Shown here: piece after piece, positions 1 through 64,000 of the stretch | How positions within the stretch are numbered: position 1 is the first letter of the stretch | Layout: the number at the start of each line of letters is the position of its first letter | Source: Phaeocystidibacter marisrubri | GTDB lineage: Bacteria; Bacteroidota; Bacteroidia; Flavobacteriales; Schleiferiaceae | Length of the DNA stretch: 64,000 nt | Assembly: GCF_008933165.1 (NCBI RefSeq) | Contig: NZ_WBVQ01000001.1 | Location: forward strand, 558,001-622,000 | Direction: 5' to 3' | The notes under the pieces: model-generated | Database searches by the model: none | Told to the model about the DNA's origin: nothing | Seen by the model: only the letters and a program-made list of their open reading frames with translations | Made by a program: the position numbers and the translations under genes

Positions 1-422
1 TGTTGGAATGCATCATCTAATACAATTACATCGGGGGCATTTTTATCTTGAAGTAATTGATTCACACCATTCACTCGATCTTCGCAAACAACCACCTTAA
101 CATGGGGGAAGCGCTGCGCGATTTGAAGTGGTTCATCTCCGATTTCTCTAGCGGTGCTATTAGGAGTAGCTTCGAGGTAACCCTTGGTTTTTCTGCCATA
201 CCCCCTGCTCAAAACAGCAATTTTATATTTTTCAGAAAATTGATGTAGAATCCACTCGGTGTGAGGTGTTTTTCCCGTGCCACCCGCAGATATGTTTCCC
301 ATACAAATGATGGGAATGGGGAATGACTTAGAGCGAAGTATTCCCAAGTCGAACAGGGAGTTGCGAACAGAAGTTGCAATCCAGTAAAGGGGTACAAAGG
401 GTAGAAGCAGTGGTCTTCGCAT
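1..422 (-). CDS. lpxK: Tetraacyldisaccharide 4'-kinase, 5' part (cut by window edge)
   Basis: Inner-membrane lipid A kinase that phosphorylates the 4' position of the disaccharide precursor. About 140 N-terminal residues are visible; the gene runs off the left edge. Seen: a hydrophobic N-terminal stretch (PLLLPFVPLYWIA), a P-loop GNISAGGTGKT near residues 42-52, SRGYGRKTKG near 72-81 and VIVLDDAFQH at the edge, all typical of LpxK. The ATG at 422 lies 9 bases after the miaA stop, so the two genes are probably co-transcribed. The family assignment is secure; only the C-terminal half cannot be judged. Confidence 0.9.
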   Translation of the reverse strand, partial: MRRPLLLPFVPLYWIATSVRNSLFDLGILRSKSFPIPIICMGNISAGGTGKTPHTEWILHQFSEKYKIAVLSRGYGRKTKGYLEATPNSTAREIGDEPLQIAQRFPHVKVVVCEDRVNGVNQLLQDKNAPDVIVLDDAFQ

Positions 423-431
423 GCGACGAAT

Positions 432-1337
432 TTAGCGCAATTTAGATTCGATAGTTACTAATGCTTCATCGAAATCCGTAGGATTAAAGAGACGTAGATC
501 GCTCTCTTTGCGATTCCATGTGAGCTGACGCTTCGCGTAGTTTCTGCTGTTCTGTTTTATCTTGGCTATGCAGGTTTCTCGATCCATCAATCCGTCAAAA
601 TGGTCAAACCACTCGCGGTACCCCACCGTTTGCAATGCCGTAAAGTGTCGGAAGGGTAGAACTGAACGAGCTTCTTCTTCCAATCCCTCAGAAACCATGA
701 GATCTACTCTTGTGTTGATGCGCTCATACAGAATTTCTCTCTCCCAATCCGGAGCGATTTTAATCACGTCAAAAGGCCTACTTGTACGCTTTTTACTGCG
801 GAAAACGGAGTAAGGCTTTCCGGTTTGAAGACAGATTTCTAGGGCTCTGATCACTCTTTGGTGGTTGTGCAAATCCACCCGTTTAGCATGTTCGGGATCT
901 AATTTGAGTAACATCTCACGCAATGGATCGATTCCGTTTTGGGCAAATTCCGCATTGAGTCGTTCGCGAATGGAAGGATCAACTTCAGGCATGTCATCAA
1001 ACCCCTCCATCAACGCTTTGGCAAAGAGTCCACTTCCTCCAACTACAATCTGGACAGGGTTTTTGGAGAATAGCATATCGAGCTTAGCTAGTGCCTCACG
1101 TTCGTACTCGCCTGCAGATAGCGGTGTTTCAATGGAGCGGTCGGCAATGAAATGATGAACAGCTCTGGCCAATTCTTCTTCGGATGGGCGGGCAACACCA
1201 ATTTTGAGCTCACGATAGAATTGACGAGAATCACACGAGAGAATTTCTGACCCGAAGTGTTCTGCCAATTGTATGGCCCATTCGGTTTTTCCAGAAGCGG
1301 TTGGGCCTAGTACTGCAATGAGCGTTGGTTTCGACAT
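432..1337 (-). CDS. miaA: tRNA dimethylallyltransferase
   Basis: Transfers a dimethylallyl group to N6 of A37 in tRNAs that read codons starting with U, the first step of (ms2)i6A synthesis; cytoplasmic. Seen: P-loop GPTASGKT at residues 11-18, the SCDSRQFY segment near 34-41 that helps bind substrate, and VVGGSGLFAKAL near 98-109. Length 301 is normal for the family. It starts at an ATG just below a near-match to the Bacteroidetes -7 box (GACCTTTG on the minus strand, 1342-1349). lpxK follows after 9 bases, so the pair looks like an operon. Confidence 0.95.
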   Translation of the reverse strand: MSKPTLIAVLGPTASGKTEWAIQLAEHFGSEILSCDSRQFYRELKIGVARPSEEELARAVHHFIADRSIETPLSAGEYEREALAKLDMLFSKNPVQIVVGGSGLFAKALMEGFDDMPEVDPSIRERLNAEFAQNGIDPLREMLLKLDPEHAKRVDLHNHQRVIRALEICLQTGKPYSVFRSKKRTSRPFDVIKIAPDWEREILYERINTRVDLMVSEGLEEEARSVLPFRHFTALQTVGYREWFDHFDGLMDRETCIAKIKQNSRNYAKRQLTWNRKESDLRLFNPTDFDEALVTIESKLR

Positions 1338-1431
1338 GGGACAAAGGTCGACATACCCTCGACATAATGCAATCGCCCCGCGCTATTAACGCAGGGCAAT
1401 ACACACAAACAATCACAAAAGAAAGAGGAGC

Positions 1432-3261
1432 TTAGTCGGTATGAGCTGAGGCTTGAAGATTTTGATAAAGTCGCATGAGCTGGATAAAGTCTGAACGTTC
1501 TCCATTTTCATCTCGACCTTTTCCGTTTACGGCTAGTTCAATAATTTCAGGTAGTTCAATTCGGAAATTATCATCTTCACGAAGAAGACCTGCAAAAGAG
1601 GCAACCGATAAAGCGAACAATTGGTCAGTGCTCATTTTGTCCTCAACACGATTTGAAATAGGGAGACTTTCTATGGCGCTAATATGTCCATTCGGAGATT
1701 TGTATCGAATGGAAACAGAGGCAATTTCTTCCGTATTTCCAGTAGGAGAAGAAGATTGATATTGGAGATTGGATTGTGAGCTGCCATCTCCTGGAACAAT
1801 CTCATAGATTGCGGTTACTTGATGATTGATTCCCACTTCGCCTCCATCTACTTCATCGTTGTCGAAATCTTCATCCTTTAACATCCGGTTTTCGTAACCA
1901 ATAAGGCGGTATTGCTTCACAAATAGTGGGTTGAACTCCACCTGTATTTTTGCATCCTTGGCCACCGTAAAGAAGGTGCCTCCAAACTCTTCTACGAAAA
2001 TTCGTTTGGCATCATATAAGTCTCGCACATAGTTGAAGTTGCCATTTCCATTGTTGGCGAGTTGCTCCATGGTTCCTTCTTGGTAATTTCCAGAACCAAA
2101 GCCCACCACACTAAGAAAGATGTTTGTTTTTCTCTTTTCAGAAATCATCTTAATGAGTTCACTTTGAGTGGAGATACCAACATTGAAATCACCGTCTGTA
2201 CAGAGAAGTATACGATTCGACCCCGATTCAATAAATCCCTCTTGTGCTTGCTGATAAGCCAACTGAATTCCACCTGCGCCGTTGGTGCTTCCAGAGGCAG
2301 ATAAATCCTGAATCGCATTGTAAATTTTGTCTTTTTCGGTTCCTGGTGTACTGGCAAGAACGACGCGAGTACTTCCCGCATAAGTCACTATGGAAACGCG
2401 GTCTTGATCGCGCAACTGGTCAGTCACCATAATCAGCGCTTTCTTGATCAGGCCGATTCGATCAGGGCCCATCATGGAGCCAGAAACATCAATTAGAAAT
2501 ACCATGTTAGAAGGAGGGAGGTCATCTGTCCTTACATTTTCGGTTGCTAAACTCACTCTGAGGATTTGATGATCTGCATTCCACGGACACTGGGTAAGTT
2601 CCGTTGTAAATCCGAATACATCGTCTTCACCCGGTTCTTTTACGCTGTATCTGAATGCATTGATGAACTCTTCAGATCGCACGGCGTCGGTTGGAACGGG
2701 AGTCCCTTCTTCAATCATGCGTTTAACATTGGTATAGGAAGCGCGATCAACATCCATGGAAAAGGTAGAGAGAGGTGCGTAGCCTATGCTTTGAAATCCA
2801 GCGGGTAGGTTGCGATTGTATTGCTCGCGCTGTTCTTCGTTTGAGGTTCTATTTCTATGCGCATACACTGGAGCATTATAGCCGAACTCGCTAATTTCAA
2901 TGTCATCTTCAACAACTTCTAGTAGTTCAATGGAAAGCTCTTCAGGTGCGAGTTCAACGTCTTTTTTCGTTAACTGGCCAGGTTTAATGATGATGTCAGT
3001 GATGTCTTTGGATTCGTAGCCGATGTGGGTTACACGCAGGGTATACTTTCCGGCAGAGATGTTTTCAAAAAGGAATTTACCTTCAAAATCAGTGACAACT
3101 CCATCGCTCATGGTATTGTTTTGTATGAGCATTAGTCGAACCCCAACCAGAGGTTCTTTGTTGTTTTGATCACATACCACACCATTGAGTTTGCCAGTTT
3201 GTGCTATAGCTAGTGTGGTAAGAAGGGTGAGGAATAGTGCGAGTAGTTTTCTCATCATCAT
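1432..3261 (-). CDS. Secreted VWA-domain protein with carboxypeptidase-regulatory-like N-terminus (YfbK-like)
   Basis: Predicted exported protein of about 609 residues. Seen: signal peptide (RKLLALFLTLLTTLAIAQ), a carboxypeptidase-regulatory-like beta-sandwich at about residues 23-107, a von Willebrand N-terminal region containing STFSMDVDRASY, a VWA domain with an intact MIDAS motif DVSGS near 258, and a C-terminal DUF3520-type region. This is the usual architecture of Bacteroidetes YfbK-like proteins, whose role is unknown; a metal-dependent protein-binding function is inferred from the VWA fold. I chose the ATG at 3261 because an upstream in-frame GTG (3294) would place 11 charged residues before the signal peptide. 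Confidence 0.85.
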   Translation of the reverse strand: MMMRKLLALFLTLLTTLAIAQTGKLNGVVCDQNNKEPLVGVRLMLIQNNTMSDGVVTDFEGKFLFENISAGKYTLRVTHIGYESKDITDIIIKPGQLTKKDVELAPEELSIELLEVVEDDIEISEFGYNAPVYAHRNRTSNEEQREQYNRNLPAGFQSIGYAPLSTFSMDVDRASYTNVKRMIEEGTPVPTDAVRSEEFINAFRYSVKEPGEDDVFGFTTELTQCPWNADHQILRVSLATENVRTDDLPPSNMVFLIDVSGSMMGPDRIGLIKKALIMVTDQLRDQDRVSIVTYAGSTRVVLASTPGTEKDKIYNAIQDLSASGSTNGAGGIQLAYQQAQEGFIESGSNRILLCTDGDFNVGISTQSELIKMISEKRKTNIFLSVVGFGSGNYQEGTMEQLANNGNGNFNYVRDLYDAKRIFVEEFGGTFFTVAKDAKIQVEFNPLFVKQYRLIGYENRMLKDEDFDNDEVDGGEVGINHQVTAIYEIVPGDGSSQSNLQYQSSSPTGNTEEIASVSIRYKSPNGHISAIESLPISNRVEDKMSTDQLFALSVASFAGLLREDDNFRIELPEIIELAVNGKGRDENGERSDFIQLMRLYQNLQASAHTD

Positions 3262-3419
3262 CGAATTTGAGTTGAACTTCGTTAGGTCTTCCACTCAATC
3301 AACGCAAGAATTGAACCAAGAGTTAGGTTCAGAAGAAATATCGAGATGGTCAACCACTGCTGGTTGAGCGAATTGAGAAATTCACTATCTTATACTTTCC
3401 CCATAAAGCAAGTTGACAA

Positions 3420-3752
3420 ATGAATACAGGTATCCGAACAAATAGTACACAAATGAGCCTTGAACAAGCTTATGAAAACGCTCAACTCATCGAGAAAGAA
3501 GAGGTAGTTGGATTGGTTTTTCCAAAGGATGAAGTGCTCCGTGACGGGCAGTCGATTAAGGAGCGTGCACAGCGAATTCACCGCGCTACAAGTTTAGGCA
3601 ACTTGGAGAAGTACAAGGTTACTATCGTGTTTGAGGATTCTGTGGGATTAAAGAAAATTACCACCACAATATGGGCTCAAACCGAGAAGAAGATTGTGCT
3701 TAAAGGCGGAAATAGTGTTCCCGTTCATCGTATTTGGGACGTGGTTATTTAG
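3420..3752 (+). CDS. Conserved small Bacteroidetes protein of unknown function
   Basis: A 110-residue soluble protein with no signal peptide or membrane segment. The core (GLVFPKDEVLRDGQSIKE, then RATSLGNLEKYKV, TTIWAQTEKKIVL and VPVHRIWDVV) matches a small family I recall as widespread in Flavobacteriales and without assigned function. It is divergent from the VWA gene at 1432-3261 and convergent with the gene at 3803-4342, with a perfect 10-bp hairpin in the 50-base gap between the convergent stops. A second in-frame ATG 11 codons in (3453) is an alternative start. I propose no function. Confidence 0.75.
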   Translation: MNTGIRTNSTQMSLEQAYENAQLIEKEEVVGLVFPKDEVLRDGQSIKERAQRIHRATSLGNLEKYKVTIVFEDSVGLKKITTTIWAQTEKKIVLKGGNSVPVHRIWDVVI

Positions 3753-3759
3753 CGATTAT

Positions 3760-3795
3760 CCGTTGGCTTTTAGTTCAAGTACTTTAAGCCAACGG
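3760..3795. terminator. Hairpin between convergent genes
   Basis: A perfect 10-bp inverted repeat, CCGTTGGCTT (3760-3769) and AAGCCAACGG (3786-3795), with a 16-base loop. It sits between the convergent stops at 3752 and 3803, as expected for a shared bidirectional terminator. No long T-run follows, so termination strength is uncertain. Confidence 0.5.
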
Positions 3796-3802
3796 CTATC
3801 GA

Positions 3803-4342
3803 CTATTCCCACATTCCTTCCCCTTCATGGAGGTCGCCGTCGTATTCTTCGTCGTCACCTTCACCTTCGTCAAATGCGTCGCCAAATAGGCCGCTACCAC
3901 TTGATTTTCCAGCATCACCACCAAAGTCTTTGGATGGAGCTTCTTTAGGGGTATCTCCGTATGTGAGTGATACAGAAGGGTATTCTTCTCCTTCAATGGC
4001 TTCGAAGGTGGAAACGAATTCCACGAAGAAAGTCCACATGTTCAGGTAATCATATACATATAGAAGTCGGTCGGCCGGACGAACAAGAAGGTCTTCCACA
4101 TGAACTTGAGCCATGCTAGCTGCATCGGGATGTCCACCCATGTCTACCATTGGAATCTCCTCTCCCTGTGCCCAATTCTCATCGGTGTGAAAGAAGCTAG
4201 CCATTTCACCGTCTTCAATCCCAAAAGCATTGAGGACCGCTGAGTGAAGCTGCTCTAAGGTGTGATCCGCAGGAACATCGATGTCTCTAAAGATGTCTTC
4301 CTTGGTGTCGAGGATTACGCGTAGTTTGTGAATAGTACTCAT
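3803..4342 (-). CDS. pRiA4b ORF-3-like family protein
   Basis: A 179-residue acidic protein. Seen: an N-terminal LRVILDTKEDIFRDIDVPAD strand pair, LEQLHSAVLNAFG, SFFHTDENW, and LLYVYDYLNMWTFFVEFV. This is the signature of the plasmid pRiA4b ORF-3-like domain, which is common in Bacteroidetes and usually of unknown function. The C-terminal 45 residues are low-complexity, rich in Gly, Asp and Glu (EGEGDDEEYDGD), and probably disordered. It starts 12 bases after the cca stop and so is probably translated from the cca transcript. The name recalls plasmid and IS-linked homologues, but nothing around it suggests a mobile element. Confidence 0.8.
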   Translation of the reverse strand: MSTIHKLRVILDTKEDIFRDIDVPADHTLEQLHSAVLNAFGIEDGEMASFFHTDENWAQGEEIPMVDMGGHPDAASMAQVHVEDLLVRPADRLLYVYDYLNMWTFFVEFVSTFEAIEGEEYPSVSLTYGDTPKEAPSKDFGGDAGKSSGSGLFGDAFDEGEGDDEEYDGDLHEGEGMWE

Positions 4343-4353
4343 GACAGATCTTT

Positions 4354-5784
4354 TTATTCAGCGGGTTTTAACCCCATTTCTACTCCTTTTGAAATCATAA
4401 AAGCATGGGCTGCTTCGTGTTCATTGGGAATATCTCCTTCTAATATTGCTTCGCGAATGGCATCCTTAATTTGTCCGATTTCAGGTCCCGGATTCATTTG
4501 GAATGCCTTCATTATTTCATCTCCAGAAATAGGTGGTTGCCAGTTTCTCAGGCGATCTTTTTCCTCAACTTCAACCATTTTGTTTCGAACTACATCATAG
4601 TTCTTGAGGTATCGCTTCTTCTTTTTCGGATTCTTTGTAGTGATATCGGCTTCGCACAAAATCATCAAAGAATCTATATCGTCTCCCGCATCAAAGAGTA
4701 ATCGTCGTACGGCGGAATCTGTAGCGTCATCGCTGACCACGGCAATAGGACGAGAGCTCATTTTTACCAATTTCTGAACGAATTTCATTTTGTCGTTCAT
4801 TGGTAGTTTAAGGCGTTTGAAGATTTTTGGAACCATTTTACTTCCCAAAAACTCATGACCGTGAAAGGTCCATCCCACCTTTTTTGAAAACTTCTTGGTT
4901 CGAGGTTTTCCAATGTCGTGTAGCAATCCAGCCCATCGGACCCAAACGTCATCGGTTCGTGTGGCGATATTGTCTACAACTTCTAGAGTGTGCCAGAAGT
5001 TGTCTTTATGCGTTTGTCCTTCAACTTCCTCCACGCCTTTTAAAGCTAGCATTTCGGGAAGAAATTGTTCGAGTAGGCCCGTTTTATAGAGAAGAGCAAG
5101 CCCTTTGCTCGGTTGAGGAGCTGCCATTATTTTATTGAATTCATCCATGATTCTCTCCATGGAAATAATTTCCAATCGAGAAGCTTGAGAAGCTAGGGCT
5201 TTCATGCTTTCGTCCACAATGGTAAAGTTCAATTGCGTTGCAAAGCGAACGGCACGCATCATTCGAAGCGGATCGTCAGAGAAAGTAATCGTCGGTTCAA
5301 GTGGTGTACGAATCAGACCGTCTTTCAGGTCCTTTAGTCCATCAAAAGGATCAAGGAGTTTTCCGTACTCACCTTTACTCAACCCAATTGCCAGCGCATT
5401 TATGGTAAAGTCTCTGCGATTTTGATCGTCGGATAAAGTGCCGTCTTCCACAATGGGTTTGCGCGAATCAGCGCGATAGCTTTCCTTTCGGGCACCTACA
5501 AATTCAATTTCGAGATTGCCGTGCTTGACTTGAGCTGTTCCAAAATTCTTGAATACACTGAGATTGTTCTTACCCGGAAGCGCTTTCGCTACTCGTTTCG
5601 CTACGTCAATTCCCGAGCCAATGACCACAACATCAATGTCTTTTCCATTGCCGCGATTTAGCAACCGATCTCGGACATATCCGCCAATTACATAACAAGG
5701 CATGTCGAGTTCATCCGCACACTTTCCAATAACGTGAAAGATGGACGTGTCTACAAATTTGGCAATGTCTTGAGCTTTCTCCAT
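4354..5784 (-). CDS. cca: CCA-adding tRNA nucleotidyltransferase with HD domain
   Basis: Adds or repairs the 3' CCA end of tRNAs. Seen: the class II polymerase head with GGYVRDRLL at residues 34-42 and the metal-binding DID near 49-51, the RRDFTINALAI segment, the DPLRMMRAVRFATQL motif, and a C-terminal HD phosphohydrolase domain with LLHDIGKPRTKKF. The 476-residue length with an HD domain matches Bacteroidetes homologues. Some family members only add poly(A) or only CC or A, and this cannot be decided here, but a single HD-type copy in Bacteroidetes is normally the CCA enzyme. The gene upstream (5803-6144) ends 18 bases before its start. Confidence 0.9.
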   Translation of the reverse strand: MEKAQDIAKFVDTSIFHVIGKCADELDMPCYVIGGYVRDRLLNRGNGKDIDVVVIGSGIDVAKRVAKALPGKNNLSVFKNFGTAQVKHGNLEIEFVGARKESYRADSRKPIVEDGTLSDDQNRRDFTINALAIGLSKGEYGKLLDPFDGLKDLKDGLIRTPLEPTITFSDDPLRMMRAVRFATQLNFTIVDESMKALASQASRLEIISMERIMDEFNKIMAAPQPSKGLALLYKTGLLEQFLPEMLALKGVEEVEGQTHKDNFWHTLEVVDNIATRTDDVWVRWAGLLHDIGKPRTKKFSKKVGWTFHGHEFLGSKMVPKIFKRLKLPMNDKMKFVQKLVKMSSRPIAVVSDDATDSAVRRLLFDAGDDIDSLMILCEADITTKNPKKKKRYLKNYDVVRNKMVEVEEKDRLRNWQPPISGDEIMKAFQMNPGPEIGQIKDAIREAILEGDIPNEHEAAHAFMISKGVEMGLKPAE

Positions 5785-5802
5785 GGTTGAGAATGAGCCT
5801 GT

Positions 5803-6144
5803 TTAGGCGTTCATCGCATTTAAGATAATCAATGCAATGAGCAATAAGTACAACCCGTAATTCGAGTTCTTGATTTTCTTTTTGAGCTGAACCACTTCAT
5901 CATTGTCGTCCTCTTCAATCACAACAGGGAACATCAATGGATAACGAAGGAAGGCTTCCACACGCAATTTTCGTTCGTCGGCATTCTTGAAATCAAAAAA
6001 GACAATGTCCATGATTCTTCCCGGCTCCATGTGCTTCTCAATCTGGATTAATTGCAGATGGAGCCCTACTTTATAGGCATAAACCGCTAAAATGGCGAGC
6101 ACAGCAACGATGAACAAAAACAGGGTTGCAATTTGAATGAGCAT
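5803..6144 (-). CDS. Small membrane protein of unknown function
   Basis: A 113-residue protein with an N-terminal membrane helix (residues about 3-22, ATLFLFIVAVLAILAVYAY), a charged cytoplasmic middle part (MDIVFFDFKNADERKLRVEAFLRYP, then EEDDNDEVVQLKKKIKNS) and a C-terminal helix (YGLYLLLIALIILNAM). I do not recognise the family. It is the first gene of a probable operon with cca, and it faces the glycosyltransferase at 6308 across a 163-base divergent gap that probably holds promoters for both directions. Confidence 0.7.
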   Translation of the reverse strand: MLIQIATLFLFIVAVLAILAVYAYKVGLHLQLIQIEKHMEPGRIMDIVFFDFKNADERKLRVEAFLRYPLMFPVVIEEDDNDEVVQLKKKIKNSNYGLYLLLIALIILNAMNA

Positions 6145-6307
6145 GTGCTGGGTGAATTGACGTCGAATTAGGGCGCGAAGTTAATAAAACGATTGCGAAA
6201 AGGCCTTTGGAATTGTGGATTACGAAAGAAGGGAACGCACATTTCCAACTTGCTTTAACTAGCTTTGCTGGAGTTCATTTTACGCTCACTTTTTAGGAGA
6301 ATATCAC

Positions 6308-7363
6308 TTGGCATCGAAAAGACCTATTATTTGGATTGATACGTATCGAACAAAGGTTCCAAATTCCGGTCTGGGGCAGTTTTCTATGCGCTTTGCCGAA
6401 TACGCCGTAGAGAAGGGGAGTGATGAGTTTCAATTCGAAATTTTCGGATGGGGAGCTCCAGAACATCTGTTTGCTGATAATGCGAAGAAGGCGAAGTGGC
6501 ATCATCGGTATTTGCGATCGGGAAGTACGGCGGATTTATGGCACAGTTTGTACCAACTTCCTTCGCATAAACCACCGCGTAATACGAAGTGGTTGCTCAC
6601 GGTTCACGATTTGAATTTCTTGTATGAAAAGTCTCCTGCAAAAGCCGCGAAGTACCAAAAACGCTTAGGAGCTGAAGTGAAGAAGGCGGATTACATCACT
6701 TGTATTTCTGAATTTACCAAGGGAGATTTGCTCAAAGTGTTTCCACAAGTAGGACGAAAAGTGAGCGTCATTCACAATGGAGTAGAGTTGCAGTCAAATG
6801 TTGTTTCTCAACCCTTGAAAGGTTTCAACCCTGAAATTCCCTTCTTTTTTAGCATTGGCATTTTCAACCCCAAGAAGAATTTCCACTTATTGGTGGAAGT
6901 TATGTTGTCTTTTCCTGATTACCACTTGGTTTTAGCTGGAGATTCATCCACCTCCTATGGTGCAGAAGTGAAGGCAGAAATTGAGAAGTACGGACTTTCG
7001 AGAAGAGTTCATTTGCCGGGCAAAATCAGCGAAGGCGAAAAAGATTGGTGCTATAGAAATGCGTCGGCAGTACTGTTTCCCTCCTTTGCCGAAGGATTTG
7101 GAATGCCACCAATTGAGGCGATGTCGGTTGGTACTCCCGTGTTTTTGAGTAGAGCCACCAGTTTGCCCGAAATAGGAGGAGAGGTGGCTTACTACTTTGA
7201 AAAGATGACCGCTTCAAGCATGGCCCACAAGATCAAATCGGGGTTAGACGCATTCTCTAAAGATGCAAATGCCGCTGAAAAGTTAAAAGATCGTGCGAGC
7301 AAGTTCACTTGGGACGAAGCCATGAAGAACTATCTAGACTTGTATCGAGAAATTCTACTCTAG
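6308..7363 (+). CDS. Glycosyltransferase, GT4 family (TTG start)
   Basis: A 351-residue GT-B fold glycosyltransferase. Seen: an N-terminal acceptor-binding half (WIDTYRTKVPNSGLGQF), TVHDLNFLYE, SIGIFNPKKNFHLLVEVM at the start of the nucleotide-sugar-binding half, and the E-x7-E region FAEGFGMPPIEAMSVGTPVF. Donor and acceptor are unknown; cell-surface glycan or lipopolysaccharide synthesis is likely. The start is a TTG preceded at proper spacing by AGGAGA (6296-6301), an unusually clear ribosome-binding site for this genome; no ATG is near. It ends directly against the stop of the oppositely oriented GT2 gene. Confidence 0.85.
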   Translation: MASKRPIIWIDTYRTKVPNSGLGQFSMRFAEYAVEKGSDEFQFEIFGWGAPEHLFADNAKKAKWHHRYLRSGSTADLWHSLYQLPSHKPPRNTKWLLTVHDLNFLYEKSPAKAAKYQKRLGAEVKKADYITCISEFTKGDLLKVFPQVGRKVSVIHNGVELQSNVVSQPLKGFNPEIPFFFSIGIFNPKKNFHLLVEVMLSFPDYHLVLAGDSSTSYGAEVKAEIEKYGLSRRVHLPGKISEGEKDWCYRNASAVLFPSFAEGFGMPPIEAMSVGTPVFLSRATSLPEIGGEVAYYFEKMTASSMAHKIKSGLDAFSKDANAAEKLKDRASKFTWDEAMKNYLDLYREILL

Positions 7364-8143
7364 TTACTTGAATAGTTCTTTTTGGAAGGTTTCACCTCTG
7401 TGCATTCGGTAAACTTTCACATATCGCTGAAAAACGTTCCAAGCGTTCAAACAGGAAAGGATTAAGCCCGGAGTTCCATCCTTGAATCCACCTTTTAATA
7501 CATAGTGCTTGAAGAAGGTGAAGAAGGGCTTAATGATAAAGTGAAATCCAGTCACTTTGGGAGTCTTGTCGATTTTATCCATAGCAGACCACGTGCTGTA
7601 ACGCAGTGATTTCAACATGAATGAATCGTATCCTTTTCCTCTATATGTGTCGTGTTGAATAGGGTGTTGAAGAGTTTTAACTGGACCATTAGCCAGTATT
7701 TCACCGTGAACCTCCTTGTCTTCGTATCTACATTTGTTCTTGTTGATCAATCGAATTACCGAATCTCCCTTCCAAACGTGGTTCACGGGTTTGTCCATGA
7801 AGTAATTGGTGCGCAGTGATCTAAAGGCGACGTATTCGCTGGGGTTGTTTGCCATTTCGCGCAGTTCCGCAATGGCATCTTCTTCTACCCATTCATCTGC
7901 ATCTAGGATGAACACCCAATCATTCTCCGCTTGGGGAATAATCCAGTTCTTCTGTGAGGTGGAGTTTTTGTATTCGTGTTGAATGAACTTCACCTTGTCG
8001 TATTCGCGAACAATGGATTCCGTACGATCTGTGCTGAAGGAGTCTACCACAATCACTTCATCAGCCCAAAGAACAGATTCTAGGGATTTGCGGATACAAA
8101 CCTCTTCGTTGTATGTGGGAATGATGGCAGTAATGGGAGTCAT
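7364..8143 (-). CDS. Glycosyltransferase, GT2 family (WaaE/KdtX-like)
   Basis: A 259-residue GT-A fold enzyme. Seen: IIPTYNEEVCIRKSLESVLW at the N-terminus, VIVVDSFSTDRTE, and the DXD-type motif VFILDADEWVEE near residues 78-89, then EDKEVHGEI and a basic C-terminal region. This is the layout of the lipopolysaccharide core beta-glycosyltransferases of the WaaE/KdtX type, so a role in surface glycolipid synthesis is likely. It follows the GT4 gene at 8147 by 3 bases and is probably the third gene of a dapD-GT4-GT2 operon. Its stop codon directly abuts the stop of the plus-strand glycosyltransferase. Confidence 0.85.
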   Translation of the reverse strand: MTPITAIIPTYNEEVCIRKSLESVLWADEVIVVDSFSTDRTESIVREYDKVKFIQHEYKNSTSQKNWIIPQAENDWVFILDADEWVEEDAIAELREMANNPSEYVAFRSLRTNYFMDKPVNHVWKGDSVIRLINKNKCRYEDKEVHGEILANGPVKTLQHPIQHDTYRGKGYDSFMLKSLRYSTWSAMDKIDKTPKVTGFHFIIKPFFTFFKHYVLKGGFKDGTPGLILSCLNAWNVFQRYVKVYRMHRGETFQKELFK

Positions 8144-8146
8144 ACG

Positions 8147-9262
8147 CTATTTTTTCAATCGCTTATAAAGGGTGGTCCATTCTGAAAGCAGTTGCGAAGT
8201 ACGGAACTTCTCGGCAAATGTATATCCCGCGTCAACGGCAGATTGTCTGAGGTCGGAATCATTGAGCAGAAGCTGAACGGAATTGGCCAGTTCTTCTTCA
8301 TCTTCTGGATTGATATACAGAGAATCTGGGCCTCCGGCTTCTGGGAAAACACCACTGTTAGTTGTAACTACTGGTGTTTTAGATCGAAGGGCTTCAATAA
8401 TCGGAATGCCGAATCCTTCGAAAATTGAAGGATAGACAAAAACGGTAGCCATTTGATAAAAGGCCACTAAATCTCGCATACCATCCACACGGATGTGGTG
8501 AATTCGATCGGAATATCCCCCCAGTTCCGCCTCTTTCATCAAGGCTTCAAAGTAAGGTGTAGAGCGACCAACGAGTACCAATGGGATTTCAGGAATGTGA
8601 GCTAGCATTCGTACTGTTGTTCCCACATTTTTCCTTTGCTCGAGGGTCCCTACTTGGAGGATAAACTCCGAAGGCAAGTTGTAATCTCGGGTGATTTTCG
8701 AGAGTTCCTCTTCACTGAAGTTCGTGTCAAATACGGGGTTACAATCTTGGTAAATAACTTCAATCTTCGATTCTGGAACCTTGTAAAATTCCATCAAATC
8801 GAACTTCGTTTGTTCGCTGATAGCTACAACTATGTCTGCACTATGAGCGGCATGGTAGAACTTCTTCCGATAGATCTTTCGATCAGCGGTTTTATAGAAA
8901 CTCGGATATCGCTCAAAAATCAAATCGTGAATGGTCACTACAGACGCAATTCCTTTTTTGTGAAGACCAATCGGAAGTTCATTGCTCAACCCATGAAAGA
9001 TATCGATGTGATCTGAGGCGGCCTCACTTGCCAATTGGGTAGTCCTCCACACGGAACCGAGTGGACCTTTCCAAATTCCTGATGGAGTATGGATGTGTGC
9101 ATTCTTCGGCGGTGATGGGTAGGCGCTTCCGGTTTTGGGCGTATAGAGGTGAAGGTCAAATTCCTCCGGAGCAGTAGCTAGCATATCTACAATATGCCGA
9201 CTATAATTTCCAAGTCCGGTGGTATTTCTAAAACACCTCTTTGCGTCAAAACCTATTTTCAT
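8147..9262 (-). CDS. Glycosyltransferase, GT4 family
   Basis: A 371-residue GT-B glycosyltransferase. Seen: KIGFDAKRCFRNTTGLGNYS at the N-terminus (acceptor-side glycine loop), VVTIHDLIFERYP, LQVGTLEQRKNVGTTVRML, and the E-x7-E region FEGFGIPIIEALRSKTPVV, followed by SGVFPEAGG. This N-terminal pattern is typical of mannosyltransferase-like GT4 enzymes of polysaccharide clusters. The ATG at 9262 overlaps the dapD stop by one base (TGATG), so translation is probably coupled. A TTG one codon upstream is possible but less likely. Confidence 0.85.
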   Translation of the reverse strand: MKIGFDAKRCFRNTTGLGNYSRHIVDMLATAPEEFDLHLYTPKTGSAYPSPPKNAHIHTPSGIWKGPLGSVWRTTQLASEAASDHIDIFHGLSNELPIGLHKKGIASVVTIHDLIFERYPSFYKTADRKIYRKKFYHAAHSADIVVAISEQTKFDLMEFYKVPESKIEVIYQDCNPVFDTNFSEEELSKITRDYNLPSEFILQVGTLEQRKNVGTTVRMLAHIPEIPLVLVGRSTPYFEALMKEAELGGYSDRIHHIRVDGMRDLVAFYQMATVFVYPSIFEGFGIPIIEALRSKTPVVTTNSGVFPEAGGPDSLYINPEDEEELANSVQLLLNDSDLRQSAVDAGYTFAEKFRTSQLLSEWTTLYKRLKK

Positions 9263-10080
9263 CAAACGGCAACGTTATACTCGCGTAGCGCATCATTTAG
9301 AGAAGTCTTCAAATCTGTTGAAGGCTTGCGCTTTCCGATAATAAGCGCACAAGGTACTTGATATTCTCCTGCTGGGAATTTTTTCGTGGTTGTACCTGGT
9401 ATTACGACAGATCGCGCTGGAACTCTTCCACGAATTTCAACAGGTTCATTACCCGTTACGTCGATGATGCGGGTAGAAGCCGTTAGGACAACATTAGCAC
9501 CGAGAACAGCTTCGCTTTCCACGTGCACACCTTCCACTACAATACATCGAGAACCGATGAAGCAGTTATCTTCAATAATAACAGGAGAAGCTTGAACTGG
9601 CTCAAGAACTCCACCAATTCCAACACCTCCGCTGAGGTGAACGTTCTTTCCAATTTGAGCACATGAACCCACTGTAGCCCACGTATCTACCATCGTGCCT
9701 TCGTCTACGTAGGCGCCAATGTTCACGTAGCTTGGCATCATAATCACTCCTTTAGATACATATGATCCGTAGCGAGCAATGGCATGAGGAACAACGCGAA
9801 CTCCTTTAGCTGCGTAGTCTTTTTTCAATGCGATTTTGTCATGGAACTCGAATGGACCCACCTCGATGGTTTCCATTTTTTGAATAGGGAAGTAGAGAAT
9901 CACTCCTTTTTTCACCCATTCGTTCACCTTCCAGCCGTCGTTAGTCGGTTCAGCAGTGCGAAGTTCACCGCTATCTAACAATTCAACTACTTTTCGAATC
10001 GCGTCTTGTGTTTCTGAGTTTTGGAGAAGATCTCTGTTTACCCAAGCGGCTTCTATCTTTTGTTGAAGTGTATCAATCAT
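9262..10080 (-). CDS. dapD: 2,3,4,5-tetrahydropyridine-2,6-dicarboxylate N-succinyltransferase
   Basis: Transfers succinyl from succinyl-CoA to tetrahydrodipicolinate in the lysine and meso-diaminopimelate pathway; cytoplasmic. Seen: an N-terminal helical domain, then left-handed beta-helix hexapeptide repeats (VSKGVIMMPSYVNIGAYVDE, GSCAQIGKNVHLSGGVGIGG, VIIEDNCFIGSRCIVVEGV), and a C-terminal ALIIGKRKPSTDLK segment. The 272-residue length is the usual one. A -7 box lies 27 bases upstream (10107-10114). It leads a transcript that continues into two glycosyltransferases, an unusual coupling of diaminopimelate synthesis to surface glycan genes. Confidence 0.95.
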   Translation of the reverse strand: MIDTLQQKIEAAWVNRDLLQNSETQDAIRKVVELLDSGELRTAEPTNDGWKVNEWVKKGVILYFPIQKMETIEVGPFEFHDKIALKKDYAAKGVRVVPHAIARYGSYVSKGVIMMPSYVNIGAYVDEGTMVDTWATVGSCAQIGKNVHLSGGVGIGGVLEPVQASPVIIEDNCFIGSRCIVVEGVHVESEAVLGANVVLTASTRIIDVTGNEPVEIRGRVPARSVVIPGTTTKKFPAGEYQVPCALIIGKRKPSTDLKTSLNDALREYNVAV

Positions 10081-10106
10081 GACAAAGTGTTCAAATTTTA
10101 AGTCTG

Positions 10107-10114
10107 CAAAGATA
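10107..10114 (-). promoter_or_regulatory. Bacteroidetes -7 promoter element for dapD
   Basis: TATCTTTG on the minus strand, an exact match to the Bacteroidetes -7 consensus TAnnTTTG. It lies between the ruvX stop and the dapD start, 26 bases above the ATG, so dapD probably has its own promoter separate from ruvX. No clear -33 TTG at ideal spacing was found. Confidence 0.55.
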
Positions 10115-10123
10115 AGGTCTGAA

Positions 10124-10543
10124 TCAAAAGGATGGTCCTCTATTCATAAACGATTGCAGGATGAGTACTGCGGAAATCTGGTCGACCATTCCCTTTTCTT
10201 TTCTCTTCTGTTTTTTCATTCCCCCATCAATCATTGCGCGTTGAGCCATTCTTGATGTAAAGCGCTCATCTTCACGTTCTATAGAAAGATTAGGGTGGGC
10301 AGATTGCACCTTGACAATGAGCTCTGAAATAAACGTCTCTACGTCGGAAGGCACACCGTGCATTCGAATAGGTTTACCAACGACCAGGGTTTCAACTTCG
10401 TTGTTGGATAAGTGCGATGTCAGCCAGTCGAGAAGCGTTGAGGTTTCCACGTAGCCTACGGGAGATGCAATAATTTTCATCGGATCACTTTCTGCGATTC
10501 CCGTTCTGCGTTCGCCGATATCAAATGCCAATAATTTACCCAT
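10124..10543 (-). CDS. ruvX: Putative pre-16S rRNA nuclease / Holliday junction resolvase, RuvX/YqgF family
   Basis: A 139-residue RNase H-like nuclease. Seen: LAFDIGERRTGIAESD at the N-terminus (first catalytic Asp in DIG), VVGKPIRMHGVPS, EDERFTSRMAQ with the conserved ERFTS, and VDQISAVLILQSFM with the last catalytic Asp. Family members mature the 5' end of 16S rRNA in E. coli and have been proposed to resolve recombination junctions. It starts just below a near-match -7 box (GACCTTTG on the minus strand, 10548-10555) and is divergent from def. Confidence 0.9.
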   Translation of the reverse strand: MGKLLAFDIGERRTGIAESDPMKIIASPVGYVETSTLLDWLTSHLSNNEVETLVVGKPIRMHGVPSDVETFISELIVKVQSAHPNLSIEREDERFTSRMAQRAMIDGGMKKQKRKEKGMVDQISAVLILQSFMNRGPSF

Positions 10544-10622
10544 GGCGCAAAGGTCTGCAATTTAGATGGAGTAGCGAGATTACATCCTCATTTCTCTGCT
10601 TAGATTAGCGTTGTAACTTTCA

Positions 10623-10630
10623 TACCTTTG
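10623..10630 (+). promoter_or_regulatory. Bacteroidetes -7 promoter element for def
   Basis: TACCTTTG, an exact match to TAnnTTTG, 19 bases before the def ATG in the def/ruvX divergent gap. It would drive the def, lipoprotein and DUF5606 genes, which end at the terminator at 12218-12240. Confidence 0.6.
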
Positions 10631-10649
10631 CCCTTCAAATTAGAGATAG

Positions 10650-11219
10650 ATGATTTTACCGATTGTAGCATATGGTGATCCTGTTCTGAAAAAGAGAGGA
10701 GAGGATTTGGAAAAGAACGATCCAGAGTTGCCTAAGCTAATTGAAGATATGTACGAGACCATGTACAACGCACATGGTGTTGGGTTGGCGGCACCCCAAG
10801 TGGGAAAGTCACTTCGACTATTCGTTGTAGATGCCAGTGGTTTTGTAGAAGAGGGAGATGAGGAATACGAGACACTCAAAGACTTTAAGAAAGCCTTTAT
10901 CAATCCAGAGATTCTGAATGAAGAAGGAGAAGAATGGGCTTTTTCTGAAGGTTGTTTAAGCATTCCTGATATTCATGAAGATGTCTATCGCCATGAGACA
11001 TTACGCATTCGCTACTTCGATGAGAATTGGGTTGAACACGAAGAAGAGCTGAGCGGTTTAGCTGCTCGGGTGGTTCAACATGAATACGATCACATTGAAG
11101 GAGTTTTGTTTGTGGAGCACTTGTCACCATTGAGAAGACGTATGATTAAAGGCAAGCTACAGAACATCTCGAAAGGGAAAATCAAAGTGGATTACCGAAT
11201 GAAATTCCCAAAAAAATGA
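10650..11219 (+). CDS. def: Peptide deformylase
   Basis: Removes the N-terminal formyl group from nascent proteins; a metalloenzyme acting at the ribosome. All three signature motifs are seen: GVGLAAPQ at residues 43-50, EGCLS at 100-104 (metal-ligand Cys) and HEYDH at 144-148 (metal-ligand His residues and catalytic Glu). Length 189 is typical for Bacteroidetes. The ATG of the next gene overlaps its stop (ATGA at 11216-11219), so translation is probably coupled. Confidence 0.95.
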   Translation: MILPIVAYGDPVLKKRGEDLEKNDPELPKLIEDMYETMYNAHGVGLAAPQVGKSLRLFVVDASGFVEEGDEEYETLKDFKKAFINPEILNEEGEEWAFSEGCLSIPDIHEDVYRHETLRIRYFDENWVEHEEELSGLAARVVQHEYDHIEGVLFVEHLSPLRRRMIKGKLQNISKGKIKVDYRMKFPKK

Positions 11220-11770
11220 GAAAGTTCATCGTTGCATTTTTCATGTTAGCCGTGCTTGTAAGCTTGGTTTCATGCGAGCAAAAAGAATCTCAGGTAGTGG
11301 ATAGAAAGGCGGAAATGAAGACGAGTATCGATTCGTTGGAATCGGTGTTGAAAGCTGCCGAGGGAGATTTGGATGAAGATTTAGGTCTTCAAATGATCGA
11401 TGCATACGTGGGGTATGCCAAAGAGTTTGAAGCGGATACGGCGTCTGTTATTTATTGGTACAAGGCCGGTGAGATTGCTCAGAATATTCCAGGTAAGGAA
11501 TTGTACGCTGTTACATATTTCGCCAATATCTTTGAAGACCATCCCAACCATGCATTGGCACCTCAGTCGGTTTTTCTATCGGGTGTAGCCTTTGATAAAA
11601 TGGGAGATAAAGAAAGAGCAGCCGTGAGCTTTGAGCATTTTTTAGAAGCCTACCCATCCCATGATTGGGCTCCAGATGCGCAAGCGATGTTGCAAATGAG
11701 CACAGACACAACGGATCTTGATACCCAAGTGAAGGCGTGGTTGGAGAACGCAAACAAAACACAAGAATAA
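11216..11770 (+). CDS. Lipoprotein with tetratricopeptide-like repeats
   Basis: A 184-residue lipoprotein: an SPII signal with lipobox LVSC (Cys20), then a helical region resembling TPRs (YWYKAGEIAQNIPGKELYAV, AVSFEHFLEAYPSHDWAPDA). The spacing of the last repeats recalls BamD/YbgF-type TPR proteins of the envelope, but length and context do not establish such a role. It is translationally coupled to def and followed after 14 bases by the DUF5606 gene, an arrangement I recall from other Bacteroidetes. Function unknown. Confidence 0.75.
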   Translation: MRKFIVAFFMLAVLVSLVSCEQKESQVVDRKAEMKTSIDSLESVLKAAEGDLDEDLGLQMIDAYVGYAKEFEADTASVIYWYKAGEIAQNIPGKELYAVTYFANIFEDHPNHALAPQSVFLSGVAFDKMGDKERAAVSFEHFLEAYPSHDWAPDAQAMLQMSTDTTDLDTQVKAWLENANKTQE

Positions 11771-11784
11771 ACTAGATCGACAGT

Positions 11785-12210
11785 ATGAATTTAGAAGGTG
11801 TATTAGCCATTGGTGGCAAGCCGGGTTTATATCAACTCGTAGCACAGAGCAGAGGCGGGGTGATTGTTGAACATCTCACTGACAAGAAGAGATTGAGCAT
11901 TGGTGCTCAAGCACAGGTAAGTGCACTTGAGGATATCGCTATTTTCACAATGGACGACGAAAAGCCTCTCAAAGAGATTTTCGAAACAATGTTGGAAAAG
12001 CACGGTGAAGAGAAAGCACTTTCTCCAAAGTCGAGCGCACGTGAACTCGAAGCGTACTTCGCTGAGATTCTGCCTGAGTATGACACCGATAGAGTATATC
12101 CAAGTGATATTAAAAAAGTGTTGAGCTGGTATAACATCTTGCATCAAACAGGTCACCTTACTGCGGAAGCTCCAGAAGCCGAAGCGGAAGAGGTCAAGAC
12201 GGAAGAATAA
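11785..12210 (+). CDS. DUF5606 domain protein
   Basis: A 141-residue cytoplasmic protein. The N-terminus (LEGVLAIGGKPGLYQLVAQS, RGGVIVEHLTD) and the following helix-rich part (LKEIFETMLEKH, YPSDIKKVLSWYNIL) match the DUF5606 family, which I know as conserved in Bacteroidetes and uncharacterised. The final 15 residues are a Glu-rich tail. It is the last gene of the def transcript and is directly followed by a strong intrinsic terminator. Confidence 0.85.
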   Translation: MNLEGVLAIGGKPGLYQLVAQSRGGVIVEHLTDKKRLSIGAQAQVSALEDIAIFTMDDEKPLKEIFETMLEKHGEEKALSPKSSARELEAYFAEILPEYDTDRVYPSDIKKVLSWYNILHQTGHLTAEAPEAEAEEVKTEE

Positions 12211-12217
12211 TGATTAA

Positions 12218-12240
12218 GGCGAGTTTTCTCGCCTTTTTTT
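12218..12240 (+). terminator. Intrinsic terminator after the def operon
   Basis: Stem GGCGAG (12218-12223), loop TTTT, stem CTCGCC (12228-12233), followed by seven T. It begins 8 bases after the DUF5606 stop and ends 12 bases before mazG, so mazG should have its own promoter or depend on readthrough. Confidence 0.85.
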
Positions 12241-12252
12241 ACACCTCACCCC

Positions 12253-13041
12253 ATGCATACCCGAGAAGAGAACTTAGAGGCTTTTAGTCGACTACTGACC
12301 ATCATGGATGAATTGCGAGAGCAATGTCCGTGGGATAGAAAACAAACTATGGAGTCCCTTCGTCACCTCACCATTGAAGAGACGTATGAATTGGCCGATG
12401 CCATTGTGGACAATGATTTGGAGGAAATCAAGAAGGAGATTGGCGACCTCATGTTACACATGGTTTTTTATTCAAAGATTGGTTCAGAAAAAGGAGCTTT
12501 TGATGTAGGAGATGTTCTTCACGGCATTTGCGATAAGCTCGTTCATCGTCACCCTCATATTTATGGCGACGTAAAGGTGACAGGTGAAGAAGAAGTGAAA
12601 GCCAACTGGGAGAAAATCAAACTCAAAGAAGGAAACAACGAAAAGAAAAGTGTTCTTGAAGGAGTTCCTCGCTCTCTTCCTGCCATGGTTAAAGCCACCC
12701 GTATTCAAGATAAAGCAAGAGGCGTGGGCTTTGACTGGGATAACCGCACTCAAGTTTGGGACAAAGTTCACGAGGAATTGAATGAGTTTCAAGAAGCGGT
12801 GGAAAGTGGAAATCGTGAAGAGATGGAAGCTGAATTTGGCGATGTGCTCTTTTCGATGATCAACTATTCCCGATTTGTAGATCTCGATCCTGAAATGGCC
12901 CTTGAGCGCACCAACAAGAAGTTTATTTCCAGATTTAAGTTTATGGAAACTGCCATACGGGAAGATGGCAAAAGCATGAGCGAGATGAATTTAGAAGAGC
13001 TCGATTACTACTGGGATAAGGCGAAAGCTGCTTCGAAGTAA
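12253..13041 (+). CDS. mazG: Nucleoside triphosphate pyrophosphohydrolase
   Basis: Hydrolyses NTPs and dNTPs to monophosphates and pyrophosphate. Seen: two MazG-fold units, the first with CPWDRKQTMESLRHLTIEET and EIGDLMLHMVFYSK, the second with GFDWDNRTQVWDKVHEELNE and EFGDVLFSMINYSR. The EExxE/ExxD metal sites are intact in both. Length 262 is the usual size of the long, two-domain MazG. It lies directly downstream of a terminator and ends at a shared hairpin with the convergent T9SS gene. Confidence 0.93.
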   Translation: MHTREENLEAFSRLLTIMDELREQCPWDRKQTMESLRHLTIEETYELADAIVDNDLEEIKKEIGDLMLHMVFYSKIGSEKGAFDVGDVLHGICDKLVHRHPHIYGDVKVTGEEEVKANWEKIKLKEGNNEKKSVLEGVPRSLPAMVKATRIQDKARGVGFDWDNRTQVWDKVHEELNEFQEAVESGNREEMEAEFGDVLFSMINYSRFVDLDPEMALERTNKKFISRFKFMETAIREDGKSMSEMNLEELDYYWDKAKAASK

Positions 13042-13061
13042 TTTCGCCTAATGAATACAGA

Positions 13062-13098
13062 AAAAGGTGAGTTTGGGAATATTCCAGACTCACCTTTT
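13062..13098. terminator. Bidirectional terminator between mazG and the T9SS cargo gene
   Basis: Stem AAAAGGTGAGT (13062-13072) pairs with ACTCACCTTTT (13088-13098); the loop holds a further GGAATATTCC palindrome. A/T runs on both outer sides fit termination of the convergent genes ending at 13041 and 13125. Confidence 0.75.
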
Positions 13099-13124
13099 CA
13101 ATTTGAAACAGAAGTGTAGTTTCG

Positions 13125-15662
13125 TTATCTCAGAATGGAAACTTTCACAGAAGTGGACGAGTTATCCGCACTTATGACTCTGAGAATATACATGCCATTC
13201 TGAAGCTGATTCACAGGGAGTGAGAGGTCTTCATTCGGATTTTCTACAGTTGTGTGAACTTTTCCACTGAGGTCACATAACTCAACCCGGATTACACGAT
13301 TCCAATTGGATCGCTGAACATGCAATACCGATTGAGCCGGATTGGGATAGACGACAGCTGTGGGAGAATGGAGATCATTGAGGCCTATATCTTGCACGGA
13401 GAAACAGTTGGAAGTGTCCTTACATCCGCCTTTAGTTACAATCACCGCATAAGAACCATTGGCAGGAACGTAGAATAGTCGACCGGTAGCTCCGTTAATA
13501 ATGCCAGCATTCGGGTTGTCACATTTAATCCATTGATATGAGGCTGAAGTTTCACCAACTTGTAAGATGGTTGAATTCGGCTGACGCGTAACGGCCATAT
13601 TCACGTTGACTGTGGTTAAGGTGATATTCACAATACTGTCGCACCCTGCAGCGGCTCCTCCTACTATAGTGTCTGTGTAGGTACCTGCCGTTTGAAGTGT
13701 TCCGTTGCCCGAAGGGAGCGTGAAAGACTTACCATTGCAAATTTCAACCGCGATAGATCCTTCAGCTTCGAGATCAAGATCAAAATGATAAACCATTATA
13801 CAACCTGATCCAGAAGTTGAAGGAACGGTGTCCAAAAATCCAGTTCCACTTTGGGTATAAGTCGTTCCGCTTGGGGCGGAATACGGTCCACATGCTCTTT
13901 CTATAGTTCCCATGTCTATGTTTAAATAGCATTGGTTGGAGCTTTTTACACGGATATGCGGAGCATTCAATTCGGGCGTAGTGAAACCGAAATACCAACT
14001 TGGGTTCGATTTTGTGAAGTACATAATGCTTGCAAGCAGGGGTTGAATCACTTGCTGATCATTCCAGATCGCTATGTCTTTTGTGCCATTCAGAGTGTTT
14101 AGTTTTACCACCACGTAATAAGCCCCTGTTACCGACATGTCACAATAGGCCGAGCTGCCTGTAGCTGGGGTTGCCATGCTGATTTCGGCCATTTCATTAT
14201 TGATGTCGGCTTGGGTGATCGTATGGCTAGCGGTTGCGATGGGGTAAGTAGGAAATCCAGAGGACAGATTGAATCCAGCAGTATCGTAAATGGATACTTC
14301 AAGAATTCCACCTACGTCCGTGTTATTTCCGTCGATACCCACTTGGACACTGTGGATGTATTCATCTTGCAGAAATTCCATACGAACGGCAATCTGTCCT
14401 GTATCCCCTAGTTCATTGGAACCAATACTATTGTCTTTGTGACTAAAATCAAGAGACGTGATGTAATTGGAAAACGAGAAGGGGAGAGAATCGTTGGAGG
14501 AGGTAGTGAGCGAATCGGAAGATAGATAATACTTCAATTGGTATTCATCAATGGTCGAAGGCGTCCATGTGCTGGTTGTCGTTTGTGCTCTGCTTGCCGT
14601 TGCTCCTTGGAACAAGGTGTCGATAGCGATGGAGGAACAGGTATGTACAACCACGCCAGCGCTATTCACGACATCAACTTTGAGCTGAACATTCGTTTGG
14701 TAGCTAGCTCCTGTGTTTTCAATAATTCCCGAGAAAGCGATGGGGCGGGCTTCATCTACAGATTGATGCCCGTAGATACTCTTGAGAGGCTGCGCTGGAT
14801 TTCCAGCCTCTACGAAAATGGCAGGACGGTTATTCACAGAAGTAATCTGAAGCTCATGTTGAGGGATCACCTCAATGCGGATGTCGTCAATCATCCAATA
14901 GTAATAGCCGTGATTGATTGTATTGCCTGGTGTTCCATCAAAAACAAATCGAATCATTGCATTGCTAGCCCCTGCAATGGTGGAAGAAATGTCTCGGGAC
15001 GCTACTGTGGCGTTCGAAATGAACCCATTGATGCCGAGTGTATTATGGCTTGCGATCGTGTCTGAATACGGCCATGTCAGACCTCCATCAACGGAGTATT
15101 CTACCACCAAGTTTGCTTGATAAACACGTGCACTGTGTTCAAATACTAAGCGAAGATTGAATTGTCCTGACAAATCAATGGTGTCCGATCTGAGGATTCC
15201 AACGTGTCCAGTAGGCGCAGGTCCTTGACCTTGATTTGCGCTTACACCCCCGTTGTCTAGGTAGTCGGAGTCAAAAATCATAAACCCATTGGAGCGGGTG
15301 GTAGAGTTAAGTGGTTGATTAAATCCATTCGAGCTAGTACTATAGGCGCCTCTAGATCCCACAGTATTGTTAGGAGTTGTAGACGTTCCACGATACTCCC
15401 AAATACAGGCAGGCATAGGGGTTCCTGAAGAACTGTAGCCATAGGTGTTCCATCCTGCGGGAACTCCATTTGAAAAGTTCTCGGAATATATGGTTGTTGT
15501 TGCCCTTTTAGCGCTGGTGACAGAAGTAGCGTTGTGGGTAGGGGGATGGGAATCAGTTAGTTCCTGTACTTGGTAATGAAGCGATTGCCCCATCAACCCT
15601 ATTGAAAGTACCATCAAATGGAAAGCCCATAAACATCTTTGAGAGCGTAGTGCTGAGGTCAT
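13125..15662 (-). CDS. Secreted T9SS cargo protein with C-terminal sorting domain
   Basis: An 845-residue exported protein. Seen: signal peptide (LWAFHLMVLSIGLMGQ), an early beta-rich domain with FSNGVPAGWNTYG and YYWMIDDIRIEVIPQ, which looks like a MAM/jelly-roll-type adhesin module, several beta-sandwich modules, an Ig-like repeat (SYQWIKCDN), and a C-terminal type A sorting domain starting VVYPNPAQSVLHVQ and ending SVKVSILR. The sorting domain directs export through the type IX system and surface attachment or release. No enzyme motif was seen, so an adhesin or structural role is the likeliest reading. T9SS machinery genes are not in this window. Confidence 0.85.
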   Translation of the reverse strand: MTSALRSQRCLWAFHLMVLSIGLMGQSLHYQVQELTDSHPPTHNATSVTSAKRATTTIYSENFSNGVPAGWNTYGYSSSGTPMPACIWEYRGTSTTPNNTVGSRGAYSTSSNGFNQPLNSTTRSNGFMIFDSDYLDNGGVSANQGQGPAPTGHVGILRSDTIDLSGQFNLRLVFEHSARVYQANLVVEYSVDGGLTWPYSDTIASHNTLGINGFISNATVASRDISSTIAGASNAMIRFVFDGTPGNTINHGYYYWMIDDIRIEVIPQHELQITSVNNRPAIFVEAGNPAQPLKSIYGHQSVDEARPIAFSGIIENTGASYQTNVQLKVDVVNSAGVVVHTCSSIAIDTLFQGATASRAQTTTSTWTPSTIDEYQLKYYLSSDSLTTSSNDSLPFSFSNYITSLDFSHKDNSIGSNELGDTGQIAVRMEFLQDEYIHSVQVGIDGNNTDVGGILEVSIYDTAGFNLSSGFPTYPIATASHTITQADINNEMAEISMATPATGSSAYCDMSVTGAYYVVVKLNTLNGTKDIAIWNDQQVIQPLLASIMYFTKSNPSWYFGFTTPELNAPHIRVKSSNQCYLNIDMGTIERACGPYSAPSGTTYTQSGTGFLDTVPSTSGSGCIMVYHFDLDLEAEGSIAVEICNGKSFTLPSGNGTLQTAGTYTDTIVGGAAAGCDSIVNITLTTVNVNMAVTRQPNSTILQVGETSASYQWIKCDNPNAGIINGATGRLFYVPANGSYAVIVTKGGCKDTSNCFSVQDIGLNDLHSPTAVVYPNPAQSVLHVQRSNWNRVIRVELCDLSGKVHTTVENPNEDLSLPVNQLQNGMYILRVISADNSSTSVKVSILR

Positions 15663-15724
15663 AAAGAGAATCTAAGGTTAGACGTTCCTTATAACGAATG
15701 TAACTAATTTACGGTTGGTTCGTT

Positions 15725-18013
15725 TTATCTTCCAAAGAGTCTATCCCAGAAGCTTCGATCACCTGTATCGTTCGTGTCTACTTTTCTTTCTCCATCGTCG
15801 AAGTAATTACCTAGACGCTCAAGAAAATCTGCTTCGCGTATATCAGGACAATCTCGTACATCCAAGCTGTCAGATAGTGGGTTGAGCTCAAAACTACCCG
15901 TGTACTTAGAACGGTAGCCTGAACCTTCAATACTTCGGAAGAATCTCGCCCAAATCGGTAGAGCCATGTGTGATCCAGCACCAAGTGCTCCATTTCTGAA
16001 GTGAACTTTAGGATTACTCGCTCCAACCCATGCACCAGCTACAAGCTTTGGAGAGTATCCAATAAACCATCCATCGGCATAGTCTTGAGCGGTTCCCGTC
16101 TTCCCGGCGTATTCACTGCTCAGTCCGTAGGTAGAACGTGCACTTCGTGCGGTACCTTCATTGATGACTGCTTGCAAGTATGACGTGAGTTCATCGCATA
16201 CTGCATTCTCTATAGCATCTGAACTCGACGCTCCTGGGGCTTTGTATATCACAGTGCCAAATGCATCTGTAATTTTTGTGATATACCGGGGACGAACGCG
16301 TTTTCCGTGATTGGCAAAGGTGCAGTATGAATTCACCATCTCAAGTAGGGTGGCTTCATTTGTTCCAAGTGCCATAGATGGAACGCGACGAATTGGGCTT
16401 GAAAATCCAGCACGCTTGGCGAAGTTCTCTACTTTGCCCATTCCTGTTCGAAGCAAGACTTCAACAGAAATTACGTTCAGCGACTTTTTCAGAGCTCCTC
16501 TCAGGTTATAATAGAGAGAATCATCTCCACCAGAGTTGGTTGGATGCCAATTGTCGTAATCAGGATAAGTTTGAGAGACATTTCTGAAATAGGTACACTC
16601 ATCAATGCCCGATTCAATGGCTGCGCCGTACACAAAAGGCTTAAAGGTTGAAGCTGTTTGACGGCGAGTGGTGACATGGTCATACGGAAGGTAGGTATAG
16701 TCCAATCCCCCTACCCAAGCCAAGACGTTTCCTGAATTGGGTTCCATGGCTAGAAAGCCTGTGTGTAACATGGACTGGTAATATCCTATGCTGTCAAGCG
16801 AACTCATTTCCACATTCTTCACTCCGTGTTCTCCACTGAGATCTACCACAGTCATAGGGTGAGGAATCGACATCGCCTCGATGATTTCTTCATCACTTTT
16901 TCCATTGGCTTTTAGTCGTTTGTAGATTCCAGTTTTTACAACTTGGCTTTGAATCACACTGTGGTTATTGCCCCACGGATTGTTATGTCCCCAATGAGCA
17001 TTGAACTCACCTTGAAGAGATTTCATGTGTCGTTCTACAGAGGCAACGGCATATTGTTGCAGACGACTATTTAAGGTCGTTTCAATTATCAGTCCGTCCG
17101 TTCTCAAGTCGTATTCTGAGCCATCAGGCTTTCTAAGCTCATCAAGAATGGCCTTAATTTGAGGTTCAATATGAGCGATGAAATAGGGTGCGGGATTATC
17201 GGATTCCAAATTGTAGTAATTCAATTCCATTGGGATGGCTTGAATAGAGTCCGCTGCTGCTTCAGTGATGTATTCATACTTCGCCATTTGGTCCAACACG
17301 GTATTGCGACGATCGAGTGCGAGTTCTGGATTCCTTCTCGGATTGTATAGAGTGTTACCCTTGAGAAGTCCTACAAGTACGGCACATTCCTCAATAGAAA
17401 GTGAGGCGGGTTTCTTATTGAAGTAACGTTGGGAGGCGGTTTCGATCCCATAAACGTTTTCACCAAAACTCACTGTATTCAAGTACAACTCTAAGATTTG
17501 CTCCTTATTAAAAGTTTCTTCGAAGCGCTGAGCGATAATGATTTCTTTCACCTTGGCTACGGGCATTGACAAAAAGCCAAAGTCGTCTCTACCATAGGTG
17601 TTTTTAACTAGCTGCTGAGTAAGGGTAGAGCCACCACCGGAAGAGGCGTCTTGCAAGATGAGGGTTTTAAAGATTACACGAGCAAGACTTCGCTTATCTA
17701 CTCCATTGTGTTCAAAGAAACGAGCGTCTTCCGTGGCAACTAACGCATCGATCAGTGTTTGGGGAATCTCGTCGATGTTAGCCCCTGTACGGTTTTGAAC
17801 GAAGTATTTACCAATCAAGGTGTTGTCTGAACTGTATACTTCAGAAGCTAAATAATTGCGGATGGATAGGATGTCTTCATCATTGGGTAACCGACCAAAA
17901 GCACCGGCCCACACCAAGAAGATGAACAAAGCTAGTAGGGCTGCTCCGGCAAGAGCAAGTTTGAATAATCGTACAATCCAAAGGCGACGAGTGGACTTCT
18001 TTTTCTTCTTCAT
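15725..18013 (-). CDS. Penicillin-binding protein 1A (bifunctional transglycosylase/transpeptidase)
   Basis: Peptidoglycan polymerase and cross-linker, anchored in the inner membrane. Seen: a Lys/Arg-rich N-terminus and a membrane helix (LALAGAALLALFIFLVWAGA), a GT51 domain with EDARFFEHNGVD and GGGSTLTQQLVKN, and a transpeptidase domain with STFK near residue 456, SLN near 511 and KTGTAQD near 636. All catalytic motifs are present. Length 762 is normal for the Bacteroidetes class. It sits 55 bases below the FtsX-type permease gene. Family certain; whether it is the only class A enzyme cannot be told. Confidence 0.92.
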   Translation of the reverse strand: MKKKKKSTRRLWIVRLFKLALAGAALLALFIFLVWAGAFGRLPNDEDILSIRNYLASEVYSSDNTLIGKYFVQNRTGANIDEIPQTLIDALVATEDARFFEHNGVDKRSLARVIFKTLILQDASSGGGSTLTQQLVKNTYGRDDFGFLSMPVAKVKEIIIAQRFEETFNKEQILELYLNTVSFGENVYGIETASQRYFNKKPASLSIEECAVLVGLLKGNTLYNPRRNPELALDRRNTVLDQMAKYEYITEAAADSIQAIPMELNYYNLESDNPAPYFIAHIEPQIKAILDELRKPDGSEYDLRTDGLIIETTLNSRLQQYAVASVERHMKSLQGEFNAHWGHNNPWGNNHSVIQSQVVKTGIYKRLKANGKSDEEIIEAMSIPHPMTVVDLSGEHGVKNVEMSSLDSIGYYQSMLHTGFLAMEPNSGNVLAWVGGLDYTYLPYDHVTTRRQTASTFKPFVYGAAIESGIDECTYFRNVSQTYPDYDNWHPTNSGGDDSLYYNLRGALKKSLNVISVEVLLRTGMGKVENFAKRAGFSSPIRRVPSMALGTNEATLLEMVNSYCTFANHGKRVRPRYITKITDAFGTVIYKAPGASSSDAIENAVCDELTSYLQAVINEGTARSARSTYGLSSEYAGKTGTAQDYADGWFIGYSPKLVAGAWVGASNPKVHFRNGALGAGSHMALPIWARFFRSIEGSGYRSKYTGSFELNPLSDSLDVRDCPDIREADFLERLGNYFDDGERKVDTNDTGDRSFWDRLFGR

Positions 18014-18068
18014 ATAGGTTTTGAGAGGAAATGACTACAAAATACGCGACGTGATTTCGGTGAATCCG

Positions 18069-19313
18069 CTATTCGTAACGAAGGGATTCTATCGGATCCA
18101 AACGAGCCGCTTTAACTGCAGGGTATAAGCCAGAAAGAACTCCAGTTACAAATGTGATACTCACTGCAAAAATCACCCAATCCCAAGGAACAGTAAATGT
18201 GGTTCCTAGCTGTGATCCAACTGAGTTACCAATGATAATTCCAAAAATGATTCCCATTACGCCACCCAGCTGACTTACTAACGCCGCTTCCGTTAAGAAC
18301 TGGAGTACAATGTGTCTTTGCTTAGCGCCAATAGCCTTTCGGGTACCAATTTCTCGCGTACGCTGACGAACGCTAACCAACATAATATTCAGCAGGTTGA
18401 TGGCAGCTACTAATAGTGTGATGAGGCTAACAGCAATGGCTGCAATGTAGAGTTGATTCTTATTCTCTAGTAACATTGAGCTAAGCGCATCACTTCGGGT
18501 AATATTAAAGGATGATTCTTCTCGTGGATGTTGTTTTCTGATTGCGCGCATTACGGCTGTCGCCTCACTCACGGTGGCATCTAAGTTGGCGCCATTTCCC
18601 GTCATCACATTAATGCTGTAGCCTGATGAGGGGGAGGTGAGGCTAGCTCTAGCTCGGGTGATCGGAATGAGCACGGCATTATCGCCAGAGAAAATGGATG
18701 AGGAACCTTTGGGGTTTAGAATACCTACCACGCGATAGCGCTGTCCGCGCATGGAGATAGATGTGTCAATTGCTTCATCCGTTCCAAATAGTTTTTCATA
18801 AACGTCCTTACCTAAGAGCACAATGGGGCGAGAATCTGAAATGTCTTGTCTTGTAAAACCGCGACCTTCATTGATCGAGTAACCGCTCGTTTGCAGGTAG
18901 TTTTCATCGATAGCCCAGACCAATACATTGGGATCAGTCGCCTTAGAACCATGTTTGACTTCCATGGCTCCTGTTACGCGGTAAGACAGAGAAGAAGTGG
19001 CGCCATTATACTGGAATCGATTAACAAAATCATTGGCTTGGTCCCAAGTAATGGGCGGGTGCGTCTTCGGGCGAGAGCCTCGTCGGCCAATTTGTATGTT
19101 CATACCACGGCTTTGAATGGTGAACGTGTTGGCACCGAGTGAAGAGAAATTATCCGTGACTGCTTGTTCAAGAGATCGAACGCTTGTAAGCATTCCCATC
19201 ATAGCCATAATACCAATCGCAATGACAGAAGCCGTTAGGATGGCTCGCAGTTTTTGCGTCATTAATGCATCTATGGCAATTCGTATGTTCTCTAGGATTT
19301 GAAGGCGGCGCAT
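18069..19313 (-). CDS. ABC transporter permease, MacB/FtsX type
   Basis: A 414-residue permease with an N-terminal membrane helix (AILTASVIAIGIMAMMGMLTS), a large periplasmic MacB_PCD-like domain (residues about 45-265) and a C-terminal FtsX domain with three membrane helices (LYIAAIAVSLITLLVAAINL, GGVMGIIFGIIIGNSVG, WVIFAVSITFVTGVLSGLYP) and the typical TREIGTRKAIGAKQRHI loop. Such proteins work with an ATPase and often an adaptor in mechanotransmission or lipoprotein/toxin export. No ATPase gene is adjacent, so the partner must be elsewhere. Confidence 0.88.
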   Translation of the reverse strand: MRRLQILENIRIAIDALMTQKLRAILTASVIAIGIMAMMGMLTSVRSLEQAVTDNFSSLGANTFTIQSRGMNIQIGRRGSRPKTHPPITWDQANDFVNRFQYNGATSSLSYRVTGAMEVKHGSKATDPNVLVWAIDENYLQTSGYSINEGRGFTRQDISDSRPIVLLGKDVYEKLFGTDEAIDTSISMRGQRYRVVGILNPKGSSSIFSGDNAVLIPITRARASLTSPSSGYSINVMTGNGANLDATVSEATAVMRAIRKQHPREESSFNITRSDALSSMLLENKNQLYIAAIAVSLITLLVAAINLLNIMLVSVRQRTREIGTRKAIGAKQRHIVLQFLTEAALVSQLGGVMGIIFGIIIGNSVGSQLGTTFTVPWDWVIFAVSITFVTGVLSGLYPAVKAARLDPIESLRYE

Positions 19314-19871
19314 GCTTGGTTTTGTCTATTCAAAGCTACGTTTTTTTGCGACAGAAAAATGTGGCTTCGGTTAGGATCAGGTTAAAGAAAACTCAATATT
19401 TCAAAACTTAGGACAGGTGTGATTTGATAGAAGAATGTGGGGACTACCGTCCCGCCCCAGTCTCAAGTTACACTTTGAAATAGATAACCGTACTGATCTC
19501 AGTCTGCAATATTATCTCGTTGAAAACTAGTCGATTGTAAACGTTTATCCCTAGGTGATGAATTGGGTGATTCGTAACTTAATTGCGGGAGGAGGATGGG
19601 TGGCCCCTGATCGAACTACCAAGTTTTTGGCTAGAGTTGCAACAATTTCTTTCAGGACACAGAGGTCTTGGGTGAGTAAGGGGACTACCGTCCCGCCCCA
19701 GTCTTAAGTTACACTTTGAAATGGATAACCATACTGATCTCAGTCTGCAATATTATCATGTTGAAAACTAGTTGATTGTAAACGTCTATCCCTAGGTGAT
19801 GAATGAGGTGATTCGTAACTTAATTGCGGGAGGAGGATGGGTGGCCCCTGAACAAATCTCAGGTTCATTGG
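19314..19871. other. 558-base intergenic region holding a two-copy direct repeat
   Basis: No coding region is credible here: every frame has frequent stops in both strands. Apart from about 125 unremarkable bases next to the permease start, which should contain its promoter, the region is filled by two copies of a 202-base unit with a 241-base period (separate entries). Confidence 0.7.
19439..19640. repeat. Direct repeat, copy 1 (period 241)
   Basis: Starts GGGGACTACCGTCCCGCCCC, which contains a GGGAC/GTCCC hairpin with a 4-base loop. It runs through ATTGCGGGAGGAGGATGGG to TTGGCTAGAGTTGC. Over the first 172 bases I count nine differences from copy 2, about 95% identity; beyond that the match is patchy but stays in register. 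A 16-codon reading frame in copy 2 lacks its start codon here (ATA), so coding is not conserved. Class unknown. Confidence 0.85.
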
Positions 19872-19881
19872 CTAGAATTGC
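19680..19881. repeat. Direct repeat, copy 2 (period 241), reaching into the M23 peptidase gene
   Basis: Same unit as copy 1, offset by exactly 241 bases throughout. Its last 10 bases (TAGAATTGCC in plus orientation) contain the stop and last codons of the M23 peptidase gene. The repeat may therefore have arisen by duplication of the peptidase 3' end and downstream flank, or an element may have inserted at the gene end. Confidence 0.85.
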
Positions 19882-20390
19882 CCGATAGGATCTAAGAAAA
19901 ACATTTTCTTCCATCTCTGTTTCTCTCCATCTATTTTCCAAGGTCGTGGCATTAGTGAGAACACAGAATAATGCAGATGGGGACTTTTTCCGCGAGCATT
20001 TCCAGTGCTGCCAACGGTTCCGATGGAGGTTGAAGAACCCACAAGAGTAAGTGGACTTGTTTCTATACTATCAAGGTGGGCGTAGTAATGAATCCTCCAC
20101 TTGGGTCCCAAAACAATAACAACTTTCCCTCCCGATTCTAATGTGCCTGTGTAAAGAACAATTCCGCGTGTACAAGATTCTACAACAGTTCCCGCTTTAG
20201 CGAAAATGTCCACTCCTTTGTGTGTGACAGATTTCCCCCATGGATAATACCAAAAGGAATCGGGATGATAGTCTGAAGATGTAGCGCCATCCACGGGCAT
20301 GTGCGCTCCATCTGGTGTCAAGTAGCCAACGATGAATAGAGTGAGAAGAAGAATACCTCGCTTCTTTTTGATAAAGCGAATTCCTCTCAT
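19872..20390 (-). CDS. M23-family metallopeptidase (LytM-like)
   Basis: A 172-residue protein with an N-terminal membrane segment or signal (GILLLTLFIVGYLTP) and a compact M23 domain. Seen: HKGVDIFAKAGTVVES with the metal-ligand His and Asp, HYYAHLDSI, and SPHLHYSVFS carrying the HxH ligand pair. All catalytic residues are present, so it is a candidate peptidoglycan endopeptidase in the periplasm. Its ATG overlaps the stop of the DUF6688-like gene (ATGA at 20387-20390). Its last codons fall inside repeat copy 2. Confidence 0.85.
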   Translation of the reverse strand: MRGIRFIKKKRGILLLTLFIVGYLTPDGAHMPVDGATSSDYHPDSFWYYPWGKSVTHKGVDIFAKAGTVVESCTRGIVLYTGTLESGGKVVIVLGPKWRIHYYAHLDSIETSPLTLVGSSTSIGTVGSTGNARGKSPHLHYSVFSLMPRPWKIDGEKQRWKKMFFLDPIGQF

Positions 20391-21499
20391 TTGGATGATG
20401 ATTGGGTTAGTTCCGAAAGAGGAGTTTTACTCGTGTATTGCAATTCTATCCTATTTTCCGGCTGAATATCAACTGAATACAATATCAGTGTGAATGTCCA
20501 TTCGAGTGGCTTCATGAGAAGGTAAACTAGGTGCGAAATTCGTCGGTCTTTGTATACATCGTAGTTTTTGTGAATGTGGTCGCCGACTTTGTCGTAGTGC
20601 CTGCGAATCCATTGATGAGTTTTTGGAGATACTTCGGAAAGCCACTGCTCGAATGCATTACAGACGAGTAATTGTCGGTTACAGGCAATCAATTTACTAT
20701 TGCGGATGCCCACTCGCTTCGAACCGACAAACCTTGGGTTTCCGTTGGCTGCCACACTACAGAGGTAATGGCCGCCACAATCCACATTTTCACAGAGTGG
20801 GGTGAGTGTAGAGAAGGTGTGATAGTATGTTTCTGTGAACAACTTGATCATACCATCCGGACGTTGGGTGAAGATGTATTGAACAAGGTAAATTAGAAAG
20901 CTCACAGGCAGGAGACCGATAAAATACTTCAGGATTTGATTCGCAAATCGTTCAAACGAGTAACGTCCTTTGGGATTCTCGGGAAGATCCAAGTATTCTT
21001 CGTCTTCATAGGATTCTTGTTTCCCTCCATTCATATTGAGACGGGCTTGCATGACGTGCCATAACCAAAGGTAGATAGGGGAATTGCCAATGAGGATAGG
21101 AATCCAACCTCCCGATTGATCACTGGAAATAATTTGAATCCCAATGGCGGTGTTTAGTAGAAATAAGAGAAGTACACTACCTCCCCCCAGCAACTCCATG
21201 AAAGGAGGCCATGGTGACCTGCTGTATTTGTAAGCTAATGAGATAGAAAGTACGGGAATGCAGAGGATGTAAAACTCCGGTAGATACTCCGTATTGAATG
21301 CAGAGGATGCACAACAATCATGATTATCCACGACGAATGCGGCGAAGAAGACGATAGGATTGAAAATGAAAATGACCAACTCTATCAATACTTCAAGTAT
21401 TGGGTGGAATTGATAAGTTGGCCGACTAAACCTTTTGGCTGTTTTGATGAGTAGTACTAGACTAGGCAAACAAAAGGCTGTGATAGTAAGTACGAACAA
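20387..21499 (-). CDS. DUF6688-like multi-spanning membrane protein (TTG start)
   Basis: A 370-residue membrane protein. Seen: about five hydrophobic segments in the first 240 residues (VLTITAFCLPSLVLLIK, LIELVIFIFNPIVFFAAFVV, LGGGSVLLLFLLNTAIGI, FIGLLPVSFLIYLVQYIF), then a conserved Cys-rich stretch CENVDCGGHYLCSVAA and NRQLLVCNAFEQWL, ending in VYLLMKPLEWTF. I recognise this C-terminal pattern as DUF6688, with no known function. An in-frame TAA lies five codons upstream, and the first usable start is a TTG at 21499. It overlaps the M23 gene by four bases, suggesting a shared task in the envelope. Confidence 0.8.
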   Translation of the reverse strand: MFVLTITAFCLPSLVLLIKTAKRFSRPTYQFHPILEVLIELVIFIFNPIVFFAAFVVDNHDCCASSAFNTEYLPEFYILCIPVLSISLAYKYSRSPWPPFMELLGGGSVLLLFLLNTAIGIQIISSDQSGGWIPILIGNSPIYLWLWHVMQARLNMNGGKQESYEDEEYLDLPENPKGRYSFERFANQILKYFIGLLPVSFLIYLVQYIFTQRPDGMIKLFTETYYHTFSTLTPLCENVDCGGHYLCSVAANGNPRFVGSKRVGIRNSKLIACNRQLLVCNAFEQWLSEVSPKTHQWIRRHYDKVGDHIHKNYDVYKDRRISHLVYLLMKPLEWTFTLILYSVDIQPENRIELQYTSKTPLSELTQSSSK

Positions 21500-21517
21500 G
21501 AAAGAGCGGTTTTATGA

Positions 21518-21904
21518 TTAGAGACTTAAAAAGTAACGCTCCATTGGATCAAAATAGTAATCTTCCCATCCTTTTTTGTACTTCGCGCCATCTGAAGATA
21601 AGTGACTATGATGAATAGTGACCAAGCATCCTTCTCCAGATTTTTGAAAGGTAATTTCAACTAAAGAATCCTCTGTTTTTTGCTTGAAATCTGTAGTCCT
21701 CCAAGCCTGAAGAATTCTCGTCTTTCTATCAATCTCCAAATTAGTGCCAGAAATGTATTGATTCCAAGCATGAAATCTACCACCAACTTCCGCACTAACA
21801 TGTGCAGGAGAACCCGTCATGGCGCTGTGCTTTTCGCTGCTTAACCATGCGTCAAAAACATCATCAGGAGATGCAGGAAGTTTAGTCTCTATCGTAAATT
21901 CCAT
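21518..21904 (-). CDS. SRPBCC/AHSA1-like protein
   Basis: A 128-residue protein of the START/Bet v1-like superfamily: FTIETKLPASPDDVFDAWLS at the N-terminus, GRFHAWNQYISGTNLEI in the middle and LVTIHHSHLSSDGAKYKKGWEDYYFDPMERYF at the end, which is the AHSA1-type layout. Such proteins bind hydrophobic ligands or, in the Aha1 case, Hsp90; the bacterial members mostly lack a known role. It is 18 bases upstream of the DUF6688-like gene and probably the first gene of that transcript. Confidence 0.8.
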   Translation of the reverse strand: MEFTIETKLPASPDDVFDAWLSSEKHSAMTGSPAHVSAEVGGRFHAWNQYISGTNLEIDRKTRILQAWRTTDFKQKTEDSLVEITFQKSGEGCLVTIHHSHLSSDGAKYKKGWEDYYFDPMERYFLSL

Positions 21905-22270
21905 GTAGTTGTTTGTAGGTGAGGTTAAGATACAATAACTGTCCTAAAATCTGGAATGTCTTGTTACATTCCTGTGCAAGATGTCATATTCACGTTTATC
22001 TGATATTAATGACTTGTAAAGTTGAGTTGAATATTCAATCACCTGAAGAAAGGTGATCGTGAAGAATGGTGTGATGTACACTTCTTCGCATTAAAGTGGA
22101 CGAAATTTCGGTGAGTCAGTATGATGGAGTGGGATTCTTTTGTGTTCATTATCAAGAGATAAGAATGTTTAGAAGGCTTATATTAGAATTTAGTCAGCCT
22201 TGCTGTGTCACCTTGACTCACCGCAGTCCTCTTCACACTTTAATTACTTAGTAGTAAAATATTGTGCATC
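21905..22270. promoter_or_regulatory. 366-base divergent control region upstream of the five-gene cluster
   Basis: No gene is apparent. The region is AT-rich and unusually long for this compact genome. It holds a perfect 10-bp inverted repeat, CGGTGAGTCA (22109-22118) and TGACTCACCG (22214-22223), 95 bases apart; the second arm is part of a GTCA-CCT-TGAC dyad (22207-22217). These could be operator half-sites or the base of a leader structure. No convincing TAnnTTTG box was found in front of the SDR gene. Confidence 0.4.
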
Positions 22271-23005
22271 ATGAAAAGACTCGATAATAGGGTGGCTATC
22301 ATCACTGGTGGCGCCTCCGGTATAGGTAAAGCAGCCGTCGAAAAATTTGTAGCAGAAGGCGCTCGTGTTGCTATCTGGGATATGAATGAGGAGCATGGCA
22401 ATGCTCTCGTTGCAGCCATGGATGGTAAAGCATCTTTCTACAAAGTGAATACAGCAAATTCGGATGAGGTGAATGCTGCAGCCGAGAAGGTGATTGCCGA
22501 CTTTGGAAAGGTAGATATCTTGGTGAACAATGCTGGGATTACTCGGGATGCCACTCTTTTGAAAATGACCGACGAGCAATGGGATGCCGTGATCAACGTA
22601 AACTTGAAAGGGGTGTTCAACTGCACTCGTGCATTGGCCGGACATTTTAAGGACAACGGCTACGGGAGAATTGTGAATACTTCATCTGTGGTTGGACTTT
22701 ATGGAAACTTCGGACAATCCAATTACGTGGCAACGAAAGCCGGGGTGATTGGAATGACCAAAACATGGGCGAAGGAGTTTGGCAAATATGGAATTACGTC
22801 CAATGCAGTAGCACCGGGTTTCATTGCTACAGATATGGTGAAATCCATGCCAGAGAAAGTGTTAGATATGATGAAGGACAAGGCACCGCTCAAGCGTCTA
22901 GGACAGCCAGAAGATATCGCAAATGCATACGCTTTCTTAGCTTCCGATGAAGCTTCTTTCATCTCAGGAACCGTGTTGAGTGTTGATGGCGCAGTAACTA
23001 TTTAA
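22271..23005 (+). CDS. SDR-family oxidoreductase (FabG/PhaB-like)
   Basis: A 244-residue classical short-chain dehydrogenase. Seen: Rossmann motif TGGASGIG at residues 12-19, NNAG at 86-89, catalytic Ser139, Tyr152 and Lys156 (YVATK), and a C-terminus SGTVLSVDGAV typical of 3-oxoacyl-ACP or acetoacetyl-CoA reductases. NADP(H)-dependent reduction of a 3-oxoacyl thioester is the likely reaction; the substrate is not shown. The ATG at 22271 is preferred over an in-frame ATG three codons upstream. It is the first gene of a tight same-strand set with gaps of 9, 18 and 14 bases and one 8-base overlap. Confidence 0.85.
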   Translation: MKRLDNRVAIITGGASGIGKAAVEKFVAEGARVAIWDMNEEHGNALVAAMDGKASFYKVNTANSDEVNAAAEKVIADFGKVDILVNNAGITRDATLLKMTDEQWDAVINVNLKGVFNCTRALAGHFKDNGYGRIVNTSSVVGLYGNFGQSNYVATKAGVIGMTKTWAKEFGKYGITSNAVAPGFIATDMVKSMPEKVLDMMKDKAPLKRLGQPEDIANAYAFLASDEASFISGTVLSVDGAVTI

Positions 23006-23014
23006 CCTTCCTCT

Positions 23015-24004
23015 ATGAGAAATGCTAGAATAACAGGAACAGGTTCAGCATCCCCAGATCGTGTGGTTCCCAATGCTTATTTCAACGAATTATTAGGGGA
23101 AGATGTAGATACTTGGTTACGTGAGAATGTTCAGATTTTCGAAAGGAGATGGCTCGCGGAAGATGAGTCGGTGGCTGATTTGTGCGAAAAGGCCGCATGT
23201 ATGGCCATAGAGCGTGCAGGCATTTCAGCAGAAGATCTCGACTTGATAATCATTGCTACCGATACTCCTGAATATATTTCTCCTTCAACCGCATCTGTTC
23301 TACAAGATAGATTGGGAGCAAAGAATGCGGGAAGTTTCGATGTGAATACAGCTTGTGCAGGATTTGTTTCTGCCATGGATACTGCTTTTAAGTACATCCA
23401 GGCGGATGGTCAGTATCAGCATATTTTGGTGATTGGCGCCTATGCCATGAGCAAGTACTTAAACCTTCACGACAAGAAGACGGTGACGCTTTTTGCCGAT
23501 GGGGCTGGTGCAGTCGTCTTGTCGGCTACTGAAGAAGAGAATGTGGGACAATTGGCATCTCTTCAAATGACCCAAGGTCAGTATAATGAATGGATGGGGA
23601 TCTATGCAGGAGGTTCGAATACGCCAATTACTGCGGATGTGGTGGAGCGGGGTGAACACAAGCTGCAATTCGTAAAGAAATTCCCGAAAGAGCTCAATCC
23701 AACCATGTGGTCGAGTATGGCCAAAGAGATGGCCAAGAAGGCAGGAAAAGAAGTGAAGGATGTAAAGATGTTCTTCATGACTCAAATCAACATCAACAGT
23801 ATTTATGAGATGTTAGACATTCTGGGGTTGCCACATGATCGCGCTATTTACATCATGCACAAGAATGGATACACTGGCTCGGCGGCGATTCCAATGGCAC
23901 TCAACCAAGCAGTAGAAGCTGGAGAAATTGAAAGAGGTGATTTGATCACCTTGATCGGTTCGGGCGGCGGACTAGCCTTTGCTGGTAGCCTCGTTCAGTA
24001 TTAA
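23015..24004 (+). CDS. Ketoacyl-ACP synthase III-like protein with altered catalytic triad
   Basis: A 329-residue thiolase-fold protein related to FabH. Seen: DVNTACAGF with the nucleophile Cys114, FADGAGAVVLS, and the C-terminal GSGGGLAFAGSLV. Aligning by eye to E. coli FabH, the catalytic His of the PHQAN motif is Thr256 (MTQIN), and the catalytic Asn of HGNTSAAS is Tyr286 (NGYTGSAA). The usual TGI-xxRR start of the substrate loop is also changed (VQIFERR). Cys is kept, so thioester formation may persist, but decarboxylative condensation as in FabH is unlikely. Context points to acyl transfer or hydrolysis in the cluster's pathway. Confidence 0.85.
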   Translation: MRNARITGTGSASPDRVVPNAYFNELLGEDVDTWLRENVQIFERRWLAEDESVADLCEKAACMAIERAGISAEDLDLIIIATDTPEYISPSTASVLQDRLGAKNAGSFDVNTACAGFVSAMDTAFKYIQADGQYQHILVIGAYAMSKYLNLHDKKTVTLFADGAGAVVLSATEEENVGQLASLQMTQGQYNEWMGIYAGGSNTPITADVVERGEHKLQFVKKFPKELNPTMWSSMAKEMAKKAGKEVKDVKMFFMTQININSIYEMLDILGLPHDRAIYIMHKNGYTGSAAIPMALNQAVEAGEIERGDLITLIGSGGGLAFAGSLVQY

Positions 24005-24022
24005 TGCTCAAAAAGAAAACGG

Positions 24023-25069
24023 ATGTTGCACACAAAGAAGATCAAAACGCCCTCCCTCACTCAGCATATCATTACCAACGATGTATCTTCAGATGAGGTG
24101 GTTCTATTCATTCACGGAAATGCAAGTAGCAGCGTTTTTTGGGAAGAACAAATGGAGATGCTTCCACCAAATTATCGTTCCATCGCGGTAGATTTAAGAG
24201 GGTATGGTGAAACAGAACCTGTCGTTCACGATGCCACTCAGGGATGCCTTCAATGGGCGACTGATATTCTTGAACTCATGGATGAACTGAAAGTGGAAAA
24301 GTGCCATGTTGTTGGTCATTCCATGGGAGGTTCAGCCGTATATAACCTCTTAACCATCGCTCCAGATCGCATTGTAAGTGCAACTCTGGTTGCTCCTGCA
24401 TCACCTTTTGGTTTTGGAGGAACAAAGGATGAAATCGGTACCCCGTGTTATTCAGATTTTGCGGGAAGTGGAGGAGGAACGGTGAATGCAGAATTCGCGC
24501 GTAGAATGAAAGAAGGTGACACTTCGGAAGAAGATCCAAATGCGAGTCCACGGGTAGTGATGAACAGTTTTTATTGGAAACCACCGTTCCGTCCGGCGCG
24601 TGAAGAAAAGCTTCTGCTTTCCATGATTTCAGAACGCGTAGGTGAGGATGCTTACCCTGGAGATTTTGTGGCATCAGAAAATTGGCCGAATGTGGCTCCT
24701 GGGATTTATGGTCCTGTGAATGCGAGCTCTCCTAAATACGCAATTCCTGCTGCTGAGAAATTGATGAAGTCGGGAATCCAGACTCCCATTTTATGGGTGA
24801 GAGGTAGCGATGATCAAATTGTATCAGACAACTCTTTCTTCGAGATGGGAACTTTGGGGAAATTGGGTTTGATTCCAGGTTATCCAGGTGAGGAAGTCTA
24901 TCCTTCACAACCCATGATTGCTCAAACTCGCTATGTACTTGAAAAGTTGAAAGAGGGAGGAGCTACTTACAAAGAGGTAGTTATTGAAGAAACAGGACAT
25001 ACCCCTTACATTGAAAAACCATCCGAGTTTGCTGCCGTATTTCATACACATCTGAAGGAAACCGCCTAA
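24023..25069 (+). CDS. Alpha/beta hydrolase
   Basis: A 348-residue cytoplasmic alpha/beta hydrolase. Seen: oxyanion motif LFIHGNASSS, nucleophile elbow GHSMGG with Ser100, acid Asp in RGSDDQIV (263 or 264) and His326 in ETGHTPYIEKP; a long cap of about 120 residues (roughly 130-250) lies between the core halves. There is no signal peptide, so it should act on an intracellular ester, thioester or lactone. The cap is larger than in common esterases, which suggests a bulky or specific substrate. It follows the KAS III-like gene by 18 bases. Confidence 0.85.
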   Translation: MLHTKKIKTPSLTQHIITNDVSSDEVVLFIHGNASSSVFWEEQMEMLPPNYRSIAVDLRGYGETEPVVHDATQGCLQWATDILELMDELKVEKCHVVGHSMGGSAVYNLLTIAPDRIVSATLVAPASPFGFGGTKDEIGTPCYSDFAGSGGGTVNAEFARRMKEGDTSEEDPNASPRVVMNSFYWKPPFRPAREEKLLLSMISERVGEDAYPGDFVASENWPNVAPGIYGPVNASSPKYAIPAAEKLMKSGIQTPILWVRGSDDQIVSDNSFFEMGTLGKLGLIPGYPGEEVYPSQPMIAQTRYVLEKLKEGGATYKEVVIEETGHTPYIEKPSEFAAVFHTHLKETA

Positions 25070-25083
25070 TTCCAGTTTGAATT

Positions 25084-26604
25084 ATGACAGAATCTGCGTC
25101 ATCATCGATGGTATGGGCAACGGCAGCCTTGCTTGTTCTCTATATGGGAGTCATTCTGTTTTTTGTGATCCGCGGAGCACTGCGGACCAAGAATATGGAT
25201 GACTATGCTTTAGGAAGTATTGCTTTCTCTCCCGTGGCCATAGGCTTGGCGTTGGCAGCGTCGATGACCAGTGCGGCAACGTTTATCATCAATCCAGGAA
25301 TCATTGCTTATTTCGGCATTCCTGGCGTTTTGTCGTACGCCCTTGTAATGCCTGTGGCCGCTCTCGCTTCCTTGGTAATTCTAACTAAGAGATTTCGCAA
25401 GCACGGAAGTACAGCCAAAGCCCTCACAATGGCGCAGTGGATGGGGTCGAAGTTTAAGCACGAGGGAATGGAACGCTTTTTTGCGTTTTTGTCGATGTTA
25501 TTAATCACTTTCATTGTGCTGATTTGCGTGGGACTCACGCAAGTGATTTCGAAGAGTTTGGATGCTGATCCTGTTTATGTCTTACTGGGCGTTGTGGTTT
25601 TCGTCTTTGGGTACATGATGTTTGGAGGTGCGAATTCTATGGTTTACACCAATACTATTCAAGCCCTTCTTATGTTGGTAGTAGCCTTTATCTTATTGGG
25701 TTCTGGCTATGAACACTTCAGCAATGGGGTTCATGGCTTCATCGATAAGTTGGGCGCGATCGATTCGAAGTTAATTCAAACCACAGATGCTTCTAGTCCG
25801 CTATTCCGCGACTATTTTGAGATTGTTTTTTGTCAGATTATCATCGGGATAGCGGTGATATTCCAGCCTCACATCATTACCAAATCGCTTCTCCTCAAGG
25901 ATGAGAGAGATGTCAATAAGTACTTGTTCACAGGCATAACGGTGGAGATTCTCTTCTTCCTCGTTGTGCTTGTTGGACTGTACGCAAGACTTGAATTTCC
26001 AGACCTAACCATGGGGGGGGCGCCTATCAAGGTGGATGAAGTGGTCTCTACATACGTGGTAAATGAGTTTCCCGTATATCTCGGACTTTTGGTTGTTTTG
26101 GGATTGATATCTGCCGGTATCTCTACGCTTGAAGGATTGATTCAATCTCTAAGCACAACCATTACAGCGGATATCATACTTCCGTTATCGGGTCGAAAGA
26201 AAGCCGAGAATATGGAGGAAATGAAGAAACAGGTCGTGTTGAATCGATGGGTGATCGTACTGCTAGCCGTTGTGGCTTTTGCTTTTTCCTATCAGCAAAT
26301 TGTGCACCCAAATTTGAGTGTTGCCATCTTCGCTCAAAACGGAGTTTATGCGTATTTCGCAGCAGCCTCTATTCCAGTTTGTATGGGTCTATTTTTCCCA
26401 TCGGTTAGTGGCAAGACTGTGTTTTTATCAGCGGTAGCAGCCGTTGTGGTTCACTTTGGCATTTACTATTTGAGATTGGGTAGTTATATGCAAATGGAAA
26501 CTCGAAATCCAGCTATTCCAGCAACCTTTGCAATTCTCTCAGCAGTGGTAATTGCCGTTGTTTTTCATCAACTTACAAAGTCTAAAAATACAAGTAATGT
26601 ATAG
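25084..26604 (+). CDS. Sodium:solute symporter (SSS family)
   Basis: A 506-residue inner-membrane transporter with about 13 hydrophobic segments. Seen: AASMTSAATFIINPGIIAYF in the early helices, GYMMFGGANSMVYTNTIQALLM near the middle, and GLISAGISTLEGLIQSLSTT, all typical of the SSS family. Similarity in these motifs to acetate, monocarboxylate and pantothenate branches suggests an organic acid as substrate, but the exact solute cannot be read from sequence. Its last 8 bases overlap the acyl-CoA synthetase gene, implying that import and CoA activation are made together. Confidence 0.88.
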   Translation: MTESASSSMVWATAALLVLYMGVILFFVIRGALRTKNMDDYALGSIAFSPVAIGLALAASMTSAATFIINPGIIAYFGIPGVLSYALVMPVAALASLVILTKRFRKHGSTAKALTMAQWMGSKFKHEGMERFFAFLSMLLITFIVLICVGLTQVISKSLDADPVYVLLGVVVFVFGYMMFGGANSMVYTNTIQALLMLVVAFILLGSGYEHFSNGVHGFIDKLGAIDSKLIQTTDASSPLFRDYFEIVFCQIIIGIAVIFQPHIITKSLLLKDERDVNKYLFTGITVEILFFLVVLVGLYARLEFPDLTMGGAPIKVDEVVSTYVVNEFPVYLGLLVVLGLISAGISTLEGLIQSLSTTITADIILPLSGRKKAENMEEMKKQVVLNRWVIVLLAVVAFAFSYQQIVHPNLSVAIFAQNGVYAYFAAASIPVCMGLFFPSVSGKTVFLSAVAAVVVHFGIYYLRLGSYMQMETRNPAIPATFAILSAVVIAVVFHQLTKSKNTSNV

Positions 26605-28075
26605 CACCGACTGGTTTTCGAAATGGAGTGTGTACAGTCCCGATAAGGTGGCGCTGAAAGACGCTTCAACCGGAGAAACCCGCACCTATGCAGAGTTGAA
26701 TAAAGAGGGCGAAGCACTCGCCTTGTACCTGCACAGAAATCACGGCTTGAAGAAAGGTGACCGCATTGCAGTGGTGTCGGATTTCGGTATGCCGTATTTT
26801 ATTCTTTTCGCCGCGGCGCAAAAGCTGGGCTTTGTACTGGTTCCTCTTAACCAGCGCTTGGCTCCAAGAGAAATTGAATACTTGCTCAACAATAGTGAAC
26901 CCATCCTTCTGGTATACGAAGACAAATATGCTAGCCTCGCCAACCATGCTAACCAAAGTCTCGGCATTCTTTCGTTGACCAATGAGGATATTCACCGTTT
27001 TTCGTTAACTCAAATTGATGGGGATTTGCCAGGTGGTCCGGATATGGACGATCCTATCTTCATCTTGTATACCTCTGGGACTACAGGATTTCCCAAAGGA
27101 GCTCTGTACACGCACAAAATGATGATGTGGAATAGTCTCAATACGGCCCTTCGACTTCACATCACGGCCTTTGATCATACGTTAATGGTGATGCCACCTT
27201 TTCACACTGGGGGCTGGAACGTGTTGACCACTCCTTTTTTGCACTTTGGCGCTTCAGTCACTCTATTACCCAAGTTTGAGGCAGATCGTGTATTGGAACT
27301 GTTGGAGCAAGAAGGAACTACGCTGTTTATGGCGGTGCCAACGATGGTTAAGATGTTGGCAGATAGTCCCGTTTTTAACCACGTAACGCTTGAAAAGCTC
27401 CGCTATTTTATTGTGGGGGGAGAAGCCCTGCCAATTCCCATGATTGAAAAATGGGCGTCGAAAAATGTGATGATTCGTCAAGGGTACGGCTTGACAGAAG
27501 TGGGAACAAACGTCACTTCGTTACCGGCAGAGGACGCTATTCGCAAGAGGGGCTCCATCGGATTTCCGAATTTCTACATTGAGAGCAAATTGGTGAAGGA
27601 GGATGGTAGTGAGGCAGGGCCGAATGAACTTGGAGAGTTTTGGTTGCGAGGCCCAGTGGTGACACCAGGGTATTGGAAGAATCCGGAGGCAACCAAGAAG
27701 AGCATTGTGGATGGGTGGTTTAAAACAGGCGACCTTCTTCGCAAAGATGAAGAAGGCTATTTGTATGTAGTAGATCGCATCAAGAACATGTTTATTTCAG
27801 GCGGTGAAAATGTTTATCCAGCGGAGATTGAAAAATATTTAGTGACGCATCCCAATGTGGTGGAAGTGGCTGTTGTAGGCGTTCCCGATGAGAAATGGGG
27901 TGAAGTAGGTAAAGCGGTTTTGGTGGTAAACGCCGAAATGACAGTAGAGGAAGTGAAGGCTTTTTGTGTGAAGGGATTGGCTAAGTTCAAGGTTCCTAAA
28001 CATTTTGTGTTCACCGACAAATTACCTCAAACGGATTCGGGGAAAATCGACAAGAAGGGGTTAGCGGAAGCATAA
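26597..28075 (+). CDS. AMP-dependent acyl-CoA synthetase (class I adenylate-forming)
   Basis: A 492-residue enzyme that should activate a carboxylic acid with ATP and CoA. Seen: P-loop ILYTSGTTGFPKGA, GYGLTEVGTN (A4/A5 region), KTGDLL, VDRIKNMFISGGENVYP (hinge and A8) and the catalytic lysine in QTDSGKIDKKGL (A10). Length fits medium- or long-chain acyl or aryl acid ligases. The ATG at 26597 lies inside the symporter's last codons; the open frame extends upstream but without the family's N-terminus. It closes the five-gene cluster. Confidence 0.88.
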   Translation: MYSTDWFSKWSVYSPDKVALKDASTGETRTYAELNKEGEALALYLHRNHGLKKGDRIAVVSDFGMPYFILFAAAQKLGFVLVPLNQRLAPREIEYLLNNSEPILLVYEDKYASLANHANQSLGILSLTNEDIHRFSLTQIDGDLPGGPDMDDPIFILYTSGTTGFPKGALYTHKMMMWNSLNTALRLHITAFDHTLMVMPPFHTGGWNVLTTPFLHFGASVTLLPKFEADRVLELLEQEGTTLFMAVPTMVKMLADSPVFNHVTLEKLRYFIVGGEALPIPMIEKWASKNVMIRQGYGLTEVGTNVTSLPAEDAIRKRGSIGFPNFYIESKLVKEDGSEAGPNELGEFWLRGPVVTPGYWKNPEATKKSIVDGWFKTGDLLRKDEEGYLYVVDRIKNMFISGGENVYPAEIEKYLVTHPNVVEVAVVGVPDEKWGEVGKAVLVVNAEMTVEEVKAFCVKGLAKFKVPKHFVFTDKLPQTDSGKIDKKGLAEA

Positions 28076-28132
28076 TCACTTTTCTGTCTGACCTCTTGAT
28101 AAGTCAATCCTCACGTTTGTTATCTTTAGTGA

Positions 28133-29569
28133 ATGAAGCAGAAGTTGGCCAAATTCACCGAGTTTGCAGAGAACCTCTTTCCGCACGAAGTTTACTACCT
28201 ATCGCGTATTGAGAATTTTCAAACCCCAGAGAACAAGGGGATTTTTGAAGTGATTCTCTACAATTTAGACCATCGCGCAGATCCACGGGCCTTTGATGAA
28301 TCCATAGACAAGCGCAAGTATTCCAACTTGAAGAAATGGATAGATGAGAAGCTGAATGAAGCAGACGTCGATCATCAACTTAGAGTGATTCAAGAGCTTG
28401 AGGCTAAAGTGCTGCTCGATCAAGTAGATAAACGCACAGAGAACGAAATTCAAAAGTGGCTACAGCGCGGTGTTCCTTCTCATTATTACTTCCGCAAGAT
28501 CTATGAATTAGCCCAGCATTATGAGCATTTCCTCTTGATTCGCCTCAGAGAAAATGCGGGAGCTAAAGTGGGTGCTTACCTCGATCAGTACAGAGCCAAC
28601 TTTGAATATGCCCAAGAGGTGTTCAATAAATTACAGCAGGCTACTTCGGATATCATCAGCGAATATCGAAACCGTTCGGAAACGCATTTGGGTTGGGAAG
28701 ATTTTCTAACGCGAGTGGTTTACAGTGAGAATATAGATGGAATGAATCAGTATTCTGCCTTTATTCGATTGTCCCTGCTTTACTCCAACCGCGGTGATTA
28801 CCACAAGCTAGAAGGGTTGTACAATTATATTGATGACCGTTTTGTGGAAGGTCGCTATTACTCCAAGCGGATTTTGGCAAATTATTACGCCAATCGTCTT
28901 TTGTATACCAGCCGATTCAATAGTCTCGATGAAGCGGAGCAGTTTGGCTATTTGAGCATCAAGTATAAGAATGCCGACTATCTCTTCTATTTGACGAATC
29001 TGGCAGCCGTACTCATTCGCCAAGGTAAGTCCGAACGTGCCTTGGGTTTGCTTCGAGAGGCTTTTCCCGAGATGCGACAAACCAACAGCTTGCACAACAA
29101 GGTTGGTTTTATCGCCTTTTACATCAAGTGTATGGTTGATATAGGAAGGGTGAAGGAAGCAGAGGCATTTGCCGATTCGTACTTAAAGGCATATCCTAAA
29201 CAAGTGATGAACGGAAGATGGCATTTGTTCTTTGTGGCCTACTTCCGATCTCTTATGATACAAGAGAAATACGGTCGTTTGCTATATCTCGATCACCATT
29301 TTAAGATTGAGAGTTTAGATAGAGCAAACCGAAGTAGTCATTCATATCTCCCCACAATAAGCTGGTATATCAGTATTGCTCGATTTGTTGAGCATGGAGG
29401 TGATCCGGATTCACTGATAGCAGATATGAAGTCGGCCTTGCGAGGTGTGGAGCTTTCTGGGAAGCGTGCAGAACGCGTAAAGCGCATCTATGATGAGCTG
29501 ATAGAAGTAGCTCCACAAGTGTTGAAAAAAGGAAAGTCAGCCATCTTTGATGAAGTTCTAGAGGTTTGA
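28133..29569 (+). CDS. Conserved helical protein of unknown function
   Basis: A 478-residue soluble, helix-rich protein with no signal peptide. Seen: many Tyr/Leu/Ala helix-turn-helix units resembling degenerate TPRs (SAFIRLSLLYSNRGDYHKLE, YFLTNLAAVLIRQGKSERALG, FYIKCMVDIGRVKEAEAFAD). I do not recognise a named family. A weak -7 box (TATCTTTA, 28121-28128) lies 5 bases before the ATG, so it is probably transcribed apart from the acyl-CoA synthetase 57 bases upstream. A scaffold role is plausible from the repeat architecture but not shown. Confidence 0.75.
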   Translation: MKQKLAKFTEFAENLFPHEVYYLSRIENFQTPENKGIFEVILYNLDHRADPRAFDESIDKRKYSNLKKWIDEKLNEADVDHQLRVIQELEAKVLLDQVDKRTENEIQKWLQRGVPSHYYFRKIYELAQHYEHFLLIRLRENAGAKVGAYLDQYRANFEYAQEVFNKLQQATSDIISEYRNRSETHLGWEDFLTRVVYSENIDGMNQYSAFIRLSLLYSNRGDYHKLEGLYNYIDDRFVEGRYYSKRILANYYANRLLYTSRFNSLDEAEQFGYLSIKYKNADYLFYLTNLAAVLIRQGKSERALGLLREAFPEMRQTNSLHNKVGFIAFYIKCMVDIGRVKEAEAFADSYLKAYPKQVMNGRWHLFFVAYFRSLMIQEKYGRLLYLDHHFKIESLDRANRSSHSYLPTISWYISIARFVEHGGDPDSLIADMKSALRGVELSGKRAERVKRIYDELIEVAPQVLKKGKSAIFDEVLEV

Positions 29570-29721
29570 TTCACAGAATGTTATTTTCAAGATGGCCCAG
29601 ATGTTACTCTTTGGTCAATCTAGACGAACGATAGAGTGAGGTGATGTGGGATAGAGACAATATTAACTTAGTGTGAAGTTACTTGAGTGTAACCCATAAC
29701 AACCCATAATTACTAGTCAAA

Positions 29722-30228
29722 ATGAAGAAATTAATCAACCTATCGCTCGCACTCGTAGGTTTTGCAGTGATCGCGACGTCCTGTAAGAAAGACGAAACGA
29801 ACGACGACAATAACAACAACACGGCGCAGGGTATACAAGGCGAATGGCAATCATCTGGTGACGATGTTGCCCCTCTTCTCGCAGCATTGTTCGGAACCGA
29901 TTCCATCTATGCGAATTTCGCTATGGATATGAGCTATACTGTAGAGCAGTATGATTCAACTGGTGCAAAATTGACACTTTCAGGTGTGTATACTCAAACC
30001 AAATCAGGAGTTGGTGATATCTGGACCATCACCGTGAACCAATCTTCTCCTGCGGCTTTGGATAGCGAAGGTATTTTTGAAGTCACCAATTCAACGATGT
30101 TGTACGAAATTGTTCAAACCAACCCAGATATAGGTGCTGTTCCTCCTACAGCTGCAGGCGGATTCGGTAGTACCAATGGAGGTGCTCTGGGAATGATGAA
30201 TGTTCAGACATATCAAAAGATTGAGTAA
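29722..30228 (+). CDS. Lipocalin-like lipoprotein of unknown function
   Basis: A 168-residue lipoprotein: SPII signal with lipobox ATSC (Cys21), then a low-complexity Asp/Asn linker (DETNDDNNNNT), then a beta-rich domain (IQGEWQSSGDDVAPLLAALF, SGVYTQTKSGVGDIWTITV, NSTMLYEIVQTN). The pattern of WxxS-type strands resembles small lipocalin-like Bacteroidetes lipoproteins. The N-terminal KKDE after the Cys may affect surface export, but this is not certain. A long hairpin follows the gene. Confidence 0.75.
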   Translation: MKKLINLSLALVGFAVIATSCKKDETNDDNNNNTAQGIQGEWQSSGDDVAPLLAALFGTDSIYANFAMDMSYTVEQYDSTGAKLTLSGVYTQTKSGVGDIWTITVNQSSPAALDSEGIFEVTNSTMLYEIVQTNPDIGAVPPTAAGGFGSTNGGALGMMNVQTYQKIE

Positions 30229-30253
30229 CCAAAACTTTTGAGTATTGGAAAAG

Positions 30254-30311
30254 GCGGACTTTCCGATTGACCGAAATCAAACCGGTCGAATGATCGGGGA
30301 ATCCGCTTTTT
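30254..30311 (+). terminator. Long branched hairpin followed by a T-run
   Basis: Outer arms about 14 bases long (GCGGACTTTCCGAT and ATCGGGGAATCCGC) pair with one mismatch and G-U pairs; an inner GACCG/CGGTC hairpin sits within. Six T follow at 30306-30311. It separates the lipoprotein gene from the porin-like gene starting at 30334. Confidence 0.65.
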
Positions 30312-30333
30312 TCATGCCCTTTATCCAACAGCC

Positions 30334-31899
30334 ATGAAGAAATTACTACTTGCCATTTGCTTGTCTACTGGTGTGGCTTTTGGCCAAGTTGAGCCAGCAG
30401 GTGGGACGAGTGTTTTTGACAAGGAACTTCCACAGGATAGCGAACGCGAATTTCAGTTTATCGCGTATTGGTATAGCCAGGCGGTTTCGTCAAACTACTA
30501 TCCCACTAACGACTTTCTCAAAGGTCAGGTGATTGGTCGATTGTTCGGTCAAAATACTACGCAAACTTCGGCGGAGAATACATCGCTATATGTGGAACAG
30601 CGTCTTCTTCCATTCTTTATCTATCAACCTAAATTATTCAACGGGAGGGCCGTTTTGCGCGCTTCTTTTGAAATCGATTTTACCTGGGGAGATGTGGCAT
30701 ATGGAACAGGGGGTAACTTTGGGGGAGCGGTTTCAGCAGATCAAGTAAACATTCAGACTCAAAACGTTGAATTGGAGTTTATTCCATTTAAGAATTGGAC
30801 CATTAATCTGGGGCTTCAACGCATGTTTGACAATCCGTACAACCCTTACCGTACCTTGTTTGATTACCAAACACAAACGGGCTATCGTTTAATGTATTGG
30901 GGGACCGATGCTTCTGGTATTACGGCTCGTTACCAAGGCGATTACAACCGTTGGAAGTTTGGAGCATGGAAGTTCTATGAAAATCAAGTTCAGGAGAATG
31001 ATGACGTGAGTATGTACGAGGTGATGTACGAACGTGACATTACCCAGAACTGGCGCTGGGGTGGAAGTGTGAATTACGTACGCGACCGTGCCAATGGTGA
31101 GGGAGGACCCTCCATTCTTGGTCAGGGTTTGAACTCTACCCTCAGTGAATACAACGGTACATTCCGCTTTCCTTTAGGAGGTAATCCCTATAGAGCTGAT
31201 ATCTTCTGGTTGGGGAGCTTTTGGAGTAGAAACGTGAATTACACCAGTGATCGCTTTATGACAACAGGTTTCGTTAAGTACAACCTTGGTTCGGTAGACA
31301 CTTTAGTCGCTAACGAAAATTACGCTCAACGCGCTTCCATTGGAGGTCTAGCAGTGAATTTGCACGGTGGGTATCGCTACGGTATAACGAAAGGGGATGT
31401 CTTGACGGTGGATTTCCTCTATACAGCTGGAGATGGGAATGGTATCAATGACAACCACTACAGCGGAGTGATGACAGGGAATAACTGGGGTTCTCCTGTA
31501 AGTGTTTGGATTAGCCATGGTGCCTATATCCTGTTCCCACATGGGAATGTTGTAAACCGTTTTGTAGCGGCTGTTAATGATGTATCCAACTTGGGGTACG
31601 GACTTACGGGAGGTACTGTTAATCTTTATCATGACATCATTCCGAACAAGTTAAACGCGAAGATTGGTGCGGCATCTGCCATTAGTAATGTTGCGCCGCC
31701 CAACGGTGGATTCTTAATGGGAGTTGAGGCCAATGGCAGGTTGAGCTGGGCTCCGAAGGTATACATGAACCTAGAACTCCATGCGGCATATATGTGGCTG
31801 GGTGACTTTTACGATAGCGGACGTGTGAATGGCGGAAATGCCGAACGTCCGGTTAATCCTTGGACCGTATTTCTCGGATATAAATGGCTAATGTTCTGA
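30334..31899 (+). CDS. Outer-membrane porin-like beta-barrel protein
   Basis: A 521-residue exported protein: signal peptide (LLLAICLSTGVAFGQ), then alternating amphipathic strands rich in Tyr, Trp and Gly (LEFIPFKNWTINLGLQRMFD, ITARYQGDYNRWKFGAWKFY, MNLELHAAYMWLGDF), ending with an aromatic C-terminus (FLGYKWLMF), the usual outer-membrane barrel signal. It resembles the large alginate-export-type porins, but no ligand can be read from sequence. The lipoprotein hydrolase gene starts 2 bases after its stop, so the two are probably one unit. Confidence 0.8.
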   Translation: MKKLLLAICLSTGVAFGQVEPAGGTSVFDKELPQDSEREFQFIAYWYSQAVSSNYYPTNDFLKGQVIGRLFGQNTTQTSAENTSLYVEQRLLPFFIYQPKLFNGRAVLRASFEIDFTWGDVAYGTGGNFGGAVSADQVNIQTQNVELEFIPFKNWTINLGLQRMFDNPYNPYRTLFDYQTQTGYRLMYWGTDASGITARYQGDYNRWKFGAWKFYENQVQENDDVSMYEVMYERDITQNWRWGGSVNYVRDRANGEGGPSILGQGLNSTLSEYNGTFRFPLGGNPYRADIFWLGSFWSRNVNYTSDRFMTTGFVKYNLGSVDTLVANENYAQRASIGGLAVNLHGGYRYGITKGDVLTVDFLYTAGDGNGINDNHYSGVMTGNNWGSPVSVWISHGAYILFPHGNVVNRFVAAVNDVSNLGYGLTGGTVNLYHDIIPNKLNAKIGAASAISNVAPPNGGFLMGVEANGRLSWAPKVYMNLELHAAYMWLGDFYDSGRVNGGNAERPVNPWTVFLGYKWLMF

Positions 31900-31901
31900 T
31901 C

Positions 31902-32861
31902 ATGAAAAGAGGTATAAAATATTTTCTCGCCATTGGAGTCACAGCGCTGATGGCGGCGTGTGCAACTCCGTACGCCGAGATTGAAGGCCTTGGTTCGATG
32001 GAGAACGACCTTCAATATCCATTTGAAGTGAAACGTCAAGCTCTCAGTTTTGGTGGAGAGGTAGCCTATGTAGATGAAGGTTCTGGTGATCAAACCATTA
32101 TTTTAATTCACGGGCTAGGTAGCTATTTGCCTGCATGGAAAAAGAACATTCCTGCATTGGCTGAGAACTACCGTGTGATAGCCCTCGATCTCCCAGGGTA
32201 TGGGAAGTCGTCCAAAGGAGCTTGGGAAGGAAGTTTAGAGTTCTTTTCTGAGTCGGTTATTGAATTAGCCGATAGTCTTGGTATTGATCAATTCGTTTTG
32301 GGCGGACATTCAATGGGGGGGCAAATTACCATCGTCACAGCATTGGAACACCCAGAACGAGTAACAAAATTGATTCTTGCTGCACCAGCGGGTTTCGAAA
32401 CTTTTCACGACGGAGAAAAGGAGTGGTTTCGATCCGTTGCAACCCGCAGCTTAACTCGTCTAGCAAAGCCTAAAACCATTCAGGAGAACGTAGAAATCAA
32501 CTTCTATAGCATGCCAGACGATGCAGAGTTTATGATCCGCGATAGAATTGCCATGCGTTCTGCAGCTGATTTTGAAGGCTATGCCTACATCATTTCAAAG
32601 TCCATCGTTGCCATGGTAGACCGACCAGTTTTTGATTACCTCAATCAGATCCATCAACCTACACTTGTCTTTTTTGGTGAAGGTGATCAATTGATTCCCA
32701 ATCGTTACTTAACTGGAGGTGAAACTCAAAAAATCGCCGAAAGCGGAAGTGCTCAAATTCCCAACTGCACCCTTCACATGGTTCCAAAGGCTGGGCACTT
32801 TGTACACTTTGAACAATCGGAGTTTTACAATGAGAAGGTGAAGGAGTTTATGGGGTTGTAG
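31902..32861 (+). CDS. Alpha/beta hydrolase lipoprotein
   Basis: A 319-residue lipoprotein esterase-like enzyme. Seen: SPII signal with lipobox MAAC (Cys20), oxyanion HGLGSYLPAW, nucleophile elbow GGHSMGG (Ser137), acid in FFGEGDQLIPN and His in KAGHFVHFE. The triad is complete, so it should be an active esterase or related hydrolase anchored in the envelope. The chosen ATG gives the signal peptide directly; an upstream ATG at 31884 would overlap the porin end. The last codons (GTG-AAG-GAG-TTT-ATG-GGG) resemble the 9-base repeat that follows the stop. Confidence 0.85.
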   Translation: MKRGIKYFLAIGVTALMAACATPYAEIEGLGSMENDLQYPFEVKRQALSFGGEVAYVDEGSGDQTIILIHGLGSYLPAWKKNIPALAENYRVIALDLPGYGKSSKGAWEGSLEFFSESVIELADSLGIDQFVLGGHSMGGQITIVTALEHPERVTKLILAAPAGFETFHDGEKEWFRSVATRSLTRLAKPKTIQENVEINFYSMPDDAEFMIRDRIAMRSAADFEGYAYIISKSIVAMVDRPVFDYLNQIHQPTLVFFGEGDQLIPNRYLTGGETQKIAESGSAQIPNCTLHMVPKAGHFVHFEQSEFYNEKVKEFMGL

Positions 32862-33173
32862 AGGTTTGATGGGTTTAAGGAGTTTAAGGGGTTTAAGGAG
32901 TTTTAGGAGTTGGATGGCGGATGTTTGGTGACGGGTGTTGGATGACGGGTGTTGGATGACGGATGACGGATGACAGGTGACAGGTGACAGGTGACAGGTG
33001 ACAGGTGTAGGATGACAACCTACAACTCTCTACTACCGCGAGAATCCTATCGCGTGGGTATCCAGGTGTAGGGATGCTTGGTGATGGGTGTTGGATGACA
33101 GGTGCTGGATGCTGGAAGATTGGAGCCTAGTGTTCTGCCCAATACCGCCCTCCATTTCCCCTATCTTTGCGTC
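32862..33173. repeat. Short tandem repeats: 9-mers and heptamer arrays
   Basis: After the stop at 32861 come about five 9-base units (GGAGTTTAA/GGGGTTTAA type, about 32870-32914), then fifteen in-phase heptamers of form TGNNNGR (32915-33019), including five exact copies of TGACAGG at 32971-33005. A CGCGA/TCGCG hairpin (33037-33054) follows, then six more heptamers (33075-33116). The rest, to 33173, holds the promoter of the following gene. No coding region is credible. Confidence 0.85.
33162..33169 (+). promoter_or_regulatory. Bacteroidetes -7 promoter element before the 43-residue gene
   Basis: TATCTTTG, an exact TAnnTTTG match, four bases before the ATG of the small gene at 33174. The very short gap implies an almost leaderless transcript for the small protein and the fused phosphodiesterase gene. 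Confidence 0.55.
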
Positions 33174-33305
33174 ATGCACAAAAAACCAAAACCGATTTCC
33201 TATACCGTGCCTAAGGAGGGATCTTTGGCCTTGTTGGCTCTTGGAGCGGTTGGAATCCGAGCATGGCGGGAAGCAAAGCAAAAGGCGGAAAAGGATGAAG
33301 AATAA
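33174..33305 (+). CDS. 43-residue protein overlapping the phosphodiesterase fusion gene
   Basis: A short basic and acidic-tailed protein: MHKKPKPISYTVPKEGSL, then ALLALGAVGIRAWR, a short hydrophobic stretch that could be a membrane-associated helix, then EAKQKAEKDEE. It has its own -7 promoter box and its last 11 bases overlap the ATG of the fusion gene at 33295. I recall similar very small genes before phosphodiesterase/TPR genes in other Bacteroidetes, but this cannot be verified here. The overlap suggests translational coupling. Function unknown. Confidence 0.65.
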   Translation: MHKKPKPISYTVPKEGSLALLALGAVGIRAWREAKQKAEKDEE

Positions 33306-35790
33306 ACTTCTAGTCATCGGTTGGGATGCAGCCGATTGGTCGGTTTTGAATCCTTTGTTACAATCGGGGAAGATGCCTGCTCTTGCACGCCTGATGAGCG
33401 GTGGTTTTCATGGGAAATTGGCTAGCTTACAGCCCATGTTGTCTCCCTTGCTATGGACGTCTATCGCAACGGGAGTGCGTCCTCATCAACATGGAGTATT
33501 GAACTTTGTAGAGGTAGATCCTCAGGGTGATTCGGTTCGCGCTGTTCGAGGAAGCTCGAGGAAGGTGAAGACGTACTGGGAGATTCTCTATGAAAGAGGA
33601 GTGAAGTCTAACGTGATTGGTTGGTGGCCTTCACATCCTGCGGGTAACTCAGGAGGAGTTCAGGTTTCAAATTTCTACAACAGATCAGGAGATGTGGAGC
33701 TGGATCCTCTTTTAGAGGGGACCGTGTTTCCTCCGAAGAAGTCAGATGAGTATGCATCACTTCGCGTTCATGCTACAGAAATGACGTCTCGCATTTTAGC
33801 TCCATTTTTCCCTCATGCTGACACTTTAGATGGCAGCGATGGTCTCTTGAGTTCTTGTGCCAAAATCATAGCGGATGCGTCGAGTATTCAAGCAGCTGTG
33901 ACAGAAGCGATGGCTACAACAGAGTGGGATGTGACTTCCGTTTATTGGGATGCATTAGATCACTTTAAGCACGTGGCCATGAAGTACCATCCTCCACGTG
34001 CAAAGGATGTTTCTGAGGAAGATTTTAAGAAGTATAGCGGTGTTGTTGAAGCGGGCTATCGCTTTCACGACATGATGCTAGATCGTCTACTTGATTTGGC
34101 TGGAGATGATTGCCATGTTCTCTTGTTGTCGGATCATGGATTTACAACAGGCGAAGAACGGTTGAGTAATACTCCTGATATTCCCGGTGGCCCTGCCGCA
34201 GAACATCACCCATTTGGGATTTTGGTAGGGAAGGGCCCAGAATGGAAAACGGGAGAAGTCTATGGTCATTCGTTGCTCGATATTTGTCCGGCAATTTTAC
34301 ATTTGTTCCGAGCCCCACTGGCCGAGAATTTTGAAGGTCGATTGCCGAGAGAATGGTGGAAACACCCGTATTCTTCAAAGAGTGTTGCTTCTTATCCTAT
34401 AGAATCTGAAGCGTTAGCAGGCAGCTCACAAGATGAAAGGCGACTCCTTTCGGATTTGCAAGCTTTGGGTTATATATCACTTCCAGATGACGATGCACTC
34501 GCCAAGCGCGCAGTTGAAGGTGATTCGCGATACAATAAAGTCACTTCGCTTTTGGATGGGCGCCTGCTTCAATCCGCAGAGAACGAATCAGAGCGGTTGT
34601 TCATGGATTTTCCGAATGAATCGCGATTTGCATATCAGTATTTGGGCATCTTACTTATGACGAATGACGTGCGTTTCTCGAGTGAGTTGACTCGAATTTC
34701 AGCGCGTTTCCCTTCGATATCCGCACAGTACTTTCACGGTATGGAAGCGCTTCGAAGTGGGTTTCCAGGAAAAGCGGTGCAGTATTTTAACGAGGTTCTA
34801 GTCAATGTTGGAAGTCAGCCGAATATTGAGGTTTCCATCGCCAAAGCATTACACTCCTCCGGAGCAACAAACGAGGCAATTGAGATATTGAAAAAGGCAA
34901 GTGAAGCACACTCCAGACTACCATTCGCGCCCTTGGCTTTGGCGGTGATTTACGACCAAATCGGTGATTCTTCCAAAGTGATCATTTATGCAATTACTGC
35001 CATAGAGCGCACATTCTACCTTCCAGAAGCTCATGCACTTGTTGCAAAAAACTCTTTGAATTTAGGGGATGTGGAATCTGCCGAGGCCGCCTATCGTCTC
35101 CTCTTGCATATGCGACCTAGTGATGAGGTGAGTAGAAAGGCCTTGCAACAGATTTTAAAGGATTCAGGTAGAAGTGAAGAAGCGAATTCTTTGCATAGAG
35201 AAGAACAGTCGCCTCAAATAATCGTAACCGGCTGGCCGCGTTCAGGTTCTTCAATGATGATGCTCATGTTGGAAGCAACGGGATTGGAATTGTTTCGTGA
35301 CACCCATCGTGAGGCCGACGATTCGAATCCATATGGTTATTTTGAACATGAAGCGATTACCCGAACACACGTGGATGCTTCATGGTTAGATCTTGCCAAG
35401 GGCAAAGTGGCTAAAGTGTTGCACCCTCAGTTTCGTCAACTTCCGGGCGACCGAAGCTATCTTGTAATCTGGATGGATCGTCCTCTTACAGAAGTGGTGT
35501 TAAGCCAGGAAGTGATGCTTGGCAAAGAGAAGGAAACCGTCATGAATCACTTTCCATTTGGAAAAGCCATGCAGATGCAAGTTGAGATGGACGCCACTTT
35601 GAGTTGGGCGGAATCTGCTGGAAATATGCAGATGTTAAGGGTTAGCCACAATCATTGTCTACTGCACACGAAGGAAGTGGTTCAAAGCGTTGTTGACTTT
35701 TTAGAAAAGGGAGGAGTACATCGTACATGGAATTTCGAGGCCATGGAAAACGCAGTCGATTCCGCCTTGTACCGGTCTCGATTGACTTAG
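33295..35790 (+). CDS. Phosphodiesterase/alkaline phosphatase-TPR-sulfotransferase-like fusion protein
   Basis: An 831-residue cytoplasmic protein with three parts. Residues about 1-370: type I phosphodiesterase/alkaline-phosphatase superfamily with GWDAADWS (metal Asp11), PLLWTSIATG (nucleophile Thr55), SVYWDALDHFKHV and LLSDHGF. Residues about 400-630: helical TPR-like repeats (LHSSGATNEAIEILKKASEA, AEAAYRLLLHMRP). Residues about 640-831: a P-loop fold starting VTGWPRSGSSMM, as in PAPS-dependent sulfotransferases. Substrates are unknown; the domains together suggest modification of a phospho- or sulfo-sugar or nucleotide. The ATG at 33295 is chosen because the open frame above it reads through repeats without family similarity. 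Confidence 0.85.
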   Translation: MKNKLLVIGWDAADWSVLNPLLQSGKMPALARLMSGGFHGKLASLQPMLSPLLWTSIATGVRPHQHGVLNFVEVDPQGDSVRAVRGSSRKVKTYWEILYERGVKSNVIGWWPSHPAGNSGGVQVSNFYNRSGDVELDPLLEGTVFPPKKSDEYASLRVHATEMTSRILAPFFPHADTLDGSDGLLSSCAKIIADASSIQAAVTEAMATTEWDVTSVYWDALDHFKHVAMKYHPPRAKDVSEEDFKKYSGVVEAGYRFHDMMLDRLLDLAGDDCHVLLLSDHGFTTGEERLSNTPDIPGGPAAEHHPFGILVGKGPEWKTGEVYGHSLLDICPAILHLFRAPLAENFEGRLPREWWKHPYSSKSVASYPIESEALAGSSQDERRLLSDLQALGYISLPDDDALAKRAVEGDSRYNKVTSLLDGRLLQSAENESERLFMDFPNESRFAYQYLGILLMTNDVRFSSELTRISARFPSISAQYFHGMEALRSGFPGKAVQYFNEVLVNVGSQPNIEVSIAKALHSSGATNEAIEILKKASEAHSRLPFAPLALAVIYDQIGDSSKVIIYAITAIERTFYLPEAHALVAKNSLNLGDVESAEAAYRLLLHMRPSDEVSRKALQQILKDSGRSEEANSLHREEQSPQIIVTGWPRSGSSMMMLMLEATGLELFRDTHREADDSNPYGYFEHEAITRTHVDASWLDLAKGKVAKVLHPQFRQLPGDRSYLVIWMDRPLTEVVLSQEVMLGKEKETVMNHFPFGKAMQMQVEMDATLSWAESAGNMQMLRVSHNHCLLHTKEVVQSVVDFLEKGGVHRTWNFEAMENAVDSALYRSRLT

Positions 35791-35843
35791 TTTCTCCCGC
35801 GGATTATCGAATATTTGCCTCGCATTTAGCATCTTTGCGCACG

Positions 35844-36680
35844 ATGAAAGACCAGAAGAAGAGTAAGCTTACCCAGTATACCGCAATGGCGGGTGCTGTA
35901 TTAGGAACCAGTGCTGTACAAGCACAGATCAATTATGTCAATATCAATGATACTACCGTAGATACCAATGGCGGGTATTACGATATCGACTTAGACAGTG
36001 ACAGTTCACCGGATTTCCGAATTACTCAATACCTCGATACCGGAGCCACCGGTATGTTGGATGGAATTCTCATCACTCCGTTTGATAGTTTGTACAGTAG
36101 AGTTGCTGGAGAACTTGAGAACGGATTCAACTATCCGTTTAAATTACTTCCGGGCGACAGTATTCAGTTGGATACCAAGTGGTCGGGGAATACCCAGACA
36201 TCACCGGGTTATTTGGTCTTTCAGTTCGATGGAACACCTTATCCAAACTCCTATTGGAAAGGTCCCGTTTCCAACGGTTATCTGGGACTTCGCATCATGA
36301 AAGATGATGGCTTCCACTTTGGATGGGCTCGTATAGACGTTGCTGCTGATAATCGCAGTTTTACGGTGAAGGATTTTGCATACGAAGAAACTTTGGAAGG
36401 TTCTATTCTAGCTGGTGCACCTCATCTTTCGGTCATTGAGCGCATGTTAGAGCAATTGGTGATTGGTCAAGGTGAAGGAGTCTTGTATCTCACAAAACCA
36501 TCCGAGTACAAGGTGGTAGATGTTCGAGTTTACAACGTGTCTGGAACAGAAATCACTCGAATGGCGTGGGAAGGTGAGCAGGCTCAAATAGATCTTTCCA
36601 ATGCGCCTTCAGGAGTTTATTTAGTGGAGTTCACATACAACGGAGTACGCAACACCCGTAAAGTAGTTCACGCTCAGTAG
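35844..36680 (+). CDS. Secreted protein with T9SS type A sorting domain
   Basis: A 278-residue exported protein: an N-terminal export segment (YTAMAGAVLGTSAVQAQ) with a charged head, a beta-rich domain (YYDIDLDSDSSPDFRIT, YLGLRIMKDDGFHFGWARID), and a C-terminal sorting region (EYKVVDVRVYNVSGTEITRM, APSGVYLVEFTYNGVRNTRK). The middle has no enzyme motif; it resembles the small secreted proteins common in this phylum. A near-match -7 box CATCTTTG (35830-35837) lies 6 bases before the ATG. Expected to be secreted by the type IX system and surface-attached or released. Confidence 0.8.
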   Translation: MKDQKKSKLTQYTAMAGAVLGTSAVQAQINYVNINDTTVDTNGGYYDIDLDSDSSPDFRITQYLDTGATGMLDGILITPFDSLYSRVAGELENGFNYPFKLLPGDSIQLDTKWSGNTQTSPGYLVFQFDGTPYPNSYWKGPVSNGYLGLRIMKDDGFHFGWARIDVAADNRSFTVKDFAYEETLEGSILAGAPHLSVIERMLEQLVIGQGEGVLYLTKPSEYKVVDVRVYNVSGTEITRMAWEGEQAQIDLSNAPSGVYLVEFTYNGVRNTRKVVHAQ

Positions 36681-36732
36681 ACTACATCTATATCAATTTC
36701 GCAAATCTGTCGATTCAAGGTCTCTATAAACC

Positions 36733-36763
36733 TTGTTCAAGGCTTGTCTTTTCGCTATCTTCG
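36733..36763 (+). promoter_or_regulatory. Promoter of the aconitase gene (-33 TTG and -7 TATCTTCG)
   Basis: TTG at 36733-36735 and TATCTTCG at 36756-36763 are 20 bases apart, the expected Bacteroidetes layout with one mismatch in the -7 box. The start codon is 38 bases downstream at 36802. Confidence 0.5.
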
Positions 36764-36801
36764 CGAACCTCACGAGGAACTCTAACGTAAAGACATCAAA
36801 C

Positions 36802-39072
36802 ATGGTATTTGATCTAGACATGATCCGCGCTTATTATGCAGGTATGCCTGCAAAGATTGAAGCAGCGCGCAAAGTCCTTGGTCGCCCTATGACCCTGGCT
36901 GAAAAGATATTGTATACCCACTTATGGAGCGGAGAAGCTACAGAAGCCTTTGAGAGAGGTAACTCTTATGTAGAGTTTGCTCCAGACCGTGTTGCCATGC
37001 AGGATGCGACCGCCCAGATGGCATTGTTGCAGTTCATGCAGGCGGGTAAAACGAAAGTAGCAGTTCCTTCTACAGCTCACGCTGATCACCTTATTCAAGC
37101 GAGATTAGGCGCAACTAAAGACTTACAAGAAGGTATCAACAAGAACAATGAAGTATTCAACTTCTTGAGTTCTGTTTGTGATAAATACGGAATTGGCTTC
37201 TGGAAGCCAGGTGCAGGTATCATTCACCAAGTAGTATTAGAGAACTATGCCTTCCCTGGAGGTATGATGATCGGTACCGATTCTCACACTGTGAATGCAG
37301 GCGGTTTGGGTATGGTTGCTGTTGGTGTAGGTGGTGCTGACGCCGTAGACGTAATGGCCGGAATGGCTTGGGAATTGAAGTTCCCTAAACTCATCGGTGT
37401 AAAATTGACCGGGAAGTTGAACGGTTGGACAGCGCCGAAGGATGTGATCCTAAAGGTGGCTGAAATCCTAACGGTTAAAGGCGGTACAGGTTGTATCGTT
37501 GAGTACTTCGGAGAAGGAGCTGAATCTATGTCATGTACCGGTAAGGGTACCATCTGTAACATGGGTGCTGAAATTGGTGCCACCACTTCAACCTTTGGTT
37601 ACGACGACTCCATGAGACGTTACTTGAACGCTACAGGTAGATCTGAAGTGGTTGAGTTGGCCGATCAAGTTGCTGAGCACCTTACAGGCGATAATGAGGT
37701 TTACTCTAACCCTGAAAAGTACTTCGATCAAGTCATCGAAATTGATCTCGATACTTTGATGCCACACTTGAACGGTCCGTTTACTCCAGATTTGGCTACA
37801 GAAGTAGGTTCAATGACAGAGAAAGCTGAGGCTAACGATTGGCCATTGGACGTAGAATGGGGATTGATTGGTTCTTGTACGAACTCTTCTTACGAGGATT
37901 TGTCCAGAGCTGCTTCTATCGCTAAGCAAGCCGTTGATAAAGGTTTGAAGACTAAAGCACAATTCGGTATCAACCCGGGTTCTGAGCAAGTGAGATACAC
38001 CGCAGAAAGAGATGGTCTTTTGAAGCATTTCGAAGATCTCGACGCTACTATCTTCACCAATGCATGTGGACCTTGTATCGGTCAGTGGGGTCGTTACAGT
38101 GATCCTAAAAATGCTCCTAAAAACTCCATCGTTCACTCTTTCAACAGAAACTTTGCGAAGAGAGCGGATGGTAACCCAAATACACATGCTTTCGTAGCCT
38201 CTCCTGAAATGGTGGCTGCCATTGCAATTTCAGGTAGATTGGACTTTAACCCAATTACCGATACCCTCGTTAACAAAGACGGGATAGAGGTTAAGCTTGA
38301 TCCACCACATGGTGAAGAGCTTCCTACAAAAGGTTTTGCGGTTGAAGACAACGGATACCAAGCTCCAGCAGAAGATGGTTCTAAGGTTGAAGTTATCGTG
38401 AACCCAGAATCTAGCCGCTTGCAATTGTTGACTCCTTTTGAACCTTGGGATGGCAAGAACATCACAGGTGCGAAGTTGTTGATTAAAGCAGAAGGTAAGT
38501 GTACAACTGACCACATCTCTATGGCAGGTCCATGGTTGAGATACAGAGGTCACCTTGACAATATTTCCAATAACTGTTTGATCGGTGCTGTTAACGCATT
38601 TGGCGGAGCAACCAACGAAGTTGTGAATCAATTGACAGGTGAGAAGTCAGAAGTTCCTGCAGCAGCAAGAGCTTACAAAGCTGCCGGTATTCCTACGATT
38701 GTTGTGGGTGATCACAACTACGGTGAAGGTTCTTCCAGAGAGCACGCTGCTATGGAGCCTCGTCACCTAGGTGTAAGAGCGGTAATCGTGAAATCGTTTG
38801 CTCGTATCCACGAAACCAACTTGAAAAAGCAAGGTATGTTGGGCTTGACGTTTGCGAACGAAGAGGATTACGACAAGGTAAGAGAAGACGATACCTTCAA
38901 CTTTGTAGATCTTGAATCGTTTGCTCCAGGTGTGCAGTTGACTCTTGAAATTGTTCACGCTGACGGTTCTAAAGACGATGTGAAGTTGAATCACACCTAC
39001 AATGAACAACAGATTGGTTGGTTCAAGGCAGGTTCAGCCCTTAACTTGATTAAGAAGCAGAACAACTCGTAA
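36802..39072 (+). CDS. Aconitate hydratase (mitochondrial-type)
   Basis: Isomerises citrate to isocitrate in the TCA cycle using a 4Fe-4S cluster. Seen: [15 protein letters not shown] and [12 protein letters not shown], which carry the cluster cysteines, [14 protein letters not shown], and a C-terminal swivel domain with [22 protein letters not shown]. At 756 residues it belongs to the mitochondrial-like subclass found in Bacteroidetes, not AcnA or AcnB. Frequent GGT, GTA and AAC codons suggest selection for high expression. The ATG at 36802 gives the family N-terminus [10 protein letters not shown]. An intrinsic terminator follows. Confidence 0.95.
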
Positions 39073-39095
39073 TTCACGAGAAGTTCAAGCATAAA

Positions 39096-39135
39096 AAATC
39101 CCCGCTCGTCTGATGATGAGCGGGGATTTCTTTTT
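39096..39135 (+). terminator. Intrinsic terminator after aconitase
   Basis: Stem AAATCCCCGCTC (39096-39107) pairs with GAGCGGGGATTT (39118-39129) across a 10-base loop, followed by CTTTTT. The A-rich 5' side may also let it work for the convergent gene at 39176. Confidence 0.85.
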
Positions 39136-39175
39136 GATATCAACTCTATCGCAACCGATAGCGTTGAGGTCTAAT

Positions 39176-40021
39176 TTATAGTAGTAGACCGATACTCAAG
39201 CGTGTCTTAAATACCAACGGGAACTCTTCAAAGCCACCTATAAAGTTGTACGACGAAGGCATTACTTCGTAGTAGTCAATATTTCCTTTAGCGGCACTTG
39301 GAAGAGTAGTGGATGTTGATCCGTAGCCCATTCCAAAACTGTAGTCGAGCACAAAGCTGTTACCCATCACATACTGCTTACCATAGCTCAGAATTAGAGC
39401 GGCACCTACAGATGATCCTCTACCACTTTCGTAGGCATAGGTGTTGTTGTTGTAGTATTCTACATCATGACCATAAGCGCTGAATGCACCTTCAATCATG
39501 AAGTAGGATCCCATCATTCGATGTGATCTTTTCTGGCGTTCCAAGTAGTATTCCGGACTCGTCATAAACTTATAGCCTACGCTAAACCCAATACCTCCGG
39601 GATTTTCTTCGTACAAGTCTTTACCCAAACCGATGATATTGGTTGAGGCGAGGAGAGATTGACCGGGCTTTAGGTTGTGTTCATACTCCACACGGAAAGA
39701 TCCGTAAAGAGGAGTAAAGAATCCAACTTTCAGAGCTCTGTGACGCTGCAAGTTGTAGTCAGGCGCTGATACAATTCGCTGATCTAGTTCAAATTCATAA
39801 CGTCTGCCATTCTCCATGATAATCATGGCTACTTCGCTCTTGGCAACACTAATTTGAACGCGACTGGTTTCTGTCTCTTTGTATGAGATTTCCTCAACGC
39901 CAATTTCTGTAATGTAAACATCGAGGACATCTCCGTTGCGCATGTGCAAGACGTCTTGCGCATAGCTGGAAATACTCAGGAATAGCATTCCCACAAGAGA
40001 GAATAGGAGAGATTTTTTCAT
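39176..40021 (-). CDS. Outer-membrane beta-barrel protein with an N-terminal domain
   Basis: A 281-residue exported protein. Seen: signal peptide (LLFSLVGMLFLSISSYAQ), a small N-terminal domain typical of Bacteroidetes (DVLHMRNGDVLDVYITEIG, VEEISYKETETSRVQISVAK), and a C-terminal barrel with alternating strands (ALKVGFFTPLYGSFRVEYEH, VLDYSFGMGYGSTSTTLPS) ending in KTRLSIGLLL. No ligand or partner can be deduced. It is convergent with aconitase and followed, on its own strand, by the aconitase terminator. Confidence 0.8.
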   Translation of the reverse strand: MKKSLLFSLVGMLFLSISSYAQDVLHMRNGDVLDVYITEIGVEEISYKETETSRVQISVAKSEVAMIIMENGRRYEFELDQRIVSAPDYNLQRHRALKVGFFTPLYGSFRVEYEHNLKPGQSLLASTNIIGLGKDLYEENPGGIGFSVGYKFMTSPEYYLERQKRSHRMMGSYFMIEGAFSAYGHDVEYYNNNTYAYESGRGSSVGAALILSYGKQYVMGNSFVLDYSFGMGYGSTSTTLPSAAKGNIDYYEVMPSSYNFIGGFEEFPLVFKTRLSIGLLL

Positions 40022-40111
40022 AATTTAAGGATATTGGTTTGATCAAATATACCTCAAATTAGAATAAGAATTTAAGACTTGCCTCCCGAACGATTGAAAA
40101 TATCCTTTCGG

Positions 40112-40333
40112 CTATTTATCGAAGAAAGCGTCTAAGATGATGGACAAGGCTCTGATAGTCAGTCCTACTGCGACAAACATGAGGACAATAGCAACTCCAG
40201 CCCACCACCAGTTTCCTTGCTGCAGCTCAGGTGCTCCTTTCCAATAATAGAATGCAGGTCCGAAGAAATAAAAAGGGAAGGCGATTGCCATGATATTGAT
40301 CCCTTTCATCAACTTGTTCTTGTCTGTAGCCAT
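40112..40333 (-). CDS. DUF6095-like small membrane protein
   Basis: A 73-residue protein with two membrane helices (INIMAIAFPFYFFGPAFYYW and WWAGVAIVLMFVAVGLTIRA) separated by a short loop. Start MATDKNKLMKGIN and size match the DUF6095 family of Flavobacteriales as I remember it. The ATG at 40333 is used because the frame upstream runs through the terminator at 40372-40397. Function unknown. Confidence 0.75.
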   Translation of the reverse strand: MATDKNKLMKGINIMAIAFPFYFFGPAFYYWKGAPELQQGNWWWAGVAIVLMFVAVGLTIRALSIILDAFFDK

Positions 40334-40371
40334 TTTACAAATGTCGGAATTATCTAGAAAGAGTGCTGCAT

Positions 40372-40397
40372 AAAAAAACGCGAGCATTTGCCCGCGT
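40372..40397 (-). terminator. Intrinsic terminator after the two-domain secreted protein gene
   Basis: On the minus strand, ACGCG (40397-40393) pairs with CGCGT (40382-40378), with an inner GC/GC pair across one mismatch, followed by seven T (40378-40372). It lies just below the stop at 40421. Confidence 0.75.
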
Positions 40398-40420
40398 TCT
40401 AATTTCTGTATGGTCAATCG

Positions 40421-41083
40421 TTATTCAATGCAATCGAGCCATTCGGCATTGCCATAACTCCAAGTTAGATCAGAGTTGATGTTAATTCCAAAACTGGTAC
40501 AAACATCGCCATCTTCATCTTCCAATTTGAGGTCGTATGTACCCGGTTGAAGATACAATGAGAAGGTACCTCCATTAGATGTAATCACATCTGACCCCAA
40601 TTGATCAGAACCCCAATCTTCCTCTGGGGCCGACATGTAAACGTGATAAATCGTCCAGTCTGAATTATTGCGGATGGTGAACTTTACAGCCCCAGCTTCT
40701 CTTGTTCCCGAGGTGCTCGCATTACTGCTAGAATTATAGCCTTGGCAATCAAGTAATTCTTCGTTGCCAAATCTCCAATCGATGTCGTTGCGAATGTTTA
40801 CGTTGTTCGTCACACAAACATCGTCATCTTCATCAATCATCTTGATGTCGTAGTTGGAAGGATAAACCAAGGTGGAATAACTACCTCCACTTTCGAGTAC
40901 GTCATCTCCTAATCGATCTTCTCCCCAATCTTGACTATCGGAATTGGATAGATACAAGTAGAAAATGCTGTAATCAGAGTCGTTGTGAATGGTGAATGTT
41001 ACCAGATCGTTTTCCGCCGCAACAAATAGAAAGGATAGGGGAACAAAAAAGAATTTGATCCACCGGGTGAGTAGAGTTTTCAT
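40421..41083 (-). CDS. Secreted protein with two copies of an unrecognised beta-rich domain
   Basis: A 220-residue exported protein: a signal peptide (FFFVPLSFLFVAAEN), then two homologous units of about 87 residues (roughly 27-113 and 133-220). Conserved in both: an N/D-S-D start (HNDSDYSIFYLYLS / RNNSDWTIYHVYMS), DWGxDxLGxDV, a GGxxS/T-x-Y/L turn, YDIK/YDLK, DEDxDVC, I-DW/LTW-FGN/YGN-E-LLDC/WLDC. A Ser/Asn linker separates the units. One Cys in DVC and one near the end of each unit could form a disulfide. I recall domains with this pattern in Planctomycetes and Cyanobacteria proteins but can name no family. Function unknown. Confidence 0.8.
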   Translation of the reverse strand: MKTLLTRWIKFFFVPLSFLFVAAENDLVTFTIHNDSDYSIFYLYLSNSDSQDWGEDRLGDDVLESGGSYSTLVYPSNYDIKMIDEDDDVCVTNNVNIRNDIDWRFGNEELLDCQGYNSSSNASTSGTREAGAVKFTIRNNSDWTIYHVYMSAPEEDWGSDQLGSDVITSNGGTFSLYLQPGTYDLKLEDEDGDVCTSFGININSDLTWSYGNAEWLDCIE

Positions 41084-41203
41084 CAGTAAGAGGATTAAGT
41101 TAGGACTCTTCGAATATACGATATCAGCATGTAAAATTCCGTGCCAAGATCTTTTCGAACTCACTTTCTGAAGGTAGTTTATCTACATCGTATGTAAATA
41201 ACT

Positions 41204-42394
41204 CTAGTTCCGTGTTTTTTCGATTCCCTCTAAGATAATTTTGCAAGAGCGATCAATCTCTTCATTTGATAGGGTAAGTGGAGGTGCAATTCGCAATGCC
41301 GTTTCATTGAATAGGAACCAATCTGTAATTACTCCCTTCTCCAAACAGTACTCGATTACTTTCTGAACGCGCTCAAAAGTGTCAAGTTGAATGGCTAGCA
41401 TATATCCCATACCACGAACTTCACGAATGAGGTCATGCACCAGCAGTTTTCGGAAGCGTTTTTCTCCCTCCAATGCATTTTTCCAGAGTTCGCCATCGCG
41501 AATGACTTTTAAGCTGGCTAGCGCGGCTGCACTCGAAACTGGGTGACCACCAAAGGTGGTGATATGTCCGAGTATTGGGTTTTCCTTTAAAGCATCCATG
41601 ATTTCCTTTCTGGATACAAATGCTCCAATAGGCATTCCGCCTCCCATTCCTTTAGCGAGGGTTACGATATCAGGTCGAACATTTTCTCTTTGGAAGGCGA
41701 ACAGTGATCCGGTTCTACCAAAACCAGCTTGAATTTCATCGAAGATTAAAAGTGCACCAACTTCATCACACTTCTCGCGAAGAGCAGCTAAATATCCTGG
41801 ATGGGGAGGAATGTAACCCGCTTCACCTTGAACGGTCTCTACAATTACAGCTGCTGTATTAGAATCAATGTGGTCGAATTCATTTACATCGTTAAATTCA
41901 AGGTGAACAATGCCAGGAAGGAGGGGGCGATATCCTCTCCGAAACTCCTCATCCCCTATAATGGATAAGGCTCCCTGTGTGCTCCCGTGGTAGGCTTTAT
42001 TGAAGGCGACAAGTTTGCGTTTCCCCGTAAAACGCTTTGCCAATTTCATGGCGCCTTCTATGGCTTCAGAACCACTGTTTACTAGGAATACATTATCGAG
42101 ATCGTATCCCAAAGCCTCGGTAAGAGCATGTGCCAATTCCGCTTGTGGACTTTGGATGAACTCGCCGTAAACCAGCAAGTGCATGTGTTTATTCACTTGC
42201 TTGATAATCGCGTCCACAACATCAGGATGGCGATGGCCAATATTACTAACAGAGATTCCTGAGATGAGGTCTATATAAGGTTTCCCATTTACATCCCAAA
42301 TGGTGCAGCCTTCGGCTTTTTCCATTTCGAGTGCCAATGGGAAATCTGTAGTCTGTGCCAGATTGGCAAAGAAAAGTTGTTTTGTACTCGCCAT
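41204..42394 (-). CDS. Class III aminotransferase (acetylornithine/ornithine-type)
   Basis: A 396-residue PLP-dependent aminotransferase. Seen: NSGSEAIEGAMKLAKRFTG (phosphate-binding), AFNKAYHGSTQG, LIFDEIQAGFGRTG (Asp binding the PLP nitrogen), and TLAKGMGGGMPIGAF with the Schiff-base Lys, then TTFGGHPVSSAAALA. The length fits acetylornithine, ornithine or 4-aminobutyrate aminotransferases. No arginine genes are adjacent, so the substrate is unsettled. A near-match -7 box (TACCTTCG, minus strand 42399-42406) lies just above the ATG. Confidence 0.88.
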   Translation of the reverse strand: MASTKQLFFANLAQTTDFPLALEMEKAEGCTIWDVNGKPYIDLISGISVSNIGHRHPDVVDAIIKQVNKHMHLLVYGEFIQSPQAELAHALTEALGYDLDNVFLVNSGSEAIEGAMKLAKRFTGKRKLVAFNKAYHGSTQGALSIIGDEEFRRGYRPLLPGIVHLEFNDVNEFDHIDSNTAAVIVETVQGEAGYIPPHPGYLAALREKCDEVGALLIFDEIQAGFGRTGSLFAFQRENVRPDIVTLAKGMGGGMPIGAFVSRKEIMDALKENPILGHITTFGGHPVSSAAALASLKVIRDGELWKNALEGEKRFRKLLVHDLIREVRGMGYMLAIQLDTFERVQKVIEYCLEKGVITDWFLFNETALRIAPPLTLSNEEIDRSCKIILEGIEKTRN

Positions 42395-42421
42395 GCGGCG
42401 AAGGTACGAAAGGGGCAGTGA

Positions 42422-42916
42422 TTATTCCGGGCGAGAGCCACGTCCTCTTTGAGGATAATCTCTTTCAGGGCGACCTCGATTGGAGATTCGACGGATCAAC
42501 TCTCTTTTGAATTTTTCCTGGGCCATATAGAGTAAGGCGACCTTTTTAGGAGATAATACACTGAGGTATTTCGTGTGGTATTCTTTCTTCAAATTGAGCT
42601 CACGTTGATCGAGTTCAAACATGGTTAGCATTTCCTCGGCTAACTCCTCTTCGTCTGCGTTGGTCAATTCTGGATTACGCATTCGTCGTTCCATAATGGC
42701 ATGGCGCTCCCGTCGGATCACTTCCATTTTAGCTTCGAACTCATTGTGCAAGGGCCAAAACTTTTGGGCTTCTTCGGTGGAGAAGTCTACCTGTTCGGTG
42801 ATGTATGCAATTCTCATTGCATCAATTCTCTCTCTACCGCGATCATCTGGTTCTTGGGCATGTCCGTAAAGAGGGAGTAAAAATGCGAGTAACGTGAGTT
42901 TTACTAGTGCTTTCAT
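42422..42916 (-). CDS. Spy/CpxP-like periplasmic protein
   Basis: A 164-residue exported, helix-rich protein: signal peptide (LVKLTLLAFLLPLYGHAQ), then long charged helices (RIAYITEQVDFSTEEAQKFW, FEAKMEVIRRERHAIMERR, FELDQRELNLKKEYHTKYLS), then LSPKKVALLYMAQEKFKREL and an Arg/Gly-rich tail. The helical hairpin plus the LTPEQ-like (LSPKKVALLYMAQ) segment recalls Spy/CpxP-type chaperone or stress sensors. Its ATG overlaps the stop of the anti-sigma-like gene, placing it in a three-gene ECF module. Confidence 0.75.
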   Translation of the reverse strand: MKALVKLTLLAFLLPLYGHAQEPDDRGRERIDAMRIAYITEQVDFSTEEAQKFWPLHNEFEAKMEVIRRERHAIMERRMRNPELTNADEEELAEEMLTMFELDQRELNLKKEYHTKYLSVLSPKKVALLYMAQEKFKRELIRRISNRGRPERDYPQRGRGSRPE

Positions 42917-43335
42917 CCGTTCAATAGATTATAAATTTCTTCGTCGCTGAATTCGTTGAGTAGTTGTTCTACGTTGAGTTGTTCGTCGTCTATATTTTCG
43001 ATTTCCTCGGTGTCAAAAAGAGTTTGATCCTCGCCAAAGGCTGAATAAAGCAAGTCCCCATCAAGGTCGATGTATCCCGCACGGTACACATCCATTAAAT
43101 CAACTTTCGCTATTTCGTTGAATGGATCTATTGCAGCTGGGGTAGAACCGGGGATGGCAAAGTACAAGAGTGCGGCAACACAAGCGGCCGAGGCAACGGG
43201 AATCCAAACGGGGATACGCTTGATCTTTGTGCGCCTTTCTACCGAAACATCCGAAATGGATTTCAAGCGCGTCGCATTCTTCTCAAGGAAGTCTTGAGGA
43301 ATGTGAATACCGTCCTTCTTTTTGTGATTACTCAT
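42913..43335 (-). CDS. Anti-sigma-factor-like membrane protein
   Basis: A 140-residue protein: a soluble N-terminal region of about 45 residues (HIPQDFLEKNATRLKSISD), one membrane helix (IPVWIPVASAACVAALLYFA), and a C-terminal acidic region with LNEFSDEEIYNLL, a tail seen in Bacteroidetes anti-sigma-like proteins. It lies directly downstream of the ECF sigma factor with a four-base overlap, so inhibition of that sigma factor is the likely role. There is no zinc-finger (ZAS) motif. It also overlaps the Spy-like gene. Confidence 0.75.
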   Translation of the reverse strand: MSNHKKKDGIHIPQDFLEKNATRLKSISDVSVERRTKIKRIPVWIPVASAACVAALLYFAIPGSTPAAIDPFNEIAKVDLMDVYRAGYIDLDGDLLYSAFGEDQTLFDTEEIENIDDEQLNVEQLLNEFSDEEIYNLLNG

Positions 43336-43907
43336 GATGCTTCTTTGATGCTTAAATCTTCAAATTGTTTAAAACGAATCACTTCAGACTCAATCTTTTT
43401 TACGGCATGATGGTAACTCGCCTTCAAAGCGCCTTCACTGGTTGACGTGATTTCCGCGATTTCTGAATAAGGGAGTTCATCGAAATAGCGCATTTGAAAA
43501 ACCAATCGCTGCTTGGCTGGAAGCGTGTCAAGCGCCCTGTAGAGTGCTACCATAGCTTCATCTCCATCAAAAAAAGAACTGGCCTCCAGCTGCTCCGTTA
43601 CCAAAGGGTCAGAAGTGGTCATCCATTTCTTCTTTTTTCTCAAATACATCAGGGCTTCATTGGATGCAATCCGGTAAGTCCAAGTACTCCATTTACTCTT
43701 GCCTTCAAATTTCTCCAAGTTCTGCCAGATCTTGATAAAGGTGTCTTGCAGTAAATCGAGGGCTTCATCGTGATCACCAACAATCCTCAAGATAACACGC
43801 AGTAATTGTTCTTGTTGAGTTTCAACAAGAGCATTGAAGGCGCCTTTAAAGTTGTGCGCTTCGTAGAGTTGAGTGATGTTTGCTTCGGTCACGTTGCTTT
43901 GATGCAA
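43332..43907 (-). CDS. ECF-type RNA polymerase sigma factor
   Basis: A 191-residue sigma-70-family regulator. Seen: region 2 with LLQDTFIKIWQNLEKFEGKS and WTYRIASNEALMYLRKKKK, and region 4 with LPAKQRLVFQMRYFDELPYS and IAEITSTSEGALKASYHHAV, a complete helix-turn-helix. It is the first gene of a sigma/anti-sigma/Spy-like set with ATGA overlaps on both sides, and it probably controls an envelope-stress response. The trigger and target promoters cannot be read here. Confidence 0.9.
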   Translation of the reverse strand: MHQSNVTEANITQLYEAHNFKGAFNALVETQQEQLLRVILRIVGDHDEALDLLQDTFIKIWQNLEKFEGKSKWSTWTYRIASNEALMYLRKKKKWMTTSDPLVTEQLEASSFFDGDEAMVALYRALDTLPAKQRLVFQMRYFDELPYSEIAEITSTSEGALKASYHHAVKKIESEVIRFKQFEDLSIKEAS

Positions 43908-43933
43908 GCTAGAGTGTTTCGTTTAAAGGTAGG

Positions 43934-43967
43934 TACAAAAAAAGTCCCGCCGGGTAGGCAGGACTTT
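43934..43967 (-). terminator. Intrinsic terminator after the transketolase subunit gene
   Basis: On the minus strand, AAAGTCCTGCC (43967-43957) pairs with GGCGGGACTTT (43951-43941), with a 5-base loop and one G-U pair, followed by a T-run. It lies between the transketolase C-terminal subunit stop (43990) and the sigma-factor start (43907). Confidence 0.8.
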
Positions 43968-43989
43968 CGTATTCATTTCGAAGATGTTC

Positions 43990-44940
43990 TTACTTGCGCT
44001 TCATTACCTTTTCAGCAGCAGCCACAATGTTTTCTTCGCTGAGACCATACTTGATCATAAGTTGATCTGGAGTTCCAGATTCTCCGAAGCTGTCGTTTAC
44101 AGCCACGAATTCTTGTGGAGTAGGAGTAGAAGTAGCGAGAAGTTGAGCAACGCTATCGCCCAATCCACCGTTCATTTGGTGCTCTTCTGCCGTAACTACA
44201 CATCCCGTTTTGCGAACCGAAGCTAAGATGGCTGCATCGTCGAGGGGCTTAATTGTATGAATGTTGATGACTTCCGCATCAATACCTTTTGCCTCTAATG
44301 CATCTGCTGCTTGAAGAGCTTTCCATACCAAGTGACCATTGGCAATGATGGTAACATCTTTTCCTTCCTTGAGCATTTGTGCCTTGCCAATTTCAAACTT
44401 CTCGTTAGGATCGGTGAAGTTGGCTACCTTCGGGCGACCAAAACGGAGATAAACCGGACCATTGTGTTCAGCAATAGCAATGGTAGCTGCCTTGGTTTGA
44501 TTGTAGTCACATGGAGAAATGACGGTCATGCCAGGAAGCATTTTCATCAATCCGATGTCTTCCAAAATTTGGTGAGTTGCTCCGTCTTCTCCAAGAGTAA
44601 GACCCGCGTGTGAAGCACAAATCTTCACGTTCTTGCCAGAGTAGGCAATGGACTGACGAATTTGATCGTAAACGCGACCTGTAGAGAAGTTGGCAAAAGT
44701 ACCTGTGAAAGGAATCTTACCACCGATGGTCATACCTGCGGCAATGCCCATCATGTTTGCTTCCGCAATACCGGTTTGGAAGAAGCGATCTGGAAAATCG
44801 TTTTTAAAGGCATCCATTTTAAGGGAGCCGGTGAGGTCTGCACAAAGTGCTACAACATCAGGGTTGTTTTTGCCAAGTTCGTGAAGGCCTGCTCCAAATC
44901 CGGAACGAGTGTCCTTGCTTCCGCTGTCCGTATATTTCAT
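43990..44940 (-). CDS. Transketolase, C-terminal subunit
   Basis: A 316-residue protein carrying the pyrimidine-binding and C-terminal domains of transketolase. Seen: [20 protein letters not shown] with the conserved Glu that activates [40 protein letters not shown] and the C-terminal domain [16 protein letters not shown]. It must pair with the N-terminal subunit at 46327-47172. The two are separated by a VWA gene, one base from its stop, which is odd because such halves usually sit side by side. Confidence 0.92.
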
Positions 44941-44941
44941 C

Positions 44942-46327
44942 TCACTGAATTTTGACTATGGTTGAATTGCCCGTGGATACGGTAAATGATTCTGTCTTAC
45001 TGTACGAAGTGTTTTGCGCTGATTGCACACGGAAGATCACCTTGTAATTTCCCGGTTGCAACGCAAAGGATTGTCGGCTACTGGTTGGATCTAAATCCAC
45101 TACCCATTCAAGTTCATCGCCTCTCATTACGAAGATGGCTCCCGGTCCAGGGGCAATGGTTTGAAACGTAACAGTACCCGGCGTTGGAATGGCTACGCGA
45201 GTAGAAGTGCTTTGATCTATTCGCACGCCATTTTGATAAATTCTAGGCAGCGTTAAAATCTCTAGGTCATATATGCCCGTGAGGTATTTCTGCTCTGTGT
45301 TGAACCGTTGTGTGTTAACGGTGGCCATTGTGTTGTGTTTTCGCACAATGGTAATTGGCATGTCGTTGTTGCGCGGAGAGCCCATTCTCAACTCTAGCGA
45401 ACCTTGTCCCGCTTTTGCACCCACATGATTGTGTCTTCCGGCTACAATTCGAATGGAATCCGTTCTAACGGGTGGAATGGTGTGAACCACCATGTCGTAG
45501 GTTACTAACGGATCTAGGTAGATTGTATCTGGATAGCCTCTAAAATTCATCGTGTGAACAAAGGACTCTTCCAATTTTCCAGAGGTGTGATTGTAGAGCG
45601 TGATTGGAACATCTGTCTCCGATGCCGATCCGTTGTCATCTATCAAATTGATTTGCGCGGTGGTGTTGTTGAGCGCCTGACTAATCACTACCCCAAGAAC
45701 TTCTCGGAAGGTGTTTTCATCGGCTGCATCATAATAATTCCCCACGCATTCAAACGTTTCGCGGAACTCCATATCCAATCCAATTCCAATTACAAAAGGC
45801 TTCAAAATGATGCCTCTGCTTTGGAGCATTCTAGAAACTGCACAAGGATCACCATCACACTCTTCAATACCGTCGGTAATCAAGATGATAATGTCTCTAC
45901 AATTGTCGCATGGAGGAAAATCCGAAGCGGCGCGCTCCAGCGACCGTGCAATGGGCGTAGTGCCCTTTGGGATGATGCTTCGAAGCGTTCGCTTAATTCG
46001 ATTGAAATTGTTATCGGCAAACGGCACCTCCAGATGTGTATCGTTACAATCTTGAGGCGGAGAAGGCTTCGTATGACCATACACGCGAAGCCCTAACTGG
46101 AAATTTTCAATGCGGAGTGAATTCAGACTATCCAACATTTGTGTCATCAAACGTTGAGCAACCGTAATCTTTTTATCCGATTCCCATCGTCCATGCATGG
46201 ATCCAGAGCCATCGAAAATAAAGAGAATACGCGTAGTTGGGGGATTGTCATTTTGAGCATGCACCCCAAAGCCCATCCCCAAAAAGAGGAGGGTTAAGAA
46301 GATATGTCTGAATTGAGCTCTATGCAT
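44942..46327 (-). CDS. Secreted VWA-domain protein lying between the transketolase subunit genes
   Basis: A 461-residue exported protein. Seen: signal peptide ([17 protein letters not shown]), a VWA domain with an intact MIDAS motif [11 protein letters not shown] at residues about 34-44, [11 protein letters not shown] and [14 protein letters not shown], and a C-terminal beta-sandwich region (from about 230) with [16 protein letters not shown]. It has no enzyme motif. Its ATG overlaps the stop of the transketolase N-terminal subunit gene (TAATG at 46325-46329) and its stop is one base from the C-terminal subunit's ATG, so the three are translated from one message. Confidence 0.85.
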
Positions 46328-47172
46328 TAATAGTCAGCCAGTGTAGATGGAAGCTGGGCAAGTGCCGCTTCGAGTTGCTCGTCGTTTGGAGCAATTCCGT
46401 GCCATTTGTGTGTACCTTCCATAAAGTCGATACCGGCACCCATCTCTGTTTTCATAACGATACAAACTGGTTTTCCTTTTCCAGTTCTCGATTTTGCTTC
46501 ATTTAGACCTGCGATTACTGCATCGAGATCGTTTCCTTTCTCAATAGTCATCACATCCCAACCAAAGGCTGCAAACTTGCTACCGATGTCGCCCATAGGA
46601 AGAACGTCATCTGTAGAACCGTCAATTTGCTGACCATTGGCATCGATGGTACAGATCAAGTTGTCAATTTTCTTACCAGCTGCATAAAGCGCTGCTTCCC
46701 AAATCTGACCTTCTTGAAGCTCACCGTCGCCATGTAGACTGTATACTAGGTGAGAGTCGTTGTTCAATTTTTTTGCTTCCGCTGCACCAATGGCAACCGA
46801 CATACCTTGTCCAAGGGAACCACTAGCGATGCGGATTCCTTCAAGACCTTCGTGAGTAGTAGGGTGACCTTGGAGACGAGAGTTGATTTTCCGGAAAGTA
46901 TTCAATTCGTCAACTGCAAAGAAGCCGTTGCGTGCAAGAACACTATAGTAAACTGGGGAAATGTGACCATTGGATAGGAAGAACAAATCCTCATTGATGC
47001 CGTCCATAGTGAAGTTGGCAGCGTCGTATTCCATCATTTCGCCGTAAAGGGCTACAAAGAATTCTGTACAGCCCAAAGATCCACCTGGGTGACCGCTATT
47101 CACGGCGTGTACCATTCGTACAATATCTCTGCGAACTTGTGTACAAAGTTCTTTTAATTCAGTGTTGGCCAT
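46327..47172 (-). CDS. Transketolase, N-terminal (TPP-binding) subunit
   Basis: A 281-residue protein with the pyrophosphate-binding domain. Seen: NSGHPGGSLGCTEFFVALY, LSNGHISPVYYSVLA and the TPP motif GDGELQEGQIWEAALYAAG followed by TIDANGQQ. It forms the enzyme of the pentose phosphate pathway together with the C-terminal subunit two genes away. The ATG at 47172 gives the family N-terminus MANTELKEL. A -7 box lies 32 bases upstream. Confidence 0.92.
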   Translation of the reverse strand: MANTELKELCTQVRRDIVRMVHAVNSGHPGGSLGCTEFFVALYGEMMEYDAANFTMDGINEDLFFLSNGHISPVYYSVLARNGFFAVDELNTFRKINSRLQGHPTTHEGLEGIRIASGSLGQGMSVAIGAAEAKKLNNDSHLVYSLHGDGELQEGQIWEAALYAAGKKIDNLICTIDANGQQIDGSTDDVLPMGDIGSKFAAFGWDVMTIEKGNDLDAVIAGLNEAKSRTGKGKPVCIVMKTEMGAGIDFMEGTHKWHGIAPNDEQLEAALAQLPSTLADY

Positions 47173-47204
47173 CTGAGTATCAGTTGTAGATTGAATATCG
47201 CGGG

Positions 47205-47212
47205 CAAAGGTA
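47205..47212 (-). promoter_or_regulatory. Bacteroidetes -7 promoter element for the transketolase operon
   Basis: TACCTTTG on the minus strand, an exact TAnnTTTG match, 32 bases above the transketolase ATG at 47172. It lies between the DinB-like gene and the transketolase gene, so it should drive the N-terminal subunit, VWA and C-terminal subunit genes. Confidence 0.6.
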
Positions 47213-47244
47213 CACATTACCGACCTATATAGAGGAGCAAATTT

Positions 47245-47802
47245 TTAGTGCTTTCCACCATTTTTCAACGCTATGCGAATATGAGCTAGATGATGATCTC
47301 CATGCCATGCGTATAAGCCGCATTGCTCGTAAACACTAACGTTGACTTTGTTTTGAGGATGATAAAACGTTCGACTTAACTCATCTTCTGATAGGGTTCT
47401 TAACAAGTAAGTCCATCGCGTATGTATCCCCTCTATCCATTTTAAACTGATGTTGATAGGTAAGTCAGAAGCGTCGGGTAGAGACGACCATTTTACCTCA
47501 TTGTACGTTTTGATTTCTGGCTGGTCTTCAGTCAGTGCCCACTTTATTCTTGTAAGCCCATGCATGTGGCTGTCAGCGAGGTGATGAACCAATTGTCGTA
47601 CGTTCCAACTTCCGTCGCGATAAGTTGCATCCAACTTTGAAGGCTCAACGTTGTACAGTGTTTGTCCCAATTCAAAGGGGAGACGTTCAATGCGTTGAAT
47701 CCAGTGGTCGAGGAGGTCGGTTGAAAAATCATTGGGCATGCTGAAGGTGCCAATTGGATATTTCAAGTCCATCTGGTTTGGATCTAATTTCGTCTTTGTC
47801 AT
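47245..47802 (-). CDS. DinB/YfiT-like putative metal-dependent hydrolase (bacillithiol transferase type)
   Basis: A 185-residue four-helix bundle protein. Seen: WNVRQLVHHLADSHMH and LYAWHGDHHLAHIRIAL, which supply the three metal-binding His of the DinB/YfiT family. YfiT/BstA members are thiol-dependent transferases in Firmicutes; in Bacteroidetes the role is unknown. The family usually starts at MDLKYPIGTF, so an internal ATG at 47772 (11th codon) is the likelier start. It is divergent from ychF. Confidence 0.8.
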   Translation of the reverse strand: MTKTKLDPNQMDLKYPIGTFSMPNDFSTDLLDHWIQRIERLPFELGQTLYNVEPSKLDATYRDGSWNVRQLVHHLADSHMHGLTRIKWALTEDQPEIKTYNEVKWSSLPDASDLPINISLKWIEGIHTRWTYLLRTLSEDELSRTFYHPQNKVNVSVYEQCGLYAWHGDHHLAHIRIALKNGGKH

Positions 47803-47835
47803 GGGTTTTACAGCTGTGGAGTCAATCTCATTTCC

Positions 47836-47843
47836 TACTTTTG
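47836..47843 (+). promoter_or_regulatory. Bacteroidetes -7 promoter element for ychF
   Basis: TACTTTTG, an exact TAnnTTTG match, 19 bases before the ychF ATG in the gap shared with the divergent DinB-like gene. Confidence 0.55.
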
Positions 47844-47862
47844 CCGCCTCAAATCACGCAGT

Positions 47863-48954
47863 ATGAAATGTGGCATCGTAGGCTTACCGAATGTAGGTAA
47901 ATCAACTCTATTCAACTGTTTGAGCAATGCAAAGGCTCAAGCGGCAAATTATCCTTTCTGTACAATCGAACCCAATATGGGAACGGTGAACGTACCTGAT
48001 CCGAGGATTTACAAGCTCGAGGAGTTGGTGAATCCAGAGCGTGTGATGCCTGCAACGGTTGAGATTGTTGACATTGCCGGATTGGTGAAAGGTGCGAGTA
48101 AAGGCGAAGGATTGGGAAACAAGTTCCTCGGTAATATTCGCGAGTGTAATGCAATCATTCACGTATTGCGTTGTTTCGAAAACGGGAACATCACACATGT
48201 TGATGGAAGTATCAACCCTGTTCGCGACAAAGAGACGATCGACACGGAACTTCAGCTTAAGGATCTTGAAACGTTGGAAAAGCGTTTGGAGAAAGCAAAG
48301 AAGAACGCCAAAGGATCCAACAAGGAGGCATTTCGCGAGGTGGATATGATTCAACGTCTTACCGCTTTTGTGGAAGAGGGAAAGTCGGTGCGTGGATTTG
48401 AGCGAAACGATGAAGAAGCCGAGTGGTTGGAAGATTATCAACTACTTACAGATAAGCCGGTTCTTTACTTGTGTAACGTTGAAGAGTCGAATGCCGCTAC
48501 TGGAAACGATCATGTAGAAGCCGTTCGCAAGGCGGTGGCAGACGAGAATGCTGAGGTGATTTTTATCGCAGCTGCAACCGAAGCCGATATTGCTGAATTG
48601 GAATCTTACGAGGAACGCGAGATGTTCTTGGAAGAGGCGGGATTGTCCGAGCCAGGTGTGAATCGCGTTATTCGCGCTGCATACAGCTTGTTGAAATTGC
48701 AAACCTACTTCACCGCCGGAGTGAAAGAAGTAAGGGCATGGACAATTCCTCAAGGATGTACCGCACCACAAGCTGCTGGAGTAATTCACAGCGATTTTGA
48801 AAAGGGTTTCATCCGTGCAGAAGTAATCTCTTACAGCGATTACGAGAAGTATAAGACTGAAGCTGCTGCCCGTGAGGCTGGTCGATTACGTGTAGAAGGG
48901 AAGGAGTACATCGTTCAAGACGGCGATGTGATGCACTTCCGTTTTAACGTGTAA
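47863..48954 (+). CDS. ychF: Redox-regulated ATPase YchF (OLA1 family)
   Basis: A 363-residue Obg-family P-loop NTPase that prefers ATP and associates with ribosomes. Seen: GLPNVGKSTLFNCLS at residues 6-20 (G1), DIAGLVKGASKGEGLGNKFL (G3), YLCNVEESN at the altered G4 position, and a C-terminal TGS domain (RAWTIPQGCTAPQAAGVIHSDFEKGF). The usual GTPase NKxD motif is replaced by NVEE, as expected for YchF. Length is normal. Own -7 box; the downstream gap before parE contains a hairpin. Confidence 0.93.
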   Translation: MKCGIVGLPNVGKSTLFNCLSNAKAQAANYPFCTIEPNMGTVNVPDPRIYKLEELVNPERVMPATVEIVDIAGLVKGASKGEGLGNKFLGNIRECNAIIHVLRCFENGNITHVDGSINPVRDKETIDTELQLKDLETLEKRLEKAKKNAKGSNKEAFREVDMIQRLTAFVEEGKSVRGFERNDEEAEWLEDYQLLTDKPVLYLCNVEESNAATGNDHVEAVRKAVADENAEVIFIAAATEADIAELESYEEREMFLEEAGLSEPGVNRVIRAAYSLLKLQTYFTAGVKEVRAWTIPQGCTAPQAAGVIHSDFEKGFIRAEVISYSDYEKYKTEAAAREAGRLRVEGKEYIVQDGDVMHFRFNV

Positions 48955-48979
48955 AACCACGTCTAATCATCTGAATACG

Positions 48980-49007
48980 AGTATTCCACAATTTGTGGAG
49001 AAATACT
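48980..49007. other. Imperfect hairpin between ychF and parE
   Basis: AGTAT (48980-48984) pairs with ATACT (49003-49007), and TCCAC (48985-48989) with GTGGA (48995-48999); a few bases are unpaired. It lies 26 bases after the ychF stop. No T-run follows on either strand, so it is not a confident terminator and may instead be a leader structure of parE or a protein-binding site. Confidence 0.4.
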
Positions 49008-49106
49008 GTTAAAAAGTTGCTTTCCGACACCTCGGGGTAGGTCGGCTAAATGCTTATTTTTAGCCATTATTGGAGAAATTACACTCTTTTAAGCTACCTC
49101 TATCCT

Positions 49107-50957
49107 ATGTCAGGAACACAGTATACAGAAGATAATATTCGGAGTCTAGATTGGAAGGAACACATCCGCCTTCGTCCTGGTATGTATATCGGGAAACTCG
49201 GCGATGGTACTTCACCAGATGATGGTATCTACATTCTTCTGAAAGAGGTGATTGACAACTCGATTGATGAGTTCGTCATGGGCGCTGGTAAAACCATTGA
49301 AGTTTCTATTCGCGACGGAGTGGTGACCGTACGAGATTACGGTAGAGGTATTCCGTTGGGAAAAGTGGTGGACGTGGTTTCAAAGATGAACACTGGTGCC
49401 AAGTACGATTCCAAAGCGTTTAAGAAGTCGGTGGGTTTGAACGGTGTGGGTACCAAAGCGGTTAACGCATTGTCGAGTACTTTCCGCGTTCAAGCAGTTC
49501 GAGATGGAGAAACGAAATACGCCGACTTTGAAAAGGGGAACCTCGTTGAGGAGTCGAGCGTAGAACCCACCTCGCAGAGAAAGGGGACAAAAGTTCAGTT
49601 TACTCCAGATCCATCTATCTTCTTAAATTACCGCTATCGCGATGAGTACGTTTCCAAAATGCTTTGGAATTACGTTTATCTCAATCCGGGTCTGACGATT
49701 TATTTCAACGGTGAGAAGTACTACTCTGAAAATGGTCTGAAAGATCTATTGGCAGATAACCTCACAGGAGAGATCATGCACGATATCATTCACCTTAAAG
49801 GTGAGGATATCGAAATTGCATTGACCCACGCAGAGCGCTCTCAAAGTGAACAGTATTACTCGTTTGTAAACGGTCAGCATACCACGCAAGGAGGTACGCA
49901 CCAATCTGCTTTGCGAGAGGCCTTGGTGAAAACGATTCGCGATTTTTACGGCAAGAACTACGACGCTTCAGACATTCGTCAGAGTGTGATTGTAGCCATC
50001 AGTGTAAAAGTGATTGAACCCGTGTTCGAGAGTCAGACTAAGACCAAGCTCGGTTCAAACGATATCGGTCCAGATGGACCATCACTTCGAACGTTTGTAA
50101 ACGATTTCCTCAAGAATAGTCTCGATAACTTCCTTCACCGAAATTCGGATGTAGCCGATACCATCCAGAAGAAGATCATCCGCGCAGAGCGCGAGAGAAA
50201 AGAGTTGAGTGGTATTCAGAAATTGGCTCGCGAACGCGCTAAGAAAGCCAGTTTACACAACCGCAAACTTCGCGATTGTAAGATTCACTACGTGGATAAC
50301 AAGGACGAACGTCACGGTGAAACCACCCTCTTTATTACCGAGGGTGATTCAGCATCGGGATCGATTACGAAAAGTCGGGATGTGAAAACTCAGGCCGTAT
50401 TCAGTTTAAAAGGGAAACCGCTGAACTGTTACAGCTTGACCAAGAAGGTGGTGTACGAAAACGAAGAGTTTAACCTCCTCCAAGCGGCCTTGAACATTGA
50501 AGATGGCTTGGAAAACTTGCGTTATAACAACGTGGTGATTGCAACCGATGCCGACGTGGATGGTATGCATATCCGCCTTTTATTGATTACCTTCTTCTTG
50601 CAGTTCTTCCCAGAACTCGTTCAAGAAAGACATTTATATATTTTGCAAACCCCGCTCTTCCGAGTGCGCAATAAAAAGGAGACGATTTATTGTTACAGCG
50701 AGGAAGAGAGGAGAGCAGCAATGCTCAAATTAGGTAGTAAACCGGAAATTACTCGATTTAAGGGTTTGGGTGAAATCTCCCCAGATGAGTTTAAGTACTT
50801 CATTGGGGATGAGATTCGCTTGGAACCTGTGCTTTTGGGACCTGGGCAGAAAATCGAAGACATTTTGGAATTCTACATGGGTAAGAACACACCTGAACGT
50901 CAGGAGTTCATTATCAGTAATTTGCGTGTTGAAAAGGATCCTGTAGAAAACCAGTAG
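49107..50957 (+). CDS. parE: Topoisomerase IV, ATPase subunit (ParE-like)
   Basis: A 616-residue GHKL-ATPase and TOPRIM subunit of a type IIA topoisomerase, which decatenates chromosomes. Seen: [15 protein letters not shown] and [12 protein letters not shown] (ATP site), [30 protein letters not shown] and [12 protein letters not shown]. It pairs with the ParC-like subunit two genes downstream. The ATG at 49107 gives the family N-terminus; an upstream in-frame ATG (49050) lacks similarity. Assignment as topoisomerase IV and not gyrase rests on the adjacent ParC-like subunit and the length. Confidence 0.9.
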
Positions 50958-50959
50958 AC

Positions 50960-51448
50960 ATGAGATTGAATACGATAAAGAGGTATACGTATCAAAAGTA
51001 CCTGTACCTCGTTCTTGCCATATTCATCGGCTTTGATGTGCTCCTCTATAACATTGATGGCTCGTATGGAATTGGCGATTTGTATGTGACCCCATTTGTT
51101 ATTCTTCTCGTGATCATTCTGATTTATCGGGGAAATCCAGTTTTTCGTTACGACAGCGATGGAGAGGTGTTGATTGTGGATAGCAAGGAACCTTTCTTAG
51201 GTGGTGTTTTCCGTTCCAATCGCATGTATGAATTTCCCAAGCGCAAATTTGTAGGATATAAAATCAAGAAGTACCCACTTAGAAGGGTGTTGATTCTTCG
51301 CGTGAAAAGCAAGGAATCAAAGTTTAAAACAATGCGAGTGACGATATCTTATCTCACTCGTTCTGAAGTCAAGGATTTGTCGAGATCCCTAGAATCAGTA
51401 GCCAAAACATATAAGAACCACAACGAAGAGGACCAACATGACAATTGA
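50960..51448 (+). CDS. Small membrane protein between parE and parC
   Basis: A 162-residue protein with two N-terminal membrane helices (YLYLVLAIFIGFDVLLYNI and VTPFVILLVIILIY) and a soluble C-terminal region of about 100 residues (YDSDGEVLIVDSKEPFLGGV, EFPKRKFVGYKIKKYPLRRV, TISYLTRSEVKDLSRSLES). The strand-rich soluble part resembles a bacterial PH-like fold, but this is weak. It starts 3 bases after parE and overlaps parC by 11 bases, so it is part of the topoisomerase IV transcript. I do not recognise the family. A membrane link for the enzyme is a speculation only. Confidence 0.75.
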   Translation: MRLNTIKRYTYQKYLYLVLAIFIGFDVLLYNIDGSYGIGDLYVTPFVILLVIILIYRGNPVFRYDSDGEVLIVDSKEPFLGGVFRSNRMYEFPKRKFVGYKIKKYPLRRVLILRVKSKESKFKTMRVTISYLTRSEVKDLSRSLESVAKTYKNHNEEDQHDN

Positions 51449-54116
51449 GAATGAAGATGGTCGTGATTTGAACGAAGAGTTGAATGGTGGAGGCGAATTG
51501 GAGAATCAAGAAGAACTCCAAGACGAGGATTCATCGGATAAAGTGACAGTTAGTAAGGTTTCTGGGATGTATGAAGATTACTTCCTAGACTACGCTTCGT
51601 ACGTTATTTTGGAGCGTGCCGTACCTTCGTTGGAAGACGGTTTTAAGCCGGTTCAACGCCGATTACTCCATGCCCTTCGCGAGTTGGATGATGGACGTTT
51701 CCACAAAGTGGCAAACGTGATTGGTCATACCATGAAGTATCACCCACACGGTGATGCCTCCATCGGTGACGCTTTGGTTCAGTTGGGACAAAAAGACATT
51801 CTAGTTGATACGCAGGGAAACTGGGGTAATATCCTTACCGGGGATAATGCTGCAGCTCCTCGTTACATTGAAGCACGCCTCAGTAAGTTCGCTCTTGAGG
51901 TGGTCTTCAACCCTAAAATTACAGATTGGCAACTTTCCTACGACGGTAGAGCTAAGGAGCCGATTCACCTTCCTGTTAAATTCCCATTGCTCCTAGCTCA
52001 AGGCGTTGAAGGGATTGCTGTGGGTTTGAGCACACGTGTTCTTCCCCACAATTTTGTGGAATTGATCGATGCTTCTATCAAAATCCTAAGAGGTAAAAAG
52101 GTAGAAGTCCTTCCCGATTTTCCAACGGGAGGTATTGCTGATTTCACGCAGTACAACGACGGTATTCGAGGAGGTAAGGTTCGCATTCGTGCAAAGATTT
52201 CTCAGCTCGATAAAAAGACATTGGTGATTACCGAAATTCCATTCGGTACCACCACTCAAAGCTTGATTGATTCCATCGTTAAAGCCAACGAGAAAGGGAA
52301 GATCAAGATCAAGAAGATTGAAGATAATACGGCTGAGCACGTAGAGATTGTCATTCATCTTCCGGCCAACATTTCTCCAGATAAGACCATCGATGCACTT
52401 TATGCTTTCACCAGTTGTGAAAACAGTGTGTCGCCACTTTGTTGTATCATCGAGAACGACAGACCGCTTTTTATTGGCGTGTCTGAATTGTTGAGAAGAA
52501 GCACAGAACACACACTCGAGTTGCTCAAGGCTGAACTCGAAATCAACCTCAAAGAACTTCAAGAGAGCTGGCACTTTGCTTCGTTGGAGAAGATATTTAT
52601 CGAGAATAAGATTTACCGCGAAATTGAAGAAGCCGAGACTTGGGAAGAAGTGATTGGCAATATTCGGAGAGGATTAGAGCCGTTTATCAAGCACCTCTTG
52701 CGTCCAGTTACAGAAGAGGATATCGTTCGTTTAACGGAAATTCGAATCAAGCGTATTTCGAAGTTTGACTCTACCAAGGCCGATGAACATATCGTGATTC
52801 TTGAAGGTAGGATTGAAGAAATCAAGAACAAGTTGGCCAACTTGGTTGACTATGCGGTAGATTACTTCAAGAATCTCAAGAAGAAATATTCAGAAGGCAG
52901 AGAGCGTAAAACGGAAATTCGTGTATTCGACGAGATTGTTGCGACGAAGGTGGCTATTGCCAATGAGAAACTCTACGTGAACCGCGAAGAGGGCTTTATT
53001 GGAACTTCTTTGAAGAAGGACGAGTACGTTTGTGATTGCTCGGACATTGACGATATCATCATTTTCAGAAGAGACGGTGTGATGTCGGTGACCAAGGTAG
53101 ATACGAAAACCTATGTGGGTAAGGACATTATCCATGTGGCCGTATTTAAGAAAGGCGATAAGCGCACGGTGTACAACATGATATACCGCGATGGAGGTCC
53201 AAAGGGTAAGGCGATGATGAAGCGCTTTAACGTGACCAGCGTGACGCGCGATAAAGAATATGACTTAACAGCGGGCACAAAAGGTTCTGAAGTGATGTAC
53301 TTTACCGCAAATCCCAATGGTGAGGCTGAGGTAGTTACGGTTCACTTGAAGGCTCTTCAACGTTTAAAGAAGCTCAAGTTTGATCTTGATTTCTCTGACT
53401 TGGCCATTAAGGGACGAAATGCAAAGGGAAATATCGCTTCTAAATATCCCGTTCGTAAGATCGAATTGAAAGAGGAAGGTGTAAGTACACTTGCTCCACG
53501 AAGAGTGTGGTACGATGACACCGTGCAACGACTTAACTACGACGGACGAGGTCAGTTGTTAGGTGCCTTTAGGGGTGATAATAAGATACTTACCATACTT
53601 TCATCAGGACACTATCGCCTTACTAGTTTTGATGTGAGTACCCACTTTGATGAGGATATGATCCTTATGGAGAAGTGGCGCCCAGACCAGCCGATTACAG
53701 CGGTTTACTATGACGGAGCAAAGGATAGATACTATGTGAAGCGCTTCCTCATAGAGGTGGTGAACGGAGAGAAGAACCTCTTCATTTCTGACGCAGATGG
53801 ATCTCGATTAGAGTTGGTATCCACTTCGGATGAGCCTTCTATTGAAGTGATCTTCAAGAAAGTGAAGGGCAAAGAGCGTGATCCAGAAACAACCAACTTA
53901 GCAGAGTTTATTTCCGTTAAAGGATGGAAGGCATTAGGTAATCAACTTACGCCACATCCGGTAAAAGTGATTAACTTGCTTCCAGATCCTGAACCTGAGG
54001 AGGTTGAGGAAGAAGAAGTAGATGAAGCTGACGAGAACACAAATACAAATGAACCGTCTCATTCCAATTCCTCTGCGGATGATGATGGTCCAGCCCAGAT
54101 TACTCTGGAGTTCTAA
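51438..54116 (+). CDS. parC: Topoisomerase IV, DNA-cleavage subunit (ParC-like)
   Basis: An 892-residue type IIA topoisomerase subunit. Seen: a charged N-terminal lead, MYEDYFLDYASYVILERAVP and DGFKPVQRRLLHAL, MKYHPHGDASIGDALVQL, and AAPRYIEARLSKFA with the catalytic Tyr, then a coiled-coil and a C-terminal beta-propeller part (residues about 520-840) and an acidic tail rich in Glu, Asp and Asn (EPEEVEEEEVDEADENTNTN). The propeller has several GxxxK/R strand pairs but no canonical GyrA box was seen, supporting topoisomerase IV. Confidence 0.9.
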   Translation: MTIENEDGRDLNEELNGGGELENQEELQDEDSSDKVTVSKVSGMYEDYFLDYASYVILERAVPSLEDGFKPVQRRLLHALRELDDGRFHKVANVIGHTMKYHPHGDASIGDALVQLGQKDILVDTQGNWGNILTGDNAAAPRYIEARLSKFALEVVFNPKITDWQLSYDGRAKEPIHLPVKFPLLLAQGVEGIAVGLSTRVLPHNFVELIDASIKILRGKKVEVLPDFPTGGIADFTQYNDGIRGGKVRIRAKISQLDKKTLVITEIPFGTTTQSLIDSIVKANEKGKIKIKKIEDNTAEHVEIVIHLPANISPDKTIDALYAFTSCENSVSPLCCIIENDRPLFIGVSELLRRSTEHTLELLKAELEINLKELQESWHFASLEKIFIENKIYREIEEAETWEEVIGNIRRGLEPFIKHLLRPVTEEDIVRLTEIRIKRISKFDSTKADEHIVILEGRIEEIKNKLANLVDYAVDYFKNLKKKYSEGRERKTEIRVFDEIVATKVAIANEKLYVNREEGFIGTSLKKDEYVCDCSDIDDIIIFRRDGVMSVTKVDTKTYVGKDIIHVAVFKKGDKRTVYNMIYRDGGPKGKAMMKRFNVTSVTRDKEYDLTAGTKGSEVMYFTANPNGEAEVVTVHLKALQRLKKLKFDLDFSDLAIKGRNAKGNIASKYPVRKIELKEEGVSTLAPRRVWYDDTVQRLNYDGRGQLLGAFRGDNKILTILSSGHYRLTSFDVSTHFDEDMILMEKWRPDQPITAVYYDGAKDRYYVKRFLIEVVNGEKNLFISDADGSRLELVSTSDEPSIEVIFKKVKGKERDPETTNLAEFISVKGWKALGNQLTPHPVKVINLLPDPEPEEVEEEEVDEADENTNTNEPSHSNSSADDDGPAQITLEF

Positions 54117-54118
54117 TT

Positions 54119-55714
54119 ATGAAGAAGCACATACTCGCACTCGTTGCGTTCGTTGTGATGGGAATGGTCGCACATGCCCAAACGAATGTTACGTTCTTGA
54201 ATCAAAAAACATACTCTGCCAATCTTAATGATGTGTGGGGTTATGTGGATGCCGATAGTAATGAATACGCCCTCGTTGGTGTTCGAAATGGATTTAGCGT
54301 TGTAGACGTCACCGATCCTTCGAACTTGGTAGAGCAGTTTTTCATTCCAGGAAAACCCAGTACATGGAGAGATATCAAGACCTGGGATCACTTTGCTTAC
54401 GTGATGCACGATTACGCCGGAGGCGCATCGCCAAACAATGGTTTGTTGATTGTCGATTTGGACAGCATGACCAATCCTACCTATGAGTTTATGTATCCAA
54501 AGTACATTGCGAATGATAGTATTGTTGCCGATTCTGCAACTCGTTCGCACAACTTGTGGATAGATGAAAACGGTTTCTTGTACATCTTTGGTGCTGATGT
54601 TGCCCTAGGTGGAGCGCTTATTTATGATATCGCAACAGATCCGTGGCATCCAGAATATGTGGGGATTTTCAATTCGGCATACCTCCACGATGGATACGTT
54701 AGAAACGATACGCTTTATGGGGCTGCTCTTACCAATGGAATGGTGATTTCCAATGTTTCAAACAAGAGCCAACCACAATATCTAGCCTCTTTTCAAACTC
54801 CAGGAAACTTTGCACATAACTGTTGGTTGAGCGATGACGGAAAGACCATTTTCACAACAGACGAAATCAGCAGCGGTTATATCGCGGCCTATGATATCTC
54901 TAATTTTTCTAACATTGGAGAAACGGATCGTTTCCGTGTAACGCCAAACAATCAGACTATTCCACACAATGCACATGTGTTGAATGAATTCGTTGTGACA
55001 AGCTACTACACGTACGGACTTCAGATCTTGGATGCGAAAGATCCTTCTTGGTTGATTGAAGTGGGCCAGTACGACAGTTCCCCTTTGTCTGGTGATGGCT
55101 ACGACGGAGCTTGGGGAGCTTACCCTTTCCTGCCTAGTGGCAATGCCTTAATTACAGATATTCAAGAAGGGTTATTCGTGGTTTCTCCATCCTATACCGC
55201 GGCGGCTCGTCTTTATGGATCTGTAGAAGACAGCGTATCGGGTACTTTGTTGCCGAATGCAAAAGTATACTTGAAGGCGAATGCAGACTCAGTAGCACTA
55301 AATCCTTTAGACGCCAGCTTTAAACGTCATCATGTTGGGAGTTTCATCGATACTATTGAGATTAAAATGGCGGGATATCGCGATTTGAAACTTCCTGTTT
55401 CTTATCTCGAAGGTGGTTTGGATACGGTTGTATTCAAGATGCTGCCCATTGATTTCTCAGTTTCCGAAGAGAATTCATCTCAATTGGTTATGGCTCCCAA
55501 TCCAGCGATTGATGCTGTGACCATTCAGTCGGAGGAAGGCCTCAAAGGAGCAGAGGTGAGTGTGATTGACCTAACGGGTAAAGTTGTTTATTCCAAAGCT
55601 TGGAACTCGGGAAGTACCGAAATGAAATTGAATCTCGATTTGGCTTCTGGTGTTTACCTGATCAAAGTGAGTGGCTCTAAGGTAAACTGGACTGAACGTC
55701 TGGTAATCCGATAA
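54119..55714 (+). CDS. Choice-of-anchor B family secreted protein with T9SS sorting domain
   Basis: A 531-residue exported protein: signal peptide (ILALVAFVVMGMVAHAQ), LVIVD-type beta-propeller repeats (EYALVGVRNGFSVVDVTDPS, NGLLIVDLDSMTNP, YGLQILDAKDPSWLIEVGQY) to about residue 360, a carboxypeptidase-regulatory-like module (AARLYGSVEDSVSGTLLPNA), and a C-terminal sorting region (MAPNPAIDAVTIQSEEG, ASGVYLIKVSGSKVNWTERL). The first 350 residues match the choice-of-anchor B pattern. It begins 2 bases after the parC stop, so it may be read from the topoisomerase transcript as well as its own promoter. Function unknown; probably a surface adhesin. Confidence 0.85.
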   Translation: MKKHILALVAFVVMGMVAHAQTNVTFLNQKTYSANLNDVWGYVDADSNEYALVGVRNGFSVVDVTDPSNLVEQFFIPGKPSTWRDIKTWDHFAYVMHDYAGGASPNNGLLIVDLDSMTNPTYEFMYPKYIANDSIVADSATRSHNLWIDENGFLYIFGADVALGGALIYDIATDPWHPEYVGIFNSAYLHDGYVRNDTLYGAALTNGMVISNVSNKSQPQYLASFQTPGNFAHNCWLSDDGKTIFTTDEISSGYIAAYDISNFSNIGETDRFRVTPNNQTIPHNAHVLNEFVVTSYYTYGLQILDAKDPSWLIEVGQYDSSPLSGDGYDGAWGAYPFLPSGNALITDIQEGLFVVSPSYTAAARLYGSVEDSVSGTLLPNAKVYLKANADSVALNPLDASFKRHHVGSFIDTIEIKMAGYRDLKLPVSYLEGGLDTVVFKMLPIDFSVSEENSSQLVMAPNPAIDAVTIQSEEGLKGAEVSVIDLTGKVVYSKAWNSGSTEMKLNLDLASGVYLIKVSGSKVNWTERLVIR

Positions 55715-55738
55715 GAACATCAACTCGTACAAATATAG

Positions 55739-55767
55739 AGAGCTCCCAATGTGGAGCTCTTTTTTTT
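55739..55767 (+). terminator. Intrinsic terminator after the parE-parC operon
   Basis: Stem AGAGCTCC (55739-55746) pairs with GGAGCTCT (55753-55760) across a 6-base loop, followed by a run of T to 55767. It lies 25 bases after the stop at 55714 and just before the convergent LOG-family gene. Confidence 0.85.
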
Positions 55768-55781
55768 GTGTGGAAGAAATA

Positions 55782-56489
55782 TTAGAAGTTCGGCTTGAGA
55801 AGATACTTGGTGTAGAATTCGTCGATATGTGCTACGGCATCTTCTGCAGTATCTACGACTTTAAAAAGGTCGAGGTCATTTTCTGAAATATTGTGGTACT
55901 TGGTTAGAACGGTTGTTTTAATCCAGTCGATCAATCCTCCCCAAAATTCAGTACCTACAAGTACAACTGGGAACTTCCCGATTTTATGTGTTTGAATGAG
56001 CGTCATAGATTCGAAAAACTCATCCAAGGTTCCAAATCCACCGGGCATGACCACAAATCCTTGACTGTATTTTACGAACATCACCTTCCTCACGAAGAAG
56101 TAATCGAACATTAAGTTCTTGTCTTCATCAATAAAAGGATTGTGATTTTGCTCAAATGGCAAGTCGATATTGAGACCAACGGAGGCACCCATGCCTGCTT
56201 TGGCGCCTTTGTTACCAGCTTCCATGATACCCGGACCACCTCCTGTGATAACTCCATATCCCTTGCGCGCTAAGCGTTCGGCGATATCGGAAGCCAGTTT
56301 GTAGTAGGGATCATCGGACTGGGTTCGGGCTGAACCAAAGATGCTAACGCAGGGACCAATTCTAGAGAGATGTTCGTATCCATTCACGAACTCACTCATG
56401 ATTTTGAAAATAGCCCAACTGTCGTTGGTTTTAGTTTCGTTCCAATTCTTGCGCTTAAACGCGCGTTTGATTTTTTCCTCTTCTGTCAT
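55782..56489 (-). CDS. LOG-family protein (TIGR00730-type)
   Basis: A 235-residue Rossmann-like protein. Seen: SIFGSARTQSDDPYY, GVITGGGPGIMEAGNKGA and VVMPGGFGTLDEFFESMTL, the PGGxGTxxE signature of the LOG (lysine decarboxylase-like) family. Members hydrolyse cytokinin or other nucleoside 5'-monophosphates at the ribose-phosphate bond. An N-terminal extension (MTEEEKIKRAFKRKNWNETK) is found in many Bacteroidetes members. It lies 81 bases below uvrA on the same strand. Confidence 0.88.
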   Translation of the reverse strand: MTEEEKIKRAFKRKNWNETKTNDSWAIFKIMSEFVNGYEHLSRIGPCVSIFGSARTQSDDPYYKLASDIAERLARKGYGVITGGGPGIMEAGNKGAKAGMGASVGLNIDLPFEQNHNPFIDEDKNLMFDYFFVRKVMFVKYSQGFVVMPGGFGTLDEFFESMTLIQTHKIGKFPVVLVGTEFWGGLIDWIKTTVLTKYHNISENDLDLFKVVDTAEDAVAHIDEFYTKYLLKPNF

Positions 56490-56570
56490 ATAGGGATTTT
56501 CTGTGGTTCAGTACTATAATGTACGCTAAACACCGCTATTTAGTTCAGAACGGACCACAAAAAAATCGCC

Positions 56571-59426
56571 TTACTTCAATTCTAGAGCGAGGAATTGGCC
56601 TGTTAAACTCTCTTCAACACGGATGATTTCCTCTGGAGTTCCTTCAGCTACAACTGTACCTCCGGCTTTACCACCTTCAGGACCGATATCGATAATGTAA
56701 TCAGCTTGTTTGATCACATCCATGTTGTGTTCAATTACAAGAATTGTATTGCCGCGCTTCACCAGTTTTTGGAGTACTTCCATCAGAACACGAACGTCTT
56801 CAAAGTGAAGCCCTGTGGTGGGCTCATCTAAGATGTACATGGTGTTGCCTGTGTCGCGTTTGGCTAATTCGGTAGCGAGCTTTACCCGTTGTGCTTCACC
56901 GCCAGAGAGGGTAGTGGACTGTTGTCCTAAAGTGATATAACCCAATCCAACATCGTTCAGGGTCTTGAGTTTGTTCTTGATTTTTGGAATGGCTTCGAAG
57001 AAGTTAAGGGCATCTTCAACCGACATATCGAGTACATCGGAAATCGATTTCCCCTTGTAGCGAACTTCTAAGGTTTCGCGGTTAAAACGCTTGCCCTGAC
57101 AAGTCTCACATGGTACGTAAACGTCCGGCAAGAAGTTCATTTCGATCACACGTACACCTGCACCTTCACAGGTCTCACATCTTCCACCTTTTACGTTGAA
57201 GCTAAAGCGTCCCGGTTTGTACGCACGGATTTTTGCCTCTGGCAATTGAGCAAAGAGGTTTCGTATATCACTGAATACTCCGGTATAGGTAGAAGGGTTA
57301 GAACGTGGGGTTCTTCCAATTGGACTTTGATCGATATCAATAACTTTGTCCAAGTTCCCTATGCCTTCAAGGCTATCGTATGCCAGTGGGTTTTTCACTG
57401 ATTTGTAGAAATGCTGACTCAAGATAGGGTACAGCGTTTCGTTGATGAGTGTCGATTTCCCAGAGCCTGAAACGCCCGTTACCACAGTAAGAGTGCCCAA
57501 AGGAATGGAGATGTCCACACCTTTTAAGTTATTGCCCTTTGCACCCTTTAGTACGAGTGAATGTCCATTTCCAGTTCTGCGCTCACTCGGCACAGGAACT
57601 TCTTTTTCTCCAGTTAGGTATTGAGAAGTAAGACTTCCAGAGGCGAGGATGTCCTGCAATCCTCCATGAGCGACGATATGACCACCATGAACACCCGCAC
57701 CTGGACCAATATCTAGGATGTAGTCGGCCGTTTCAATCATATCCTTGTCGTGCTCCACAACCAGTACGGAGTTTCCCACGTCTCTCAGGCGTTTGAGAGA
57801 GTCTATCAACTTGTGATTGTCGCGTTGGTGCAGTCCAATACTCGGCTCATCGAGAATGTATAGAACGTTGACAAGCTGAGAACCGATCTGCGTAGCGAGA
57901 CGGATGCGTTGTGCTTCTCCACCGCTCAAGCTCTTTGCCGGGCGATCCAATGAGAGGTATCCCAATCCTACTTCGAGTAGAAAACCTGCGCGATCTCGCA
58001 ATTCTTTAATGATTTCTGAACCAATAATGCGTTGGTTCGGCGTCATTTGATCGGTTGCTGATTCCAACCATTTTCCGAATTCAGTGATCGGCATACGAGT
58101 GAGGTCGGCGATATTGTAATCTCCTACCTTGAAGTGTAAGCTTTCCACTTTGAGTCGAGCTCCTCCACATTCTGAACAGTCGGAAGCTTCCATAAAGCCA
58201 TCGGCCCAACGTTGAATGGATTTGCTTTTAGAGTCGATATGCTGACTTTCGATGAAGTTCACGATTCCTTCAAAATCGACGCGGTATTTACGCGTAACAC
58301 CTAGTGTTTTACTTTGAATTTCAAAGGTCGTTTCAATTCCATAGAGCAAGGCCTCCATGGCTTCTTCAGAGATTTTATTAATGGGAGTAGACAGATCAAA
58401 TCCGAACTTCTCTCCAATCATTTCAATCTGATTGAAAATCCAGCTCTTTTTCTGTTCACCAATGGGAGCAAACCCACCTCCTTTTATGCTTTTTGAAGAA
58501 TCGGGAATCACTTTGGCCAAATCCACTTTCTTCACCGTACCCAAACCGTTACAAGAAGGACAAGCGCCTTTTGGACTGTTAAAGGAGAAGGTGTTTGGTT
58601 CAGGATCTGGGTAGGCAATACCGGAGGTTGGACACATCAAGTGTCTACTGAAATAGGCAATTTCCTCGGTGTCGAGGTCCATCACCATCATAATTCCCTT
58701 ACCGTGGAACATGGCGGTGCCAATGGAACTTCTCAACCTCTTATCGGCCTCTTCGTCCAGTTGCATTCGATCAATCACCACTTCAATGTCGTGGGTCTTG
58801 TATCGATCCAGGCGCATGCCTTTGGTTATTTCGACCAATTCGCCATCTACACGTGCACGGATGAAACCTTGCTTCGCTGTCTGTTCAAACAATTCTCGGT
58901 AATGGCCTTTTCTCGAACGAACCAGAGGGGAAAGAAGTGCAATTCGCTTACCTTCAAATCGCTCATAGAGACTGTCGCGAATTTGTTCGTCGGTGTAACT
59001 CACCATTTGCTCTCCCGTATTGTACGAGTAGGCCGTACTTGCTCGCGCAAAAAGGAGTCGAAGGAAGTCGTAAATCTCCGTTACCGTTCCTACGGTCGAT
59101 CTCGGATTTTTGCTGGTCGTTTTTTGTTCGATTGCAATAACCGGACTAAGTCCATCTACTTTGTCTACATCAGGACGTTCCATTCCACCCAAAAACTGGC
59201 GGGCGTAAGCAGAAAAGGTTTCGATATAACGACGCTGACCTTCCGCATAAAGCGTGTCGAATGCGAGGGATGATTTACCACTCCCGCTCAATCCTGTAAT
59301 GACTACCAATTCTCGTCTTGGGATGGAGACATCAACGTTCTTCAAATTGTGAACACGTGCTCCGTGAACATCAATTTGTCCGTGTTTAAAAGTCTGTACT
59401 GGGGAAGTAACTTCAGAGTCCGACAT
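56571..59426 (-). CDS. uvrA: Excinuclease ABC subunit A
   Basis: Damage-recognition ATPase of nucleotide excision repair. Seen: two ABC modules, first Walker A GLSGSGKSSLAF, second GVSGSGKSTLINE, signature LSGGEAQRIRLA and LSGGEAQRVKLA, and four CxxC pairs in zinc modules (CPSCNGLG, CSECGGARL, CETCEGAGV, CETCQGKRF). Length about 951 is normal. The ATG at 59426 (MSDSEV) is chosen because the -7 box at 59448-59455 lies 21 bases above it; an ATG at 59438 would leave almost no leader. Confidence 0.95.
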   Translation of the reverse strand: MSDSEVTSPVQTFKHGQIDVHGARVHNLKNVDVSIPRRELVVITGLSGSGKSSLAFDTLYAEGQRRYIETFSAYARQFLGGMERPDVDKVDGLSPVIAIEQKTTSKNPRSTVGTVTEIYDFLRLLFARASTAYSYNTGEQMVSYTDEQIRDSLYERFEGKRIALLSPLVRSRKGHYRELFEQTAKQGFIRARVDGELVEITKGMRLDRYKTHDIEVVIDRMQLDEEADKRLRSSIGTAMFHGKGIMMVMDLDTEEIAYFSRHLMCPTSGIAYPDPEPNTFSFNSPKGACPSCNGLGTVKKVDLAKVIPDSSKSIKGGGFAPIGEQKKSWIFNQIEMIGEKFGFDLSTPINKISEEAMEALLYGIETTFEIQSKTLGVTRKYRVDFEGIVNFIESQHIDSKSKSIQRWADGFMEASDCSECGGARLKVESLHFKVGDYNIADLTRMPITEFGKWLESATDQMTPNQRIIGSEIIKELRDRAGFLLEVGLGYLSLDRPAKSLSGGEAQRIRLATQIGSQLVNVLYILDEPSIGLHQRDNHKLIDSLKRLRDVGNSVLVVEHDKDMIETADYILDIGPGAGVHGGHIVAHGGLQDILASGSLTSQYLTGEKEVPVPSERRTGNGHSLVLKGAKGNNLKGVDISIPLGTLTVVTGVSGSGKSTLINETLYPILSQHFYKSVKNPLAYDSLEGIGNLDKVIDIDQSPIGRTPRSNPSTYTGVFSDIRNLFAQLPEAKIRAYKPGRFSFNVKGGRCETCEGAGVRVIEMNFLPDVYVPCETCQGKRFNRETLEVRYKGKSISDVLDMSVEDALNFFEAIPKIKNKLKTLNDVGLGYITLGQQSTTLSGGEAQRVKLATELAKRDTGNTMYILDEPTTGLHFEDVRVLMEVLQKLVKRGNTILVIEHNMDVIKQADYIIDIGPEGGKAGGTVVAEGTPEEIIRVEESLTGQFLALELK

Positions 59427-59447
59427 ATACCGATTCATTCAGATTTG

Positions 59448-59455
59448 CAAAGGTA
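59448..59455 (-). promoter_or_regulatory. Bacteroidetes -7 promoter element for uvrA
   Basis: TACCTTTG on the minus strand, an exact TAnnTTTG match, 21 bases above the preferred uvrA ATG. It lies in the 75-base gap below the lytic transglycosylase gene. No SOS operator was recognised. Confidence 0.6.
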
Positions 59456-59501
59456 CAACCCTGCGACGGGAAAATGGGGTCGATAAAAAGGTTAAGTACG
59501 T

Positions 59502-60431
59502 TTATTCTTCCGATTGGATAAATGACTTATCTACGGGAATGTCAAACGTATACGTGCGGTTGTCTTTGTTCTTGAGGAAGGAGTCGCGCAACCAAGGGTT
59601 ATGGTATTTCAGCGTCTTGTAGTTGATTCCTAGATCGAGTGAAAACTGTGCTAAATCTGCAATGGCTGAATCTACTGTTACCGCTTGGGTTTTAAGAATG
59701 GGGTAGAGGTCTGATTCACGGACATGAAAACCGTACTCATCTGGGTTTTCAATGATTTCTTTGACGGCAAGAACGCGGAAAACGTATCGAGAAGTCTCCG
59801 AATTTAGAAGTAGGTCGTAGTAATTGCTTGCTTTTTGTCGTTCGAGTTGGCGTTCAACTCCGGCCATACCCATATTGTAGCTGGCAACGGCCAAAGTCCA
59901 TGAGCCAAATTTTTCGCGAGCTGCCTTCAAGTATTGGGCTGCGGCTCTGGTGGATTTCATCACGTGATATCTCTCGTCAATTTCACCCTGAACTTCCAGG
60001 CCGTATTCTTTGCCCGTAGATTCCATGAATTGCCAAAAGCCAGTAGCACCAGCTGGAGAAACGACATTCTGAAATCCACTTTCAATAAGTCCCACATATG
60101 TGAGATCGGTTGGAACCCCTTCTTCGGCAAAAGTCTTTTTCATGTCGGGCATGTAGCGGGCTGCGCGCTTAATAAGAAGGATGGTATTGCTTTGCCAATA
60201 GGTGTTCACGAGAAGCTCTCTATCTAAGCGCTCTCTAACATCCGGATCATCCATAGGCACACTTTCGCCCCCAAGCGTAAGGTCTTCGGGAAGCGGGAGT
60301 GAATGAATGTTGTAATCTTTCGCAATTCGCGCTTTTTGTTCCTCATCTCCCTGACCATCATACCGATTGTTACCTGCAGTTAAGGAGAGGAAAAGGACAG
60401 CTGCCAATAGATGTGAAAAGCGAATATTCAT
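59502..60431 (-). CDS. Lytic transglycosylase (SLT/MltD-like), exported
   Basis: A 309-residue exported enzyme that cleaves peptidoglycan glycan strands. Seen: signal peptide (HLLAAVLFLSLTAG), then the SLT fold with YVGLIESGFQNVVSPAGATG containing the catalytic Glu, WQFMESTGKEYGL, and YNMGMAGVERQLERQ. The C-terminal region has no LysM repeats, unlike full-length MltD, and ends with YKTLKYHNPWLRDSFLKNK. Periplasmic or outer-membrane face. It is upstream of uvrA on the same strand but uvrA has its own promoter. Confidence 0.85.
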   Translation of the reverse strand: MNIRFSHLLAAVLFLSLTAGNNRYDGQGDEEQKARIAKDYNIHSLPLPEDLTLGGESVPMDDPDVRERLDRELLVNTYWQSNTILLIKRAARYMPDMKKTFAEEGVPTDLTYVGLIESGFQNVVSPAGATGFWQFMESTGKEYGLEVQGEIDERYHVMKSTRAAAQYLKAAREKFGSWTLAVASYNMGMAGVERQLERQKASNYYDLLLNSETSRYVFRVLAVKEIIENPDEYGFHVRESDLYPILKTQAVTVDSAIADLAQFSLDLGINYKTLKYHNPWLRDSFLKNKDNRTYTFDIPVDKSFIQSEE

Positions 60432-60547
60432 GATTGTTTCTGCTTATTTAGAGGTAACTTCAAAAGTACGAAAGAACTTGATGCGCTCGTGTTTAGGTAA
60501 TTAATGTCTATATTCGGATAACTAACTACACCAACACAACCTATCAC

Positions 60548-61162
60548 GTGAAATACCGATACATATTGCTCATGATGGCCATTATTGGCTACTCAACAGC
60601 GTCGTATTCTCAGTTGAGTCTTCAAGCTTTTACAGGCTATCAATTTTTTGGTTCTGCCTACACCTATCAAGGTCAGTTGCGCATTCAACCCAGCAATGTA
60701 CTTGGAGCTGCGGTTACGTTCAAAGTAAGACGAGACGTGGGCTTCAATATCATGTACTCCTATCAGAATACGGATGTCAATTTAGAGAGGAGTGCCAACT
60801 TCTACGAGGAGCGCCTCTTCGAAATGGACGTACATTATGTCATGCTCGGATCTTCGTATTTCCATAAGACGGAAAGCAAGTTAACACCGTATGGAGGTGT
60901 TTTGTTTGGATTGTCCATTATGGATCCCTTAGAGCGTTCCCGAAATTCTGAAGTCTTTTTTGCCATTGGAGCACAAGGAGGTGTTCAGGTAAAACTTACC
61001 CCTGTTTTGGGCTTGAACTTTAGAGGACAGATTTTGGCTCCTCTCACCAATGTAGGAGCTGCTTTGTGGTGTGGAACTGGAGGTTGTGATGTGGGCTTAA
61101 GTGCCGGATCTACACTGATACAGATGAACGTTTCCGCCGGATTAGACATTACTCTCGATTAA
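60548..61162 (+). CDS. Outer-membrane beta-barrel-like protein (GTG start)
   Basis: A 204-residue exported protein: signal peptide (ILLMMAIIGYSTASYSQ), then barrel-type strands with alternating hydrophobic residues (LSLQAFTGYQFFGSAYTYQG, VTFKVRRDVGFNIMYSYQNT, GAQGGVQVKLTPVLGLNFRG), ending in a short acidic tail. There is no OmpA-like domain and no partner motif. It starts with GTG at 60548. It is followed after 22 bases by the lipoprotein gene at 61185, probably one transcript. Function unknown. Confidence 0.75.
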   Translation: MKYRYILLMMAIIGYSTASYSQLSLQAFTGYQFFGSAYTYQGQLRIQPSNVLGAAVTFKVRRDVGFNIMYSYQNTDVNLERSANFYEERLFEMDVHYVMLGSSYFHKTESKLTPYGGVLFGLSIMDPLERSRNSEVFFAIGAQGGVQVKLTPVLGLNFRGQILAPLTNVGAALWCGTGGCDVGLSAGSTLIQMNVSAGLDITLD

Positions 61163-61184
61163 ATTCTAACACATCAAAATACCT

Positions 61185-61826
61185 ATGCGATTACTAAAAC
61201 TGAGTTCAATGGGAGCTGCGCTACTCTTGATGGTAGCTTCATGTGGACCTAGCACAAAGATGGTGGGCACTTGGAAACCTGAAACAGCATCTGAGAATCT
61301 TCCTTACAAGAAGGTGTTCATTCTTCCAATGACCGAGAATATACGAGCTAAAGCAGCTTTCGAGAATTCAGTTGCTGAGCAATTGAAGCGCAGTGGAGTG
61401 GACACGGAATTGAGCTCCACACATTATCCTCCAGAGTTTGTAGCAAGTTCAGCACAGGATCGATTAAACTTGGTGGCCAAGATGAAAGAATTGGGTTGTG
61501 ATGCAGTTTTAGTGATGTCGCTTCTCGATTCACAAACGGAAACGCGGCACGTTCAAGGTAACACCTATCCGGCTGGTGCGTATGGTTATTATGGCGGTTT
61601 TGGAACGTATTACGGTTACCGTTATGGAATGGTGTACGACCCAGGATACTACGTAGAAGACAAGATTTATTTTCTCGAAGCCAACGTGTATGACGTGGCC
61701 TCAGAATCCTTACAGTGGTCCGGGCAATCTAAGACCTACAATCCAAGCGACTTGGAGAGTTTTAGCACTGGTTATGCGGAGATCTTGGTCATGCAATTAC
61801 TCAGAAACAATATTATTGCGGAGTAA
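61185..61826 (+). CDS. Lipoprotein with a Tyr/Gly-rich segment
   Basis: A 213-residue lipoprotein: SPII signal with lipobox VASC (Cys20), an alpha/beta region (YKKVFILPMTENIRAKAAFEN, LGCDAVLVMSLLDSQTETRH), and a Tyr/Gly-rich segment near residues 130-150 (AYGYYGGFGTYYGYRYG) that may be flexible or adhesive. The fold outline recalls DUF4136-type lipoproteins but identification is not firm. It is the second gene of a two-gene set with the barrel-like protein. A strong terminator follows. Confidence 0.75.
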   Translation: MRLLKLSSMGAALLLMVASCGPSTKMVGTWKPETASENLPYKKVFILPMTENIRAKAAFENSVAEQLKRSGVDTELSSTHYPPEFVASSAQDRLNLVAKMKELGCDAVLVMSLLDSQTETRHVQGNTYPAGAYGYYGGFGTYYGYRYGMVYDPGYYVEDKIYFLEANVYDVASESLQWSGQSKTYNPSDLESFSTGYAEILVMQLLRNNIIAE

Positions 61827-61853
61827 GTAGAAACACATACAGAAAGTGGAAGA

Positions 61854-61883
61854 GGAGAGCTGAATCGTGCAGCTCTCCTTTTT
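61854..61883 (+). terminator. Intrinsic terminator after the lipoprotein gene
   Basis: Stem GGAGAGCTG (61854-61862) pairs with CAGCTCTCC (61870-61878), followed by TTTTT. It lies 27 bases after the stop at 61826 and before the convergent gene at 61889. Confidence 0.85.
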
Positions 61884-61888
61884 CGTTT

Positions 61889-62782
61889 TTAGAACCTATA
61901 GCTGACGTAGAACGACAAGGTCCATTCCCACGCTTCGTTTCGCTCGCGATTGAGGTGCATGGGCTCATTGGGTGCATTGGGATCGTCATTTTCTCTCCCG
62001 TCTAGTACATATTCGCGATCTCGTGTAGGCAATTGATTTAATCGCTCTTGCCCGTCTCTAAAGAAAGAAGTCCTTCTCATGGAGTTTCCGTACAGTCGGT
62101 GAGCATTCCGAATAAAGTCAATTCCAAAGCCCAATCCACGTCGATTTGGATGGGCATACCATCGGTATTTTAGACCAATAGCCCAGTTCCATCCTGAATA
62201 ATCTACCACAAACTGTTCGTATGCAGATGCTGTGTCTGGACTATTCGGATACGTTTTATAGTGATAGCCTCTGGACTTTGTTCCTGAAGTGAAACCAGCG
62301 CCAACCACGAAGATTAAATTGCTATTTTTTCGAGCATTCCATTTCTCTCGTAAAAGGTTATATCCGATAGTAGCATTCGTGTGCCACAAACTGTAGGAGA
62401 TTTTTTCCGCTAATTGGTATTCACCGTTGATGAGACCGTAATAAATCCAATCTGGAGAGGGATCGATCGTAGTGCTGTATCTGCCCCTAAGGCCCACAAA
62501 GTATCCCTTTTCATGAAGCCCATCCATAGAAATAAACGGACCTGTTTGAATTCGGTATCCCTGATTTCCTAACCTGACAGGTGAAGGGAAAGAACTTGGG
62601 TTGTTCAATCGATAGGGGACTATAATAAAATGCTCCCAATTGGGTTCTCTTGGATCATCCCCTAAAAACGACGTATGAATTCCCGTGGAGATATTCATCT
62701 TCCAAGGGTTGTGAAGGAATTGCTGGCCCAATGTGGACGCTGAAATAAGTAGACCTGTAATGAGAGAGAAAACTTTGTACAT
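61889..62782 (-). CDS. Exported protein with outer-membrane beta-barrel character
   Basis: A protein of about 297 residues: signal peptide (VFSLITGLLISASTLGQ), then alternating strands rich in aromatic residues (GYRIQTGPFISMDGLHEKG, NWAIGLKYRWYAHPNRRGLG, WTLSFYVSYRF at the end). The aromatic C-terminal residue fits outer-membrane assembly. The longer frame upstream begins at a TTG and gives 26 residues without a signal, so I chose the internal ATG that starts the signal peptide. Function unknown. Confidence 0.75.
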   Translation of the reverse strand: MYKVFSLITGLLISASTLGQQFLHNPWKMNISTGIHTSFLGDDPREPNWEHFIIVPYRLNNPSSFPSPVRLGNQGYRIQTGPFISMDGLHEKGYFVGLRGRYSTTIDPSPDWIYYGLINGEYQLAEKISYSLWHTNATIGYNLLREKWNARKNSNLIFVVGAGFTSGTKSRGYHYKTYPNSPDTASAYEQFVVDYSGWNWAIGLKYRWYAHPNRRGLGFGIDFIRNAHRLYGNSMRRTSFFRDGQERLNQLPTRDREYVLDGRENDDPNAPNEPMHLNRERNEAWEWTLSFYVSYRF

Positions 62783-62902
62783 GTTCAGAGGGAGAGAGAA
62801 AACAGTGATTTTATCACGGGTTGATTTCGTAGAATAAGAGAAACATCCATTTGTAGGCAAAGCCTGAGATTGATGTAAGCCTATACGTATTGCGCGAAAA
62901 TT

Positions 62903-62931
62903 AAAGCCCCTGAAACTTCTTCAGGGGCTTT
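62903..62931 (-). terminator. Hairpin after the His-rich lipoprotein gene
   Basis: Perfect 12-bp arms AAAGCCCCTGAA (62903-62914) and TTCAGGGGCTTT (62920-62931) with a 5-base loop. On the minus strand it is followed by AATTTT, a short T-rich tail. It lies just below the stop at 62953. Confidence 0.7.
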
Positions 62932-62952
62932 CAAGTCTTCGTTGACGATTGA

Positions 62953-63360
62953 TCACATCGGATGGCAATGGAACAGTACAGAGTCGGACTGCATTTCACC
63001 AGTATGGCTGAACGCGGCCGTAACTCTCACTTTCATATCGCTGTGATCGGCCACATGGTTAACCCAGTATTCATCGAAATAAATGAGTGCGTCGTGCGCG
63101 TGAACATCTGTGGAGAAAACCACTGAGTCTGTGGTGAGATTGGTGATGACAACACGATAGCCGTGAAGTCCATCAGGGTACTCAATAGCCCCACGGACGA
63201 ATACGGTGTCGTTGAGCATGTAGGTATCTCCAGTACTTGGTTCGTCAAAAGTGATTTTTGCTGTCTCAGAAGGCGATGCAGGTTTGGGATCATCTACCTC
63301 ACAAGAATTAAGGGAGATAAGACCCGATAGCAGAAACAGTGTTGCGAAATTGAATTTCAT
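62953..63360 (-). CDS. His-rich lipoprotein (DUF4625-like)
   Basis: A 135-residue lipoprotein: SPII signal with lipobox LNSC (Cys20), then one beta-sandwich-like domain (AKITFDEPSTGDTYMLNDTV, LHGYRVVITNLTTDSVVFST). The C-terminal half carries His-rich pieces (VHAHDAL, VNHVADHSDM, FSHTGE, FHCHPM) that could bind copper or zinc. The domain outline resembles DUF4625, which I hold as tentative. It sits 9 bases below the outer-membrane protein at the right edge and probably shares its transcript. Confidence 0.75.
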   Translation of the reverse strand: MKFNFATLFLLSGLISLNSCEVDDPKPASPSETAKITFDEPSTGDTYMLNDTVFVRGAIEYPDGLHGYRVVITNLTTDSVVFSTDVHAHDALIYFDEYWVNHVADHSDMKVRVTAAFSHTGEMQSDSVLFHCHPM

Positions 63361-63369
63361 CTTGTGTCT

Positions 63370-64000
63370 TTAAAAGTAAACTTGAAATTGTACGAAGGCC
63401 GTTGCGCTGGCTTCCACCAAGCCGCCACCAAAATTTTGAGCTAGTGGAATTTGCGTGTATGCGGCTAGGGAATACTCATTCCATTGGAAAATCAGTCCCG
63501 CCTTTGCCATGTGGAAAGTCCCACTGGTTTCCTCCTTCATGTTGATGGACGTCCCGTCAGAATCGGGTGCATCATAGGCGAAGCCATATCCTCCTTCAAA
63601 CCAGAACCCCGACATTTCCGAAGCACTGCTCCATAGTCGAATGAGTTCACTCGCTTCTGCATTCACTTGGTTGCCAAAGTGGTATGAGTCACCATTGGAG
63701 GTGTTCATTCGGTAGGCAATAGCCAGTCGAGTGGCAAAAGCGGGAGAATGTCGGTAGGTAAACCTCGAGCCTAAAAGGAAGTCGGTTGACCCCGTGCCCG
63801 GAAGCATGTTTGCTGGAATAGAGGTAGCCTGATCGTTCGACCAAGGTCCTGTAGGTAGCTTCACGGTTAGGCTGACATCGGCAACCCACGGAGATTCATC
63901 AGTGGCTACTTTCCAGATGTAAGCGCTGGAAAGAGCAACATCTCCTATGGCCGTTTGAACACTCTTATTGTCTGATAATTCGTAAGTGTTTAGGGCCATC
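63370..64000 (-). CDS. Outer-membrane transporter-like beta-barrel protein, 3' part (cut by window edge)
   Basis: The last 210 or so residues of a protein whose 5' end lies beyond the right edge; an ATG at 63999 exists but gives no signal peptide and is internal. Seen: alternating strands (DVSLTVKLPTGPWSND, FATRLAIAYRMNTSNGD, FWFEGGYGFAYDAPDSDG, EYSLAAYTQIPLAQNFGG), ending in FVQFQVYF, a typical outer-membrane C-terminus. Partner genes are outside the window. With the His-rich lipoprotein it may belong to a metal-related locus, but this is inference only. Confidence 0.7.
   Translation of the reverse strand, partial: MALNTYELSDNKSVQTAIGDVALSSAYIWKVATDESPWVADVSLTVKLPTGPWSNDQATSIPANMLPGTGSTDFLLGSRFTYRHSPAFATRLAIAYRMNTSNGDSYHFGNQVNAEASELIRLWSSASEMSGFWFEGGYGFAYDAPDSDGTSINMKEETSGTFHMAKAGLIFQWNEYSLAAYTQIPLAQNFGGGLVEASATAFVQFQVYF

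Follow-up and report, generated by a model that had tools for sequence, protein, structure and literature searches.

A closely packed run of genes in a 64,000-nucleotide stretch of the Phaeocystidibacter marisrubri genome (hereafter, the window) raises the question of what a reductase, a KAS III-like enzyme, a hydrolase, a sodium symporter and an acyl-CoA ligase might do together. A preliminary description of this DNA had read them as a five-gene unit that could import an organic acid, activate it with CoA and reduce, transfer or hydrolyse acyl groups. The same-strand packing is confirmed by the ORF coordinates, with gaps of 9, 18 and 14 bases and an overlap of 8 between the symporter and ligase genes, and the Pfam matches (adh_short_C2, ACP_syn_III, Abhydrolase, SSF and AMP-binding) agree with all five names. 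Nor is the packing a matter of chance, because the gene order recurs in other genomes. The cluster was drawn too short, however, and missed four further conserved genes, an outer-membrane part among them, so that the whole set runs from 22271 to 32861:

22271..23005, + strand: SDR of the FabG/PhaB type, 244 aa (PF13561)
23015..24004, + strand: KAS III-like enzyme (KAS), 329 aa (PF08545/PF08541)
24023..25069, + strand: alpha/beta hydrolase (ABH), 348 aa, an optional part (PF00561)
25084..26604, + strand: sodium:solute symporter (SSS), 506 aa (PF00474)
26597..28075, + strand: class I (ANL) acyl-CoA ligase (LIG), 492 aa (PF00501/PF13193)
28133..29569, + strand: conserved TPR-like protein (TPR), 478 aa (TPR_14 at E 1.9e-4, below cut-off)
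29722..30228, + strand: lipoprotein (LP), 168 aa, probably surface-exposed (lipobox ATSC followed by KKDET)
30334..31899, + strand: outer-membrane beta-barrel (OMP), 521 aa, AlgE-like (model nearest AlgE)
31902..32861 (alternative start 31884), + strand: second alpha/beta hydrolase (ABH2), 319 aa, a lipoprotein (PF00561)

Extent and distribution of the gene set

The order of the TPR, lipoprotein, barrel and second-hydrolase genes is kept in the neighbourhoods of two related loci, L011 and L012. The middle hydrolase lies outside the conserved core, since it is absent from both of these loci and is present in only 1 of 88 genomes of the window's family and 5 of 82 related loci. Profile searches were made for KAS and SSS (cut-off 1e-60), LIG (1e-90), OMP (1e-20), TPR (1e-15) and ABH (1e-30), and the first five were each found in the identical 8 of the 88 family genomes; the presence of SDR, LP and ABH2 in these carriers was taken from gene neighbourhoods, where SDR adjoins KAS, and LP and ABH2 adjoin OMP, in all eight. 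The nine-gene set consists, then, of five genes of identical distribution, three that stand beside them in each of the 8 carriers and one optional hydrolase. Conserved co-occurrence of the five families first named had been proposed as a test of their connection, and it holds for KAS, LIG and SSS, with SDR beside KAS in 8/8, but fails for the hydrolase; the import and CoA activation that had been suggested are supported. All eight carriers belong to the 56 genomes with completeness of 90% or more and contamination of 5% or less; in the other 32, absence is less sure.

A chance neighbourhood of unrelated metabolic genes might be suspected from two carriers, G003 and G015 (Schleiferia and Thermaurantimonas), in which the five searched genes are unclustered, KAS, LIG, SSS, TPR and OMP all lying on separate contigs, and the ligase gene has no other genes of the set nearby in the 15-kb stretches read. 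Even when dispersed, though, the genes share one 8/88 distribution, a single such coincidence having a probability of 1.6e-11 under independence of the genomes, which holds only in part, and their joint function across genomes is therefore well supported. The profile refutes chance unless the carriers share only descent, and they are scattered over 6 of 19 genera and patchy inside genera; we regard a chance origin as extremely improbable. Many Bacteroidota carry the set, as do members of nearby phyla, and no description of it was listed in our literature searches.

The count of 82 loci comprises L012, L016 and L017-L096, in which ORFs of at least 110 aa were read; L011 and L013-L015, whose genomes are present as L020, L030, L022 and L032, were left out of it. 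Counts of KAS are 76 to 78, not 80 or 82, owing to the choice among overlapping or cut ORFs. Two candidates were dropped as evidence from context: H33 (Acetoanaerobium) is an ordinary FabH inside a fatty-acid gene set, and no metabolic genes neighbour H32 (Alkaliphilus). Scans for promoters found 15 sites (mean of shuffled sequences 18.4) and scans for terminators 14 (mean 9.8), and are not informative.

Among the best 80 of 491 relatives, which come from several phyla, the barrel occurs in 19 loci and a TonB receptor in 38, together only once, while SSS occurs in 44 (at a 45% identity threshold; 57 in the 82-locus family count) and an MFS transporter in 5, never together. In two further loci, L016 and L097, a CoA-transferase-family gene is present and a LIG relative is absent. 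That the transport and activation parts are swapped for unrelated ones in other lineages leads us to read the set as a catabolic system, in which an ester-linked organic acid is taken up and activated with CoA, a reading to which we give slightly better than an even chance. The recurring families of the 82 loci also include genes for a cbb3-oxidase, a DsbD-like protein, a PLP enzyme, a Crp regulator, MacB, a type IX secretion protein and two unmatched families; these leave the catabolic reading unchanged.

Active site and relatives of the KAS III-like enzyme

Relatives of four proteins were kept by identity and length filters (77 of KAS at 45%, 54 of SDR at 50%, 66 of LIG at 40% and 51 of ABH2 at 38%). 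A structure model of KAS, built from the window sequence and 26 of its 77 relatives, has the KAS III/thiolase fold over its full length (pLDDT 90.7; Z 45.7, rmsd 1.5, 307 aligned), and it matches 2ebd and E. coli FabH at Z 45, with 30-33% identity. The window enzyme has the fold and active-site Cys of FabH and passes the cut-off of the general KAS 3 model NF006829 (255.7 against 249), but differs in that Thr256 and Tyr286 align with the FabH His and Asn beside the kept Cys114, its score for TIGR00747 (fabH), 224.7, is below the cut-off of 292.1, and it falls in a clade of its own, with support of 96/86 in a tree of 19 of the 77 relatives that carries a long-branch warning. Residues C114, T256, Q257, N259 and Y286 are kept in 77/77 relatives, and neither these nor the window enzyme have the Cys-His-Asn triad of FabH. 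By sequence, KAS is thus predicted not to be a FabH-type decarboxylating condenser, and the acyl transfer first ascribed to it must follow another chemistry, since the FabH His and Asn are lost.

Such chemistry has partial precedents. As described in PMC9573744, CerJ and ChlB3 are KASIII-fold enzymes with a Cys-His-Asp triad that carry out acyl transfer through Cys without condensation, and DpsC has Ser-His-His. The window enzyme reads Cys-Thr-Tyr and lacks the Cys-His-Asp of CerJ and ChlB3; CerJ, ChlB3 and DpsC sit in antibiotic clusters, and KAS beside transporters. Another comparison is PRK06840 (NF005308), a "3-oxoacyl-ACP synthase" of which a member (473 against a cut-off of 315) adjoins the window-type KAS in L016. 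Relatives 30-34% identical to that member directly follow a branched-chain-type ABC importer in three haloarchaeal plasmids, two of which carry an AMP-binding gene nearby and one a hydrolase. The window enzyme scores 149.1 bits against the same cut-off of 315 and differs in sequence, reading TQ where these proteins have TH or LH, with the His shifted one residue onward, and GYT where they have GH; it belongs to a separate clade.

We favour acyl transfer through Cys114, e.g., CoA-dependent ester cleavage of oligo-3-hydroxyacyl-CoA, as a tentative proposal that falls well short of an even chance, over retro-Claisen cleavage of 3-ketoacyl-CoA, which we hold to be rather unlikely. It is less likely again that the Cys-Thr-Tyr clade constitutes a new enzyme class, in which the ester bonds of oligo-3-hydroxyacyl-CoA would be cleaved by way of the Cys and then CoA.

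A related possibility is that import and activation are as we propose but serve another substrate (an aromatic, branched or longer hydroxy acid), with KAS as a dedicated thiolase for the 3-ketoacyl-CoA made by the SDR. KAS belongs to the thiolase superfamily and forms with SDR the tightest pair of the set, for in 33 of 76 loci the labelled gene that most closely precedes KAS, at less than 400 bases, is SDR, with a median gap of 13 (best 80 of 491 relatives). The seven carrier genomes searched, of eight, nevertheless encode three canonical thiolases each, which would make another redundant, so that KAS need not be the thiolase. The earlier statement that no thiolase is present is true of the window locus but not of 4 of the 82 related loci, L016 included, which have an ordinary thiolase near KAS; in L097 a thiolase of the Thiolase_C_1 type lies near it. 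The candidate substrates of this alternative are likewise at odds with gene content, for the 21 recurring families of the 82 loci include neither an enoyl hydratase nor an acyl-CoA dehydrogenase, and most aromatic or fatty acids would need them. Two further observations favour it: the exchanged MFS transporter resembles sugar-acid and aromatic-acid carriers, at scores below cut-offs, and the best solved relative of the ligase is feruloyl-CoA synthetase, with fatty-acyl-CoA synthetases close behind. On balance we think it a fairly unlikely account.

The remaining enzymes and the outer-membrane part

The ligase has the AMP-binding domain (PF00501, 254 bits), P-loop and catalytic Lys of the ANL enzymes, the Lys of its C-terminal GK motif being kept in 67/67 rows, window included; SSS matches PF00474 at E 6.5e-32 (111.3 against 22.8 bits). 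SDR scores above the NCBIfam FabG equivalog NF004198 (298.8 against 296) and keeps Trp36-Asp37 and YxxxK in 54/54 relatives. Asp37 lies at the end of beta-2, where an Asp is a sign of NAD use; this suggests NAD here, and the protein is a probable NAD-linked 3-hydroxyacyl-CoA dehydrogenase.

The nucleophile of ABH is the Ser of GHSMGG, a Ser in 5/5 relatives, and its best NCBIfam match, the intracellular native PHA depolymerase family i_nPHAscl (NF050089), reaches only 86.7 against a cut-off of 300. ABH2 keeps Ser137, Asp262 and His299 in 51/51 relatives; its lipobox, MAAC, is without the acidic export mark (a simple pattern finds a lipobox in 16/54), a weak indication that the protein may be periplasmic. 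A neighbour gene in L016 does encode a PHA depolymerase (i_nPHAscl, 338 against 300), which favours the catabolic reading; against it stands that this is the only locus tying the set to a true one. A search of 296 genomes of the phylum for i_nPHAscl found none, a weak negative because no control gave a hit and, among the rows listed, only 7 candidates per genome were scored; the L016 depolymerase as query had no match in the plasmid search; and polymer-type PHB esterases (esterase_phb, TIGR01840) showed no association, with hits in 1/8 carriers and 23/80 other genomes, all below cut-off.

Two known gene sets invite comparison. The PHB mobilisation set of bacilli consists of PhaZ, 3HB dehydrogenase, CoA-transferase and thiolase, and L016 resembles it in having a thiolase, an SDR, a CoA-transferase-family gene and the true i_nPHAscl depolymerase; the likeness does not extend to the window, whose hydrolase is far below the i_nPHAscl cut-off, or to the recurring families, of which none of the 21 from the 82 loci is a PHA synthase or granule protein. 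The OleABCD olefin pathway draws on the thiolase-fold, alpha/beta hydrolase, AMP ligase and SDR superfamilies, all four of which the window set shares. OleA has His and Asn beside its Cys, and OleB uses an Asp nucleophile. We rejected identity with this pathway because the active sites and the kind of SDR differ: KAS lacks the His and Asn of OleA, both hydrolases use Ser (ABH 5/5, ABH2 51/51) where OleB has Asp, and the set has a short classical SDR and attached importers.

The nearest structure to the barrel model is AlgE (E 4e-17, pLDDT 69.9), a match of modest confidence. With E values allowed up to 0.1, Alginate_exp (PF13372) is detected in 4/20 barrel members, the best at 2.7e-6, the window's own barrel not among them. 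In PDB sequence searches the barrel profile had no match, and the lipoprotein profile gave only weak ones, confined to profile positions 1-46 at the signal-peptide end. At least two D/E occur in the five residues after the lipobox Cys in 18 of 20 lipoproteins with a lipobox (22 looked at, window included; alignment without L072 and L083), and the protein is probably surface-exposed.

AlgE is an exporter, and SDR and KAS pass cut-offs whose names come from biosynthesis (FabG and KAS 3); both points stand against uptake and favour biosynthesis with export, in which KAS and SDR would turn the acyl-CoA supplied by the ligase into a hydroxyacyl chain, and lipoprotein and barrel would export the product. 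This competes poorly with the replacement of both FabH residues in 77/77 KAS, the NAD-type Asp of SDR in 54/54 and the importers (TonB-dependent receptors and solute symporters) that belong to the set; moreover, the largest gap among the window's nine genes, 152 bases, leaves no room for an acyl carrier protein gene, although in the other loci the reading covered ORFs of at least 110 aa. We consider biosynthesis with export quite unlikely.

A proposed uptake route and its implications

In the catabolic system that we prefer, an ester or oligomer would cross the outer membrane by way of the surface lipoprotein and the barrel (AlgE-like here, a TonB receptor in other lineages). In the periplasm it would be hydrolysed by ABH2, and SSS would carry the acid, or a short oligomer, into the cell. 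There the ligase would make the acyl-CoA, SDR would oxidise the (R)-3-hydroxyacyl-CoA with NAD, and ordinary thiolases encoded elsewhere in the genome would complete the breakdown. The acid is probably of the 3-hydroxy type, a substrate that would predict the lack of acyl-CoA dehydrogenase and enoyl hydratase. The leading candidate is (R)-3-hydroxybutyrate and its oligomers, although we put this forward as a possibility rather than an expectation.

For thiolase-fold chemistry that lacks the catalytic His and Asn, the KAS clade is a clean test case, and it warns against FabH as a name for such genes. If the ester-cleavage reading is true, a single ATP would activate an entire oligomer, and the nine genes would be, to our knowledge, the first described polyester-oligomer uptake system of Bacteroidota. 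Annotation pipelines would name these genes for fatty-acid synthesis, when they appear to form a widely distributed system for taking up nutrients that includes an outer-membrane part of its own. Should the substrate be a 3-hydroxyacid ester, marine and sludge Bacteroidota would gain a route to fragments of storage polyesters.

Extent and co-occurrence of the gene set

The preliminary description recognized a compact cluster of five genes at 22271-28075, encoding a reductase (SDR), a KAS III variant (KAS), an alpha/beta hydrolase, a Na+ symporter (SSS) and an acyl-CoA ligase (LIG), and both its packing (9, 18 and 14 bases between the first four genes, with the last two overlapping by 8) and, by Pfam, each of its family names hold. 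The unit was drawn too small, as judged by gene order in two relatives (L011 and L012), where SDR-KAS-SSS-LIG is followed by a TPR protein, a lipoprotein, an outer-membrane barrel and a second alpha/beta hydrolase (ABH2); the window shows the same continuation after LIG, up to 32861. The window's first hydrolase is absent from both loci. Downstream of the set lie:

33088-35790, type I phosphodiesterase with weak TPR matches
35727-36680, Por-secretion-tail protein
36733-39072, aconitase

Clustering the ORFs of 110 aa or longer from 82 loci, spread by record title over Bacteroidota, Chlorobi/Ignavibacteria, KSB1, Calditrichota and Marinimicrobia, placed KAS in 78, LIG in 68, SSS in 57, SDR in 56 and ABH2 in 49, followed by a TonB-dependent receptor (37), the TPR protein (34), the lipoprotein (22), the barrel (21), a MarR-like regulator whose match is below the Pfam cut-off (12), the first hydrolase (5) and a thiolase (4). 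The remaining recurring families, each in five loci or fewer, are respiratory, regulatory, transport-related or without match. Our literature search found no published description of this gene set.

Six proteins of the set were each searched against the same 88 genomes of the window's family, including its own (G000; 3.35 Mb in 22 contigs, the window being G000:C1:558001-622000). KAS, LIG, SSS, the TPR protein and the barrel each occur in eight, and these are the identical eight (G000, G003, G006, G010, G015, G029, G062 and G066), spread over 6 of 19 genera and patchy inside genera (carriers are 1/3 in the window's genus, 3/7 in g15 and 1/5 in g5). In G015 these five genes sit on contigs 2, 1, 5, 3 and 7, respectively, and in G003 on contigs 11, 2, 3, 30 and 13; their matching distribution thus cannot stem from physical linkage. 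The chance of one such coincidence is 1.6e-11 if genomes are independent, a figure that serves only as a guide since the genomes are related. SDR adjoins KAS, and the lipoprotein and ABH2 adjoin the barrel, in all eight carriers; the first hydrolase is confined to G000 (1/88). The joint action first proposed for five genes is well supported for the nine-gene set as one system; the pathway's direction and substrate we infer. The TPR protein, 478 aa long and encoded at 28133-29569, has no Pfam family above cut-off; it is kept with the set in 34 of the 82 loci and in the same 8 of 88 genomes.

Exchange of parts and the candidate substrate

Of 80 loci, 19 have the barrel and 38 the TonB receptor, and L083 alone has both; 44 have SSS and 5 have an MFS carrier, without any overlap. 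At L063:11011-12287 the MFS gene that takes the symporter's place reads as two frames that overlap, which may reflect a frameshift or an error in sequencing. L030, titled a Chryseobacterium gleum MAG, probably bears the wrong species label, since it agrees in length with a contig of G006, a genome of the window's family. No relative of LIG was found at L016 (another family of the same order) or at L097 (a Chloroflexota plasmid); each holds a protein of the acetyl-CoA hydrolase/transferase family, and downstream L097 also encodes an ABC importer of branched-chain type. This replacement of importer by importer and of ligase by CoA-transferase argues for an underlying chemistry in which an acid is taken in and CoA is put on.

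A thiolase lies close to the set in L016, L047, L076 and L082, and L097 has one of Thiolase_C_1 type with a ChsH2-type OB-fold partner. The L076 enzyme, the sole one scanned, belongs to TIGR01930 (464.7 versus 240.55); acetyl-CoA C-acetyltransferase models score best, yet below their own cut-offs. Ligase, SDR and thiolase, without acyl-CoA dehydrogenase and enoyl hydratase, fit a 3-hydroxy acid as substrate. A true short-chain PHA depolymerase in L016 (338 against a cut-off of 300) points toward 3-hydroxybutyrate, and the same family is the best, weak match (86.7 bits) of the window's first hydrolase. Two findings speak against this: the set shows no association with PHB esterases, and a search of the phylum sample, in which no positive control came up, yielded no other depolymerase. 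3-Hydroxybutyrate is the leading candidate, though less likely than not. That the window's SDR exceeds the FabG equivalog cut-off counts against a catabolic reading of the pathway. In 54/54 SDR relatives, however, Asp occupies the position where it usually denotes NAD use. LIG keeps its P-loop and C-terminal Lys, and Ser-Asp-His of ABH2 is kept in all 51 relatives.

At least two acidic residues directly follow the lipidated Cys in 18 of the 20 lipoprotein sequences with a lipobox found, a pattern resembling the Bacteroidota surface-export signal; ABH2 has it in 0/16. The barrel model (pLDDT 69.9) is closest to AlgE, then to OprD-type and other channels. In several Saprospiraceae and related loci (L044, L046, L073, L077-L079), the lipoprotein has an N-terminal stretch that bears a CSDGIQNQDETGVDCG-like motif.

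The KAS III-like enzyme

The window's KAS has a FabH fold in its predicted model, and its Cys114 aligns with the FabH nucleophile; Thr256 replaces the FabH His and Tyr286 the FabH Asn. Cys114, Thr256, Gln257, Asn259, Tyr286, Thr287 and Gly288 are invariant over 77 relatives, so the Thr/Tyr type has a different conserved site rather than a decayed FabH site. Elsewhere the window's genome has two FabH paralogues of normal look, with His and Asn present. A tree of 36 proteins sets the Thr/Tyr type, including members from L016 and L097, apart as a group distinct from both FabH and the PRK06840 type (support 96/86, with several long branches). Given established family knowledge, FabH-like decarboxylating condensation would be unlikely because His and Asn are exchanged for another conserved site. 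According to PMC9573744, CerJ and ChlB3 use the KASIII fold for acyl transfer without condensation, but with residues that differ from those of the window's KAS.

On an Alkaliphilus plasmid (L106:3632-4639), a very divergent KAS III-like protein whose two exchanged sites read SQ and GYT adjoins plasmid genes. Ten records matched the PRK06840-type protein of L016, and in all three haloarchaeal plasmid loci viewed among them (L118, L119 and L120) its relative comes immediately after five genes for an ABC importer of branched-chain type. L118 and L120 also have an AMP-binding gene close by, and L120 a hydrolase. In these haloarchaeal plasmid loci a second KAS III-like family is linked with uptake.
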